From contig JAVIAB010000041.1 in assembly GCA_032433765.1 (NCBI GenBank), forward strand, positions 74,732,232-74,796,231: a stretch of DNA of 64,000 nt. Direction: 5' to 3'. This DNA is from Megaustenia siamemsis. Lineage: Eukaryota > Mollusca > Gastropoda > Stylommatophora > Ariophantidae. Position 1 is the stretch's first letter, and the number at the start of each line of letters is the position of its first letter. This document shows, piece by piece, positions 1-64,000 of this stretch. The notes beneath the pieces were generated by a model. The model was given only the letters and a program-made list of their open reading frames with translations. It was not told the origin of the DNA and did not search any database. Position numbers and translations under genes: made by a program.

Positions 1-1743
1 TCATCCGGGTTTACTATTAACCATAGTGGACGTGGTGATATTAAGAGCCACATAAATAGTGATAAACATAAGAGAACCGTCGCTACTGCTGCATCAAGCT
101 CGTCGTTGACAAATTTTTTTCGAGCTGAACAGGTTGGTGACAAAGAAGAACAGTTAGCTGCTACAGAAGGTGCCTTTGCATATCATACAGTGATGCACAA
201 TCACACGTTTAGATCTATGGACTGCACATCAAAATTGCTTCAGGTAACTTTAGAACAAAAATTTGCTTGTGCACGTACGAAAACAGAAGCTATTATTCGG
301 AATGTGTTCACACCCCATGCTATAAACGAGTTGAGATGTGACCCAGAAAACGTAACATTTATCTCCATACTGACAGATGCCTCCAACCACAAAGAAATCA
401 AGATTTTTCCTTTGCTTGTCAGATACTTTGATCGCAATAAGGGACTGAAAGTTAAAATATTAGAGTTGAAGTCATTGCCGGGGGAAACATCTGATATAGT
501 AAGTAGTTTTCTTATTGACTGTCTAACTGAAAATGGTTTAGAACTGAAAGTAGTTGGATTATGTGCAGACAACACACATTCTAATTTTGGGGGCGCTGAA
601 AGAAAAGGACAGAACAATGTTTTCACAAAACTGAAAGAAAACCTTGGACATAGTTTGATAGGTGTTGGGTGTGCTTGCCATATTTTCCACAACACTGTTC
701 GAGCAGCTGCAGACGTATTGCCTGTTGATGTTGAAATGACTATTGCAAAAATTTATCTGTACTTCAAATCATACACAGTTAGAGTTGAAAGTCTCAAGGA
801 GTTTTGTCAGTTTGTCGACACAGACTTCCAGATGATTTTAGGTTATGCACAAACTAGGTGGCTTGCACTCTTGCCTGCTGTTGAAAGGGTTCTTTACATG
901 TTCCTGCCTCTAAAATCATATTTTCAATCTCAAGACAGATGCCCAGTTTTTATACAGGAATTCTTTGAAAACCCACTGTCTGAGGCATGGCTTATTTTGG
1001 TTCACAGTCAGGCATCCTCTTTCCACGAAGCAGTGCAGAAAGTAGAGGGACAGATGGTCACTGTATTTGAAGTCATTGACAACATCAATAGGTTGAAAGC
1101 TATCTTGGAGTCCAAGCTGGAAGACGGCTTCTTGCCATCAAGAGTTCAGATAATCCTTAAAAAGCTGGAAATGGAAGGATTTCCACGTGATGATGTGAAC
1201 AAGTTTAACGCCAGTGTTTCTTCATTTTATGAAACAGCTTTAAGTTATTTGAAGAAATGGGCTGCAAATAATTTTCAAAACCTAGAGTCTTACAGCTGGG
1301 TAATGCTGAACAGAACACCAAATTGGGAAGATATTGAGAAGTCTTCATCATTAGTGAGTCAAACAGTGCCTTCAGTCGACTTTCCAGAAAATGAAATGTA
1401 TGACGAATATGTCTACATGAAACAGTTCGTTACTTCACAAAAAATTGGTGAGTGGAGTCTTAATAAAACATTACCAGGGCAGCGTTGGGTTAAACTAGCT
1501 TCCCACATCAGAAACAATCATGTGCCCGTTTCACATATTCTGAAGTTGGCAGAGTTCTTTTTGTGTCTACCTGGAACAAATGCTGCAACAGAACGAGTGT
1601 TTTCTCTGATGAACAGTTTGTGGACAAATGATAAAACACAACTAGGTGTTGACACTTTAAAAGCCATGTTGATCACCAAAGTGAACTATGAGGGAACATG
1701 TGTCGAATTTTATAAGATGCTGCATACAAAGAAGGACATTTGA
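1..1743 (+). CDS. hAT-family transposase, 5'-truncated by window edge
   Basis: The frame is open from position 1 to the TGA at 1741-1743, so the start lies outside the window. The first residues (FTINHSGRGDIKSHI, then DKHKR) look like the end of a BED-type zinc finger. The hAT signatures follow in order: an Asp in ILTDASNH (about nt 370), a second Asp in LCADNTHSNFGG (about nt 560-600), a CACHIFHN Cys/His motif (about nt 670-695), RWLALLP (about nt 855) and a C-terminal dimerisation region LPGTNAATERVFSLM with the likely catalytic Glu (about nt 1570-1620). No frameshift is seen. It resembles ZBED5/FAM200-type hAT proteins. It could be a live transposon or a young relic; host domestication cannot be judged without the left end. 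Confidence 0.85.
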   Translation, partial: SSGFTINHSGRGDIKSHINSDKHKRTVATAASSSSLTNFFRAEQVGDKEEQLAATEGAFAYHTVMHNHTFRSMDCTSKLLQVTLEQKFACARTKTEAIIRNVFTPHAINELRCDPENVTFISILTDASNHKEIKIFPLLVRYFDRNKGLKVKILELKSLPGETSDIVSSFLIDCLTENGLELKVVGLCADNTHSNFGGAERKGQNNVFTKLKENLGHSLIGVGCACHIFHNTVRAAADVLPVDVEMTIAKIYLYFKSYTVRVESLKEFCQFVDTDFQMILGYAQTRWLALLPAVERVLYMFLPLKSYFQSQDRCPVFIQEFFENPLSEAWLILVHSQASSFHEAVQKVEGQMVTVFEVIDNINRLKAILESKLEDGFLPSRVQIILKKLEMEGFPRDDVNKFNASVSSFYETALSYLKKWAANNFQNLESYSWVMLNRTPNWEDIEKSSSLVSQTVPSVDFPENEMYDEYVYMKQFVTSQKIGEWSLNKTLPGQRWVKLASHIRNNHVPVSHILKLAEFFLCLPGTNAATERVFSLMNSLWTNDKTQLGVDTLKAMLITKVNYEGTCVEFYKMLHTKKDI

Positions 1744-1989
1744 CAGAAAATTCACTCATCTGAAAAGTACAGCATCTCTGTTTCACCTTCAATTTAAGTG
1801 AGTATCACTGTTTTTTTTTATCTCCTGATTATCCTGATAGCGTATTGTAGGTCTATATTATTAGATGTTTTAAAATGTATGTATTATTCACTTGAAAATG
1901 ACAGAAAGAAGAAATGTAATTTTATTGGTGGCAAATTGAAGTAAAATTATTCCGTCCCGGAATGGGATTTCAAAAATATGGTCACCTTA
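1..1989 (+). mobile_element. hAT element 1, right part
   Basis: This covers the transposase frame plus about 245 bases of 3' non-coding sequence. The proposed right terminal repeat, read inward, begins TAAGGTGACCATATTTTTGA, near 1970-1989. The TAAGG-like end and TGACCA fit hAT termini. Immediately after it, an unrelated LINE fragment starts. The left end and target duplication are outside the window, so the exact border is inferred. Confidence 0.6.
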
Positions 1990-2047
1990 GAGAAGAATGC
2001 CCTTGATGGTGATTGGTGAGGATTCATTCTGACCAGGTGGCCAAACC
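1990..2047 (-). mobile_element. LINE ORF2 C-terminal fragment, right half of interrupted copy
   Basis: On the - strand this reads LKWFGHLVRMNPHQSPSRAF, the conserved WFGHLVRM segment found downstream of the reverse transcriptase domain in many non-LTR elements. The copy is interrupted by hAT element 2 and continues at 4908. It ends where hAT element 1 begins. Confidence 0.7.
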
Positions 2048-2273
2048 ATTTAAGTCAGAGGTGGCCAAATGGCGGCCCGCGGGCCGGATCCGGCCCGCCA
2101 GCCTAGTTTTCTTGGCCCGCGAAGCTCCACGGACTTACTTCATTTTTTACCCCTAATAGCGGATTTCTCCTGGTTTTAATCCGTGTCGGAGTTAACTCTT
2201 CTATCGTTCAAGAATACACAATTTGAAAATCTCTGTCAATTTCTCGCAACAGCTAGATTGGCAACATAATTTC

Positions 2274-2476
<203 letters not shown>

Positions 2477-2898
2477 ACTAATGGTGCCGACAATATTCAA
2501 AGTCTTTGCTTCGAGTTGGTACCGCAAAGTTGCTTTATTGTCAGTGCGGTGATAGCGTCAGATCTTTGGCTCAACATTTGTCGTCTGGACTTGTGGTGGC
2601 TCTTTCATTTCGCGGTAAGGGGTTAATGAGGTTGGGAGGGACAGGGGTGAGGGGACTTCGTAGCTCTAATTCTGTCTTTGAAGTTACATTCAAAATGTTT
2701 CACTGTTCGCCTTCATTCCCTTTGATCCCATCGTCTTGTCTTGTCCATAAAATGACTGCAACGTGTTTATTTGGTCACAATCTTTTGATTTCATTGTCAA
2801 ACACAAGTCTGTGTATAACTGTCAAATCTGGACTTATTTTCGATAGTGGACCAACATTCTGTGACTTTTAACTTTGATGTGAGATTTTGTATTAAATC

Positions 2899-4698
2899 AT
2901 GTTAAAATGTAGAAAAGTTGATTGTGAAAATTGCATATTTAAACCTAAATGGGAATTAGATTATTTGTTCATCTTCAATAAGGATAGTAAACCTCAGTGC
3001 TTAATTTGCGTTCAAGTGTTAGCCGTTTTGAAGGAATATAATTTAAAACGGCACTATGCTACACATCATCAAAACATGTATGAGAAACATAGCATTGAAG
3101 CTAGGAAGCTTTTGGTTGAACAGCTGAAGACAAAGTTGAATCAACAGCAAAGTATGTATACAAAGGGCAATAAAATTAAAGAGTCATCGATCATTGCATC
3201 ATATACAGTTACCTATGAGCTTGCAAAATCTAAAAAACCCTTTACTGACGGAAATTTTGTGAAGAAATGTGCGATTCAAATGGCAAAGGCATTCGGTCAA
3301 GAAAAAATAGCCAAAGAATTTGAATCTGTGCCTCTTTCAAAACAAACTGTAGCCAGAAGAACAGAAGACATCAGTCTGCAACTGTCTCAAAGTTTAAAAT
3401 CTTGTATTGAAAACTGCTCATATTTTTCGCTCGCGATTGATGAAAGTACTGACATCACTGACACTTGCCAGCTTCTTATTTTTGTTAAAGTTATCCAGGA
3501 GGATTTTACTGTTATTGAAGAATTGTTGAAAGTTTGCTCTTTGCATGACACTTGTAGAGGGACAGACATATTTTCTGCAGTTCATAGTGCCGTAGATGAA
3601 GTAGGTGGTTTTGGAAAGTTGTCTGCAGTGTGTACTGATGGTTGCAAAGCTTTTATTGGTTCAAATACTGGTTTTGTTGGACTTCTAAAGCAAAACAAAA
3701 TTAACGTACCTACATTGCATTGCATAATTCATCAAGAGGCCCTTTGTGCAAAGTCCATAAATCTAAAAGACACCATGGCTACTGTTGTGAAAATAACAAA
3801 TTTGATAAGAGGAGGACACCAGTCTTTAAATCACAGGAAGTTTTTATCATTTTTAGAGGAAGTAGATTCTAGCTACGGTGATCTCCTGCTTTATACAGAA
3901 GTAAGATGGCTTAGTCGAGGGAAATGTTTAATAATATTTTTTGAACTGAAGAATGACATTTATGACTTCCTGCGAGAGAACTTACCATGCTCCATTGATC
4001 TTCAACATGCACTCAAAGACATTAATTTCCTTCATAATCTGGCATATCTCACAGACATCACACAACATTTGAACATATTGAATTTGCAGCTACAAGGGGA
4101 AAAGCAAACCATTTTTCAATTGATGGGATATGTTGATGGTTTTAAAAAGAAGCTGAATCTATTTAGACTTTCTTTGCAAAAAAATGATCTGTTCCATTTT
4201 TCAAGTTGTAAGCAGTTGTTGTCAGAGATAGAAAGTGCAAACTTCAGTAAGTACGCAGCTGACATTGAACATTTGATTTGTGAATTTGATCGACGATTTC
4301 AAGATTTTGAAATGTTTCGTCCGCAAACGGAACTTTTTAATAACCCAATTAAGTGCACAGTGGAGTGCCAGCCATCAGATCTTCAACTAGAGTTGTGTGA
4401 CCTTCAGTGTGACCCCTTCCTCAGTACTGTAAAGGCATTAGGAGCTGACTTCTGGAAATTGCTACCAAATGAACGTTACCCGTGTCTGAGAAAATGGGTA
4501 CTAAAGATGTGCTCTATATTCGGCAGCACATATCTCTGCGAGACAACATTCTCTTCCATGAAGTTAATTAAATCTAAGACCAGGAACAGAATGACCGATT
4601 CGACATTGTCCCATACTCTCCGAATCGTCACGTCAAAAATGGAAGTGGACTTCAAATCTCTGGTGGAAAGCTGTGACAAGTCACAATCGTCGCACTGA
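2899..4698 (+). CDS. hAT transposase, full length (599 aa)
   Basis: This single uninterrupted frame encodes 599 residues. The N-terminal part has a zinc-finger-like CLICVQVLAV ... HYATHH pattern (about residues 35-56). The RNase H-like core shows an Asp in LAIDESTDITD (about residue 180), a second Asp in VCTDGCKAFIGS (about 247), the Cys/His motif TLHCIIHQEALC (about 275) and VRWLSRGK (about 335). The C-terminal block CETTFSSMKLIKSKTRNRM carries the expected Glu. It resembles vertebrate proteins derived from Charlie-like hAT elements such as GTF2IRD2 and EPM2AIP1. The ATG at 2899 is the first in-frame Met. All catalytic residues appear present, so the enzyme could be active. It would bind the element ends and cut and paste the element. 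Confidence 0.92.
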   Translation: MLKCRKVDCENCIFKPKWELDYLFIFNKDSKPQCLICVQVLAVLKEYNLKRHYATHHQNMYEKHSIEARKLLVEQLKTKLNQQQSMYTKGNKIKESSIIASYTVTYELAKSKKPFTDGNFVKKCAIQMAKAFGQEKIAKEFESVPLSKQTVARRTEDISLQLSQSLKSCIENCSYFSLAIDESTDITDTCQLLIFVKVIQEDFTVIEELLKVCSLHDTCRGTDIFSAVHSAVDEVGGFGKLSAVCTDGCKAFIGSNTGFVGLLKQNKINVPTLHCIIHQEALCAKSINLKDTMATVVKITNLIRGGHQSLNHRKFLSFLEEVDSSYGDLLLYTEVRWLSRGKCLIIFFELKNDIYDFLRENLPCSIDLQHALKDINFLHNLAYLTDITQHLNILNLQLQGEKQTIFQLMGYVDGFKKKLNLFRLSLQKNDLFHFSSCKQLLSEIESANFSKYAADIEHLICEFDRRFQDFEMFRPQTELFNNPIKCTVECQPSDLQLELCDLQCDPFLSTVKALGADFWKLLPNERYPCLRKWVLKMCSIFGSTYLCETTFSSMKLIKSKTRNRMTDSTLSHTLRIVTSKMEVDFKSLVESCDKSQSSH

Positions 4699-4907
4699 GA
4701 CATTAAAGGTAATTTTAAAATGAATAATTAATGGATTTGTTACAAATCAAATATGTAGTCAAAGTGCAAGCATTATTTATATATTACTATATCGCATAGG
4801 TCCCTACTATCATTTTTGACGATATTCTTAAGTGTGGCCCGCGGGTCTTGGCCTTGGCTTTAATCCGGCCCTCGGGCAACCTCAAGTTGGCCACCACTGA
4901 TTTAAGT

Positions 4908-5108
4908 TGTTGTTGCTCTATATATTCTTGACAGGGTTTTGTTCCTACCATTTTTCTTATGATTTCATTTGGTATTCTATCTCTTCTCGCATGTCACATG
5001 TATTGATCTTTCTTAATTGTGATTTAGAAATGGTCCATGTTTGACTTTCATAGCACAAAGTTGGTTTGAAAATGCTATTTATCATTTGTTGTTTAGCTGG
5101 CATCATTT
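4908..5108 (-). mobile_element. LINE ORF2 fragment, left half of interrupted copy
   Basis: The - strand reads YESQTWTISKSQLRKI and, after a frame change, RRERIPNEIIRKMVG, both typical of the region after the reverse transcriptase domain. It joins at ATTTAAGT to the WFGHLVRM segment at 1990-2047. The copy is decayed by frameshifts. Confidence 0.65.
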
Positions 5109-5181
5109 TATAGCAATTTATGTTCACTAACACCATATTCCCTATACGCCACTTGACGTGACGGAAGTCTTTTTTTTTTTG
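5109..5181 (+). mobile_element. SINE family 1, 3' end only
   Basis: The segment CACTAACACCATATTCCCTA followed by a short palindrome-like stretch and a T-run matches the 3' ends of the SINE copies at 38476-38695, 34395-34665 (reverse) and 53245-53502. Confidence 0.7.
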
Positions 5182-5329
5182 TTTACATTGTTTTAATGTT
5201 GCTGGTATCTTGTTTTGTAGCGCATTGTTTCAAAAGGATCAATAAATTGTAATGTAAGATAGTGTTTCAATATTTTGATTATATTGTTATGCAACATATT
5301 GTTTTATTATGGTCATTATCTATTTACAG

Positions 5330-5454
5330 TGACATGGACTGCCGGTGGCTGATCACAACTACCGGATCGAACGTAGTTGTTCTGAAGGTTTTGAACTTCT
5401 ACTTGGACGATTGCTCGTCATCTTGCAGCAATGATTACGTGGCTATTCATGATG
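5330..5454 (+). CDS. CUB exon B1
   Basis: A 125-nt exon between TATTTACAG and GTACAA. It encodes MDCRWLITTTGSNVVVLKV, then two further Cys and SNDYVAIHDG, the second part of a CUB domain. It starts with one base completing a split codon and ends in phase 1, as all B exons do. The partner exon A1 is not found in the 5.3 kb upstream, which is filled with transposons. Confidence 0.9.
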
Positions 5455-6139
5455 GTACAACAGCTGCAGTATAGTGAATTAGTTCTGCTTGTTAAAATAA
5501 TACTTGACATTTGTTATTTAATAATTACGTTTATTTTAAAACCATCTTACAAGTCAGTTACAACACTTAGTATTGTGACATGTTTACAGGATGTGACATG
5601 TTTACAGGATGTGACATGTTTTACAAGAACAGTTCAAGCAAATAAGTAATATTAAGTGCAATGAAAGATGACAAATTAGCTACAAATGAAATGTGAATCT
5701 TGATCTCATTATTTGAAATAATCTGCAAGAGTAAACACTGGAACTGGTCTACTCCCACAATAATTGTTCAGTCAGGCTCTCAGGTCATCACAATCAAAAA
5801 CACAAAGTAAAAAAAAATGTCTGTTCTAGAAAGCGGCTCCACTGGTCAGTTGAATAACTCTACTTTTAAAATTGTGTTGCGTTTCATAATGATATAAGAG
5901 CACAATTTTTATTGTCTATTTATAATCATTATTTATATTTCGTCGAACTTTAGTATGTTGTTGTCAATGCAAAAAAAAAAAAAAAAAAGATTTGTTTGAT
6001 TGAAAGCAATATTTCCCATGTCTTGAATTTAAAATATCTCGCAGGCTGTTTTTACTTTATGTATATAATATCATGATATTTAATCTTGAGTAGTTTTTCT
6101 TGTCTTGAATTAATCCATGTACGCATTTGATAGTTTACA
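5455..6139. other. Intron, no recognised feature
   Basis: AT-rich intron sequence. It includes a short direct repeat of GGATGTGACATGTTTACA near 5577-5625 and a poly-A run near 5971-5989. No coding or transposon signature was recognised. Confidence 0.6.
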
Positions 6140-6372
6140 GCATAATGAGTTATTTGCGTGTAATCATCATTGCACTCCGAACATGTCCATAGGTGCTCAG
6201 ATCCTCTTCTCAACATGGCCTGCATTATCCAGCGCCTGCCGATTCCAGTTTGGTGTTGGTTGATAAGTCTTCTTACACGCCCACTAAGTTTCTCGTTTCT
6301 AGTTGTGCCCATCTTAACTCCCATCCGAAGGAGTGACGTGGACTCATGGTTGTCAAAGTTGTATGCCCTTCC
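6140..6372 (-). mobile_element. LINE 3' fragment (post-RNase H domain)
   Basis: The - strand reads NEKLSGRVRRLINQHQTG, then RGSEHLWTCSECN, which closely matches 38865-39115. In that second copy the same segment lies downstream of an RNase H domain. The Cys pair suggests the zinc-knuckle tail of an RNase H-bearing LINE. The 36-bp minisatellite begins within this coding segment. Confidence 0.75.
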
Positions 6373-7704
6373 CATATCTCGGAGGGCACTGATGATGTCC
6401 GCCAGATCCACATCTCGGAGGGCACTGATGATGTCCGCCAGATCCATATCTCGGAGGGCACTGATGATGTCCGCCAGATCCATATCTCGGAGGGCACTGA
6501 TGATGTCCGCCAGATCCACATCTCGGAGGGCACCGATGATGTCCGCCAGATCCATATCTCGGAGGGCACTGATGATGTCCGCCAGATCCACATCTCGGAG
6601 GGCACTGATGATGTCCGCCAGATCCACATCTCGGAGGGCACTGATGATGTCCGCCAGATCCATATCTCGGAGGGCACTGATGATGTCCGCCAGATCCACA
6701 TCTCGGAGGGCACTGATGATGTCCGCCAGATCCACATCTCGGAGGGCACTGATGATGTCCGCCAGATCCACATCTCGGAGGGCACTGATGATGTCCGCCA
6801 GATCCATATCTCGGAGGGCACTGATGATGTCCGCCAGACCCACATCTCGGAGGGCACTGATGATGTCCGCCAGATCCACATCTCGGAGGGCACTGATGAT
6901 GTCCGCCAGACCCACATCTCGGAGGGCACTGATGATGTCCGCCAGATCCATATCTCGGAGGGCACTGATGATGTCCGCCAGATCCACATCTCGGAGGGCA
7001 CCGATGATGTCCGCCAGATCCACATCTCGGAGGGCACCGATGATGTCCGCCAGATCCACATCTCGGAGGGCACTGATGATGTCCGCCAGATCCATATCTC
7101 GGAGGGCACTGATGATGTCCGCCAGATCCACATCTCGGAGGGCACCGATGATGTCCGCCAGATCCACATCTCGGAGGGCACCGATGATGTCCGCCAGATC
7201 CACATATCGGAGGGCACTGATGATGTCCGCCAGATCCACATCTCGGAGGGCACCGAAGATGTCCGCCAGATCCACATCTCGGAGGGCACCGATGATGTCC
7301 GCCAGATCCACATCTCGGAGGGCACTGATGATGTCCGCCAGATCCACATCTCGGAGGGCACTGATGATGTCCGCCAGATCCACATCTCGGAGGGCACTGA
7401 TGATGTCCGCCAGATCCATATCTCGGAGGGCACTGATGATGTCCGCCAGATCCACATCTCGGAGGGCACTGATGATGTCCGCCAGATCCACATCTCGGAG
7501 GGCACCGATGATGTCTGCCAGATCCACATCTCGGAGGGCACCGATGATGTCCGCCAGATCCACATCTCGGAGGGCACTGATGATGTCCGCCAGACCCACA
7601 TCTCGGAGGGCACTGATGATGTCCGCCAGATCCACATCTCGGAGGGCACTGATGATGTCCGCCAGACCCACATCTCGGAGGGCACTGATGATGTCCGCCA
7701 GATC
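6373..7704. repeat. 36-bp minisatellite, 37 copies
   Basis: Thirty-seven copies of a 36-bp unit (core CTCGGAGGGCACTGATGATG) with few substitutions. The unit matches LINE sequence at 39114-39150, so the array grew out of a LINE coding segment. The unit is 12 codons and lacks stops in several frames, so it makes long false open frames on both strands (12-residue repeat LADIISALRDVD on the - strand). I do not call a gene. Confidence 0.95.
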
Positions 7705-8186
7705 CATTGATTCACCGTCTCCAATGACATATTTGATGATTTATACATTACTGCATATGTGACAGCTTAACATCTTATTATTATCGTATGTGTTACTTTG
7801 ATGAACATAAGTAGAAGCTACACATTCTTTACCAATACGGGTGGCTTTCTATTTTAATACACACACGGGTACGTGGCACTGAAAGAGATAAAAGTCGGAC
7901 CCTTGATGCACCTATGGCAGTGATCGATTGCCATGCACAGGAGAGACGTCTTGCAGGACTTCATCGATCTGGCGTTGACAAATCGATGGAGCTCAATATG
8001 GATAACGTATGTTAGAAATGTATGTCATTATCATTATTGATATGATCATGTGAATGCAATCATTTAAAATGCAACGTGGGCCATATAAAACTGATAAACT
8101 GCAAGGGGATGTTAAATGCGTGCACAAGCAGCCAGCAACTATCAGTTTGTATAGTTAACTGTTGAAGACGAGTGAGCACCCATGAG
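7705..8186. other. Intron, no recognised feature
   Basis: About 480 bases between two arrays. The first bases (GATTCACCGTC) continue the LINE flank. The rest shows no motif I recognise. Confidence 0.5.
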
Positions 8187-9110
8187 TTGAACCGGAACAC
8201 TATGTTGTCAAATCAATAACATGAATGAATTGAACCGGAACACTATGTTGTTAAATCAATAACATGAATGAATTGAACCGGAATACTATGTTGTCAAATC
8301 AATAACATGAATGAATTGAACCGGAATACTATGTTGTCAAATCAATAACATGAATGAATTGAACCGGAACACTATGTTGGTAAATCAATAACATGAATGA
8401 ATTAACACGGAATACTATGTGGTCAAATCAATAACATGAATGAATTAACCCGGAACACTATGTTGTTAAATCAATAACATGAATGAATTAACACGGAATA
8501 CTATGTTGCTAAATCAATAACATGAATGAATTGAACCGGAATACTATGTTGCTAAATCAATAACATGAATGAATTGAACCGGAATACTATGTTGCTAAAT
8601 CAATAACATGAATGAATTGAACCGGAACACTATGTTGTTAAATCAACAACATGAATGAATTAACACGGAATACTATGTGGTCAAATCAATAACATGAATG
8701 AATTAACCCGGAACGCTATGTTGTTAAATCAATAACATGAATGAATTAACACGGAATACTATGTTGCTAAATCAATAACATGAATGAATTGAACCGGAAT
8801 ACTATGTTGCTAAATCAATAACATGAATGAATTGAACCGGAATACTATGTTGTCAAATCAATAACATGAATGAATTGAACCGGAATACTATGTTGTCAAA
8901 TCAATAACATAAATGAATTGAACCGGAACACTATGTTGTTAAATCAATAACATGAATGAATTAACACGGAATACTATGTTGCTAAATCAATAACATGAAT
9001 GAATTGAACCGGAATACTATGTTGCTAAATCAATAACATGAATGAATTGAACCGGAATACTATGTTGCTAAATCAATAACATGAATGAATTGAACCGGAA
9101 TACTATGTTG
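8187..9110. repeat. 43-bp tandem array, about 21 copies
   Basis: The unit core is TTGAACCGGAACACTATGTT followed by AAATCAATAACATGAATGAA. Variants alternate between GAACCGG and TAACACGG types, suggesting multi-unit duplication. It abuts the 32-bp array. Confidence 0.95.
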
Positions 9111-9120
9111 TATATGTTAA

Positions 9121-12100
9121 CCAATAGTTACAGTGACAAAATAAAGCGTCATCCAATAGTTACAGTGACATAATAAAGCTTCATCCACTAGTTACAGTGA
9201 CATAATAAAGCTTCATTAACTAGTTACAGTGACAAAATTAAGCGTCATCCAATAGTTACAGTGACAAAATGAAGCTTCATCCGCTAGTAATAGCAATAAA
9301 ATGAGGCATTATCAAATAGTTACAGAGACAAATTGAAACCTCATCCAATAGTTACAGCCACAAAATGAGGATTCGTCCAATAGTAACAGAGACAAAATGA
9401 AGTTTCGTCCAATAGTTAAAGAGACAAAATGAAGTTTCATCCAATAGTTAAAGAGACAAAATAAAGTTTCGTCCAATAGTTAAAGAGACAAAATGAAGTT
9501 TCGTCCAATAGTTAAAGAGACAAAATGAAGTTTCATCCAATAGTTACAGAGACAAAATGAAGTTTCATCCAATAGTTACAGAGACAAAATGAAGTTTCAT
9601 CCAATAGTTACAGAGACAAAATGAAGTTTCATCCAATAGTTACAGAGACAAAATGAAGGTTCGTCCAATAGTTACAGAGACAAAATGAAGTTTCGTCCAA
9701 TAGTTACAGAGACAAAATGAAGTTTCGTCCAATAGTTACAGAGACAAAATGAAGTTTCGTTCAATAGTTACAGAGACAAAATGAAGTTTCATCCAATAGT
9801 TACAGAGACAAAATGAAGGTTCGTCCAATAGTTACAGAGACAAAATGAAGTTTCGTTCAATAGTTACAGAGACAAAATGAAGTTTCGTCCAATAGTTACA
9901 GAGACAAAATGAAGTTTCGTTCAATAGTTACAGAGACAAAATGAAGTTTCGTCCAATAGTTACAGAGACAAAATGAAGTTTCGTTCAATAGTTACAGAGA
10001 CAAAATGAAGTTTCGTTCAATAGTTACAGAGACAAAATGAAGTTTCGTTCAATAGTTACAGAGACAAAATGAAGTTTCGTCCAATAGTTACAGAGACAAA
10101 ATGAAGTTTCGTTCAATAGTTACAGAGACAAAATGAAGTTTCGTCCAATAGTTACAGAGACAAAACGAAGTTTCGTCCAATAGTTACAGAGACAAAATGA
10201 AGTTTCGTCCAATAGTTACAGAGACAAAATGAAGTTTCATCCAATAGTTACAGCGACAAAATGAAATTTCGTCAAAAAGTTACAGAGACAAAATGAAGTT
10301 TCGCCCAATAGTTACAGAGACAAAATGAAGTTTCGTTCAATAGTTACAGAGACAAAATGAAGGTTGGCCCAATAGTTACAGAGACAAAATGAAGTTTCGT
10401 CCAATAGTTACAGAGACAAAATGAAGTTTCGTTGAATAGTTACAGAGACAAAATGAAGTTTCGTTCAATAGTTACAAAGACAAAATGAAGTTTCATTCAA
10501 TAGTTACAGAGACAAAATGAAGTTTCGTTCAATAGTTATAGAGACAAAATGAAGTTTCGTTCAATAGTTACAGAGACAAAATAAAGTTTCGTCCAATAGT
10601 TACAGAGACAAAATGAAGTTTCGTTCAATAGTTACGAGACAAAATGAAGTTTCGTTCAATAGTTACAGAGACAAAATGAAGTTTCGTTCAATAGTTACAG
10701 AGACAAAATGAAGTTTCGTTCAATAGTTACAGAGACAAAATGAAGTTTCGTCCAATATTTACAGAGACAAAATGATGTTTCGTTCAATAGTTACAGAGAC
10801 AAAATGAAGTTTCGTTCAATAGTTACAGCGACAAAATGAAGTTTCGTCAAATAGTTACAGAGACAAAATGATGTTTCGTCCAATAGTTACAGCAACAAAA
10901 TGAAATTTCGTCAAATAGTTACATAGACAAAATGATGTTTCGTCCAATAGTTACAGAGACAAAATGAAATTTCGTCCAATAGTTACAGAGACAAAATGAT
11001 GTTTCGTCCAATAGTTACAGAGACAAAATGAAATTTCGTCAAATAGTTACATAGACAAAATGATGTTTCGTCCAATAGTTACAGAGACAAAATGAAATTT
11101 CGTCAAATAGTTACAGAGACAAAATGAAGGTTCGTCCAATAGTTACAGAGACAAAATGAAATTTCGTCAAATAGTTACAGAGACAAAATGAAGGTTCGTC
11201 CAATAGTTACAGAGACAAAATGAAGTTTCGTCCAATAGTTACAGAGACAAAATGAAGTTTCGTCCAATAGTTACAGCAACAAAATGAAATTTCGTCAAAT
11301 AGTTACAGAGACAAAATGAAGGTTCGTCCAATAGTTACAGAGACAAAATGAAATTTCGTCAAATAGTTACAGAGACAAAATGAAGTTTCGTCCAATAGTT
11401 ACAGAGACAAAATGAAGTCTCGTCCAATAGTTACAGAGACAAAATGAAGTTTCGCCCAATAGTTACAAAGACAAAATGAAGTTTCGTCCAATAGTTACAG
11501 AGACAAAATGAAATTTCGTCAAATTAGTTACAGAGACAAAATGAAGTTTCGTCTAAAGTTACAGAGACAAAATGAAGTTTCGTCCAATAGTTACAGAGAC
11601 AAAATGAAGTTTCGTCAAATAGTTACAGAGACAAAATGAAGTTTCGTCCAATAGTTACAGAGACAAAATGAAGTTTCGTTCAATAGTTACAGAGACAAAA
11701 TGAAGGTTGGCCCAATAGTTACAGCAACAAAATGAAATTTCGTCAAATAGTTAAAGAGACAAAATGAAGTTTCGTCCAGTAGTTACAGAGACAAAATGAA
11801 GTTTCGTCCAGTAGTTACAGAGAGAAAATGAAGGTTGGCCCAATGGTTACAGCGACAAAATGAAGTTTCGTTCAATAGTTACAGAGACAAAATGAAGTTT
11901 CGTTCAGTAGTTTCAGAGACAAAATGAAGGTTCGTTCAATAGTTACAGAGACAAAATGAAGGTTGGCCCAATAGTTACAGCAACAAAATGAAATTTCGTC
12001 AAATAGTTACAGAGACAAAATTAAGTTTCGTCCAGTAGTTACAGAGACAAAATGAAGTTTCGTCCAATAGTTACAGAGACAAAATGAAGTTTCGTCCAAT

Positions 12101-15100
12101 AGTTACAGAGACAAAATGAAGTTTCGTCCAATAGTTTCAGAGACAAAATGAAGTTTCGTCCAATAGTTACAGAGACAAAATGAAGTTTCGTCCAATAGTT
12201 ACAGCGACAAAATGAAGTTTCGTCCAATAGTTTCAGAGACAAAATGAAGTTTCGTCCAGTAGTTACAGAGACAAAATGAAGGTTCGTTCAATAGTTACAG
12301 AGACAAAATGAAGGTTGGCCCAATAGTTACAGCAACAAAATGAAATTTCGTCAAATAGTTACAGAGACAAAATGAAGTTTCGTCCAGTAGTTACAGAGAC
12401 AAAATGAAGTTTCGTCCAGTAGTTACAGAGACAAAATGAAGGTTGGCCCAATAGTTACAGCAACAAAATGAAATTTCGTCAAATAGTTACAGAGACAAAA
12501 TGAAGTTTCGTCCAGTAGTTACAGAGACAAAATGAAGTTTCGTCCAGTAGTTACAGAGAGAAAATGAAGGTTGGCCCAATGGTTACAGCGACAAAATGAA
12601 GTTTCGTTCAATAGTTACAGAGACAAAATGAAGTTTCGTCCAGTAGTTACAGAGACAAAATGAAGGTTCGTTCAATAGTTACAGAGACAAAATGAAGGTT
12701 GGCCCAATAGTTACAGCAACAAAATGAAATTTCGTCAAATAGTTACAGAGACAAAATGAAGTTTCGTCCAATAGTTACAGCGACAAAATGAAGTTTCGTC
12801 CAATAGTTTCAGCGACAAAATGAAGTTTCGTCCAATAGTTTCAGAGACAAAATGAAGTTTCGTCCAATAGTTACAGCGACAAAATGAAGTTTCGCCCAAT
12901 AGTTACAGCGACAAAATGAAGTTTCGTCCAATAGTTACAGAGACAAAATGAAGGTTCGTCCAATAGTTACAGAGACAAAATGAAGTTTCGTCCAATAGTT
13001 ACAGCGACAAAATGAAGTTTCGTCCAATAGTTACAGAGACAAAATGAAGGTTCGTCCAATAGTTACAGAGACAAAATGAAGTTTCGTCCAATAGTTACAG
13101 AGACAAAATGAAGTTTCGTCCAATAGTTACAGAGACAAAATGAAGTTTCGTCCAATAGTTACAGAGACAAAATGAAGGTTCGTCCAATAGTTACAGCGAC
13201 AAAATGAAGTTTCGTCCAATAGTTACAGCGACAAAATGAAGTTTCGTCCAATAGTTACAGCGACAAAATGAAGTTTCGTCAAATAGTTACAGAGACAAAA
13301 TGATGTTTCGTCCAATAGTTACAGCAACAAAATGAAATTTCGTCAAATAGTTACATAGACAAAATGATGTTTCGTCCAATAGTTACAGAGACAAAATGAA
13401 ATTTCGTCAAATAGTTACAGAGACAAAATGATGTTTCGTCCAATAGTTACAGAGACAAAATGAAATTTCGTCAAATAGTTACAGAGACAAAATGAAGTTT
13501 CGTCCAATAGTTACAGAGACAAAATGAAGTTTCGTCAAATAGTTACAGAGACAAAATGAAGTTTCGTCCAATAGTTACAGAGACAAAATGAAGTTTCATT
13601 CAATAGTTACAGAGACAATATGAAGGTTCGTTCAATAGTTACAGAGACAAAATGAAGGTTCGCGCAATAGTTACAGCGACAACATGAAGTTTCGTTCAAT
13701 AGTTACAGAGACAAAATGAAGGTTGGCCCAATAGTTACAGCAACAAAATGAAATTTCGTCAAATAGTTAAAGAGACAAAATGAAGTTTCGTCCAGTAGTT
13801 ACAGAGACAAAATGAAGTTTCGTCCAGTAGTTACAGAGAGAAAATGAAGGTTGGCCCAATGGTTACAGCGACAAAATGAAGTTTCGTTCAATAGTTACAG
13901 AGACAAAATGAAGTTTCGTTCAGTAGTTTCAGAGACAAAATGAAGGTTCGTTCAATAGTTACAGAGACAAAATGAAGGTTGGCCCAATAGTTACAGCAAC
14001 AAAATGAAATTTCGTCAAATAGTTACAGAGACAAAATTAAGTTTCGTCCAGTAGTTACAGAGACAAAATGAAGTTTCGTCCAATAGTTACAGAGACAAAA
14101 TGAAGTTTCGTCCAATAGTTACAGAGACAAAATGAAGTTTCGTCCAATAGTTTCAGAGACAAAATGAAGTTTCGTCCAATAGTTACAGAGACAAAATGAA
14201 GTTTCGTCCAATAGTTACAGCGACAAAATGAAGTTTCGTCCAATAGTTTCAGAGACAAAATGAAGTTTCGTCCAGTAGTTACAGAGACAAAATGAAGGTT
14301 CGTTCAATAGTTACAGAGACAAAATGAAGGTTGGCCCAATAGTTACAGCAACAAAATGAAATTTCGTCAAATAGTTACAGAGACAAAATGAAGTTTCGTC
14401 CAGTAGTTACAGAGACAAAATGAAGTTTCGTCCAGTAGTTACAGAGACAAAATGAAGGTTGGCCCAATAGTTACAGCAACAAAATGAAATTTCGTCAAAT
14501 AGTTACAGAGACAAAATGAAGTTTCGTCCAGTAGTTACAGAGACAAAATGAAGTTTCGTCCAGTAGTTACAGAGAGAAAATGAAGGTTGGCCCAATGGTT
14601 ACAGCGACAAAATGAAGTTTCGTTCAATAGTTACAGAGACAAAATGAAGTTTCGTCCAGTAGTTACAGAGACAAAATGAAGGTTCGTTCAATAGTTACAG
14701 AGACAAAATGAAGGTTGGCCCAATAGTTACAGCAACAAAATGAAATTTCGTCAAATAGTTACAGAGACAAAATGAAGTTTCGTCCAATAGTTACAGCGAC
14801 AAATGAAGTTTCGTCCAATAGTTTCAGCGACAAAATGAAGTTTCGTCCAATAGTTTCAGAGACAAAATGAAGTTTCGTCCAATAGTTACAGCGACAAAAT
14901 GAAGTTTCGCCCAATAGTTACAGCGACAAAATGAAGTTTCGTCCAATAGTTACAGAGACAAAATGAAGGTTCGTCCAATAGTTACAGAGACAAAATGAAG
15001 TTTCGTCCAATAGTTACAGCGACAAAATGAAGTTTCGTCCAATAGTTACAGAGACAAAATGAAGGTTCGTCCAATAGTTACAGAGACAAAATGAAGTTTC

Positions 15101-18100
15101 GTCCAATAGTTACAGAGACAAAATGAAGTTTCGTCCAATAGTTACAGAGACAAAATGAAGTTTCGTCCAATAGTTACAGAGACAAAATGAAGGTTCGTCC
15201 AATAGTTACAGCGACAAAATGAAGTTTCGTCCAATAGTTACAGCGACAAAATGAAGTTTCGTCCAATAGTTACAGCGACAAAATGAAGTTTCGTCAAATA
15301 GTTACAGAGACAAAATGATGTTTCGTCCAATAGTTACAGCAACAAAATGAAATTTCGTCAAATAGTTACATAGACAAAATGATGTTTCGTCCAATAGTTA
15401 CAGAGACAAAATGAAATTTCGTCAAATAGTTACAGAGACAAAATGATGTTTCGTCCAATAGTTACAGAGACAAAATGAAATTTCGTCAAATAGTTACATA
15501 GACAAAATGATGTTTCGTCCAATAGTTACAGAGACAAAATGAAATTTCGTCAAATAGTTACAGAGACAAAATGAAGGTTCGTCCAATAGTTACAGAGACA
15601 AAATGAAATTTCGTCAAATAGTTACAGAGACAAAATGAAGGTTCGTCCAATAGTTACAGAGACAAAATGAAGTTTCGTCCAATAGTTACAGAGACAAAAT
15701 GAAGTTTCGTCCAATAGTTACAGCAACAAAATGAAATTTCGTCAAATAGTTACAGAGACAAAATGAAGGTTCGTCCAATAGTTACAGAGACAAAATGAAA
15801 TTTCGTCAAATAGTTACAGAGACAAAATGAAGTTTCGTCCAATAGTTACAGAGACAAAATGAAGTCTCGTCCAATAGTTACAGAGACAAAATGAAGTTTC
15901 GCCCAATAGTTACAAAGACAAAATGAAGTTTCGTCCAATAGTTACAGAGACAAAATGAAATTTCGTCAAATTAGTTACAGAGACAAAATGAAGTTTCGTC
16001 TAAAGTTACAGAGACAAAATGAAGTTTCGTCCAATAGTTACAGAGACAAAATGAAGTTTCGTCAAATAGTTACAGAGACAAAATGAAGTTTCGTCCAATA
16101 GTTACAGAGACAAAATGAAGTTTCATTCAATAGTTACAGAGACAATATGAAGGTTCGTTCAATAGTTACAGAGACAAAATGAAGGTTCGCGCAATAGTTA
16201 CAGCGACAACATGAAGTTTCGTTCAATAGTTACAGAGACAAAATGAAGGTTGGCCCAATAGTTACAGCAACAAAATGAAATTTCGTCAAATAGTTAAAGA
16301 GACAAAATGAAGTTTCGTCCAGTAGTTACAGAGACAAAATGAAGTTTCGTCCAGTAGTTACAGAGAGAAAATGAAGGTTGGCCCAATGGTTACAGCGACA
16401 AAATGAAGTTTCGTTCAATAGTTACAGAGACAAAATGAAGTTTCGTTCAGTAGTTTCAGAGACAAAATGAAGGTTCGTTCAATAGTTACAGAGACAAAAT
16501 GAAGGTTGGCCCAATAGTTACAGCAACAAAATGAAATTTCGTCAAATAGTTACAGAGACAAAATTAAGTTTCGTCCAGTAGTTACAGAGACAAAATGAAG
16601 TTTCGTCCAATAGTTACAGAGACAAAATGAAGTTTCGTCCAATAGTTACAGAGACAAAATGAAGTTTCGTCCAATAGTTTCAGAGACAAAATGAAGTTTC
16701 GTCCAATAGTTACAGAGACAAAATGAAGTTTCGTCCAATAGTTACAGCGACAAAATGAAGTTTCGTCCAATAGTTTCAGAGACAAAATGAAGTTTCGTCC
16801 AGTAGTTACAGAGACAAAATGAAGGTTCGTTCAATAGTTACAGAGACAAAATGAAGGTTGGCCCAATAGTTACAGCAACAAAATGAAATTTCGTCAAATA
16901 GTTACAGAGACAAAATGAAGTTTCGTCCAGTAGTTACAGAGACAAAATGAAGTTTCGTCCAGTAGTTACAGAGACAAAATGAAGGTTGGCCCAATAGTTA
17001 CAGCAACAAAATGAAATTTCGTCAAATAGTTACAGAGACAAAATGAAGTTTCGTCCAGTAGTTACAGAGACAAAATGAAGTTTCGTCCAGTAGTTACAGA
17101 GAGAAAATGAAGGTTGGCCCAATGGTTACAGCGACAAAATGAAGTTTCGTTCAATAGTTACAGAGACAAAATGAAGTTTCGTCCAGTAGTTACAGAGACA
17201 AAATGAAGGTTCGTTCAATAGTTACAGAGACAAAATGAAGGTTGGCCCAATAGTTACAGCAACAAAATGAAATTTCGTCAAATAGTTACAGAGACAAAAT
17301 GAAGTTTCGTCCAATAGTTACAGCGACAAAATGAAGTTTCGTCCAATAGTTTCAGCGACAAAATGAAGTTTCGTCCAATAGTTTCAGAGACAAAATGAAG
17401 TTTCGTCCAATAGTTACAGCGACAAAATGAAGTTTCGCCCAATAGTTACAGCGACAAAATGAAGTTTCGTCCAATAGTTACAGAGACAAAATGAAGGTTC
17501 GTCCAATAGTTACAGAGACAAAATGAAGTTTCGTCCAATAGTTACAGAGACAAAATGAAGGTTCGTCCAATAGTTACAGCGACAAAATGAAGTTTCGTCC
17601 AATAGTTACAGCGACAAAATGAAGTTTCGTCCAATAGTTACAGCGACAAAATGAAGTTTCGTCAAATAGTTACAGAGACAAAATGATGTTTCGTCCAATA
17701 GTTACAGCAACAAAATGAAATTTCGTCAAATAGTTACATAGACAAAATGATGTTTCGTCCAATAGTTACAGAGACAAAATGAAATATCGTCAAATAGTTA
17801 CAGAGACAAAATGATGTTTCGTCCAATAGTTACAGTGACAAAATGAAATTTCGTCAAATAGTTACATAGACAAAATGATGTTTCGTCCAATAGTTACAGA
17901 GACAAAATGAAATTTCGTCAAATAGTTACAGAGACAAAATGAAGGTTCGTCCAATAGTTACAGAGACAAAATGAAGTTTCGTCCAATAGTTACAGAGACA
18001 AAATGAAGTTTCGTCCAATAGTTACAGCAACAAAATGAAATTTCGTCAAATAGTTACAGAGACAAAATGAAGGTTCGTCCAATAGTTACAGAGACAAAAT

Positions 18101-21100
18101 GAAATTTCGTCAAATAGTTACAGAGACAAAATGAAGTTTCGTCCAATAGTTACAGAGACAAAATGAAGTCTCGTCCAATAGTTACAGAGACAAAATGAAG
18201 TTTCGCCCAATAGTTACAAAGACAAAATGAAGTTTCGTCCAATAGTTACAGAGACAAAATGAAATTTCGTCAAATTAGTTACAGAGACAAAATGAAGTTT
18301 CGTCCAATAGTTACAGAGACAAAATGAAGTTTCATTCAATAGTTACAGAGACAATATGAAGGTTCGTACAATAGTTACAGCGACAAATTGAAGGTTCGCC
18401 CAATATTTACAGCAACAAAATGAAATTTGGTCAAATAGTTACAGAGACAAAATGAAGTTTCGTCCAGTATTTACAGAGACAAAATGAAGTTTCGTCCAGT
18501 AGTTACAGAGAGAAAATGAAGGTTGGCCCAATGGTTACAGCGACAAAATGAAGTTTCGTTCAATAGTTACAGAGACAAAATGAAGTTTCGTCCAGTAGTT
18601 TCAGAGACAAAATGAAGGTTCGTTCAATAGTTACAGAGACAAAATGAAGGTTGGCCCAATAGTTACAGCAACAAAATGAAATTTCGTCAAATAGTTACAG
18701 AGACAAAATTAAGTTTCGTCCAGTAGTTACAGAGACAAAATGAAGTTTCGTCCAATAGTTACAGAGACAAAATGAAGTTTCGTCCAATAGTTACAGAGAC
18801 AAAATGAAGTTTCGTCCAATAGTTTCAGAGACAAAATGAAGTTTCGTCCAATAGTTACAGCGACAAAATGAAGTTTCGTCCAATAGTTTCAGAGACAAAA
18901 TGAAGTTTCGTCCAGTAGTTACAGAGACAAAATGAAGGTTCGTTCAATAGTTTCAGAGACAAAATGAAGTTTCGTCCAGTAGTTACAGAGACAAAATGAA
19001 GGTTCGTTCAATAGTTACAGAGACAAAATGAAGGTTGGCCCAATAGTTACAGCAACAAAATGAAATTTCGTCAAATAGTTACAGAGACAAAATTAAGTTT
19101 CGTCCAGTAGTTACAGAGACAAAATGAAGTTTCGCCCAATAGTTACAGAGACAAAATGAAGTTTCGTCCAATAGTTACAGAGACAAAATGAAGTTTCGTC
19201 CTATAGTTTCAGAGACAAAATGAAGTTTCGTCCAATAGTTACAGAGACAAAATGAAGTTTCGTCCAATAGTTACAGCGACAAAATGAAGTTTCGTCCAAT
19301 AGTTTCAGAGACAAAATGAAGTTTCGTCCAGTAGTTACAGAGACAAAATGAAGTTTCGTCCAGTAGTTACAGAGACAAAATGAAGGTTGGCCCAATAGTT
19401 ACAGCAACAAAATGAAATTTCGTCAAATAGTTACAGAGACAAAATGAAGTTTCGTCCAGTAGTTACAGAGACAAAATGAAGTTTCGTCCAGTAGTTACAG
19501 AGAGAAAATGAAGGTTGGCCCAATGGTTACAGCGACAAAATGAAGTTTCGTTCAATAGTTACAGAGACAAAATGAAGTTTCGTCCAGTAGTTACAGAGAC
19601 AAAATGAAGGTTCGTTCAATAGTTACAGAGACAAAATGAAGGTTGGCCCAATAGTTACAGCAACAAAATGAAATTTCGTCAAATAGTTACAGAGACAAAA
19701 TGAAGTTTCGTCCAATAGTTACAGCGACAAAATGAAGTTTCGTCCAATAGTTTCAGCGACAAAATGAAGTTTCGTCCAATAGTTACAGAGACAAAATGAA
19801 GTTTCGCCCAATAGTTACAAAGACAAAATGAAGTTTCGTCCAATAGTAACAGAGACAAAATGAAATTTCGTCAAATTAGTTACAGAGACAAAATGAAGTT
19901 TCGTCCAATAGTTACAGAGACAAAATGAAGTTTCGTCCAATAGTTACAGAGACAAAATGAAGTTTCGTCAAATAGTTACAGAGACAAAATGAAGTTTCGT
20001 CCAATAGTTACAGAGACAAAATGAAGTTTCATTCAATAGTTACAGAGACAATATGAAGGTTCGTCCAATAGTTACAGCGACAAATTGAAGGTTCGCCCAA
20101 TATTTACAGCAACAAAATGAAATTTGGTCAAATAGTTACAGAGACAAAATGAAGTTTCGTCCAGTATTTACAGAGACAAAATGAAGGTTCGTTCAATAGT
20201 TACAGAGACAAAATGAAGGTTCGCGCAATAGTTACAGCGACAACATGAAGTTTCGTTCAATAGTTACAGAGAGAAAATGAAGGTTGGCCCAATAGTTACA
20301 GCAACAAAATGAAATTTCGTCAAATAGTTACAGAGACAAAATGAAGTTTCGTCCAGTAGTTACAGAGACAAAATGAAGTTTCGTCCAGTAGTTACAGAGA
20401 GAAAATGAAGGTTGGCCCAATGGTTACAGCGACAAAATGAAGTTTCGTTCAATAGTTACAGAGACAAAATGAAGTTTCGTCCAGTAGTTTCAGAGACAAA
20501 ATGAAGGTTCGTTCAATAGTTACAGAGACAAAATGAAGGTTGGCCCAATAGTTACAGCAACAAAATGAAATTTCGTCAAATAGTTACAGAGACAAAATTA
20601 AGTTTCGTCCAGTAGTTACAGAGACAAAATGAAGTTTCGTCCAATAGTTACAGAGACAAAATGAAGTTTCGTCCAATAGTTACAGAGACAAAATGAAGTT
20701 TCGTCCAATAGTTTCAGAGACAAAATGAAGTTTCGTCCAATAGTTACAGAGACAAAATGAAGTTTCGTCCAATAGTTACAGCGACAAAATGAAGTTTCGT
20801 CCAATAGTTTCAGAGACAAAATGAAGTTTCGTCCAGTAGTTACAGAGACAAAATGAAGGTTCGTTCAATAGTTACAGAGACAAAATGAAGGTTGGCCCAA
20901 TAGTTACAGCAACAAAATGAAATTTCGTCAAATAGTTACAGAGACAAAATTAAGTTTCGTCCAGTAGTTACAGAGACAAAATGAAGTTTCGTCCAGTAGT
21001 TACAGAGACAAAATGAAGGTTGGCCCAATAGTTACAGCAACAAAATGAAATTTCGTCAAATAGTTACAGAGACAAAATGAATTTTCGTCCAGTAGTTACA

Positions 21101-22059
21101 GAGACAAAATGAAGTTTCGTCCAGTAGTTACAGAGAGAAAATGAAGGTTGGCCCAATGGTTACAGCGACAAAATGAAGTTTCGTTCAATAGTTACAGAGA
21201 CAAAATGAAGTTTCGTCCAGTAGTTACAGAGACAAAATGAAGGTTCGTTCAATAGTTACAGAGACAAAATGAAGGTTGGCCCAATAGTTACAGCAACAAA
21301 ATGAAATTTCGTCAAATAGTTACAGAGACAAAATGAAGTTTCGTCCAATAGTTACAGCGACAAAATGAAGTTTCGTCCAATAGTTTCAGCGACAAAATGA
21401 AGTTTCGTCCAATAGTTTCAGAGACAAAATGAAGTTTCGTCCAATAGTTACAGCGACAAAATGAAGTTTCGCCCAATAGTTACAGAGACAAAATGAAGTT
21501 TCGTCCAATAGTTACAGAGACAAAATGAAGTTTCGTCCAATAGTTACAGAGACAAAATGAAGGTTCGTTCAATAGTTACAGAGACAAAATGAAGTTTCGT
21601 CCAATAGTTACAGAGACAAAATGAAGGTTCGTCCAATAGTTACAGCGACAAAATGAAGTTTCGTCCAATAGTTACAGAGACAAAATGAAGTTTCGTCCAA
21701 TAGTTACAGCGACAAAATGAAGTTTCGTCCAATAGTTACAGAGACAAAATGAAGTTTCGTCCAATAGTTTCAGAGACAAAATGAAGTTTCGTCCAATAGT
21801 TACAGCGACAAAATGAAGTTTCGTCCAATAGTTACAGAGACAAAATGAAGTTTCGTCCAATAGTTACAGAGACAAAATGAAGTTTCGTCCAATAGTTACA
21901 GAGACAAAATGAAGTTTCGTCCAATAGTTACAGAGACAAAATGAAGTTTCGTCCAATAGTTACAGCGACAAAATGAAGTTTCGTCCAATAGTTACAGAGA
22001 CAAAATGAAGTTTCGTCCAATAGTTTCAGAGACAAAATGAAGTTTCGTCCAATAGTTAA
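9121..22059. repeat. 32-bp satellite array, about 404 copies, with higher-order structure
   Basis: The unit is TCCAATAGTTACAGAGACAA plus AATGAAGTTTCG. The first nine or so units (to about 9400) are diverged and the rest are homogenised. Variant units recur in blocks. The variant with CAATGGTTACAG begins at 11841, 12577, 13857, 14593, 16384, 17120, 18529, 19521, 20418 and 21154; four neighbouring pairs are exactly 736 bp (23 units) apart. A rare GACAATATGAAGG variant recurs at about 13616, 16143, 18352 and 20049. Multi-kilobase segments were therefore duplicated in tandem. Short false frames on the - strand are repeat shadows. Confidence 0.97.
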
Positions 22060-22281
22060 CTTAAGTGTCAACATTTTTTTTTTCAAAATTCAGTTTAATG
22101 AAACAAAAGGTGTTGTTTTTATACTGAAGAAGCGGCTTGCTCATTACAATTGATGATTGATACACTGCACAATTATGTGAAGGTGAAGTCCAAACAACAA
22201 GACGCATGTAGGACAGTACATTGATGTACATGTAGCTGAACAATGTCAAGTACAGTACATCAATTATGGATCCTCGTGTAC

Positions 22282-22285
<4 letters not shown>

Positions 22286-22345
<60 letters not shown>
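22286..22345. repeat. (GA)n microsatellite
   Basis: About 30 GA dinucleotides, in the intron 170 bases upstream of exon C1. Confidence 0.97.
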
Positions 22346-22347
<2 letters not shown>

Positions 22348-22516
22348 TGAAGTGCTAAAATTATTCAAGTAAAACTGATTTGCGGACTCATTTTGTAATG
22401 TGTAGACAGACAAAGTTTGTTGTAGACTACGCACTCAAATAGAATTGAATAGTAAATTGCAAAGCAAATGATGTTCAGACATTATTTATGATTTTGTTTG
22501 TTTTATTTTTATTTAG

Positions 22517-22675
22517 GTAACAACGAAGAATCTCCCAGAATAGAATTATTGTGTGGCCAGGTTTCACAGAAACAAATCACAAGTACTGGCAATTCAGTGA
22601 CTGTGGTGTTTCATTCTGACTCCATTAACAATTACAAAGGCTTCAGATTTGAACATACAGCCCAGCACAGATCAG
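22517..22675 (+). CDS. CUB exon C1
   Basis: A 159-nt exon between TTTATTTAG and GTACT. It encodes the third part of a CUB domain: IELLCGQV with the fourth Cys, SVTVVFHSDS and NYKGFRFEHTA, ending RSG. It enters and leaves in phase 1. The intron separating it from B1 is 17 kb and holds the 32-bp satellite. Confidence 0.93.
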
Positions 22676-23629
22676 GTACTACTTTCGATTAAATGTATAT
22701 TTTGGTGTAAAGATGGCCAGAGGTATCCAGTGATAATTGTAAGATTAAAGTGCCATGCAATCTTAGAGCTATCAGATGTTGAAGCCATACAACTTTGCTA
22801 TCATTAACCGGTGTTATCTTTATCTAGGACTGCTAGTACTAGATGTTCTGAATAATGTGCTCACATATAATAGCACGCAGGGTTAGACGATATTTTGTTC
22901 TATCAGAGAAATATAGTTTTGTTTCCGGACTGAATTAATGTATTTATAAATTGAAGCTATGGCGCGAAGGCGCGCCTCCCAGCACCAGAGCTGGAAGTTG
23001 TCAGCGACCCACAGCTGACGGTTTGCGCCAGGATCGGTGAACCAAAAGCATCCAGACCCTGCTCCACCTCTCCGTGGTGCCTCCAGTAACAGACTAACCT
23101 GTCTAGTCTGGCCAAGCGAGCAGGAATCGAAGAGGGAAGACAACCCGGTACTCAAAGATGCTGAAGTCGGATGTGTTGGCGCAAATATAACAGATATACT
23201 GCAAACCGCAACACAACACAGACACGCCCACTTAATGTCCTTTTAAGGACGGATGACGAAGAGGAATTCTACAGTCTACGAATACTCTAGAATACTTTAG
23301 TCATAGCGCGAACGCAAGCAAGCAAGTAATTAAACAATTATAGTGTGCATATTTGCTGCATTCAATAATTTGTTGTATTAACTTTGTGCAGATTGAGACA
23401 AATGAGACCATTTTCTCAAAATAAGAGAAAAACAGAGTTGCCTTCTCATTACTGTTATCAGTTTCTTATCTTTGATAGCTCCTTACGTACACGAGTTTCT
23501 CAATTCAACATGACTATCTATCTATTGACCTTTCGAGCCGTAACCGGCCCATAGGGCGTAGACCAAGATACACCTTCTCCTATATGAATTTTTTGTTCTA
23601 GCAGTTTTATTTTAAAGATATTTTATCAA
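22676..23629. other. Intron with a GC-richer unassigned segment
   Basis: Bases 22960-23300 are notably richer in GC than the flanks and open on both strands for about 70-90 codons. They look like a decayed repeat, but I recognise no family. Confidence 0.4.
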
Positions 23630-24545
23630 ATCTCACCATCTGTCTCTGTTCTGTGCAAGCAGTTCTATCTCATTGAGGGAGCCGATTCCTGCTGCTCTTG
23701 CCTCTCTCATCAATGTTCTTCTCAGTGTCTCCCTTTGGTATTCCTCTTTTCCTTTTACCTGTTGTTTCCCATATGAGGGCTTGCTTTGCTATTCGATTAT
23801 TATCTCTTCTCATCACATGTCCAACGTATGACCATCGTCTTTTCTTTATTACTGAAGATATTAGTGGTTGATTGGCGATTTCTCTAATTTCCTCGTTTGT
23901 TTTGAATTCGTTCCATTCTATACCAAGTATTTTCCTTAGACATTTATTTTCGAATGCGTTCAACTTTGTTTCTATATCTCTTGTTGTTTTCCAGCTTTCA
24001 CACGCATACGTAAGGGTTGATAGTACATTTGATTTGATTAGCCTAAGTTTTGTGTTTGTGCTGATGAGTTTTGATTTCCACAACTTTCAAGGCTTCTGAA
24101 AGACATTGCTGCTTTAGCCATTCTGATTCTAATTTCTTTGCTCGTATCCCCTTCTCGATCAATGTGACTTCCAAGATAGATAAAGTGATCGATCTCTTCT
24201 ATTGGTTTGTTTTCCATGTATATTTTGTCACCTTGTTGGAATTAAACTTTTCATGACTTTAGTCTTTTCATGATTGACCTCAAGCCCAATTTTGCTGGCT
24301 ATTGATGATAGTTCATTTGTGTTTTCCTGCATCGTTTTTATATGACTGCTGATGAGAACTATGTCATCAGCAAAGTCGAGGTCCTCCAAATGGTCTCCTT
24401 GTATCCATTCGATGCCTTTATTACCAGTGCAGCATTTCTTTATTATGAAGTTCATAACAACTCCAAATAACAAGGGCGATAAAATACATCCTTGTTTAAC
24501 CGCAGTTTCTATTGGGAAACATTGACTGTGTTCAACAAATACTGC
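23630..24545 (-). pseudogene. LINE reverse transcriptase, decayed, C-terminal half
   Basis: On the - strand the 24473-24228 frame carries LDFADDIVLISS, the catalytic Asp pair of reverse transcriptase, then NHEKTKVMKS. The 24083-23670 frame continues with STLTYACESWKTTRD, NKCLRKILGIEWNE, then RRWSYVGHVMRRDN and a basic GKRKRGIPKG tail. This order is that of non-LTR ORF2 after the active site. Frameshifts between and around these blocks mark it as dead. Clade is uncertain. Confidence 0.85.
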
Positions 24546-24744
24546 TATCTGATTTAAATGTTAGTTATTATTTCAGCTTGAGACATTTTTTTCTGAAAGC
24601 ATAATTCCATAGTTTCTTATCTTAGATCTGTCATATTTGTATACTACATACACATAAACATGTCTCTGTTCCCACAAATGATTTTCAGTTTGTGTGTCAA
24701 TTGTCCACGACATACCCATAAAACAATACCTTTTCTACTTGCAT

Positions 24745-25775
24745 GTAGCACTCACGTTAACACTCAATGTAACACTCTCTGTAAAACAAACTCAGAGTAA
24801 CACTCGGTAACACTCACTGTAACACACTCTCACTGTAATACTCTCTGTAACACTCACTGTAACACACACTCACTGTAATACTCTCTGTAACACTCACTGT
24901 AACACAAACTCACTGTAAAAACACACTCACTGTAATACTCTCTGTAACACTCACTGTAACACAAACTCACTGTAACACACACTCACTGTAATACTCTCTG
25001 TAACACTCACTGTAACACACACTCACTGTAACACACACTCACTGTAACACACACTCACTGTAACACAAACTCACTGTAACACACACTCACTGTAATACTC
25101 TCTGTAACACTCACTGTAACACTCTGTAACACTCACTGTAACACACACTCACTGTAATACTCTCTGTAACACTCACTGTAACACACACTCACTGTAACTC
25201 TCTGTAACACTCAATGTAACACACACTCACTGTAACACTCTCTGTAACACACACTCACTGTAACACTCACTGTAACACTCTCTGTAACACACACTCACTG
25301 TAACACTCACTGTAACACACACTCACTGTAACACACACTCACTGTAACACACACTCACTGTAACACTCAATGTAACACACACTCACTGTAACACTCTCTG
25401 TAACACACACTCACTGTAACACTCACTGTAACACACACTCACTGTAATACTCTCTGTAACACTCACTGTAACACACACTCACTGTAATACTCTCTGTAAC
25501 ACTCACTGTAACACACACTCACTGTAATACTCTCCGTAACACTCACTGTAACACAAACTCACTGTAATACTCTCTGTAACATTCACTGTAACACACACTC
25601 AATGTAACACTGTAACACAAACTCACTGTAACACTCTGTATCACTCACTGTAACACTCACTGTAACACAAACTCACTGTAATACTCTCTGTAACATTCAC
25701 TGTAACACACACTCAATGTAACACTGTAACACAAACTCACTGTAACACTCACTGTAACACAAACTCACTGTAACA
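24745..25775. repeat. Compound short tandem array (ACTCACTGTAACAC)
   Basis: About 1 kb of units such as ACTCACTGTAACACAC and ACTCTCTGTAACACTC in irregular order. Larger repeats of about 60-100 bp are visible inside. Confidence 0.93.
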
Positions 25776-26388
25776 GTGTGTTAGTTTGTCCTTATTCTGT
25801 CTCTCTCACGTCTTCCATTTAGAGACCAACACATAATAATTGTAATTATGAAATTCCTTCTGAGAACCTCGCGTTTTAAAGCTTTATCAACTCTCTCTTA
25901 TCACAAGCATATGTTGATTGAGCCATTTAGACAGATCTTATTTGTTGATTTTATTTCGCTTACATTTTGTAAGAAATATCATGAGCCTGGCTGTGTTATT
26001 GATGACAATTTCAACATTTCCTTTTCTATAATTCTTCATCATTATACTCCGTGTAGAAGTGCTGAAAGTATAAGACTTATCTAACCATGACTTAGATTTC
26101 TATGTTACAATGAGTTGATCTCCAGATGTTTCTTTACAGTGGGGGAAAAGCTCATCTAGGTTTGTTTATCCTTCTGTTGATATCTTCCGAATATTTCCCA
26201 GCTGGTTCACTTAGCGAATATAATTGACTGCCCTGTATTTTGTAACCATGTGTCATATATTAGTATCTCTCTCTATATTTATTATTATATAAACAAATAT
26301 TATTATTATATATATTATTATATTATATATATTATTATTATATTAATATATTTTACTATTATTATATAAACAAATATAAATATCGCAG
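25776..26388. other. Intron; AT-rich simple sequence before exon A2
   Basis: Bases 26276-26375 are ATT/TA-rich simple sequence. Nothing else recognised. Confidence 0.6.
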
Positions 26389-26470
26389 TTCTGTGTGGAG
26401 ATACCAACCTATACGCCAATGTAAATGCAAAGTACATTACGTCACCAGGATATCCCAACAACTATGTCAA
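26389..26470 (+). CDS. CUB exon A2
   Basis: An 82-nt exon between TATCGCAG and GTAAGT. It encodes VLCGDTNLYANVNAKYITSP, then GYPNNYV, the start of a CUB domain with its first Cys. It starts in phase 1 and ends in phase 2 (AA), completed by the T at the start of exon B2. Confidence 0.93.
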
Positions 26471-27639
26471 GTAAGTACAACACATTGCAGCAAACACAGA
26501 GAATGACGGCAGCAAGTCTACATATATAATATCAACCGTATTATTGCCATTTAGGTAATAGTTTAATAATACCCCATTTGCAAACACCAATTTACTCGTA
26601 TAGAGAATGTTAAATATTTATTACTTGTGTTAGGATTTACACTTACAACGGATAAGGTCTTGTAAGTTAAAGATTAAGTGCATGTCAATTTTGGTAACAG
26701 CAACAGCACAGACAATGTCACAGTTTAATGAGAAATATCAACATTGTTCACTATCAGCACGCACTAAATCCATCGTCGGTCATCACGTATCTATAAATCT
26801 TCACATTGCTATTTCGTTGTTTGCTTATGGAAGGCCCCGGTATCACTGCAAACTATTTAAAATCCATAATTGCTTAACCGCCATCATCCGAATTAATATC
26901 TCATCTCCCAAACAAAGAAAGGTAACTGTAGTCCTCATCGTAGCAGTCTCAGCACATGCCAAAAGACATACGGCGAAACCGCGCAGAAAGTGAACACAGC
27001 CAACTGTTCCCTGTCACACGATATCATCATTCATCGTAAACAATTGGGACATCGAAACATGATCAAAACTGATGAGACACAGCTCACGGTGTGCACAGAG
27101 CACTTAACTCAGTAGCTCCTGCAACAAGCCGGACTTGGAATATGAGGAAACTGCAACAAGGAACACTTTTCAGACATAGCCTTCAATGGTTCCTGCCGCC
27201 TATCCACCATATACCGGAAGTTCACGTCCTCTTGAAAATGATGATCGTCATATTTTTTTTTTAATGTACAGCGCTTGATGTAGTTAGGCCATCGTTGTTG
27301 ACACCAATTCCGAACATATAGACACACGGTTAGTCGTCAGATTATCTCCGTCGCACATCAAACAACAGACCGTAAGATTAGCGTACGGCCGGTCTAGGGA
27401 TATACGATGAACCATTGTGTCTTCACATTGTGTTTCCTTCTATTCCTTACTCCTTATTCCATGTTTCCATGTGTTACTTGCATATTTCAGGTGTTTCATA
27501 ACCTGGCCACATTGAGCATATCGCAATGATTGTTGCAATAAGATATTTTGTTCTTTGCTTGGTATCTTTTAAAACTGTTTCATTTATTTTTTTTATTTCT
27601 CTTAAAATTCTCAACATTAAAAAAAGAACGGTTCTTATT
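26471..27639. other. Intron, no recognised gene
   Basis: Unique-looking AT-rich sequence. Frames of 72-103 codons at 26682-26993 (+) and 27327-27109 (-) have no recognisable domain and are probably chance. Confidence 0.5.
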
Positions 27640-28100
27640 TACATTATCAACAATTGTTTGTGTTACATATTTCTTCTCTTTTGAAAATAACTTACTTGTT
27701 AGAGCCAGTCTGCGTATCATTTCTCCTACACCCACTCTATGTTGTTCTTATGGATCCAGAAGCCTGCGACCTGATACCCTTCGACCCAATGCCATTTATC
27801 TGGTATTTCTTAATTCCCTTGTCGTTCCGTACAAGGTGTTCCATTTACAAGGTATTTGAGGAAGTAGAGCTGCTCTGATGTCAGTGAGATTTGGACAATC
27901 AAAAAGGTGATGTTCTACTGTTTCATTTGGGTGTTCACAGAGTAGACATGCTGGAGTTTGGTTTCGTTGTATTCTATTGCTGTTGTTGTTCAATCGTACA
28001 AGACTGGTTCTCAGTCTGAAGATGGTGGTTTGCTCTCTTCTTATTAGATTGTTAATATTGTCATGGAGGTTTAGCCTTGATATGTATTTAAATATTAAAA
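27640..28100 (-). pseudogene. LINE 3' fragment with zinc-knuckle tail
   Basis: The - strand reads RREQTTIFRLRTSLVRLN, then TPACLLCEHPNETVEHHLFD and CPNLTDIRAALLP. This CxxC...H...C block is the usual C-terminal motif after RNase H in Jockey/I-type LINEs. Frames are broken downstream. Confidence 0.8.
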
Positions 28101-28105
28101 TAAAT

Positions 28106-28350
28106 TCGGGGGCCTCGGTAGCCGAGTTGGGAGAACCACCCTACTGGACTACCAACGTTCGGACAACCCGTGTTCGATTACCCCTTGGAGCAGTGTGAAT
28201 TGTACTCGTGGTTGAAAAAAAATAAAAACTCTGGGTCGACCCAGCCGTTGGCAGAAATGGGTACCAGGGTATTACCCTGGGAAGGTGAGGAATGTTGCCT
28301 CGCATCTGAGTTTTGATGCTTAAGGCGACACTATACAGAAATTTCCGAAC
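28106..28350 (+). mobile_element. tRNA-derived SINE
   Basis: The head GGCCTCGGTAGCCGAGTTGG resembles a tRNA acceptor/D-arm with an A box, and TGTTCGATTACC resembles a B box about 40 bases on. A body of about 180 bases follows (TGGGTCGACCCAGCCGTTGG, GGGTATTACCCTGGG). It is not a functional tRNA. The 3' border is uncertain. Confidence 0.6.
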
Positions 28351-28354
28351 ATTT

Positions 28355-28425
28355 TTGGATAGGCGGCCGAGCCCATATGGGTGGAAACTCGCGTGCTAAG
28401 ACGCCGGTTCAAGTCTCGTACTTTA
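28355..28425 (+). mobile_element. tRNA-like SINE head
   Basis: AGGCGGCCGAGCCCATATGG with the B-box-like GCCGGTTCAAGTCTCGT gives a degenerate tRNA-like fold. No intact tRNA is supported. Confidence 0.4.
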
Positions 28426-28669
28426 CATTACTTTATGCATTTAAGAAGATATCTCCCTGTTTTTCTTCCATGGCACATCCATTCAGCCAATCATCCCTAC
28501 TGTTAGAGTTCATAATTTGTTTGGCTATGTTTAAATAGATGTCAGTGTTAAATTGATACCCACTGTATACAACCATTATCTTTCCTATGCACTTAAAATA
28601 ATTGACTTTTTTTTATTTTGTGGGGAGGGGGGAATGCCTTTATTAAGTTAGAGTACCATCACTTTCCAG

Positions 28670-28794
28670 TGACTTGGACTGCCAGTGGCTCATCACTGCT
28701 CATTCACCCTCTAGTGTGGTTGTGCTAAAGTTCTTTGATTTCATCCTGGACGGTTACTTGCCATCTTGCAAGGACTATGTGGCTGTTTATGAAG
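28670..28794 (+). CDS. CUB exon B2
   Basis: A 125-nt exon between CTTTCCAG and GTAAGA. It encodes LDCQWLITAHSPSSVVVLKF, then a Cys in PSCKDYVAVYEG. The spacing of the Cys pair and the DYV motif fit the other B exons, and the phases match A2 and C2. Confidence 0.94.
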
Positions 28795-29573
28795 GTAAGA
28801 TTAACGAGCATTGCCATCATTAGGTATTTAGCTTTGTTACAAGGAAAACATAACATTTGTATACATAACCTTTTAGTATTAGGGGAGATTTGAAAAGTCA
28901 GCAGGTAGCCTTAAAGTAAAATCATCGTTTCAAAGCATTGCACAAGCTGAGTGAAGTAGGCTCATGTCATGATTGCATCACACAGTGAATTGGAGATATA
29001 ATATTTACGTTGGTTGCAGAATTCAAATACCTAGGAAACGTTTCCACAGCTGACAGTGAAATCAATTGTTATCTTATTAACATAACACAGACATGCACAA
29101 ATGGGGTAAATGAAATACGAAGATAGAAATGCATCTCAATTATATATATATCAATTGTTATCTTATTAACATGACACATACAATCGCGATAAGTAATGAA
29201 ACAGCAACGGGAAAATAATGCATTTCTATCATTCTTATCTTTCCAAAGTCAAATTTGATTCTTAATGAAGGAAGATAAACTAGATATTATAATATTTGAG
29301 ACATTATAAAGAGAACCAATATAGTCATCAGAGAATGGAGAATGATTCTCTGTTTAAAATTGTTAAAAAGTCAATAAACTCGTGAACAACAGTCAACCAC
29401 AAATAATTCCTCATGTTCTACGGCCATCTCAGAATATTTGTGTTGAAAAATAGTCAAAGGCATGTTTACATCAGCTGGTAATTCAGTGCCATTGAGCCTC
29501 AAATATATCAACACAATTGGAACGAAGATAGACAAAACGTTAGAGAACGTAGCGTGGCACAAACAGTGTGCTA
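28795..29573. other. Intron with small LINE remnant
   Basis: At about 29020-29085 the + strand reads VAEFKYLGNVSTADSEINC, the FKYLG motif that follows reverse transcriptase in LINEs. Short copies of ATCAATTGTTATCTTATTAACAT occur near 29063 and 29151. Nothing else recognised. Confidence 0.55.
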
Positions 29574-31409
29574 TTTGCGATTGATTGTTAGCACAATGTT
29601 GGCACAACAACTACCAGTGCGCAATTTACGATTGATCGTTAGCACAATGTTGGCACAACAACTACCAGTGTGATATTTGTGATTGATTGTTAGCACAATG
29701 TTGGCACAACAACTACCAGTGTTATATTTGCGATTGATTGTTAGCACAATGTTGGCACAACAACTACCAGTGCGCAATTTACGATTGATCGTTAGCACAA
29801 TGTTGGCACAACAACTACCAGTGTGATATTTGTGATTGATTGTTAGCACAATGTTGGCACAACAACTACCAGTGTGATTTTTGTGATAGATTGTTAGCAC
29901 AATGTTGGGACAACAACTACCAGTGTGATATTTGTGATTGATTGTTAGCACAATGTTGGCACAACAACTACCAGTGTGATTTTTGTGATAGATTGTTAGC
30001 ACAATGTTGGGACAACAACTACCAGTGTGATATTTGTGATTGATTGTTAGCACAATGTTGGCACAACAACTACCAGTGTGATTTTGTGATAGATTGTTAG
30101 CACAATGTTGGGACAACAACTACCAGTGTGATATTTGTGATTGATTGTTAGCACAATGTTGGCACAATTACCAGTGTGATTGATTATTAGCACAATGTTG
30201 GCACAATTACCAGTGTGATTGATTGTTAGCACAATGTTGGCACAGCTACCAGTGTGATATATACGATTGATTGTTAGAACAATGTTGGCACAACAACTAC
30301 CAGTGTGATATTTGAAATTGATCGTTAGCACAATGTTGGCACAACTACCAGTGTGATATTTGTGTTTGATCGTTAGCACAATGTTGGCACAACTACCAGT
30401 GTGATATTTGTGATTGATTGTTAGCACAATGTTGACACAACAACGACCAGTGTGATATTTGTGATTGATTGTTGGCACAATGTTTGCACAACTACCAGTG
30501 TGATATTTGTGTTTGATCGTTAGCACAATGTTGGCACAACTACCAGTGTGATATTTGTGTTTGATCGTTAGCACAATGTTGGCACAACTACCAGTGTGAT
30601 ATTTGTGTTTGATCGTTAGCACAATGTTGGCACAACTACCAGTGTGATATTTGTGTTTGATCGTTAGCACAATGTTGGCACAACTACCAGTGTGATATAT
30701 ACGATTGATTGCTAGAACAATGTTGGCACAACAACTACCAGTGTGATATTTGAAATTGATCGTTAGCACAATGTTGGCACAACTACCAGTGTGATATTTG
30801 TGTTTGATCGTTAGCACAATGTTGGCACAACTACCAGTGTGATATTTGTGGTTGATTGTTAGCACAATGTTGACACAACAACGACCAGTGTGATATTTGT
30901 GATTGATTGTTGGCACAATGTTGGCACAACTACCAGTGTGATATTTGCGTTGATCGTTAGCACAATGTTGACACAACAACTACCAGTGTGATATTTGCGA
31001 TTGACTATTAGCACAATGTTGACACAACAACTACCAGTGCTATATTTGCGATTGATTGTTAGCACAATGTTGACACAGCAACTACCAGTGTTATATTTGC
31101 AATTGACTATTAGCACAATGTTGACACAACAACTACCAGTGTTATATTTGCGATTGATTATTAGAACAATGTTGACACAACAACTACCAGTGTGATATTT
31201 GCGATTGATTATTAGCACAATGTTGACACAACAGCTACCAGTGTTATATTTGCGATTGACTATTAGCACAATGTTGACACAACAACTACCAGTGTTATAT
31301 TTGCGATTGATTATTAGCACAATGTTGACACTACAATTACCAGTGTGATATTTGCGATTGATTATTATCACAATGTTGACACAACAACTACCAGTGTGAT
31401 ATTTGCGAC
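29574..31409. repeat. 51/48-bp tandem array, about 36 copies
   Basis: The unit core is GTTAGCACAATGTTGGCACA, then ACAACTACCAGTGTGATATT. Units with and without one AAC triplet give 51- and 48-bp lengths, so frames stay open on the - strand over hundreds of codons (KYHTGSCCANIVLTI). Variant types are clustered in blocks. Not a gene. Confidence 0.95.
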
Positions 31410-31439
31410 ATCTGAAAAGAAGACGTCAAAAAATAGATA

Positions 31440-31640
31440 TTAGAAGTATCATTGTGTGGATTATTTGTGATCAGACTAAGAGTCGAAATCGTGAAGTGTG
31501 GGTTATCGAATCTAGTGGTGCATCAAGCCAGGAGAACGCGGTTCGAACCGTGTAGGATCAAAACTGATTTGTTTGTTTGTTGTTTTTTTCTGTTGGCGGT
31601 GAAAATAAAAACTGAGACTCAAACACCTGCGGCAACAGCT
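31440..31640 (+). mobile_element. tRNA-derived SINE, family 2-like
   Basis: A tRNA-like head from about 31472 has the B box GCGGTTCGAACCGTG near 31540. It is followed by TTTGTTTGTTGTTTTTTTCT, similar in layout to copies at 46860 and 47820. Confidence 0.5.
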
Positions 31641-31799
31641 CACTAAAAACTGTCTTTATTCAGCGTTCTTACATGTCACACCCGGTAGACCCTAGTAATG
31701 GGATGGAGTAGCATAGATGTTTTTTTTTTAAATCTATCAGCTTTATTATTTAAAGCTATTTTTTCTCTTAATTTCTCCTTGATTTACCGGGTCGCTCAT

Positions 31800-31960
31800 C
31801 CTAGATGCAGAATTATCTTTCTTCCGATGTTCGTTTGTATTCTGATGAAGACCTTATGTAGTCCAAAACGTCAATATGTTGTTGTGTTCATTTTTTGTAA
31901 AGCTGTCGCCATACCTTGTAGGAGAGTACGCTACACCCAATACTAGCTACTTCTACCAGG
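31800..31960 (+). mobile_element. Penelope-like terminal fragment with hammerhead-like core
   Basis: CTGATGA, a short GAC/GTC hairpin, then AAAACGTCAATATGTTGTTG, and TAAAGCTGTCGCCATACCTT. A second copy lies reversed at 52720-52850, where the core reads CTGAAGA ... GAAACGTC. Such CTGANGA...GAAACGTC motifs are known from ends of Penelope-like elements. Here the core G is mutated to A. Confidence 0.4.
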
Positions 31961-32097
31961 TTTACCATTGCACTGCGATTATTTGCCTACTCCCTACTTA
32001 TTTAAATTTACTAATTTAGATGACCCCATATTTGTACGCGTGTAGTGAAACCCGTACACAATTCCTTCTCAACTGTACCCTGACAAAGTTCGAAAAA

Positions 32098-32280
32098 ATG
32101 CAAACTAATTATTGCTTACCTGTACAGTTTGTCAGGTATAAACAAGACATAAATTATAGCTTACCTGTACAGTTTGTCAGGTATAAACAAGACATACATT
32201 ACAGCTTACCTGTACAGTTTGTCAGGTATAAACAAGACATAAATTATAGCTTACCTGTACAGTTTGTCAGGTATAAACAA
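32098..32280. repeat. 45-bp tandem repeat, about 4 copies
   Basis: The unit is CTTACCTGTACAGTTTGTCA followed by GGTATAAACAAGACATAAAT. It runs directly into the 30-bp array. Confidence 0.93.
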
Positions 32281-33352
32281 TGAAACAGAGAAAGTTGATT
32301 GTAACAACAACATGAAACAGAGAAAGTTGATTGTAACAACAAACATGAAACAGAGAAAGTTGATTGTAACAACAAACCTGAAACAGAGAAAGTTCATTGT
32401 AACAACAAACCTGAAACAGAGAAAGTTGATTGTAACAACAAACCTGAAACAGAGAAAGTTGATTGTAACAACAAACATGAAACAGAGAAAGTTGATTGTA
32501 ACAACAAACCTGAAACAGAGAAAGTTCATTGTAACAACAAACCTGAAACAGAGAAAGTTCATTGTAACAACAAACCTGAAACAGAGAAAGTTCATTGTAA
32601 CAACAAACCTGAAACAGAGAAAGTTGATTGTAACAACAAACATGAAACAGAGAAAGTTCATTGTAACAACAAACATGAAACAGAGAAAGTTGATTGTAAC
32701 AACAAACCTGAAACAGAGAAAGTTCATTGTAACAACAAACCTGAAACAGAGAAAGTTCATTGTAACAACAAACCTGAAACAGAGAAAGTTGATTGTAACA
32801 ACAAACATGAAACAGAGAAAGTTCATTGTAACAACAAACATGAAACAGAGAAAGTTCATTGTAACAACAAACCTGAAACAGAGAAAGTTCATTGTAACAA
32901 CAAACCTGAAACAGAGAAAGTTCATTGTAACAACAAACCTGAAACAGAGAAAGTTCATTGTAACAACAAACATGAAACAGAGAAAGTTCATTGTAACAAC
33001 AAACATGAAACAGAGAAAGTTGATTGTAACAACAAACCTGAAACAGAGAAAGTTCATTGTAACAACAAACCTGAAACAGAGAAAGTTCATTGTAACAACA
33101 AACCTGAAACAGAGAAAGTTCATTGTAACAACAAACATGAAACAGAGAAAGTTCATTGTAACAACAAACCTGAAACAGAGAAAGTTCATTGTAATAACAA
33201 ACCTGAAACAGAGAAAGTTCATTGTAACAACAAACATGAAACAGAGAAAGTTCATTGTAACAACAAACATGAAACAGAGAAAGTTCATTGTAACAACAAA
33301 CATGAAACAGAGAAAATTCATTGTAATAACAAACCTGAAACAGATAAAATGA
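32281..33352. repeat. 30-bp tandem array, about 36 copies
   Basis: The unit is AACATGAAACAGAGAAAGTT then GATTGTAACA, with CAT/CCT and GATT/CATT variants in block order. The unit is 10 codons without stops, so long false frames run on both strands. It ends about 50 bases before exon C2. Confidence 0.96.
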
Positions 33353-33406
33353 CTTTAATAGTGTGTCCTCAACAATAACCTATAATTTCCATGTTTCAAT
33401 CTTTAG

Positions 33407-33568
33407 GTAACAGCAGGGACGACGCTTCAAGAGTAGAATTATTTTGTGACCAAGTTTCAAACACAACAATCATGAGCCCTGGTTCCTCCTTGACTGTTGT
33501 GTTTCACTCTGATTCTACATACAACTACAGAGGCTTCAAGTTTGAGTACTCGTCCAAGGCAAAATCAG
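33407..33568 (+). CDS. CUB exon C2
   Basis: A 162-nt exon between TCTTTAG and GTAATG. It encodes DDASRVELFCDQV, then SSLTVVFHSDSTYNYRGFKF and EYSSKAKSG. It is one codon longer than C1, C4 and C5. It completes CUB module 2 (A2-B2-C2), the only internal module here with no nearby anomaly. Confidence 0.95.
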
Positions 33569-34394
33569 GTAATGCAACACTTTAGGATAAACGGTATTGA
33601 TCTCAACCATGAGCTCTGTCGGCAGTGAGTTTAAGAGTTTAAGTGATATTCATGAATATAGCACATGCTTCGTCAGTGCAGTGGCCACGTTGTGTACAAG
33701 GAAAACGTTTCTTTCTGCTTCGAAAGATACGAAAAGTGGCTAATTAAAGTTTGGAATATGTTTCGTGTCCACTTGAATTGTTACCTATAACGTGCTATTC
33801 AAATAATTAACAAACACATTGCAATGTACAATGTATATATTGCAAATAATTTATAAGCAATACATTTTAATCCATGGCGTATATAATTGCAAATAATATG
33901 GGGGAATGCATATGAGACGCTGCCTTGTGGTAGATAAACAACTGACATACAAAGATGTCTCCAAGACATCACTGAGTGAATTTCAAATAGTGAATAATGA
34001 TTTGGAAAATCTGGGAAGATGATCACAGGATGTGTACAAGAGATATCAGAGGTGCCACAGTAAAATTGGAGAATGAAATTAAGTTGAACATGGAAAATAA
34101 AATGGAAAAAGGTGGGCTGTCATTATAGTCCTTTAAAACCAATGGCAATGATTAGTGTAGACATTTTAGACTCTCCGTGTTCGACGATCTTTGCTATTAA
34201 CTATCAGATTACACAGGACCAGCATTTAAGAAGCATGACTCCACGATATGAATTTGTCTTGTTCATTTTTCTGCTTACCTGTATTTCCAATAATTATAAA
34301 ACCAACCACGAGAGAAGCTGCTCAACTACTGAGCGCTTTAGATTTGTTATTGATGATTTCATTAACCTGTTTCCAGACGTTTGTGAAAACATAC
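33569..34394. other. Intron, no recognised feature
   Basis: AT-rich sequence. Frames up to about 120 codons show no known domain. Confidence 0.5.
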
Positions 34395-34665
34395 AAAGTA
34401 AAGTACCCCCGACACGCCAAGTGACGTATAGGGAATATGGTGTTAGTGACCATAAATTTTACAGATCTTCGGCACATGACTTTTAGGGTAATGTGGTCGG
34501 TACTACGCCCGTGCCGCTTCACTTTCCCAGAAAAATATCCAGTAACCATTAAAGACTGGTTGAACCCGGAAGCCATCGGTTGGGATCGAACCCTACCCCT
34601 TGTCCTTTGTAGTCCAGTTCACTAACCACTGAGCTATCGCGGCTCCCTAAGCTATCGCGGCTCCT
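34395..34665 (-). mobile_element. SINE family 1, near full length
   Basis: Read on the - strand it starts GGAGCCGCGATAGCTCAGTG (A-box region) with B box GGGTTCGATCCC, followed by the body (AAAGTGAAGCGGCACGGGCG) and the 3' end with CACTAACACCATATTCCCTA. The head is preceded by a partial duplicate of itself (GGAGCCGCGATAGCTTAG). Confidence 0.8.
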
Positions 34666-34984
34666 GAAAACATACAAGATCGTATATAATTTATTTTACA
34701 ACTGAAGATATAAGCTGATCCACTGTACATAAAACGTAGGCATTCCTTTGATCTATACAAGATGCATGTTATCGACGGCCATCGATGTCAATCATTAATC
34801 AAATGAATTAAGTTGAAATGTTCATTGACAGCACAGACCGCAATGACGATTAGAAAAGTTACAAATATTGAAAGGGCACTCGTGAGGAATGAAGGTTATC
34901 TACAATAATTATTAATCAAATAGTGATAATTGTTCTGGACAAATAATACAAGGATTGGTGCACTCAACGATATAATGATTTTGT

Positions 34985-35240
34985 ATATTTCATTCAAACA
35001 TGACAAATGAGATGTTTGGGGCATATTAAAAGACACAACACCCTACTAAAAGTAATATTGGAAGGGAAAATACAAGGTAAAAGAGGCAGACCAGGACTAA
35101 CTTGGACGAGTGACATAAAAAAAATGGGCAAGTCAGTCTACGACAACCGGCACCATGAAAGCAAGAGACAGAGCGGAATGGCGCTCCATGGTAGCCAACC
35201 TTCAATGCGCAGACGGCCCTTAATGATGATGATCGCTGAT
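34985..35240 (+). pseudogene. LINE C-terminal fragment ending in GATGAT repeats
   Basis: The + strand reads LGHIKRHNTLLKVILEGKIQ, GRPGLTWTSDIKK and, after a frame change, RDRAEWRSMVANLQCAD. It ends in a short TGATGATGAT run. The same tail occurs at 41700-41893 (+), 49050-49270 (-) and 61905-62125 (+). The layout suggests an RTE-like LINE with a microsatellite 3' end. Confidence 0.8.
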
Positions 35241-36179
35241 GAAAGAGTCGAATCCATTGTGAGTCTGTGACTGAGATAAGATACGTGCGTAAAGACGACC
35301 TCAACGGTAGAAATCCCGACGGCCACTAGATGGACTGTTGAAACTGCACGATTATAAAAGAGTGTCAAACGTGTTATTCTAAATGAACAGATATGATTGG
35401 ATAAAGAAAAAAAGAAAACTAAAAATACAGTTTTAAAACAGTCAATGGAAAAAAAAGAAAAATGTAATATAATTCCAAAAAAGATAATATTTTACAATTA
35501 ATGAAACACAACAGCTTTCTATAAGCCACATTTCGTGACAGGAAAATGCAAGGTAACTGATATATAAACAGATACAAATTAAAGTGGACTTACAACTTCC
35601 AGAGATGACCCTAACATCTATACGTGTACCAACAATAAAAGTAACCGTGTAAAGAAACACCATTGCGGGTGGGGTGGGTTTAACCCTTCTATGTAAATGC
35701 GTCCTGCTACTAATGCAAACAAGCAGATATGATAACCTTGAAGGAAAAACTCGGTGCATGTACAACTAGCGAGCTACAGGAACGATCAATGGGAACAAGG
35801 AAAAATGACGATCTTCAAAGACAATATCGGTGCGTGTATAACTAGCGAGCTGCTAGAATCAGTACACACTTTATCATCCTCTAAAACTCTTAAGGCTACT
35901 TTTATGTTAAATGGAAGGTTTGTGATAGCAAGATATAGAATAGCTTGCCAAAGTTAGTGTACAACAATACATGTCAAAGTTTCTAATTAGATATATTTCT
36001 GTTCAAGCAAGTTCCATTAACAGGTACCATCACATAAAACAGTATGTCAAATAATAACATTACTTCACTATATATGTGTATCGTGTCTCTATTATAGCGA
36101 CCACAAATTTAATGAAAGAAACATTAATTAAGAAACACAACGTGTGTTTGATTACAATCTTTGTTGACTACTAAATGTG
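35241..36179. other. Intron, no recognised feature
   Basis: AT-rich. ACTAGCGAGCT lies in two related contexts at about 35764 and 35839 (a diverged direct repeat). No gene is supported. Confidence 0.5.
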
Positions 36180-36189
36180 TTTGGCTGCT

Positions 36190-36300
36190 CAAAACATTTG
36201 ACATTGTAGAAACTATTGTTTGCTGTAGGGTTGACAATGACACCTCTGACTGGTCTGGCATAAGACAGGGAGTTAGACAGGGTACATCTTATCACCTTAT
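36190..36300 (+). pseudogene. LINE reverse transcriptase remnant
   Basis: The + strand reads VETIVCCRVDNDTSDWSGIR, then QGVRQGT. GVRQG is the conserved block before the active site in non-LTR reverse transcriptases. It then runs into a TA microsatellite. Confidence 0.6.
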
Positions 36301-36584
36301 CTATTCATATATATATATATATATCATATTTCTGTTCATGTATATGTGGGAAATATAATGAGTAAAGTCAGAGAAGCAAATAATAAAGAACAGTTTGACG
36401 CTCTCAAACACTACAAGAAATACGACACGCCTGATGATTCTGCATATTACTCACAAGTGGCTTAGAATAAAAAAATGATACCATCAGTTCTATAATATAA
36501 GAGTAAACAAACAACAGTTTTATCTCGATGCAACAAAATCACAATTTCTACAACAGATAAGACACATATAACAACTGAGATATG

Positions 36585-37215
36585 TTTCTTTCTTTCTTCT
36601 TTTCTTTCCTTCCTTATTTGTTTTCGACGTTGAGGAGAGATAATGTGGACGGTTTCTTTCTCTTCTTTTGGCTTCTTCTGCTGCTATACGTCCGAGTGTT
36701 TCTAGTATTCCATCTATCCACCTTTTTCTTGGCTAGCCTCTTGGTCTGGTGTTCTCGTATGGTTTGTTTGGTAACATGTATTAGATTTAGTTCTTTATGT
36801 CTGATCACATTCTCGAAATACTTGGTATGTTGTTGCTGTATGAATGAATAAGCTGACCCCGTTCCCAGTCTTTTTCATAACTCTCCATTTCAAATCGTAT
36901 CAATCTGGTTGTTTCATGTCACGCGTCTGAACACTTCATTTCTGTGGTGTTTATTGTTCTAATAGATTATTGAGTCTATGTCTATGTCTGGCACTGTTAG
37001 CACAACGCCGGGATAAAGATAGTCTTATAAATAGTCGCTTCGCTTCTAACGTCACTTCTTTGTTAGACCTTGGTGGTGAAATCAGTTCAATAACTTGACA
37101 GGCTTTTGTTACATCTTGAGTCTGATTCTGTTGCTTGCATGTGGTTATATGTAATGCTGCTGCCTAAGTATTTCAATTCCTTCTCTTGTTATAATATTGC
37201 AATGTATTGTTCTGT
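36585..37215 (-). pseudogene. LINE C-terminal region, decayed
   Basis: The - strand reads HVTKQTIREHQTKRLAKKKV, then DRWNTRNTRTYSSRR and basic residues. Related decayed sequence is at 49500-49860. Further upstream on the - strand, fragments of the post-RT region are broken by stops. Confidence 0.6.
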
Positions 37216-37510
37216 TGGTGTCTTCTTCTGTCAACGAATGCTAGTGTCGTAGAAGTATATTTAGAATACAATGGACGGAGAAAAGAATAAACGTGTCCAT
37301 GTTGTAAGAACTTACAATTCCAGGAAACATGATAAAAAACATAAAAACAGAATAGGTTATTTCTGCAACAATGCATACGAGATAGCGGCTCATTACAGTG
37401 TGCGTGGTTGTGGTAAATGAACTAGAAGTAGACCTAGAAGAAGGGGGGTGCAAGATATCACAGGTTAGCTGGGATTGATTGCTGCAGCAACGTTCGGAGC
37501 ATAAGAGAAA
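37216..37510. other. Intron, no recognised feature
   Basis: Short unassigned interval before the 60-bp array. Confidence 0.5.
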
Positions 37511-38475
37511 ACAAACAAACTCAGATTAACTGTCACGGGAGCCAAATATCAATGGGTACAAGATGAAAGAACAAACAAACTCAGATTAACTGTCACGGGA
37601 GCCAAATATCAATGGGTACAAGATGAAAGAACAAACAAACTCAGATTAACTGTCACGGGAGCCAAATATCAATGGGTACAAGATGAAAGAACAAACAAAC
37701 TCAGATTAACTGTCACGGGAGCCAAATATCAATGGGTACAAGATGAAAGAACAAACAAACTCAGATTAACTGTCACGGGAGCCAAATATCAATGGGTACA
37801 AGATGAAAGAACAAACAAACTCAGATTAACTGTCACGGGAGCCAAATATCAATGGGTACAAGATGAAAGAACAAACAAACTCAGATTAACTGTCACGGGA
37901 GCCAAATATCAATGGGTACAAGATGAAAGAACAAACAAACTCAGATTAACTGTCACGGGAGCCAAATATCAATGGGTACAAGATGAAAGAACAAACAAAC
38001 TCAGATTAACTGTCACGGGAGCCAAATATCAATGGGTACAAGATGAAAGAACAAACAAACTCAGATTAACTGTCACGGGAGCCAAATATCAATGGGTACA
38101 AGATGAAAGAACAAACAAACTCAGATTAACTGTCACGGGAGCCAAATATCAATGGGTACAAGATGAAAGAACAAACAAACTCAGATTAACTGTCACGGGA
38201 GCCAAATATCAATGGGTACAAGATGAAAGAACAAACAAACTCAGATTAACTGTCACGGGAGCCAAATATCAATGGGTACAAGATGAAAGAACAAACAAAC
38301 TCAGATTAACTGTCACGGGAGCCAAATATCAATGGGTACAAGATGAAAGAACAAACAAACTCAGATTAACTGTCACGGGAGCCAAATATCAATGGGTACA
38401 AGATGAAAGAACAAACAAACTCAGATTAACTGTCACGGGAGCCAAATATCAATGGGTACAAGATGAAAGAACAAA
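37511..38475. repeat. 60-bp tandem array, 16 identical copies
   Basis: The unit is ACAAACAAACTCAGATTAAC, TGTCACGGGAGCCAAATATC, AATGGGTACAAGATGAAAGA. All 16 copies read identically over 960 bases, unlike every other array here. The last partial copy ends exactly where a SINE begins. Confidence 0.98.
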
Positions 38476-38695
38476 GGACAAGAGGTCGGGTTCGATCCTT
38501 AGTGACGGCTTCCAGGTTCACCCAGCCTTTAATGGGTACCGGACTTTTTTATGGGAAAGTGAAGCGGCACGGGCGTAATACCGACCAAATTACCCTAAAA
38601 AACATGTGCCGAAAGTCTATGAAAATTATAGTCACTAACACCATATTCCCTAAACGCCACGTGGCGTGGCGGGGCTCTTTACATTTTTTTTTTAC
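38476..38695 (+). mobile_element. SINE family 1, 5'-truncated
   Basis: It starts at GGACAAGAGGTCGGGTTCGA (B-box part) and continues with the body and 3' end of the family, ending in a T-run. The A-box half is missing, replaced by the 60-bp array. Confidence 0.8.
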
Positions 38696-38772
38696 AAAAT
38701 GAAAGATGATGATGATTAGGCTTATATAGAATGTCAATTATGAAGATGTTTAATCACATAATTATGTTGCAG

Positions 38773-38854
38773 ATTTGTGTCCATATGTCAACTTATTGGC
38801 AAGTGAAACTCCACAGTACATAACTTCACCTGGTTATCCATACAAATATCCAAA
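38773..38854 (+). CDS. CUB exon A3
   Basis: An 82-nt exon between TTATGTTGCAG and GTAAGA. It encodes DLCPYVNLLASETPQYITSP, then GYPYKYP, the start of CUB module 3. Phases match A2 and A4. Confidence 0.93.
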
Positions 38855-38864
38855 GTAAGAACAT

Positions 38865-39232
38865 TACTGAGTTATTAAGTTAATTTGCGGGTCATCATCA
38901 TTGCACTTCGAGCATGTCCATAGGTGCTCAGATCCCCTCCTCATCAACTTTCGCAGTGTCCAGCGACTGACGACTCCAGTTGTGTGTAGGTTGATAAGTC
39001 TTCTTACACGCCCACTAAGTTTCTCGTTTCTGGCTGTGCCCATCTTAACTCCCATCTTCTTCATCCTAAGGAGTGACCTGGATTCATGGTTGTCGAAGTC
39101 ATGTGCTCTTCCCACATCTCGGAGGGTGTTGATGAGGTAGCCCGATCCATTGGTTGACCGGCCTCAACGATAGCGCAGCTTGCCAAAATGTCCGCTCTTT
39201 CATTCCCCCGTACTCTCGTATGTACTGTGACG

Positions 39233-39265
<33 letters not shown>

Positions 39266-39625
39266 GATCAGGACTCAATCAGAGTAGGACGTATATAAAG
39301 GTGATCTTTCTTTTTTTTTTTACTTCTGCAATGACTCTACCCATTGCATGCGTACAGAGCCAACCTTCACGTTTGTTATCATACTCATCGAATCACTCAG
39401 TATGCAGGCATGGGTGTAGTCTTGAGACTCTAACCAGATGAATGCCCTGGTCACTGCCATCACCTCCATCGTTATGCAACTCGTGGTCATAACGTATACA
39501 CCACTGTCTTCCTTGACTCTTCTGCCTGCCGAGCGTGTTGTCAATGTCCATGAACGTTGATGACATATTACAGAAGGGTCTGTATCACAGACAACTATTG
39601 CAGTATGAAGCACTGAGAACAATAT
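38865..39625 (-). pseudogene. LINE RNase H domain and 3' end
   Basis: On the - strand the 39622-39320 frame reads EDSGVYVMTTSCITMEVMAV, then CILSDSMSMITN, matching RNase H metal-site segments. After a (CT)n tract the reading continues in other frames with VRGNERADILASCA, the C-terminal RNase H motif. The tail NEKLSGRVRRLINLH ... HLWTCSKC then follows. The order is that of an RNase H-bearing LINE. Frames are broken, so it is dead. Its tail is the parent type of the 36-bp minisatellite. Confidence 0.85.
39235..39263. repeat. (CT)n microsatellite
   Basis: Lies inside the LINE fragment. The same flank (CAATCAGAGTAGGA) follows a longer (CT)n at 62729, so the CT tract is part of the LINE family. 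Confidence 0.95.
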
Positions 39626-40764
39626 CGATTAACATTTTCTTAATTAAAACTAGGTATTGGCAATGTTGTTAGTGCAGTCATCTGCTCACTACCTGATGCG
39701 GGTCCAAATACCAACATTCTAAAGTCAATTTAATTCTATTGATGGAATCAATTTTAATTCAGTCTGATAATCCCCATATCCGCCCCACAGCCAGTCCCAG
39801 CATTTCTTGAAGTGTAAACAGACTGATTGTTCCTGTAAGCTTTTGATTATAGATAATTCTGCTGTTCCCATTAAATACTCTGGATCGTCCAGATCCATTT
39901 TCCATCTTTAGGCTCCTCAGACTCTCAATATATATACATCATTGTTCCACATATTCTCCTCCTCTTCTCTTAAAGAATGAAGAATAAACTTGGCGATGTC
40001 CCCTGTACAGAGTAAGTCCACATTCAGTGCCAGAGATGCCAGCGAGCTTATCGGATATGTCATTGTCGTGTACACCAGCTGCCCTTTGAGAGCACACCCA
40101 GGTTAACGCTTTCACATTAGAGCCATCGAAGAGCTGCATCCACTCATGCCATAGACACAGTCAATCTTCTGTAGCATACATTGCCAGTCAGTTACCAAGT
40201 CTGTATGATCCACGTTCTGCGTCCAATATTCTGAAACAGTTTTCAAACCCTGTTCGGGTTATTACAATTAATATAGAACTTGCCGAGTAACAGAACAACC
40301 TAGCATTATATTGGCATCATAGTGAATAAAGGTGGTAATTGTTACAGAAAATAATTTGTATCTACCGGTGTCGAAAAGCGAAAGTACCCTTTTCCTTTAG
40401 TTTTTTTTTTTTTTAAATGACCAGTGTGTGCAGCGACTTGTAAGAAGCGCCGATTGTAACCGAAACATAAACGATTCAGTTGAAATACCAGCCGTGTGTA
40501 TAAACACAGATTTTCCAATTAGGCGCCCACAAAACAACATAAAGCATTTTGTTCTGTGGAATACACGTCGATCATGAGAGAAAGTGAACTACCCACTAGA
40601 TATCTGCCGTGTCGCGAATGGCTCCCATATTGAATCGTTGTAACCTAAAAGTTAAAAACAAAAACCTATAAGATATTACATTACCTTTGGTATGAAAACG
40701 ATCCTCATATCACATTATGGGGGCTGACAATAATTGATTGCAAAAGGTACAATCATTTTCGGAA
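39626..40764. other. Intron with a second RNase H-like LINE scrap
   Basis: On the - strand 40139-39939 reads ALTWVCSQRAAGVHDNDISD, then KLAG, weakly like the C-terminal RNase H motif. The rest is unassigned. Confidence 0.45.
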
Positions 40765-40992
40765 CATCTGTACTTCATATTCTCCAACATCTGTACTTCA
40801 TATTCTCCAACATCTGTACTTCATATTCTCCAACATCTGTACTTCATATTCTCCAACATCTGTACTTCATATTCTCCAACATCTGTACTTCATATTCTCC
40901 AACATCTGTACTTCATATTCTCCAACATCTGTACTTCATATTCTCCAACATCTGTACTTCAAATTCTCCAACATCTGTACTTCATATTCTCC
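40765..40992. repeat. 23-bp tandem array, 10 copies
   Basis: The unit is CATCTGTACTTCATATTCTC plus CAA, nearly identical throughout. Confidence 0.97.
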
Positions 40993-41495
40993 CGTGACCC
41001 CAATGCAAGCGTGTTGGGAGGGACGTAGAGGACGGTTGCTCACAGGGTAACATTTAAAACAGCAATAATTCCAAATAAAATATTTTTTTAATAACAGGTT
41101 ATGGGAGCAATAATTAGCTTGTCACAGACGCTGACAAGCCACATATGTAACATTCAAAGGCACTGGTAAATAATGTTACGACACTGCTCTAACGGCGTTC
41201 CATTTTTTACCTGTAAAGTTACATGTTACTTTTAAAACTGCTCTTCCGCATTTTTAGAATATAAGTAATGAAATCATGTTTCATTAGTAAACAAAACAAG
41301 CAAGACATTTATAATTTGTTGCATGTCACATTCACAATTACAAGTTGAAAATTGTAAAATGTATGTTGTAATTTATATTTACACCTTATTACACGTGCAA
41401 CAAGTTTACAATTGAGATCATGGCTTAAGTGTATCTATAATGCCAACCACGCATTTTGTCCAAATCCTAAAGCAATATTTCATCATTTGCTATCT
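40993..41495. other. Intron, no recognised feature
   Basis: AT-rich, unassigned. Confidence 0.5.
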
Positions 41496-42933
41496 GGTAA
41501 CACACTAAGGCAATGTTCTTTCTATTTGAAGTAATGTGGACTACAGGTGGATATGGTGCAGAAACATGGACATTAGACAAGAAAACAGAACAGAGAATTG
41601 AAGCCTTTGAAATGTGGATATATAGAAGAATAGGTACAATTGGATGAAAAGAAAATAAAACAACGATGAAGTCTGAAAACAACTAAAAATGAAAAACAGT
41701 GAAAAATCTTGTAGGGGAAAATACAAGGTAAAAGAGGCAGAGACAGACCAAGTCTAACATGGACAAGTAACATCAACAGATGGACAATTCAGCCTATGAC
41801 AACGTGCACCATCAAAACAAGAGACAGAGCAGAATGGCGCTCCATGGTAGCCAACCTTCTTTGCGGAGATGGCACTCGATGATGATGATGATGAGGTGGA
41901 TATAGTAAGACACTAAACCAATTTTCTTTCTATTTGTAGTATTATGGACTGCAGGTGGGTATAGTAAGACACTAAACCAATTTTCTTTCTATTTGTAGTA
42001 TTGTGGACTGCGGGTGGATATAGTAAGACACTAAACCAATTTTCTTTCTATTTGTAGTATTATGGACTGGTGGTGGGTATAGTAAGACACTAAACCAATT
42101 TTCTTTCTATTTGTAGTTGTGGACTACAAGTGGATATAGTAAGACACTAAACCAATTTTCTTTCTATTTGTAATATTGTGGACTACAAGTGGATATAGTA
42201 AGACACTAAACCAATTTTCTTTCTATTTGTAGTTGTGGACTACAAGTGGATATAGTAAGACACTAAACCAATTTTCTTTCTATTTGTAGTATTATGGACT
42301 GCAGGTGGGTATAGTAAGACACTAACCAATTTTCTTTCTATTTGTAGTATTGTGGACTGCGGGTGGATATAGTAAGACACTAAACCAATTTTCTTTCTAT
42401 TTGTAGTATTATGGACTGCGGGTGGATATAGTAAGACACTAAACCAATTTTCTTTCTATTTGTAGTATTGTGGACTGCGGGTGGATATAGTAAGACACTA
42501 AACCAATTTTCTTTCTATTTGTAGTTGTGGACTACAAGTGGATATAGTAAGACACTAAACCAATTTTCTTTCTATTTGTAATATTGTGGACTACAAGTGG
42601 ATATAGTAAGACACTAAACCAATTTTCTTTCTATTTGTAGTATTATGGACTGCGGGTGGATATAGTAAGACACTAAACCAATTTTCTTTCTATTTGTAGT
42701 ATTGTGGACTGCGGGTGGATATAGTAAGACACTAAACCAATTTTCTTTCTATTTGTAGTTGTGGACTACAAGTGGATATAGTAAGACACTAAACCAATTT
42801 TCTTTCTATTTGTAATATTGTGGACTACAAGTGGATATAGTAAGACACTAAACCAATTTTCTTTCTATTTGTAGTATTGTGGACTGCGGGTGGATATAGT
42901 AAGACACTAAACCAATTTTCTTTCTATTTGTAG
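41496..42933 (+). repeat. Tandem array of copied 3' splice sites and exon B3 starts (59-bp unit)
   Basis: The unit reads CAATTTTCTTTCTATTTGTAG, then TATTGTGGACTGCGGGTGG, then ATATAGTAAGACACTAAAC. The first part is a pyrimidine tract and AG identical to the acceptor of exon B3. The second matches the first 19 bases of that exon (codons for IVDCGW against IVECRW). The third contains GTAAGA, a good donor. I count 17 decoy units before the real acceptor at 42932-42933; 14 keep the AG and three read GTAATATTG instead. Ten units would give a 24-nt microexon and four a 22-nt one. An older diverged unit at 41496-41554 is cut off from the rest by a LINE insertion. Confidence 0.9.
41555..41893 (+). mobile_element. 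5'-truncated RTE-like LINE with target duplication
   Basis: The + strand starts in AETWTLDKKTEQRIEAFEMW, YRRIG, then (frame broken) GKIQGKRGRDRPSLTWTS and RDRAEWRSMVANLLCGDGT. It ends in (GAT)n. The flanks AGGTGGATAT at 41545-41554 and 41894-41903 are a 10-bp direct repeat. That repeat is also part of the array unit, so it could be array sequence rather than a true duplication. Confidence 0.8.
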
Positions 42934-43064
42934 TATTGTGGAATGCAGGTGGGTAATCAAAACAAATGTGTCTTCAAATGTGATTGTGTTGAAATTGATC
43001 GATTTCTTCATGGAGGAGCAGTACATTTCGTCATGCAAATTTGACTACGTGCATTTAATTAATG
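42934..43064 (+). CDS. CUB exon B3
   Basis: A 131-nt exon between TATTTGTAG and GTACAG, the longest B exon. It encodes IVECRWVIKTNVSSNVIVLK, then a Cys in SSCKFDYVHLING. The domain-end motif is HLING where the others have IYDG. Its acceptor is the last of a series of near-identical acceptors, so splice choice here may be unusual. Confidence 0.9.
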
Positions 43065-43477
43065 GTACAGTAATTCAGTATTAATAATGTCAGTACAATT
43101 ATTACATCATCATTGTTATTATATCACGATGGATCGTTTAAAATGTATGCTTGTGCTGAGTCATCGTATGCTTGTGATGAGTCATCATGCTTGTGTTGAG
43201 TTTTCATATGCTGGTGTTGAGTCTTCATATGCTGGTGCTAAATCATGATATGCTTATTTTGAGTCATCATATGCTTGTGTTGAGTCATCATATGCTTGTG
43301 TTGTCATCATGCTTGTGTTGAATCATCATATGCTTGTGTTGAGTCATGATATGCTTGTGTTGAGTCATCATGCTTGTGTTGAGTATTGATATGCTTGTGT
43401 TGAGTCATGATATGCTTGTATTGTGTCATCATATGCTTGTGTTGAGTCATCATATGCTTTTGTTGAGTCAGCATATA

Positions 43478-43899
43478 TAGGGTGTTTATAAAGTCTCACT
43501 ACACTTGGTATCTAGGTCAATTTGAAAAAAAATGTTTATGACGTCATCACAATATATGCTCAATGGTAAGTTCACTTGTTGCGACAGTTTTCTTAATGAC
43601 TTGTCTGGACTTTTAAGGATTCTGTCTTGGATATCTAAACATATTTCATCATTCACAGCAGGCCTACCAGATCGTGGAGCATCTTCCACATTTCCAGTAG
43701 CAATAAACTTATTCAACAAATTTCTAACCGTAATGCGATGAGGAGGTTGTTTATCAGGAAATCTTGCTATAAATCTTTGAACAACTACCCGTGTGTATCG
43801 CACAATTGACAGTGGGAGCACATATTGTGATGACGTCATAAACATTTTTTTTCAAATTGACCTAGATACCAAGTGTAGTGAGACTTTATAAACACCCTG
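43478..43899. mobile_element. Mariner-type short element with long inverted repeats
   Basis: The two ends match as inverted repeats for about 75 bases, beginning AGGGTGTTTATAAAGTCTCA. TA dinucleotides flank both sides (43476-43477 and 43900-43901), as expected for Tc1/mariner insertions. The 422-bp interior carries part of an N-terminal helix-turn-helix domain on the - strand. Confidence 0.9.
43560..43816 (-). pseudogene. Transposase N-terminal HTH remnant inside the short element
   Basis: The - strand reads FIARFPDKQPPHRITVRNLL, then NKFIATGNVEDAPRSGRPAV and KSPDKSLRKLSQQVNLPLS. This pattern (RFP..PPHR.T, DAPRSGRP, SLRKLSQQ) is that of the HTH domain found N-terminal to mariner-like transposases (DUF4817 type). 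No DDE catalytic domain is present, so the element must be mobilised in trans. The frame itself is unbroken. Confidence 0.8.
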
Positions 43900-44835
43900 T
43901 ACTTGTATTGAGACATTTTTTGCATGTATTAAGTCATCATATACTTGTGTTGGGGCATCATATGCTTGCGTTGAGACATTGTATGCTTTGTGTTTGAGTC
44001 ATCATATGCTTGTGTTGAGTCATCATATTTATGTGTTGAGACATCTTATACTTGTGTTGAATCATTATATGCGTGTGTTGAGTCATCACATGCTTGTTTT
44101 GTGTCATCATATGCTTGTGCTGAAACATCATATGCTTGTATTGTGTCATCATATGCTTGTGTTGAGACATCATGTGCGTGTGTTGAGTCATCATATGCTT
44201 GTGTTAAGTTATCATATGCTTGTGTTAAATCATCATATGTTTGTATTGAGTGATGATATGCTTGTGTCATGTCATCATATGCTTGTATTGAGTCATCATA
44301 TGCTTGTGTTGAATCATAATATGCTTATATTGCGTCATTATGCCTGTGTTGAGTCATCACATGCTTGTGTTGTATCCCCATATGTTTGTGTTGAGACCTC
44401 ATATTCTTGTGTTGAGTCACAATATGCTTGTGTTAAGACATCATCTCCTTGTGTTCAGACATCATATTTTTGTGTTGAGACATCATATACTTGTTTTTGA
44501 ATCATCATATGTTTGTATTGAGTAATCATATGCTTGTTTTGAGTCATCATATTTTTTGAGCTGAGACATCATATGCTTGTATTGAAACAACATATGCTTG
44601 TGTTGAAACATCATATGCTTGTATTGAAACATCATATGCTTGTGTTGAGTCGTCATATGTTTGTCTTGAGACATCATATGACTATGTTGAATCATCATAT
44701 GCGTGTGTTAAGTCATCACATGCTTGTTTTGTGTCATCATATGCTTGTGTTGAGTCATCATATGCTTATATTGAGACATCATATGCTTGTGTTGAGTCAT
44801 CATATGCTTATATTGAGACATCATATGCTTGTAGA

Positions 44836-45220
44836 TTGCCGGTTAGATTAGATTGTTAGAAAATAGTCTATGTAGAACGAAAGCTTATTACCAATATCAA
44901 GAAGAACCATCTGTGACATCATGAGAAGGAAATAAGTGGTGCATATTGTAATAATTAGATAAAATGGAAAACTGGAAGATGGGAAGATAAAATATAACAC
45001 CTGATAGTTATTATTTAGTTTGTATTACGTTTACCAACACAATAGTTAGAAACCAACATATGACATTATACACACAGGCTTCATATTGGTTGTTAAATAC
45101 ACAAGTTATTACAGGACAGTATTAATTATGGGATTTATCATCTATTATATCATATGGTATTGTAGAATCAGAATTTACCAGACTTTTACCGTCATAAGTG
45201 CCGTGAAGGAGCCGCTAGAG
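44836..45220. other. Intron, no recognised feature
   Basis: AT-rich, unassigned. Confidence 0.5.
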
Positions 45221-46633
45221 TGTGTTCAACAAGGAAAGGAAGCTGCTGGTGTGTGTTCAACAGGGAAAGGAAGCTGCTGGTGTGTGTTCAACAGGGAAAG
45301 GAAGCTGCTGGTGTGTGTTCAACAGGGAAAGGAAGCTGCTGGTGTGTGTTCAACAGGGAAAGGAAGCTGCTGGTGTGTGTTCAACAGGGAAAGGAAGCTG
45401 CTGGTGTGTGTTCAACAGGGAAAGGAAGCTGCTGGTGTGTGTTCAACAGGGAAAGGAAGCTGCTGGTGTGTGTTCAACAGGGAAAGGAAGCTGCTGGTGT
45501 GTGTTCAACAGGGAAAGGAAGCTGCTGGTGTGTGTTCAACAGGGAAAGGAAATTGCTGGTGTGTGTTCAACAGGAAAGAAAACTGCTGGTGTGTGTTCAA
45601 CAGGGAAAGGAAGCTGCTGGTGTGTGTTCAACAGGGAAAGGAAACTGCTTGTGTGTGTTCAACAGGGAAAGGAAGCTGCTGGTGTGTGTTCAACAGGGAA
45701 AGGAAATTGCTGGTGTGTGTTCAACAGGGAAAGAAAACTGCTGGTGTGTGTTCAACAAGGAAAGGAAGCTGCTGGTGTGTGTTCAACAGGGAAAGGAAGC
45801 TGCTGGTGTGTGTTCAACAGGGAAAGGAAGCTGCTGGTGTGCGTTCAACAGGGAAAGGAAACTGCTTGTGTGTGTTCAACAAGGAAAGGAAGCTGCTGGT
45901 GTGTGTTCAACAAGGAAAGGAAGCTGCTGGTGTGTGTTCAACAGGGAAAGGAAGCTGCTGGTGTGTGTTCAACAGGGAAAGAAAACTGCTGGTGTGTGTT
46001 CAACAAGGAAAGGAAGCTGCTGGTGTGTGTTCAACAGGGAAAGGAAGCTGCTGGTGTGTGTTCAACAGGGAAAGAAAACTGCTGGTGTGTGTTCAACAAG
46101 GAAAGGAAGCTGCTGGTGTGTGTTCAACAAGGAAAGGAAGCTGCTGGTGTGTGTTCAACAGGGAAAGGAAGCTGCTGGTGTGTGTTCAACAGGAAAAGGA
46201 AGCTGCTGGTGTGTGTTCAACAGGGAAAGGAAGCTGCTGGTGTGTGTTCAACAGGGAAAGGAAGCTGCTGGTGTGTGTTCAACAGGGAAAGGAAGCTGCT
46301 GGTGTGTGTTCAACAGGGAAAGGAAGCTGCTGGTGTGTGTTCAACAGGGAAAGGAAGCTGCTGGTGTGTGTTCAACAGGGAAAGGAAGCTGCTGGTGTGT
46401 GTTCAACAGGGAAAGGAAGCTGCTGGTGTGTGTTCAACAGGGAAAGGAAGCTGCTGGTGTGTGTTCAACAGGTAAAGGAAACTGCTGGTGTGTGTTCAAC
46501 AGGGAAAGGAAGCTGCTGGTGTGTGTTCAACAGGGAAAGGAAGCTGCTGGTGTGTGTTCAACAGGGAAAGGAAGCTGCTGGTGTGTGTTCAACAGGGAAA
46601 GGAAGCTGCTGGTGTGTGTTCAACAGGGAAAGG
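45221..46633. repeat. 29-bp tandem array, about 48 copies
   Basis: The unit is GTGTGTTCAACAGGGAAAGG plus AAGCTGCTG. It lacks stops on the + strand, so all three + frames stay open for over 400 codons although the unit is not a multiple of three. These frames are not genes. Confidence 0.96.
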
Positions 46634-46859
46634 AAGTCACTGGTGTTTGATCTACAGAGAACGGGAGTCACTGGTGAAATATCAACAGTAAAAATAATCC
46701 GCGGGTGTAAAAGGTTTGGAAACCAGCTGTCAAAAGTAATTAGAAGACTTTTCATCCGCCAAATTTGCAGGTGTTGTCTGTCCTACAATGTGACGAGGTG
46801 GAGTTGGCAACTCTCAGACCTAAGAAGGTAACTTTTTTAGGTTGCTTAGTTGACAATGT

Positions 46860-46995
46860 ATCGTAATGCATAGTCTCTCGTAGCAAGACGCTGTTTTGAG
46901 CAGTACGAGTTCGATCCTCCTTCGGGCTATTTTTTGTGTGTTTAATTGTTGAATATTTGTGGACTATTTCCCCGAGTGTTGTAACATATTCTTCC
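46860..46995 (+). mobile_element. tRNA-derived SINE, family 2
   Basis: A tRNA-like head has the B box GAGTTCGATCCTCC near 46907. It is followed by a TTTAATTGTTGAATATTTG body and CCGAGTGTTGTAACATA. It shares layout and 3' sequence with 47820-48050. Confidence 0.55.
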
Positions 46996-47217
46996 CATGA
47001 AACGATTCGTTGATAGTGACATCAGTTGCATGTATTTGTGCTTTAAAATTGCTGGGCTAAAAATAATTATAATGGGACAAATACCAAGTTTACTACTCAA
47101 AAATAGTCTGCTCGCTGTTTAATGTTAAAAAAAAAATTGTTGGTATTAAACGTCAAACACAACATTAAAAAAACAACAATAACATGCTTTAACTTATCAT
47201 TATTTTGTTTCCTTAAG

Positions 47218-47375
47218 ATAACAGCATATACTCTTCCAAAAGAAGAGAACTGTGTGGCCAAGATCAAAATGGAACATTCACAAGCACTGGACCAATCATG
47301 ACTGTATCGTTTCATTCCAATGCCATATATAACTACAGAGGTTTCAAATTGAGTACACTTCGCAGGACAAATCAG
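47218..47375 (+). CDS. CUB exon C3, one base short
   Basis: A 158-nt exon between TTCCTTAAG and GTAATG. It encodes RRELCGQDQNGTFTSTG, then MTVSFHSNAIYNYRGFK. After that the frame slips: CAAATTGAGTACACTTCG aligns with the other C exons only if one base is missing near 47349, before EYTSQDKSG. C exons elsewhere are 159 or 162 nt. Read as it stands, the next exon (A4) goes out of frame and a stop appears in B4. The acceptor is AAG rather than CAG or TAG. Confidence 0.85.
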
Positions 47376-47489
47376 GTAATGACAATTTTAGAGACACTGC
47401 TACATAGTTGTAGAAGAGCTGAATAGCCTACTTTTTCATTAAAATAACGTATAATTTGAGAATCGTCGACTTTTACAGTAACGGCTTTA

Positions 47490-48115
47490 GTGAGTTGTCA
47501 TTTGTTCCGAGCGCTGTAAACATACCTCTTCCTCTGAATTGATTCGCTGATTATCGCCCCGGAAGTTTCCCTCTATAATAATATTCATTTATTATTATTT
47601 GTCTCCAGCCTAAACCACTGGAAACTACTATTCGTGCTGTTTCGTCCTAAATGTTTGTCTGCAACGCAAGTATTCAGCCCTACCCTATCCGGGAGATACT
47701 TGTCTTAATAGGAAAAAACAGATACACCCATTTCATCCTTCAGTTGTGATCGCAGCCCTATGCTATAGTCATGAGAACACCTGCGTGAAAGACATCGCCA
47801 TTAATGGCTAATTATTTATTTAGCCGAGTTGGCAGTGTTCTCTAACGTTTGGCTTTACGTGGCAAGGCGTATGCCAAGGAGTACGGTTCGATCCTGCTTA
47901 GGACCATATATTGTTCCTTGTTTGTTTTCAATTGTTAATTATTTGTCAATTTTACCGAGTGCTGTAAACATACCTCTTCCTCTGAATTGATTCTCAGATT
48001 ATCGCCTCGGAAGTTTCCCTCTATAATAATATTCATTTATTATTATTTATCTTTTTTTCCCCCGAGTGCTGTAAACATACCTCTTCCTCTGAATTGATTT
48101 AGTTGACACCTTCTG
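47490..48115 (+). mobile_element. SINE family 2 copies and 3' fragments
   Basis: A tRNA-like head lies at 47820-47912 (GCCGAGTTGGCAGTGTTCTC, B box CGGTTCGATCCTG). The 3' segment GCTGTAAACATACCTCTTCC occurs three times (near 47512, 47972 and 48067), so the family is represented by one longer copy and two tails. Confidence 0.55.
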
Positions 48116-48635
48116 GAACTGAATGTCATGGTCTGGATTACCAGATATAACTTCTGTACAAATGTCTTTGTTTTGTTTGGGGTTTCTAAGTGAGACAATT
48201 ACTGCATTGCAACGTGTGTCACGCCCACATTTAACACAAAATACCTATAATGTACTTGCACATAACATTAGCCATTATTTGTTTCATTGTGTGTCTAGCT
48301 TGAGCTTTAGTGAGATATCAAAGTGTACATCGCTACATCTATTCGTTTGCAAGACTGTCTGCTTGAGAAAGCAAATGAAGTAAGGCAAGCTTCCAGATAC
48401 CGCAATGTTAGACAGAGCTGATATTCCCAGGACAGACACTGTATCGATGCACTCAGACAACCGCTTAGCGTGCCATTCATATATATATAATATAGACCGA
48501 ATACCAAACTACTGAATGAATAATAAAGGTATTGTCTTAGATAGATTATTGTCTTACAAAAGAAACATAATAAAGATATTGTCTTAGATTATTGTCTTAC
48601 AAACGAAACATAATAAATGTTTACCTGTCCCGCAG
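48116..48635. other. Intron before exon A4
   Basis: No gene recognised. A direct repeat of TATTGTCTTAGATTATTGTC-like sequence lies at 48530-48610. Confidence 0.5.
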
Positions 48636-48717
48636 CTCAGTGTACAGATGTTCACCTTTCGGCCACTACAACTCCAAAGTACATTACATCGCTTGGCTAC
48701 CCCGACGATTACCCAAG
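48636..48717 (+). CDS. CUB exon A4
   Basis: An 82-nt exon between CCCGCAG and GTACGA. It encodes AQCTDVHLSATTTPKYITSL, then GYPDDYP. The alternative AG four bases on would give a frame without the CUB motifs. Phases are as in A2 and A3. Confidence 0.92.
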
Positions 48718-48779
48718 GTACGAACATTCGCTGTATCGTCACTAGTGAAACAATAAACATTTCCAAGTATTCCACCTGG

Positions 48780-49038
48780 CCAGGAGATCACTGACTTAGA
48801 CAAACACTAAACGCGGGTAGAAACACGTAGAGGCTGTATCTCGACTTGTCGTCGCGACTATTGCCAGGAGATCACTGAGTTAGACAAACACTAAACGCGG
48901 GGTAGAAACACGTAGAGGCTGTATCTCGACTTGTCGTCGCGACTATTGCCAGGAGATCACTGAGTTAGACAAACACTAAACGCGGGGTAGAAACACGTAG
49001 AGGCTGTATCTCGACTTGTCGTCGCGACTATTGCCAGG
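48780..49038. repeat. 84-85-bp tandem repeat, 3 copies
   Basis: The unit begins CCAGGAGATCACTGAGTTAG and ends TCGTCGCGACTATTG. The second and third copies carry one extra G. It starts 60 bases after exon A4. Confidence 0.95.
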
Positions 49039-49049
49039 CCCAGGTTCTA

Positions 49050-49270
49050 GACTCAATAATAAATAAACAAATAGCCATTCATCATGACATGTGCCGTCTC
49101 CGCATCGCAAGTTGACTACCATGGAGCGCCATTCCGCTCTGTCTCTTGCTTTGATAGTGCAGGCTGTCATAGGTTGGCTTGTCCGTCTTTTGATGGTATT
49201 ATCCATGTTAGTCCTGGTCTGTCATTGCCTCTCTTACCATGTATTTTCCCTTCTAAGATTACATTTAGTA
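49050..49270 (-). pseudogene. RTE-like LINE C-terminal fragment
   Basis: The - strand carries the tail motif RDRAEWRSMVVNLRCGDGT seen in the other RTE-like fragments, plus the start of the GRGRP-like region, broken. Confidence 0.75.
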
Positions 49271-49389
49271 GACTGTTGTTTCTTTTAACATACCCTCCCT
49301 ACTAAAAAAAATTAAATAAAATAACCACAACAGAAAAGAAATGCATTAGACTCATGAAGGGAAATTGCCTGATGAATTAGAACCGGTAT

Positions 49390-49500
49390 GAAAAACTGAT
49401 AAATAAAAACCTATCTTTAGAGTTATTTCCACCACAGAAAACGTAAGGAAACTACAGACACAATGGTTTTCTCACGTGATGAGACAAAGCCATCAAAACA
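49390..49500 (+). pseudogene. Small LINE C-terminal scrap
   Basis: The + strand reads TAENVRKLQTQWFSHVMRQS, the WF.H.MR motif of LINE ORF2 C-termini. Confidence 0.6.
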
Positions 49501-50995
49501 CAACAAAACTGCTTCTTCTTCCTCTTCTTTCCTTACTCTTTTGCCTTTCAACGTCGAGAGGAAATATAGTTTATGGTCTTTTGTTCTTGTTTGTCTCTTC
49601 TGCTCTTATGTTTCATAGTGTTTCTAATATTCTGACAAATCATCTTTTTCGTGGTCGGGCCTTGGGTATGGTGTTCTCGCAACGCTTATCATGGCTTGTT
49701 GTATTATGTTTTGATCTTTTACCCTTATCAAACCATTTTATCTGTTGTTTCTTTATATATTTTATGGCGGCGGTTATTCCTAGCAATGTTCTCAGTTCTT
49801 CATTTCCTATCTTATCTCTCAGACAGTTTTCTTTCATTCGTCTAACACATTTCATCTCAGTGGTGGTTATTTATTTTTATTGTTCTTGCATCTAGGGTCG
49901 AGAACTGGCATTGGTATCACAACGTTGTGATGAAGATTGTATTGTAGAGTACTCGTTTTGCCTCTAGAGTTATTTCCTTGTTGGACAATAGTGGTGGTTG
50001 CTGTCCAATGATTGGACAAGCTTTGTTGCATCTTGAGTCTATTTCTGATGTTTGTGAATTGTCGTTTGTCACTAGATTTACTAGGTATTTAAATTCCGCT
50101 ACCTGTTTTAGGTTCCTGATGTCTATAGTTATATTGATGTTCTGTTTCTGTTTTTCCGATAGTCTGTTTTGTTGATGTTGATTTAATGTTATATTTTGTG
50201 CCTGTGTTGTTGAGTCTATTCAAGTGTTAGTGTGGGTCTTCTATTTTTCCGTGTAGTAGTGCCTGATCGTTGGCAAATAAAAGCTCAATGATCTCCTCTG
50301 TCTCTGATTGGTTGGCTAACTTGCATAAGATATATAGTTCATGTAATGAGCAATATGGGTGGGTAGAATAGCATGCATCTCTGTCTTACTCCTGATCTAA
50401 CCTCGAAGAGGTCTGTGTATCCTGCTGCTGTTCTGACCCTGCAGCGTCTGTTGATGTAGAGACTTTTAATTAGGTTGGTTAGATGTTGGCTTACTTAGTA
50501 TGTTGTTAGTATCTCCTATATTTGTTCTCGGTTTTCTCCGTCGAATGCTTTATCTACGTCTATGCAAGCTATTTATACATTTTGATTGTGTTTTGTCGTC
50601 TTTTCTGCCAGCTGATTTACGGTGAATGGAATAATCATTACATCCTTTTTTTCGGAACTCCATTTGAAAATCGCTTAAATGTAATTCTATTTTTGGTCTC
50701 AGTCTTTGTTCAATAATTTTAGAGTATAACTATCCCCACATGGCTGAGACGCGATATTCCTCTATATTGATTGCAGTCTCTCCTGCTACCTTTTTGTTCC
50801 ACATTGGTACAATGATTGCCTGTTGCCAGTCTTCTGGGGCTTTTTGTTGGTGCCATGCTGCATTGAATATTCTGTGCAGTCATGTAACTTCTGCTTCTCC
50901 TGTTGCTGCTATTATTTCCGTTGTTAAGTTATCTATCCCAGGTGCTTTTTTCGTGATGCACATTTGATTACTTCTTCGATTAATAACAGAACACA
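49500..50995 (-). pseudogene. LINE reverse transcriptase, long decayed copy
   Basis: Read on the - strand from 50995: KKAPGIDNLTTEIIAATGEA, then motifs equivalent to NYRGISLL and the fingers/palm region, broken by frameshifts, down to IKWFDKGKRSKHN and IPKARPRKR near 49640. The APGIDN block opens the reverse transcriptase domain of many non-LTR elements. About 1.5 kb of ORF2 is present but no frame is intact. Confidence 0.8.
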
Positions 50996-51062
50996 AAGAG
51001 CCTTCAATAAACGTTGCGAGAACATTAGGCCGTAAGACAGCCCACAAAAAAAGATGAACCAC

Positions 51063-51362
51063 TTGAATATTAGAAACACTATAAAATATTAGAAACACTA
51101 TAAAATATTAGAAACACTATAAAATATTAGAAACACTATAAAATATTAGAAACACTATAAAATATTAGAAACACTATAAAATATTAGAAACACTATAAAA
51201 TATTAGAAACACTATAAAATATTAGAAACACTATAAAATATTAGAAACACTATAAAATATTACAAACACTATAAAATATTAGAAACACTATAAAATATTA
51301 GAAACACTATAAAATATTAGAAACACTATAAAATATTAGAAACACTATAAAATATTAGAAAA
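51063..51362. repeat. 19-bp tandem array, about 16 copies
   Basis: The unit is AAAATATTAGAAACACTAT, almost identical in all copies (one reads TTACAAA). Confidence 0.97.
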
Positions 51363-51454
51363 CTTAACAGAATCTGAAGACAACAAAAAACAGAATGCCT
51401 CAAACTGTTTCCCCTCGACTTGAAAAGGCAAATAAGGAAGAGCAGAAGAAGATG

Positions 51455-51625
51455 AAAGAGTTAGAGACGATTTTCTACTTTCTGAGATGGAAATAATATT
51501 TTTGCCCAGGGAACTCTCAACATTCTTCTGAGAAATCCCATCTTAGTGTTCTGCAGTCTTTTCATTAGTTTGTCTACTGTCCATGATTCACTTTCATCGG
51601 TCACAATTGCTCTATATATAGGAAA
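51455..51625 (-). pseudogene. LINE ORF2 fragment
   Basis: The - strand reads DESESWTVDKLMKRLQNTKM, then GFLRRMLRVPWAK, the segment after the reverse transcriptase domain (compare 55440-55520). Confidence 0.75.
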
Positions 51626-52148
51626 TGTTTTTAATTAAAACAAAATAATGTCTCCGATACACTGACGCTATGTGAGTGTTCAACAACATGCTACACTACT
51701 TGGCATTATCATCAGGAGGTGACGACAGTAGTGCACTTACTCTCTGTCATTATATTTTACCAATCAGTGAGCCAAACACATGTTTATCTATCTGGGTGGA
51801 CATAGAGTCCTAGGTCGCGATTGAGCCAACGTCGATTTTATCGACAAGCGAGTTCGTTATTGCTACATTCTCATTTTCTAACACAATAATGGCATTAAAA
51901 AAAATTGTTAAAGAAAGAGAATGAGTCAAAAAGCAACAATATTAAATGCTATCTACATTATTATCATTTATTTCATGACCATCAACAATCTCGTTAAGAA
52001 CATAATCAATCAAATGTTATAAATGTATACTGTATTCCTCCATAATTTATCTCATTTACAACTAAAATCTGAAAAGATGCCACAATTTAAAACATCGACT
52101 CAGAATAGGCTTCTCAGTAATAATCTAAAGAGATGTGTCTCTTTTCAG
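51626..52148. other. Intron before exon B4
   Basis: Nothing recognised. Confidence 0.5.
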
Positions 52149-52276
52149 TTATATGGACTGTCAGTGGCATATCACAACTTATTTGTCATCAAATGTGATT
52201 GTACTATATATGGAGGATTTCTACCTGCAAGGATATTCATCAGATTGCACATCTGACTATGTGACCATTTATGATG
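52149..52276 (+). CDS. CUB exon B4
   Basis: A 128-nt exon between TCTTTTCAG and GTACTG. It encodes YMDCQWHITTYLSSNVIVLY, then a Cys in SSDCTSDYVTIYDG. The spacing and phases match B5, which is the same length. Confidence 0.94.
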
Positions 52277-52719
52277 GTACTGTGATTAAACGTTATTATT
52301 GTTGTTATGTATTTGTTGTATTTGCCTAAGCATGGTACATTTTATGTAATAATTATATTTCTTTCAAAGCAGCCTATGATTATAACCATAGTCAATCTTG
52401 CATGTAAAATGTCAACAGTTTAAATAATAAAACGATTACAAAGTTGGTCGAAGAGAAAAAATCGAAATTGTGCTAGTATTCACCCGTAGTGTAAGACACA
52501 AGAAACTGTAGGAAATATTGTTTTTTTTTCTGTTTTAAATTTCACTTTTGATTTTCACAAATGATGTATTAGCTGCTCTTGAATTTGTCAAATGTATTTT
52601 CTGCAAAACTAAATTGTAATATATTAACTTACCTTCGTGGTGGCTTCTTTTGTTTTAACATGGTAAACATAGATTTTATTATTTCGTTTACTCGTATTCT
52701 GTGGGGTAGTTGCCATTAG
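52277..52719. other. Intron, no recognised feature
   Basis: AT-rich, unassigned. Confidence 0.5.
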
Positions 52720-52860
52720 TGGGGTGTAACGTACATTCCTACAAGGTATGGTGACAGCTTTACATAAAAGGAGCACAACAAAATACTGACGTTTCGGCCA
52801 AAATGTGATCTTCTTCAGAAAACGAGAACACCGACAACAAACGATGGGAAACACATATTG
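52720..52860 (-). mobile_element. Penelope-like terminal fragment with hammerhead-like core
   Basis: The - strand reads CTGAAGA, a short stem-loop, GAAACGTCAGTATTTTGTTG, then TAAAGCTGTCACCATACCTT. It matches 31835-31945 and keeps the GAAAC that the other copy lost. Confidence 0.4.
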
Positions 52861-53244
52861 CTACACCTACGATGGTGGGGACAGGCAGGTCAAGGGGAAG
52901 TAGACAGAGGGGCAAGAGATGAACTGATGAAACTAGAGAGGGATGTGTTACATGATGAAGGATAGGTAAAACGTGGAATTAGAGTCTACGTATGCATTGA
53001 AGATAATTATATATAAAAATTGAGACTTAGCTGTGGTAGGAATGAGTCCGTTTGCTCACAGTGAGAGAAAGCTGGTCGAATGCCAGTAGGAGGATCCACT
53101 GGGTGAACAGTCACGTTGTAAGGCCAGGGGATAGACGAGTTATGCGCATGCAAAGAGCTAGAGTCTATGAGAGTGTTAGGGCAAACAGACTAGGTAGGCA
53201 TCACCAAATCATTTTAGCAATAAGTAGGGTGTACTCTAGTAATG
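52861..53244. other. Intron, no recognised feature
   Basis: Probably dispersed-repeat sequence continuing from the element at 52720, but no family is recognised. Confidence 0.4.
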
Positions 53245-53502
53245 GGGAGCTGCGATAGCTCAGTGGTTAGTGAACTGGACTACAACGGACAAGAGGTAGG
53301 GTTCGATCCCAGCCAACGCTTCCGGATAACCCAGCCTTTAATGTGTACCGGATTCTTTTCTGGAAAAGTAAAGCGGCACGGGCGTAATACCGACCACATT
53401 ACCTCAAAAATCATGTGCCGAAGGTCTGTAAAATTTATGGTCACTAACACCATATTCCCTATATGCTACTTGGCGTGACGGGGGCACTTTATTTTTTTTT
53501 TT
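53245..53502 (+). mobile_element. SINE family 1, full-length copy
   Basis: A tRNA-like head GAGCTGCGATAGCTCAGTGG (A box) and GGGTTCGATCCC (B box). The body has AAAGTAAAGCGGCACGGGCG and the 3' end CACTAACACCATATTCCCTA plus a T-run. About 258 bp, the best reference copy of the family in this window. Confidence 0.85.
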
Positions 53503-54124
53503 AACTCTAGCAATGTGTTAGATTTACACACATGCTGTGGAGTAGGATGTTCTGTAATCATACTGTGGAGTGACAGTGAGCAGACTAGTGAGGAAGTGTG
53601 TGTAATGATATGTTCCATGAGATGGATTTATGACGTGGGCATTCCGTTGATTGTTAAGTTCTGTAAACTGTTCAGGGAATGTGGACAGAGATAATTGATT
53701 CAATGTGTGACGAGAGAGAGAGAGAGAGCTCTGAGATTAATTACGAATAGTTAGGAGGTAACTGGAACCTCCTTAGCATTACTTTGATACCTGAGCGGTG
53801 ATCCACGCCGCCGGAATGTTGTATTGAGAACCTATGTTCAGTGGACTGTGTAAATAAAGTATTTCTATTCTTATGTACAAGAGACTTGTGTGTGAAGTCA
53901 CATTTATGTAAACAGGCGTGTGACGTATTCCGACCCAACAGACGAACCTATCGACTGAGCATATTTAAGAAAAGTGGAAGTGACAGTCACAGCAGAATAT
54001 AGATATAATCTTGGAATGTTCAACATTTAGAAAAAAAGGAATGTGCATTTTGTAAAACCCAATACTGAAGTTAAATTATAAATTGAGTAGTTTATCGTAC
54101 ATTATTGCATTATTATCTTCTTAG
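53503..54124. other. Intron; possible LTR-like segment
   Basis: Bases 53512-53940 contain an AATAAA at about 53853 and run between TGTTAGATTT and CCCAACA, which could be a solo LTR. No second copy, primer-binding site or target duplication was established. A short (GA)n lies near 53711. Confidence 0.25.
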
Positions 54125-54283
54125 GTGACAACAGAGACAATCCCAGAATACAAATGCTGTGTGGCGAAAATTCAGGGACAAACTTCATTAGCACTGGTAG
54201 TCACATGACTGTTGTGTTTCACTCAGATTATAGTGCATCTAACAGAGGTTTCAAATTGAAATATACGTCTCAGAAAAAAGCAG
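54125..54283 (+). CDS. CUB exon C4
   Basis: A 159-nt exon between TTCTTAG and GTAATA. It encodes NPRIQMLCGENSG, then HMTVVFHSDYSASNRGFKLK and YTSQKKAG. The frame is intact, unlike C3. Confidence 0.94.
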
Positions 54284-54640
54284 GTAATATCACTTTTCTG
54301 TCACTATTTTTTGTATTTCTCTTTTACCTTCCAAACCAAAGGGAGATATAGTTAACGGTCTCTTGCTCCTTGTTAACCTCTCATTTTATTTATGCTTAAT
54401 ATTGTGTCTATTCAATCCATCTTTTCTCATGCTCAGCGCTTTGGCCTGGTGTCTCGTAGCGTGTATTGATGACTCGTGTTTTACTGGTTTTCACGTATTC
54501 TGTTTTCTCTGTCTTATACCGAGGACAAATTAAGTTATCTATTTTTTTTTCTACTTATTGGACAAGGGGCATTATTCCTACTTTTTTTCTCTTAATCTTT
54601 CACTTCTGATCTTATCTCATCGGCTGCCTCCATATTATGC
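54284..54640 (-). pseudogene. Decayed LINE-like segment
   Basis: Bases 54310-54560 resemble, on the - strand, the decayed LINE C-terminal region at 49540 and 36600. Frames are broken and the call is weak. Confidence 0.3.
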
Positions 54641-54654
54641 GTGATGACAATATC

Positions 54655-55335
54655 AGTGATAAGAAAAAGTACTAAGTGCATTCAGAAAGTAATGCACCAC
54701 ATCGATTTTCTCGGGAACCGCCAATTTAAAAAGTATGATATTTTTACACAGTATATATGGATATGTCATGTAAACATGGATATGTATGTTATTCAACATA
54801 ATTCCCATCCACTTGTTCAGCTTTACGCCAGCACGCAACAAGTGCATCTATTCCTAGCCTGTACCAGTCTTTGTCTTGATGGTGTAGCCATTTCTTCACT
54901 GCATGAATCACTCCTTCATCTTCTTGAAACCTTGTTCAAAGGAGGGCATCTTTAACTGGACCAAGGAGATGGAAATCAGAGGGTACCAAATCAGGACTGT
55001 ATGGCGAATGGGGGACACCAGTTCAAACCGATCTGGTGATTATTTTCCGTGTTACCAGACTTGTGTGAAGGCCCACATTGTCGTGAAGGTGAAGGTCTGC
55101 TGGATTCTTGTGCGTCCGATCTTAATAAAAACGTGATTGAGTTTTTTTTCAATGTTTTAATGTAAGCTTGCGAATTGATTGTCTCCCCTCTTGGCATAAC
55201 ATCCACAAGAATCACACCTTCAATGTTTTAATGTAAGCTTGCGAATTGATTGTCTCCCCTCTTGGCATAACATCCACAAGAATCACAGCTTCAATGTGCC
55301 AAAGACAGTGACCATGACCTTTCCTGCTGAAGGGG
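54655..55335 (-). pseudogene. Mariner-family transposase, decayed C-terminal half
   Basis: On the - strand: HIEAVILVDVMPRGETINSQ, AYIKTLKK, then in shifted frames RTRIQQTFTFTTMWAFTQVW, SPDLVPSDFHLLGP and KKWLHHQDKDWY. These match the DDE half of SETMAR-like mariner transposases, including the region before the last Asp. There are several frameshifts. A 71-bp segment is duplicated in tandem (from about 55148 and 55219), repeating VDVMPRGETINSQAYIKTL. Confidence 0.82.
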
Positions 55336-55389
55336 ATATCTTGAATTTATTTTCTTTAACAAGAAAAATCGTTCTTATATGGTAAGTAG

Positions 55390-55805
55390 AGTCAGTCTTA
55401 ATATATGGATGTAAATCATGGACAACATGACAGCAGATAAAAAAATCACTGGAGTCCGTAGGAATGTTGTTTTACAGAAGAATGTTGAGAATTCCATGGA
55501 CAGCTAAGAAGAGTACTGAAAACTTTCTGAAAGATGCCAACGCAAAAAGAGAGCTAATATCCAAAATTGGGAAGAGACAAACATCAATTTTTGGTAATGT
55601 AATGAGAAAGGAACAACTGGAATATATTGTAACAACAGAAACAATCGAGGGACGAGGAGATAGAGGGAAGGAAATAGAAAAGATATCATACAGTTTTAGC
55701 GAATGGCTTGGCAGAAGGTCAAGAACAGCAATAATAAATAGCTGTCGAGATCGAAAGTTGTGGAGAGACATGATCACCTACGCCAGCAGACATGGTACTT
55801 AATGA
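55390..55805 (+). pseudogene. LINE ORF2 C-terminal domain
   Basis: The + strand reads LIYGCKSWTT, then MLFYRRMLRIPWTAKKSTEN, ISKIGKRQTSIFGNVMRKEQ and a RGDRGKEIEKI basic stretch, ending LWRDMITYASRHGT. The 112-codon frame at 55464-55802 is intact, but the reverse transcriptase domain is missing. It ends 65 bases before exon A5. Confidence 0.82.
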
Positions 55806-55869
55806 TTGGTGTAGCACTATGAACAAGTGGCACATAATTTTATGTTGAAAATGCGTACCTGTATTACAG

Positions 55870-55950
55870 ATTTGTGCAGCGATGTGAAAGTCTCAGCCAA
55901 TGAAACTGTTAAGAGCATAACCTCACCTGATACCCATACAGTTATCCAGG
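55870..55950 (+). CDS. CUB exon A5, one base short
   Basis: An 81-nt exon between GTATTACAG and GTAAGA. It encodes DLCSDVKVSANETVKSITSP, after which CCTGATACCCATACAGTTAT fits GYPYSYP only if one G is missing near 55929. The other A exons are 82 nt. As written, the frame shifts before exon B5. Its end and donor were copied many times just downstream. Confidence 0.82.
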
Positions 55951-56723
55951 GTAAGAGTAAATCATTGTCAGAAGTTGTGCATTTTATCGATATCCAGGAT
56001 TAGATTAAAAGATTAGTCCCATTTGTGTATCAGCTATCCAGGGTAAGAGTAAGACATTGTCACAATATGTGTATTTTATAGTTATCCGGGGTAAAAGTAA
56101 CACATTGTTACAATTTGTGTATCTTATAGTTATCCGGGTTAAAATAACACATTGCCACAATATGTGTATCTTATACCTATCCGGGGTAAGAGTGATGCAT
56201 TGTCACAATTTGTGTATCTTGTAGCTATCCAGGGTAGGAGTAAGACATTGTCACAATTTGTGTATCTTATAGCTATCCCGGGTAAGAGTAAACCATTGTC
56301 ACAATGTGTGTATCTTATAGCTATCCGGGTAATATTAAGACATTGTCACAATTTGTGTATCTTATAGTTATCCGGGGTAATAGTAAGACATTGTCACAAA
56401 TTGTGTATCTTGTAGCTATCCCGGGTAAGAGCAATACATTGTCACAATGTGTGTATCTTGTAGCTATCCCGGGTAATATTAAGACATTGTCCCAATTTGT
56501 GTATCTTGTAGCTATCCAGGGTAGGAGTAAGACATTGTCACAATTTGTGTATCTTGTAGCTATCCAGGGTAAGAGTAAGACATTGTCACAATTTGTGTAT
56601 CTTGTAGCTATCCAGGGTAAGAGTAACGCATTGTCACAAGTTGTGTATCTTGTAGCTATCCAGGGTAAGAGTAACGCATTGTCACAAGTTGTGTATCTTA
56701 TAGCTATCCAGTGTACGAGTAAA
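55940..56723 (+). repeat. Tandem array of copied exon A5 end and 5' splice site (48-bp unit)
   Basis: The unit reads GCTATCCAGGGTAAGAGTAA, GACATTGTCACAATTTGTGT, ATCTTATA. TATCCAGG|GTAAGAGTAA is the 3' end and donor of exon A5. About 16 copies follow the exon, most keeping GGGTAAGA; some read GGGTAGGAG or GGGTAATATT. Each unit also has TGTATCTTATAG before CTATCCAGG, which could act as a weak acceptor and define a 9-nt microexon. The 16-codon frame (VYLVAIQGKSKTLSQF) is a repeat shadow. Confidence 0.88.
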
Positions 56724-57026
56724 ACATGACAGCTATTTGTGTATTATATACATCACAATCATTATGGTATGTTATACCGACTGGCGTGGGCGATCATGTT
56801 TTTTCTACAACTCCCTGTCTTCAGTGCATCGTAACAATTCTATTATTGACAGCTTATCGTGCTACGATACCTGTCTAAGTTCACTTTTGTCGTCCGCGAT
56901 CTCTCTTTCCTTGAATTTTGCCACGTGTAGCCAAGTATTCCAAATCATCTCTCATGTGCCTGAGAACATAAAATGCCTCCTTCTGATGTTCTCTATAAGA
57001 TATAGTATGTACAAAGAACGACACAA
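56724..57026. other. Intron between two arrays
   Basis: Nothing recognised. Confidence 0.5.
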
Positions 57027-59195
57027 ATCTGGTCTCTTGGTAGTATCGTCTCTTTACTTCCTCTGGTCTCTTGATAGTATCGTCTCTTTACTTCCTCTGG
57101 TCTCTTTGTAGTATCGTCTCTTTACTTCCCCTGGTCTCTTGATAGTATCGTCTCTTTACTTCCGCTGGTCTCTTTGTAGTATCGTCTCTTTACTTCCCCT
57201 GGTCTCTTGATAGTATCGTCTCTTTACTTCCCCTGGTATCTTGATAGTATCGTCTCTTTAATTCCCTGGTCTCTTGATAGTATCGTCTCTTTACTTCCCC
57301 TGGTCTCTTGATAGTATCGTCTCTTTACTTCCCCTGGTCTCTTGATAGTATCGTCTCTTTACTTCCCCTGGTCTCTTGATAGTATCGTCTCTTTACTTCC
57401 CCTGGTCTCTTGATAGTATCGTCTCTTTACTTCCCCTGGTCTCTTGATAGTATCGTCTCTTTACTTCCCCTGGTCTCTTGATAGTATCGTCTCTTTACTT
57501 CCCCTGGTCTCTTGATAGTATCGTCTCTGTACTTCCGCTGGTCTCTTTGTAGTATCGTCTCTTTACTTCCCTGGTCTCTTGATAGTATCGTCTCTTTACT
57601 TCCCCTGGTCTCTTGATAGTATCGTCTCTTTACTTCCCCTGGTCTCTTGATAGTATCGTCTCTGTACTTCCTCTGGTCTCTTGATAGTATCGTCTCTTTA
57701 CTTCCCCTGGACACTTGATAGTATCGTCTCTTTACTTCCTCTGGTCTCTTTGTAGTATCGTCTCTGTACTTCCGCTGGTCTCTTTGTAGTATCGTCTCTT
57801 TACTTCCCCTGGTCTCTTGATAGTATCGTCTCTTTACTTCCCCTGGTCTCTTGATAGTATCGTCTCTTACTTCCCCTGGACTCTTGATAGTATCGTCTCT
57901 TTACTTTCCCTGGTCTCTTGATAGTATCGTCTCTTTACTTCCCCTGGACTCTGGATAGTATCGTCTCTTTAATCTCTCCTGGTCTCTTGATAGTATCGTC
58001 TCTTTACTTCCCCTGGACTCTGGATAGTATCGTCTCTTTAATCTCTCCTGGTCTCTGGATAGTATTGTCTCTTTACTTCCCCTGGACTCTGGATAGTATC
58101 GTCTTTTTACTTCCCCTGGTCTCTGGATAGTATTGTCTCTTTACTTCCCCTGGACTCTGGATAGTATCGTCTCTTTAATCTCATCTGGTCTCTGGTTAGT
58201 ATCGTCTCTTTTATCTACCCTGGTCTCTGGTTAGTATCGTCTCTTTACTTCACCTGGACTCTTGATAGTATCGTCTCTTTAATCTCCCCTGGTCTCTGGA
58301 TAGTATCGTCTCTTTACTTCACCTGGACTCTTTATAGTATCGTCTCTTTACTTCACCTGGACTCTTGGTAGTATCGTCTCTTTAATCTCTCCTGGTCTCT
58401 GGATAGTATCGTCTCTTTACCCTCCCTCGCTCTCTTGATAGTATTGTCTTTTTATTTCCTCTGGTCTCTGGTTAGTATCGTCTCTTTTATCTGCCCTGGT
58501 CTCTGGTTAGTATCGTCTCTTTTATCTACCCTGGTCTCTGGATAGTATCGTCTCTTTAATTTCCCCTGGTCTCTGGATAGTATCGTCTCTTTAATCTCCC
58601 TGGTCTCTGGTTAGTATCATCTCTTTAATCTCCCCTGGTCTCTGGATAGTATAGTCTCTTTAATTTCCCCTGGTCTCTGGTTAGTATCGTCTCCTTAATC
58701 CCCTGGTCTCTGGATAGTATCGTCTCTTTAATCTCCCCTGGTCTCTGGTTAGTATCGTCTCTTTAATCTCCCCTGGTCTCTGGATAGTATCGTCTTATTA
58801 ATTTCCCCTGGTCTCTGGTTAGTATCGTCTCCTTAATCTTCCCTGGTCTCTGGATAGTATCGTCTCTTTAATCTCCCCTGGTCTCTGGTTAGTATCGTCT
58901 TATTAATTTCCCCTGGTCTCTGGTTAGTATCGTCTCCTTAATCTTCCCTGGTCTCTGGATAGTATCGTCTCTTTAATCTCCCCTGGTCTCTGGTTAGTAT
59001 CGTCTTATTAATTCCCCTGGTCTCTGGTTAGTATCGTCTCCTTAATCTCCCCTGGTCTCTGGATAGTATCGTCTCTTTAATCTCCCCTGGTCTCTGGTTA
59101 GTATCGTCTCTTTACTTCACCTGGACTCTTGATAGTATCGTCTCTTTAATCTCCCCTGGTCTCTGGTTAGTATCGTCTCTTTAATCTGCCCTGGT
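57027..59195. repeat. 34-bp tandem array, about 64 copies, two subfamilies
   Basis: The left half is mostly CTGGTCTCTTGATAGTATCG plus TCTCTTTACTTCCC. The right half is mostly CTGGTCTCTGGATAGTATCG or TGGTTAGTATCG plus TCTCTTTAATCTCCC. The middle mixes them. False frames occur on both strands. Confidence 0.95.
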
Positions 59196-59498
59196 GTGTG
59201 GAGTAGTGAGATTTCATGGTAAACACTGTCTGTTGACGGAAAAAACTAGGAGGCACCGTGTGCATTCAGCGCACATTAAAGAGTCCTTGTGCTGCAAAAT
59301 TAGAAATAATTTCATCTCTGTTATATTTAGTGTCTTGATCCGTTGCAAATAATTAGCTGATCTTTATGTGTTTATACTCTGCCTATTTGATGATTTACAC
59401 ATTTGGTTTTTTAATATCTGTATATAGAAAGAGTCTTTCCTATACCAGCATGCTGTTTATAGTTTACACATTAATGTATGTCTAAAATCAATTTTCAG
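59196..59498. other. Intron before exon B5
   Basis: Nothing recognised. Confidence 0.5.
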
Positions 59499-59626
59499 CT
59501 TCTTGGACTGCCAGTGGCACATATCAGCTACTTCAACGTTAAATGTAGTTAAGTTGGATGTGTCTAGTTTCTACCCAAAGGACAACCGTTTTACATGCGA
59601 CGAGGACTATATGGCTATCTATGATG
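59499..59626 (+). CDS. CUB exon B5
   Basis: A 128-nt exon between AATTTTCAG and GTAAGG. It encodes FLDCQWHISATSTLNVVKLD, then a Cys in FTCDEDYMAIYDG. It ends in phase 1 like all B exons. Confidence 0.94.
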
Positions 59627-59784
59627 GTAAGGTAGTTGATATTTATTTCTCTTGTAGCCGAACAAATTCTTCTTATGGTGTTTGGTTTGCAATTTTTTAA
59701 ACACATGAACCTAAAATCAACTCAATAACTTCGTTGGAGGTTCTGTACTTTTTTCCCCTTTACTTTTCAACTTTAACGCAGCAT

Positions 59785-60900
59785 GATAACTTCGTTTGAT
59801 GTTCTGTAGTATTATTTTCACTTATCTGTTGTTCTGTAGTATTATTTTCACTTGTCTGATATTCTATAGCATTATATTCACTTATCTGTTGTTCTTTAGT
59901 ATTATTTTCACTTGTCTGATATTCTATAGTATTATTTTCACTTATCTGATGTTCTGTAGTATTACTTTCACTTATCTGATGTTATGTAGTATTACTTTCA
60001 CTTGTCTGATGTTCTGTACTTTCACTTGTCTGATGTTATGTAGTATCATTTTCACTTATCTGATGTTCTGTAGTATTACTATCACTTGTCTGATGTTCTG
60101 TACAATTATTTTCACTTGTCTGATGTTATGTAGTGTTACTTTCACTTGTCTGATGTTATGTAGTGTTACTTTCACTTGTTTGGTGTTCTGTAGTTTTATT
60201 TTCACTTTTCTAATGTTCTGTAGTATTACCTTCACTTATCTGATGTTATGTAGTATTACTTTCACTTGTCTAATGTTCAGTAGTATTACTTTCACTTGTC
60301 TGATGTTCTGTAGTATTACTTTCACTTGTCTGATGTTCTGTGGTATTACTTTCACTTGTCTGATGTTATGTAGTGTTACTTTCACTTGTCTGATGTTATG
60401 TAGTGTACTTTACTTTCACTTTTCTGATGTTCTGTAGTATTACCTTCACTTATCTGATGTTATGTAGTATTACTTTCACTTGTCTGATGTTCAGTAGTAT
60501 TACTTTCACTTGTCTGATGTTCTGTAGTATTACTTTCACTTGTCTGATGTTCTGTAGTATTACTTTCACTTGTCTGATGTTATGTAGTATTACTTTCACT
60601 TGTCTGATGTTATGTAGTATTACATTCACTTGTCTGATGTTTTGTAATATTACTTTCACTTGTCTGATGTTATGTTGTATTACATTCAGTTCTCTGATGT
60701 TCTGTAATATTACTTTCACTTGTCTGATGTTCTGTAATATTACTTTCACTTGTCTGATGTTATGTAGTATTATTTTCACTTGTCTGATGTTATGTAGTAT
60801 TATTTTCACTTGTCTGATGTTATGTAGTATTATTTTCACTTGTCTGATGTTATGTAGTATTACTTTCACTTGTCTGATGTTATGCAGTATTATTTTCAAA
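59785..60900. repeat. 30-bp tandem array, about 37 copies
   Basis: The unit is TGATGTTCTGTAGTATTACT plus TTCACTTGTC. It is 10 codons without stops in some frames (ITFTCLMFCS), so false frames reach 213 codons. Blocks of variants are repeated (59990-60200 and 60230-60420). Confidence 0.95.
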
Positions 60901-61284
60901 TATCAATTTTGATGGAAATAGGGCCTCACACTGTGATCCTCAACATAGGTGATGGTTAATCTCGTATCCATTGGCTTGTTGTGGATGCTAATGTCTGGAA
61001 TTTATAGACCTCTATTTTCAAGAATAACATTAAACATGAAAAATAAATCTCCAGTTATTTTCTGAAAGCAAATATTATGTTACTTCTATTTTAAGTTTGA
61101 CCTAATACCAAGATTGAAGAAAATATGAACACCATTACTAAATTATGTTAGAACTCACCAAGTGAATAAATACTGACATCACGTAAATTTACAAACAATA
61201 TGACAAAAGGTATCATACCCCCCCCCCCCAGAAAAAAAATTAATAAGTAAATAAATAAAACCTCCAAAAAAAATAATTAAAGCT
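60901..61284. other. Intron, no recognised feature
   Basis: AT-rich, with a short poly-C run near 61220. Confidence 0.6.
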
Positions 61285-61795
61285 CATAAATACAAACACT
61301 ATCACAGACACTATATAAATATCAAAAACAATATCACAAACACTATCACAAAAACTATAACAAACACTATCACTAACACTATCACTAACACTATCACAAA
61401 CATAGTAACAAACGATATCACATACAGTATCACAAACACTATAAAAATTACCACAACACTATCACCTACACTATAACAATTACCACAACACTATCACCTA
61501 CACTATCACAAACATTATGACAAACACTATCACAAACACTATCACAAACACGATCACAAAATCTATCACAAACACGATCACAAACACTATCACAAACACT
61601 ATCACAAACACGATCACAAAATCTATCACAAACACGATCACAAACACTATCACAAACACGATCACAAAATTTATCACAAACACTATCACAAACACTATCA
61701 CAAACACGATCACAAACACGATCACAAACACTATCACAAACACTATCACAAACACGATCACAAACACTATCACAAACACGATCACAAAATAGCTC
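61285..61795. repeat. 12-bp tandem array (CACTATCACAAA)
   Basis: The unit CACTATCACAAA has CACGATCACAAA variants. The left part is irregular and the right part (61510-61790) regular. Confidence 0.95.
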
Positions 61796-61904
61796 AAATC
61801 TTGAACAAAACATCAGAAAGTATCAATGTTATCAAGACAACTACATTTTTTTGTCTTCCTGCTTGCTCGACGGCATCCTCGATTCAAAAAAGTCAAATTA
61901 TATG

Positions 61905-62125
61905 TTGGGGCATGTTAAAAGACACAGCAGTCTACTAAAAGTAATATTGGAAGTGAGAATGCATGAAGTAGAGGCAGACCAAGACTAGAGTGAACCAGTA
62001 ACATCATAAGATGAACAAGTCAGCCTATGAAAACCTGCATTATAAAACAAGAGACGGTGAAGAGTGGCGCTCCATTGTAGCCAACCTTCGATATGGAGAC
62101 AGCACTCAACGATGATGATGAAAAC
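61905..62125 (+). pseudogene. RTE-like LINE C-terminal fragment
   Basis: The + strand carries LGHVKRHSSLLKVILEV, then (shifted) the SVMKTCIIKQETVKSGAPL-type remnant of RDRAEWRS, ending in GATGATGATG. Same family as 34985, 41700 and 49050. Confidence 0.75.
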
Positions 62126-62305
62126 AATGAATGTTAACTGCTGCAAGCAGGAACAAATAATATGTGCTGGCAAAAGTGTTTGGTGAGTTAATTGTCCATG
62201 CTCTCAAAACGTGTGTGTGATTTGACTAAGTATTTAGTTCTTAGTTCAAGGTAACAGGTTGGATAACATGCTAGAACATGATTTCATTGCTTTTTTCTTC
62301 TGAAG

Positions 62306-62464
62306 GTAACAGCATAGACTCTCCCCAAATTAAATTATTGTGTGGCACAGGCTTCTATGAACAGTTCACAAGCACTGGCCCTTCTTTGACTGTTGTGTTT
62401 CACTCTGGTTCCATTACTGACAACAACGGTTTCATGCTGTATTACTCGTCCAAGGAGAAGTCTG
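62306..62464 (+). CDS. CUB exon C5
   Basis: A 159-nt exon between TTCTGAAG and GTAATG. It encodes SPQIKLLCGTGFYEQ, then SLTVVFHSGSITDNNGFMLY and YSSKEKSG. The FHSD Asp is Gly here, which may weaken calcium binding. No next A exon is seen before the window ends. Confidence 0.92.
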
Positions 62465-62574
62465 GTAATGCTATTGATATAGGCCCTATACAAATGTGTA
62501 ATTTGATTGGATATGTAGGATTGTAGCAACAAAGAAAAAAGACATCACCGCAATGCACCATAAAGACAAGTGGA

Positions 62575-62720
62575 ACAATATTAAAACAGTTTAATGAATT
62601 TAAATATCTGGGAACAATCTTAACCTCAGATGGTAGATGTACAATGGAGGTGAGAAAAAGAATAGCTCAGGAAAAAAACAGCTTTCCAAAACATAAGATA
62701 GTGTGCAATTCATTTTTGAC
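62575..62720 (+). pseudogene. LINE fragment (FKYLG block)
   Basis: The + strand reads FKYLGTILTSDGRCTMEVRK, then RIAQEKNSF, the conserved block after reverse transcriptase in LINE ORF2. Confidence 0.75.
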
Positions 62721-62723
62721 AAC

Positions 62724-62728
<5 letters not shown>

Positions 62729-62779
<51 letters not shown>
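62729..62779. repeat. (CT)n microsatellite
   Basis: About 25 CT dinucleotides, followed by the same flank as the CT tract at 39235. Confidence 0.96.
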
Positions 62780-62783
<4 letters not shown>

Positions 62784-63115
62784 CAAGACTCAATCAGAGT
62801 AGGATTCCAGAGTCTCACATGAAGACAGCTGTCTGTTTAAGTGAATTGATTGACCCCACAGACAGAACATCATAATTAGAGTCGGTTAGATCAACTCTGA
62901 TTGTATACCTGTTAAAACGTTGCACTGTGTTCTGCGCCAGTGGCCCAGTGCATCCGATTTCAGCCAGCATTTTATTCAGATTTACTTTCCTTAGCCTTTG
63001 GTTGTCCCCAATCTTCCTGCAAGGCATCATACTTGTCTTTTCTGTAGGGGGATTCTGCCCTTAGATGGTCGGCCCTCCCATGTTTACGAGCACTATCTGC
63101 CAGAGTTCCGTAGAG
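62780..63115. other. Dispersed-repeat sequence, unassigned
   Basis: Begins with CAAGACTCAATCAGAGTAGG, shared with 39264-39290, so it probably belongs to an RNase H-type LINE on the - strand. The 71-codon - frame (62815-63030) has no recognisable domain. Confidence 0.4.
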
Positions 63116-64000
63116 GTGACTAACACAGACATGCACACACAAAGATATGAGATGTGACTAACCCTGACATGCACACAACGATATGAGGCATGACTAACAC
63201 TGACACATACCAAGATATGAGATGTGACTAACACTGACACATACCAAGATATGAGATGTGACTAACACTGACATGCACACAACGATGTGAGGCATGACTA
63301 ACACTGACACATACCAAGATATGAGATGTGACTAACACTGACACATACCAAGATATGAGATGTGACTAACACTGACACATACCAAGATATGAGATGTGAC
63401 TAACACTGACACATACCAAGATATGAGATGTGACTAACACTGACACATACCAAGATATGAGATGTGACTAACACTGATACATAGCAAGATATGAGATGTG
63501 ACTAACACTGACATGCACACAACGATATGAGGCATGACTAACACTGACACATAGCAAGATATGAGATGTGACTAACACTGACATGCACACAACGATATGA
63601 GGCATGACTAACACTGACACATAGCAAGATATGAGATATGACTAACACTGACACATACCAAGATATGAGATATGACTAACACTGACACATACTAAAATAT
63701 GAGATATGACTAACACTGACACATACCAAGATATGAGGCATGACTAACACTGACACATACCAAGATATGAGATATGACTAACACTGACACATACCAAGAT
63801 ATGAGGCATGACTAACACTGACACATACCAAGATATGAGGCATGACTAACACTGACACATACCAAGATATGAGATATGACTAACACTGACATGCACACAA
63901 CGATATGAGGCATGACTAACACTGACACGTACCAAGATATGAGATATGACTAACACTGACACATACCAAGATATGAGATATGGCTAACACTGACACATAC
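63116..64000. repeat. 34-bp tandem array running off the window
   Basis: The unit is TGACTAACACTGACACATAC plus CAAGATATGAGATG, with a second type carrying ATGCACACAACGATATGAGGC. About 26 copies to the window end. Confidence 0.95.

What the first reader, a model, noticed from the sequence alone, without database searches (positions are those of the whole stretch)
41496..42933. Tandem array of copied 3' splice sites and exon starts upstream of CUB exon B3
Seen directly: a unit of about 59 bp carries the pyrimidine tract, AG and first 19 exon bases of exon B3, then GTAAGA. Seventeen decoys precede the real acceptor, and 14 keep the AG. Ten units would form 24-nt, frame-preserving microexons encoding IVDCGWI/IMDCRWV-like peptides with an extra Cys and Trp. 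Inference: the array could be a splice-decoy field, a source of variable microexon insertion, or a neutral minisatellite that started at an exon edge. I know of no described family like this.
Basis: partly seen in the sequence, partly recalled or inferred. Interest (0 to 1): 0.8.

Follow-up and report, generated by a model that had tools for sequence, protein, structure and literature searches.

The report
Minisatellite copying an exon's splice edge
A stretch of animal DNA straddling the start of an exon has been copied in tandem many times, so the gene carries a row of look-alike splice sites; the same kind of array was described before in amphioxus under the name "mirage", so this is a striking further example, not a new kind of system.

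Summary
Before the second exon of a CUB domain (acceptor 42933/42934) stand 17 tandem ~59-bp units holding the intron's 3' end and the exon's start; 14 keep AG, 17 have GTAAGA, 10 would be 24-nt in-frame microexons. An 18th, diverged copy (41497-41554) is cut off by a 339-bp LINE fragment with a duplicated target site. A second array in the same gene copies a donor edge (55943-56744). Minisatellites fill 47% of the window; two on exon edges is not far above chance (0.46-0.60 expected, P 0.075-0.12). "No described family" is wrong: amphioxus "mirages" have this anatomy, and RT-PCR suggested regular splicing there (PMC3087553, passages). Best reading: a neutral exon-edge minisatellite, the exon-proximal acceptor doing the productive work. 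All 15 AG copies, if read through, meet a stop within 8-23 codons; none of 288 related CUB junctions shows a microexon-like insert. Against it: copied sites score as well as the real one, and the splice-signal half of the unit varies less than the exon half. Splicing was not testable; the host is unidentified.

The parts
38773..38854 (+). Upstream CUB exon (D3 t1, 82 nt), ending ..TATCCAAA|GTAAGA
   Evidence: Translation and boundaries, (end corrected from 38853 to 38854); same exon type as D2t1 and D4t1
41497..41554 (+). Outlying diverged copy 1: GTAACA..., tract, AAG acceptor, exon-start copy
41555..41893 (+). LINE 3' fragment ending in (GAT)n, inserted in the array; AGGTGGATAT on both sides; 81-83% identical to three other fragments in the window over 153-186 bp
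   Evidence: Read off
41894..42933 (+). Array of 17 units (59 bp; 57-58 bp in variants): 22- or 24-nt exon-start copies, each between two copies of GTAAGACACTAAACCAATTTTCTTTCTATTTGTAG; the last intron copy ends at the real acceptor
42934..43064 (+). Real exon (D3 t2, 131 nt), CUB domain, donor ATTAATG|GTACAG
   Evidence: PF00431, E 5.4e-09 for t1+t2
47218..47375 (+). Third exon of the same CUB domain (D3 t3); one base out of frame as assembled
55870..55950 (+). CUB exon D5 t1, whose donor edge is copied by the second array; one base out of frame as assembled
55943..56744 (+). Second exon-edge array (48-bp period): 17 TATCC cores, the first being the exon's own, so 16 copies; 7 of 16 have GTAAGA, 14 of 16 have an AG before them
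5330..62464 (+). Host gene part: 14 exons of five CUB domains on the + strand, three exons per domain (D1 t1 not found)

Best explanation
It is an exon-edge minisatellite of the kind called a mirage in amphioxus. A ~59-bp piece spanning the intron's 3' end and the first ~19 bases of a CUB exon was duplicated in tandem (shown by sequence), then expanded by unequal exchange or slippage of several units at a time (inferred from the block structure). The intact exon stays at the 3' end of the array, so productive mRNA arises when the spliceosome uses the acceptor next to the full-length exon with its own donor (inferred). The copies are mostly silent because each is a 22-24-nt exon separated from the next by only a 34-35-nt intron (inferred). 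Any AG copy read through into the real exon stops within 8-23 codons (shown). The array is probably neutral or slightly harmful, with low-level mis-splicing.
For: Anatomy. The unit matches the D3t2 acceptor edge with score 140 (three shuffled units: 15-19) and the second array matches the D5t1 donor edge with 79 (shuffles 18-24); 19 of 20 array blocks were compared with 28 edges, and of the other 17 none matches an edge with a comparable score (best 15-25, save one AT-rich array at 46 against shuffles of 26-41, beside its own exon). 47.4% of the window is minisatellite in 20 blocks; 2 edge hits against 0.46-0.60 expected, P(>=2)=0.075-0.12, so no special cause is needed. Unit order abcd'eda-bfbd'efbd'eb shows block copying: the AG loss follows only type d, and the 2-nt deletion is type d itself. 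Units keep GAC (Asp) as in the other four t2 exons, whereas the real exon has GAA, so array and exon diverge without visible exchange. Read-through of each of the 15 AG copies (14 array, 1 outlying) gives an early stop. 0 of 288 CUB junctions in 113 of 134 held relatives has a second CxW 8 residues on, the mark of an included microexon. Precedent: PMC3087553 (passages).
Against: The copies are not weak: on a small model built from the gene's own sites, the ten 24-nt AG copies score 6.8, as the real acceptor does, the four 22-nt copies 10.3 and the outlying copy 9.2; copied donors score 7.8, inside the leave-one-out range of real donors, 4.2-11.0. Within the array the exon half varies more than the intron half (7 or 8 of 24 against 2 of 35, or 6 of 24 against 1 of 35 for substitutions alone; Fisher P 0.024, 0.011, 0.015), which neutrality does not predict, though events are few and the test was chosen after seeing the data. 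Two edge arrays are somewhat more than expected. No RNA was available.
Confidence: 0.8

Rival explanations
1. The array is a splice-decoy field that acts on dosage: some transcripts use a copied acceptor, hit the in-frame stop and are degraded, so copy number tunes the gene's output.
For: 14 of 17 units have an acceptor scoring as well as or better than the real one; all 15 AG copies give early stops on read-through.
Against: [quoted passage not shown] Nothing shows that leakage, if any, is regulated.
Confidence: 0.12
2. The units are used as variable microexons that add 8-residue NIVDCGWI-like pieces to the CUB domain.
For: 10 of 14 AG-bearing array units make in-frame, stop-free single insertions. 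In the second array 11 of 16 copies have AG, a 9-nt piece and a GT. Both lengths are multiples of three.
Against: 4 of 14 shift the frame and 3 of 17 units lack AG. One of the ten in-frame units would need a 35-nt intron, while the 13 introns of this gene as placed are 1,260-17,062 nt. Nine of the ten would put an extra Cys, and all ten an extra Trp, next to the domain's own CxW. None of 288 relative junctions has such an insert. Acceptors of the second array score low, -1.0 to 3.6.
Confidence: 0.05
3. The array, or its copy number, is an assembly artefact.
For: Two CUB exons are one base out of frame as assembled, which could be consensus errors; long arrays are often mis-sized.
Against: A LINE fragment lies between copy 1 and the rest with array sequence duplicated as its target, so more than one copy existed before; units differ by ordered variants.
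Confidence: 0.03

Closest known systems
Mirages of amphioxus (Adh3; globin BflGb6 and BflGb9), PMC3087553 (passages); original report Canestro et al. 2002 not held
   Same: Minisatellite-like tandem copies spanning an exon/intron boundary, at either the 3' or the 5' splice edge; many units keep AG/GT; interior homogenised, edge copies excluded; suggested route to intron gain
   Different: Here 17 array units plus 1 of ~59 bp, and 16 copies of 48 bp, against 6 and 3 units in two haplotypes of BflGb6 (150-160 bp); host probably not a cephalochordate; 10 of 17 units are complete in-frame microexons; no RNA test here
Potato RdRp intron gain by tandem duplication, PMC4974935 (passages)
   Same: Duplication across an intron/exon boundary that carries branch site, tract, AG and exon start, with a cryptic GTAAG donor
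   Different: One duplication, and the new intron is spliced; here many copies and only 34-35 nt from each GT to the next AG
Human internal tandem repeats at exon-intron boundaries, PMC2812944 (passages)
   Same: Minisatellite expansion at exon edges that can create alternative introns
   Different: Found among recent segmental duplicates with transcript support; repeats average 4 units of 30 bp
Human CBS 31-bp VNTR and 844ins68 (recalled as splice-edge duplications; seen only as reference titles)
   Same: By recall, a VNTR over a 5' splice edge and a single duplicate of a 3' splice edge with normal mRNA retained
   Different: By recall, 844ins68 is one extra copy; mechanism details not read here

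Membership tests
Mirage (exon-edge minisatellite) | Tandem units that span an authentic exon/intron boundary | tested here: met
   unit = intron 3' end + exon start of D3t2; second array over D5t1 donor. The exons rest on homology and splice consensus, not on RNA
Mirage (exon-edge minisatellite) | Units retain AG and/or GT splice signals | tested here: met
   14 of 17 AG, 17 of 17 GTAAGA; second array 7 of 16 copies GTAAGA and 14 of 16 AG
Mirage (exon-edge minisatellite) | Interior homogenised, terminal copies diverged | tested here: met
   Interior intron parts nearly identical; copy 1 diverged and real exon differs; block order
Mirage (exon-edge minisatellite) | Regular splicing of the authentic exon not disturbed | not testable with these tools
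   No RNA reads for this species
Mirage (exon-edge minisatellite) | Copy-number variation between haplotypes or tissues | not testable with these tools
   One sequence only; the own-genome search did not complete
Mirage (exon-edge minisatellite) | Cephalochordate host (the described cases seen) | tested here: inconclusive
   No cephalochordate name among 31, 120 of 1,599 or 120 of 147 listed hits; many hits are unnamed
Functional microexon cassette | Both splice sites with a frame-preserving length in all units | tested here: not met
   10 of 17 units only
CUB domain protein (PF00431) | Profile match above gathering score | tested here: met
   D2 72.3, D4 88.1, D3 t1+t2 36.8 bits; cut-off 21.4

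The most novel reading that the evidence does not exclude
Exon-edge arrays in this gene are a copy-number-variable source of in-frame microexons, and units that hold both splice sites around a multiple of three were favoured because they turn a harmful wrong acceptor choice (early stop) into a tolerable short insertion. In each array the 5'-most unit lacks the partner site (GTAACA in copy 1; no AG before the first 48-bp copy), while nearly all later ones have it (18 of 18 GTAAGA; 14 of 15 AG). Two cases are too few to test this.
Probability: 0.05. Interest if true: 0.8.

Novelty: new member of a known kind. Interest (0 to 1): 0.4.

Why it matters
It gives a long, clean row of near-identical 3' splice sites in front of one real exon, plus a donor-side counterpart in the same gene. 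That is a natural experiment on how the spliceosome picks one site among many equals, and on whether exon-edge minisatellites are a route to new introns. It also suggests, if the host is not a cephalochordate, that mirages occur outside amphioxus wherever a genome is dense in minisatellites.

Tried and rejected
Chance resemblance: rejected, 17 matches against 0 in 100 shuffles. A special drive toward exon edges: not needed, 2 of 21 arrays over 28 edges against 0.46-0.60 expected. Origin of other arrays from exon edges: 17 of the other 18 blocks were compared (48779-49038 was not); several scored a little above their controls (for example 25 against 16-20, 20 against 14-16, 46 against 26-41 for an AT-rich one), but the control was only three shuffles on 14 of the 28 edges, so it runs low; none matched as the two arrays do. 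Other arrays as decoy fields: the 12.9-kb 32-bp array has 403 acceptor-like sites under the lenient cut-off but only 1 donor-like site (19 blocks scored), so acceptor-like repeats alone are common here. The unit in IMG/VR: 0 exact matches. Relatives with the insert: none in 288 junctions; a first count looked only at the first CxW and would have missed inserts, so it was replaced. Branch site: no yUnAy motif in the last 45 bases before the real acceptor, nor in the unit; CTAAA comes near it. Host name: not settled. The best multi-CUB relatives are unnamed JGI contigs (best three 37-41% identity), then Haliotis, while the intact hAT element is nearest an unnamed contig (97%), then another unnamed one (64%), then termite copies (59-65%). 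Literature, ten searches: searches found no paper with all terms; one search listed four that I did not use; one search listed PMC4974935 and PMC3087553, PMC5188458, PMC2630376, PMC3087553 and PMC2812944; required the word amphioxus; led with PMC3087553. No such array named a mirage outside amphioxus was seen in these listings. PMC1783408 and PMC117041 were not held.

Full report
What is there. The host gene lies on the + strand and encodes tandem CUB domains, each split over three exons (t1, t2, t3) with the same intron phases. 14 exons of five domains were placed by homology and splice consensus; D2 and D4 match Pfam CUB at 72 and 88 bits, and D3 t1+t2 at 37 bits, against a cut-off of 21.4. 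The best solved-structure match of D4 is cubilin (3kq4). The nearest proteins are unnamed JGI multi-CUB proteins labelled cubilin; the best three are 670-882 aa and 37-41% identical.

The array. Before the real t2 exon of domain 3 (42934-43064) stand 17 exon-start copies of 24 nt (13 copies) or 22 nt (4 copies), each between copies of a 35-nt stretch, GTAAGACACTAAACCAATTTTCTTTCTATTTGTAG. That stretch matches 17 times (14 exact, 3 with one mismatch), and an 18th copy has a 1-nt deletion. AG stands before 14 of the 17 exon copies and TAA before 3; all 17 are followed by GTAAGA. Thus 10 of 17 are complete 24-nt frame-preserving microexons. One of the ten encodes IMDWWWV and lacks the Cys.

The left end. 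An outlying copy at 41497-41554 is more diverged and is cut from the array by a 339-bp LINE 3' fragment ending in (GAT)n (41555-41893, read off). AGGTGGATAT, an array sequence, stands on both sides of the fragment, as expected of a target-site duplication. So copy 1 and the array were one before the insertion, which speaks against a pure assembly artefact. The fragment is 81-83% identical to three other fragments in the window over 153-186 bp.

How it grew. The unit types run abcd'eda-bfbd'efbd'eb (a prime marks a unit whose own intron part ends in AA instead of AG, a dash a 34-nt intron part). TRF sees the same as a 234-bp higher-order period at 94% match. Growth was therefore in blocks. The AG loss and the 2-nt deletion each probably happened once or a few times and were copied, so '14 keep AG' is not 14 independent tests of constraint. 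The variable columns of the in-frame exon piece all change an amino acid. 7 of 17 copies have TAC in place of TGC (3 in frame, giving Tyr; 4 in the shifted 22-nt pieces) and one has TGG. The copies retain GAC, as the four other t2 exons do, whereas the real exon has GAA: the real exon probably changed after the array formed, and the two have not been equalised since (inference).

A second case in the same gene. At 55943-56744 a 48-bp unit repeats the last exon bases and donor of exon D5t1 (TATCCAGG|GTAAGAG). There are 17 TATCC cores, the first being the exon's own, so 16 copies. GTAAGA follows in 7 of 16, and an AG precedes in 14 of 16; 11 of 16 have AG, a 9-nt piece and a GT. Its acceptor-like sites are weak (-1.0 to 3.6; real ones 1.3-11.1). 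This array is less homogeneous (85% matches against 93%). Donor-edge and acceptor-edge copying thus occur side by side.

Is that surprising? 20 blocks of minisatellite (period 10 or more, at least 3 copies) cover 47.4% of the window. If 21 arrays are each shrunk to one unit and dropped at random, 0.46-0.60 are expected to span one of the 28 exon edges, and two or more do so in 7.5-12% of trials. Purifying selection presumably removes exon-internal arrays, and edge-spanning ones can survive because one intact exon remains (inference). No special process is needed, though mild enrichment is not excluded.

Can the copies be spliced? On a small model from the gene's own 14 acceptors and 14 donors (the real D3t2 site left out of the acceptor model), the ten 24-nt AG copies score 6.8, like the real one, the four 22-nt ones 10.3 and the outlying copy 9.2. 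The copied donors score 7.8 against 4.2-11.0 for real donors under leave-one-out. So the copies are not disabled at the level of the sites. Their context is poor: the exon is 22-24 nt and the next acceptor is 34-35 nt away, while the 13 introns of the gene as placed are 1,260-17,062 nt. If a copy is used without its donor, all 15 AG copies (including the outlying one) reach a stop 8-23 codons after the junction. If one copy is used with its donor and joined to the real exon, 10 of the 14 AG-bearing array units keep frame without stop, and 4 break it; one of the ten would need a 35-nt intron.

Evidence from relatives. Among 134 held CUB proteins, the pattern used found 288 junctions in 113 proteins; they show the usual spacing (first CxW at 8 in 274, 9 in 11, 10 in 2, 4 in 1). 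None has a second CxW at +8, which an included unit would give; two have one at +18, unrelated. These are relatives, not this gene, and many are gene predictions, so this shows at most that the family does not carry such inserts.

Results against the neutral reading. The intron half of the unit, with all splice signals, varies less than the exon half: 7 or 8 of 24 against 2 of 35, or 6 of 24 against 1 of 35; P 0.024, 0.011, 0.015. The numbers are small, the test was post hoc, and block copying breaks independence; I leave it unexplained. In both arrays the 5'-most copy lacks the partner site that nearly all later copies have.

What it compares with. A paper on amphioxus globins (PMC3087553; [quoted passage not shown] 6 and 3 units in two haplotypes), BflGb9 (3' boundary of exon 2) and Adh3 (10-72-bp units). 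Many units hold AG/GT. The Adh3 data and globin RT-PCR suggest regular splicing is not disturbed. Somatic instability is reported for Adh3, and a model of intron gain is given. Our two arrays meet the structural features. A potato RdRp gene shows the single-duplication version, with a cryptic GTAAG used as donor of a new intron (PMC4974935; passages). In human paralogues, tandem repeats at exon-intron boundaries can form new introns (PMC2812944; passages).

Host. Not identified. No cephalochordate appears in the hit lists (31 rows; 120 of 1,599; 120 of 147); names are given for only part of the hits. The intact 600-aa hAT transposase of the window is 97% identical to an unnamed contig and 59-65% to Cryptotermes copies; named CUB relatives of the longer query lead with Haliotis. 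An invertebrate outside the cephalochordates is likely but not shown.

Verdict. Confidence 0.8 that it is a mirage-type minisatellite with the exon-proximal acceptor doing the productive work.

Noticed in passing
9121-22058: A 12.9-kb minisatellite of about 404 copies of a 32-bp unit fills most of one intron of the CUB gene; 403 acceptor-like sites under a lenient cut-off, 1 donor-like site.
   Followed up: partly
2896-4698: Intact 600-aa hAT transposase ORF (Spin-doc zinc finger and hAT dimerisation), 97% identical to a protein on an unnamed contig.
   Followed up: partly
47218-47375 and 55870-55950: Two CUB exons are one base out of frame as assembled; either consensus errors or real damage.
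   Followed up: no
43478-43899: A short element with long inverted ends (agggtgtttataaagtctcac...) sits between two 21-bp minisatellite blocks of the same unit, as if inserted in one array (read by eye; blocks).
   Followed up: no
45206-46661 and 6372-7706: Minisatellites of 31 and 36 bp are open in several frames (593, 494, 418 aa; and 562, 532, 497, 457, 452 aa), mechanically long ORFs without evidence of genes.
   Followed up: no
37510-38475: A 60-bp unit repeated 16 times at 100% match, 298 bp upstream of exon D3t1, so probably very recent.
   Followed up: no
41905-42933: Within the array the exon half of the unit varies more than the intron half with the splice signals (P 0.011-0.024); unexplained.
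   Followed up: partly
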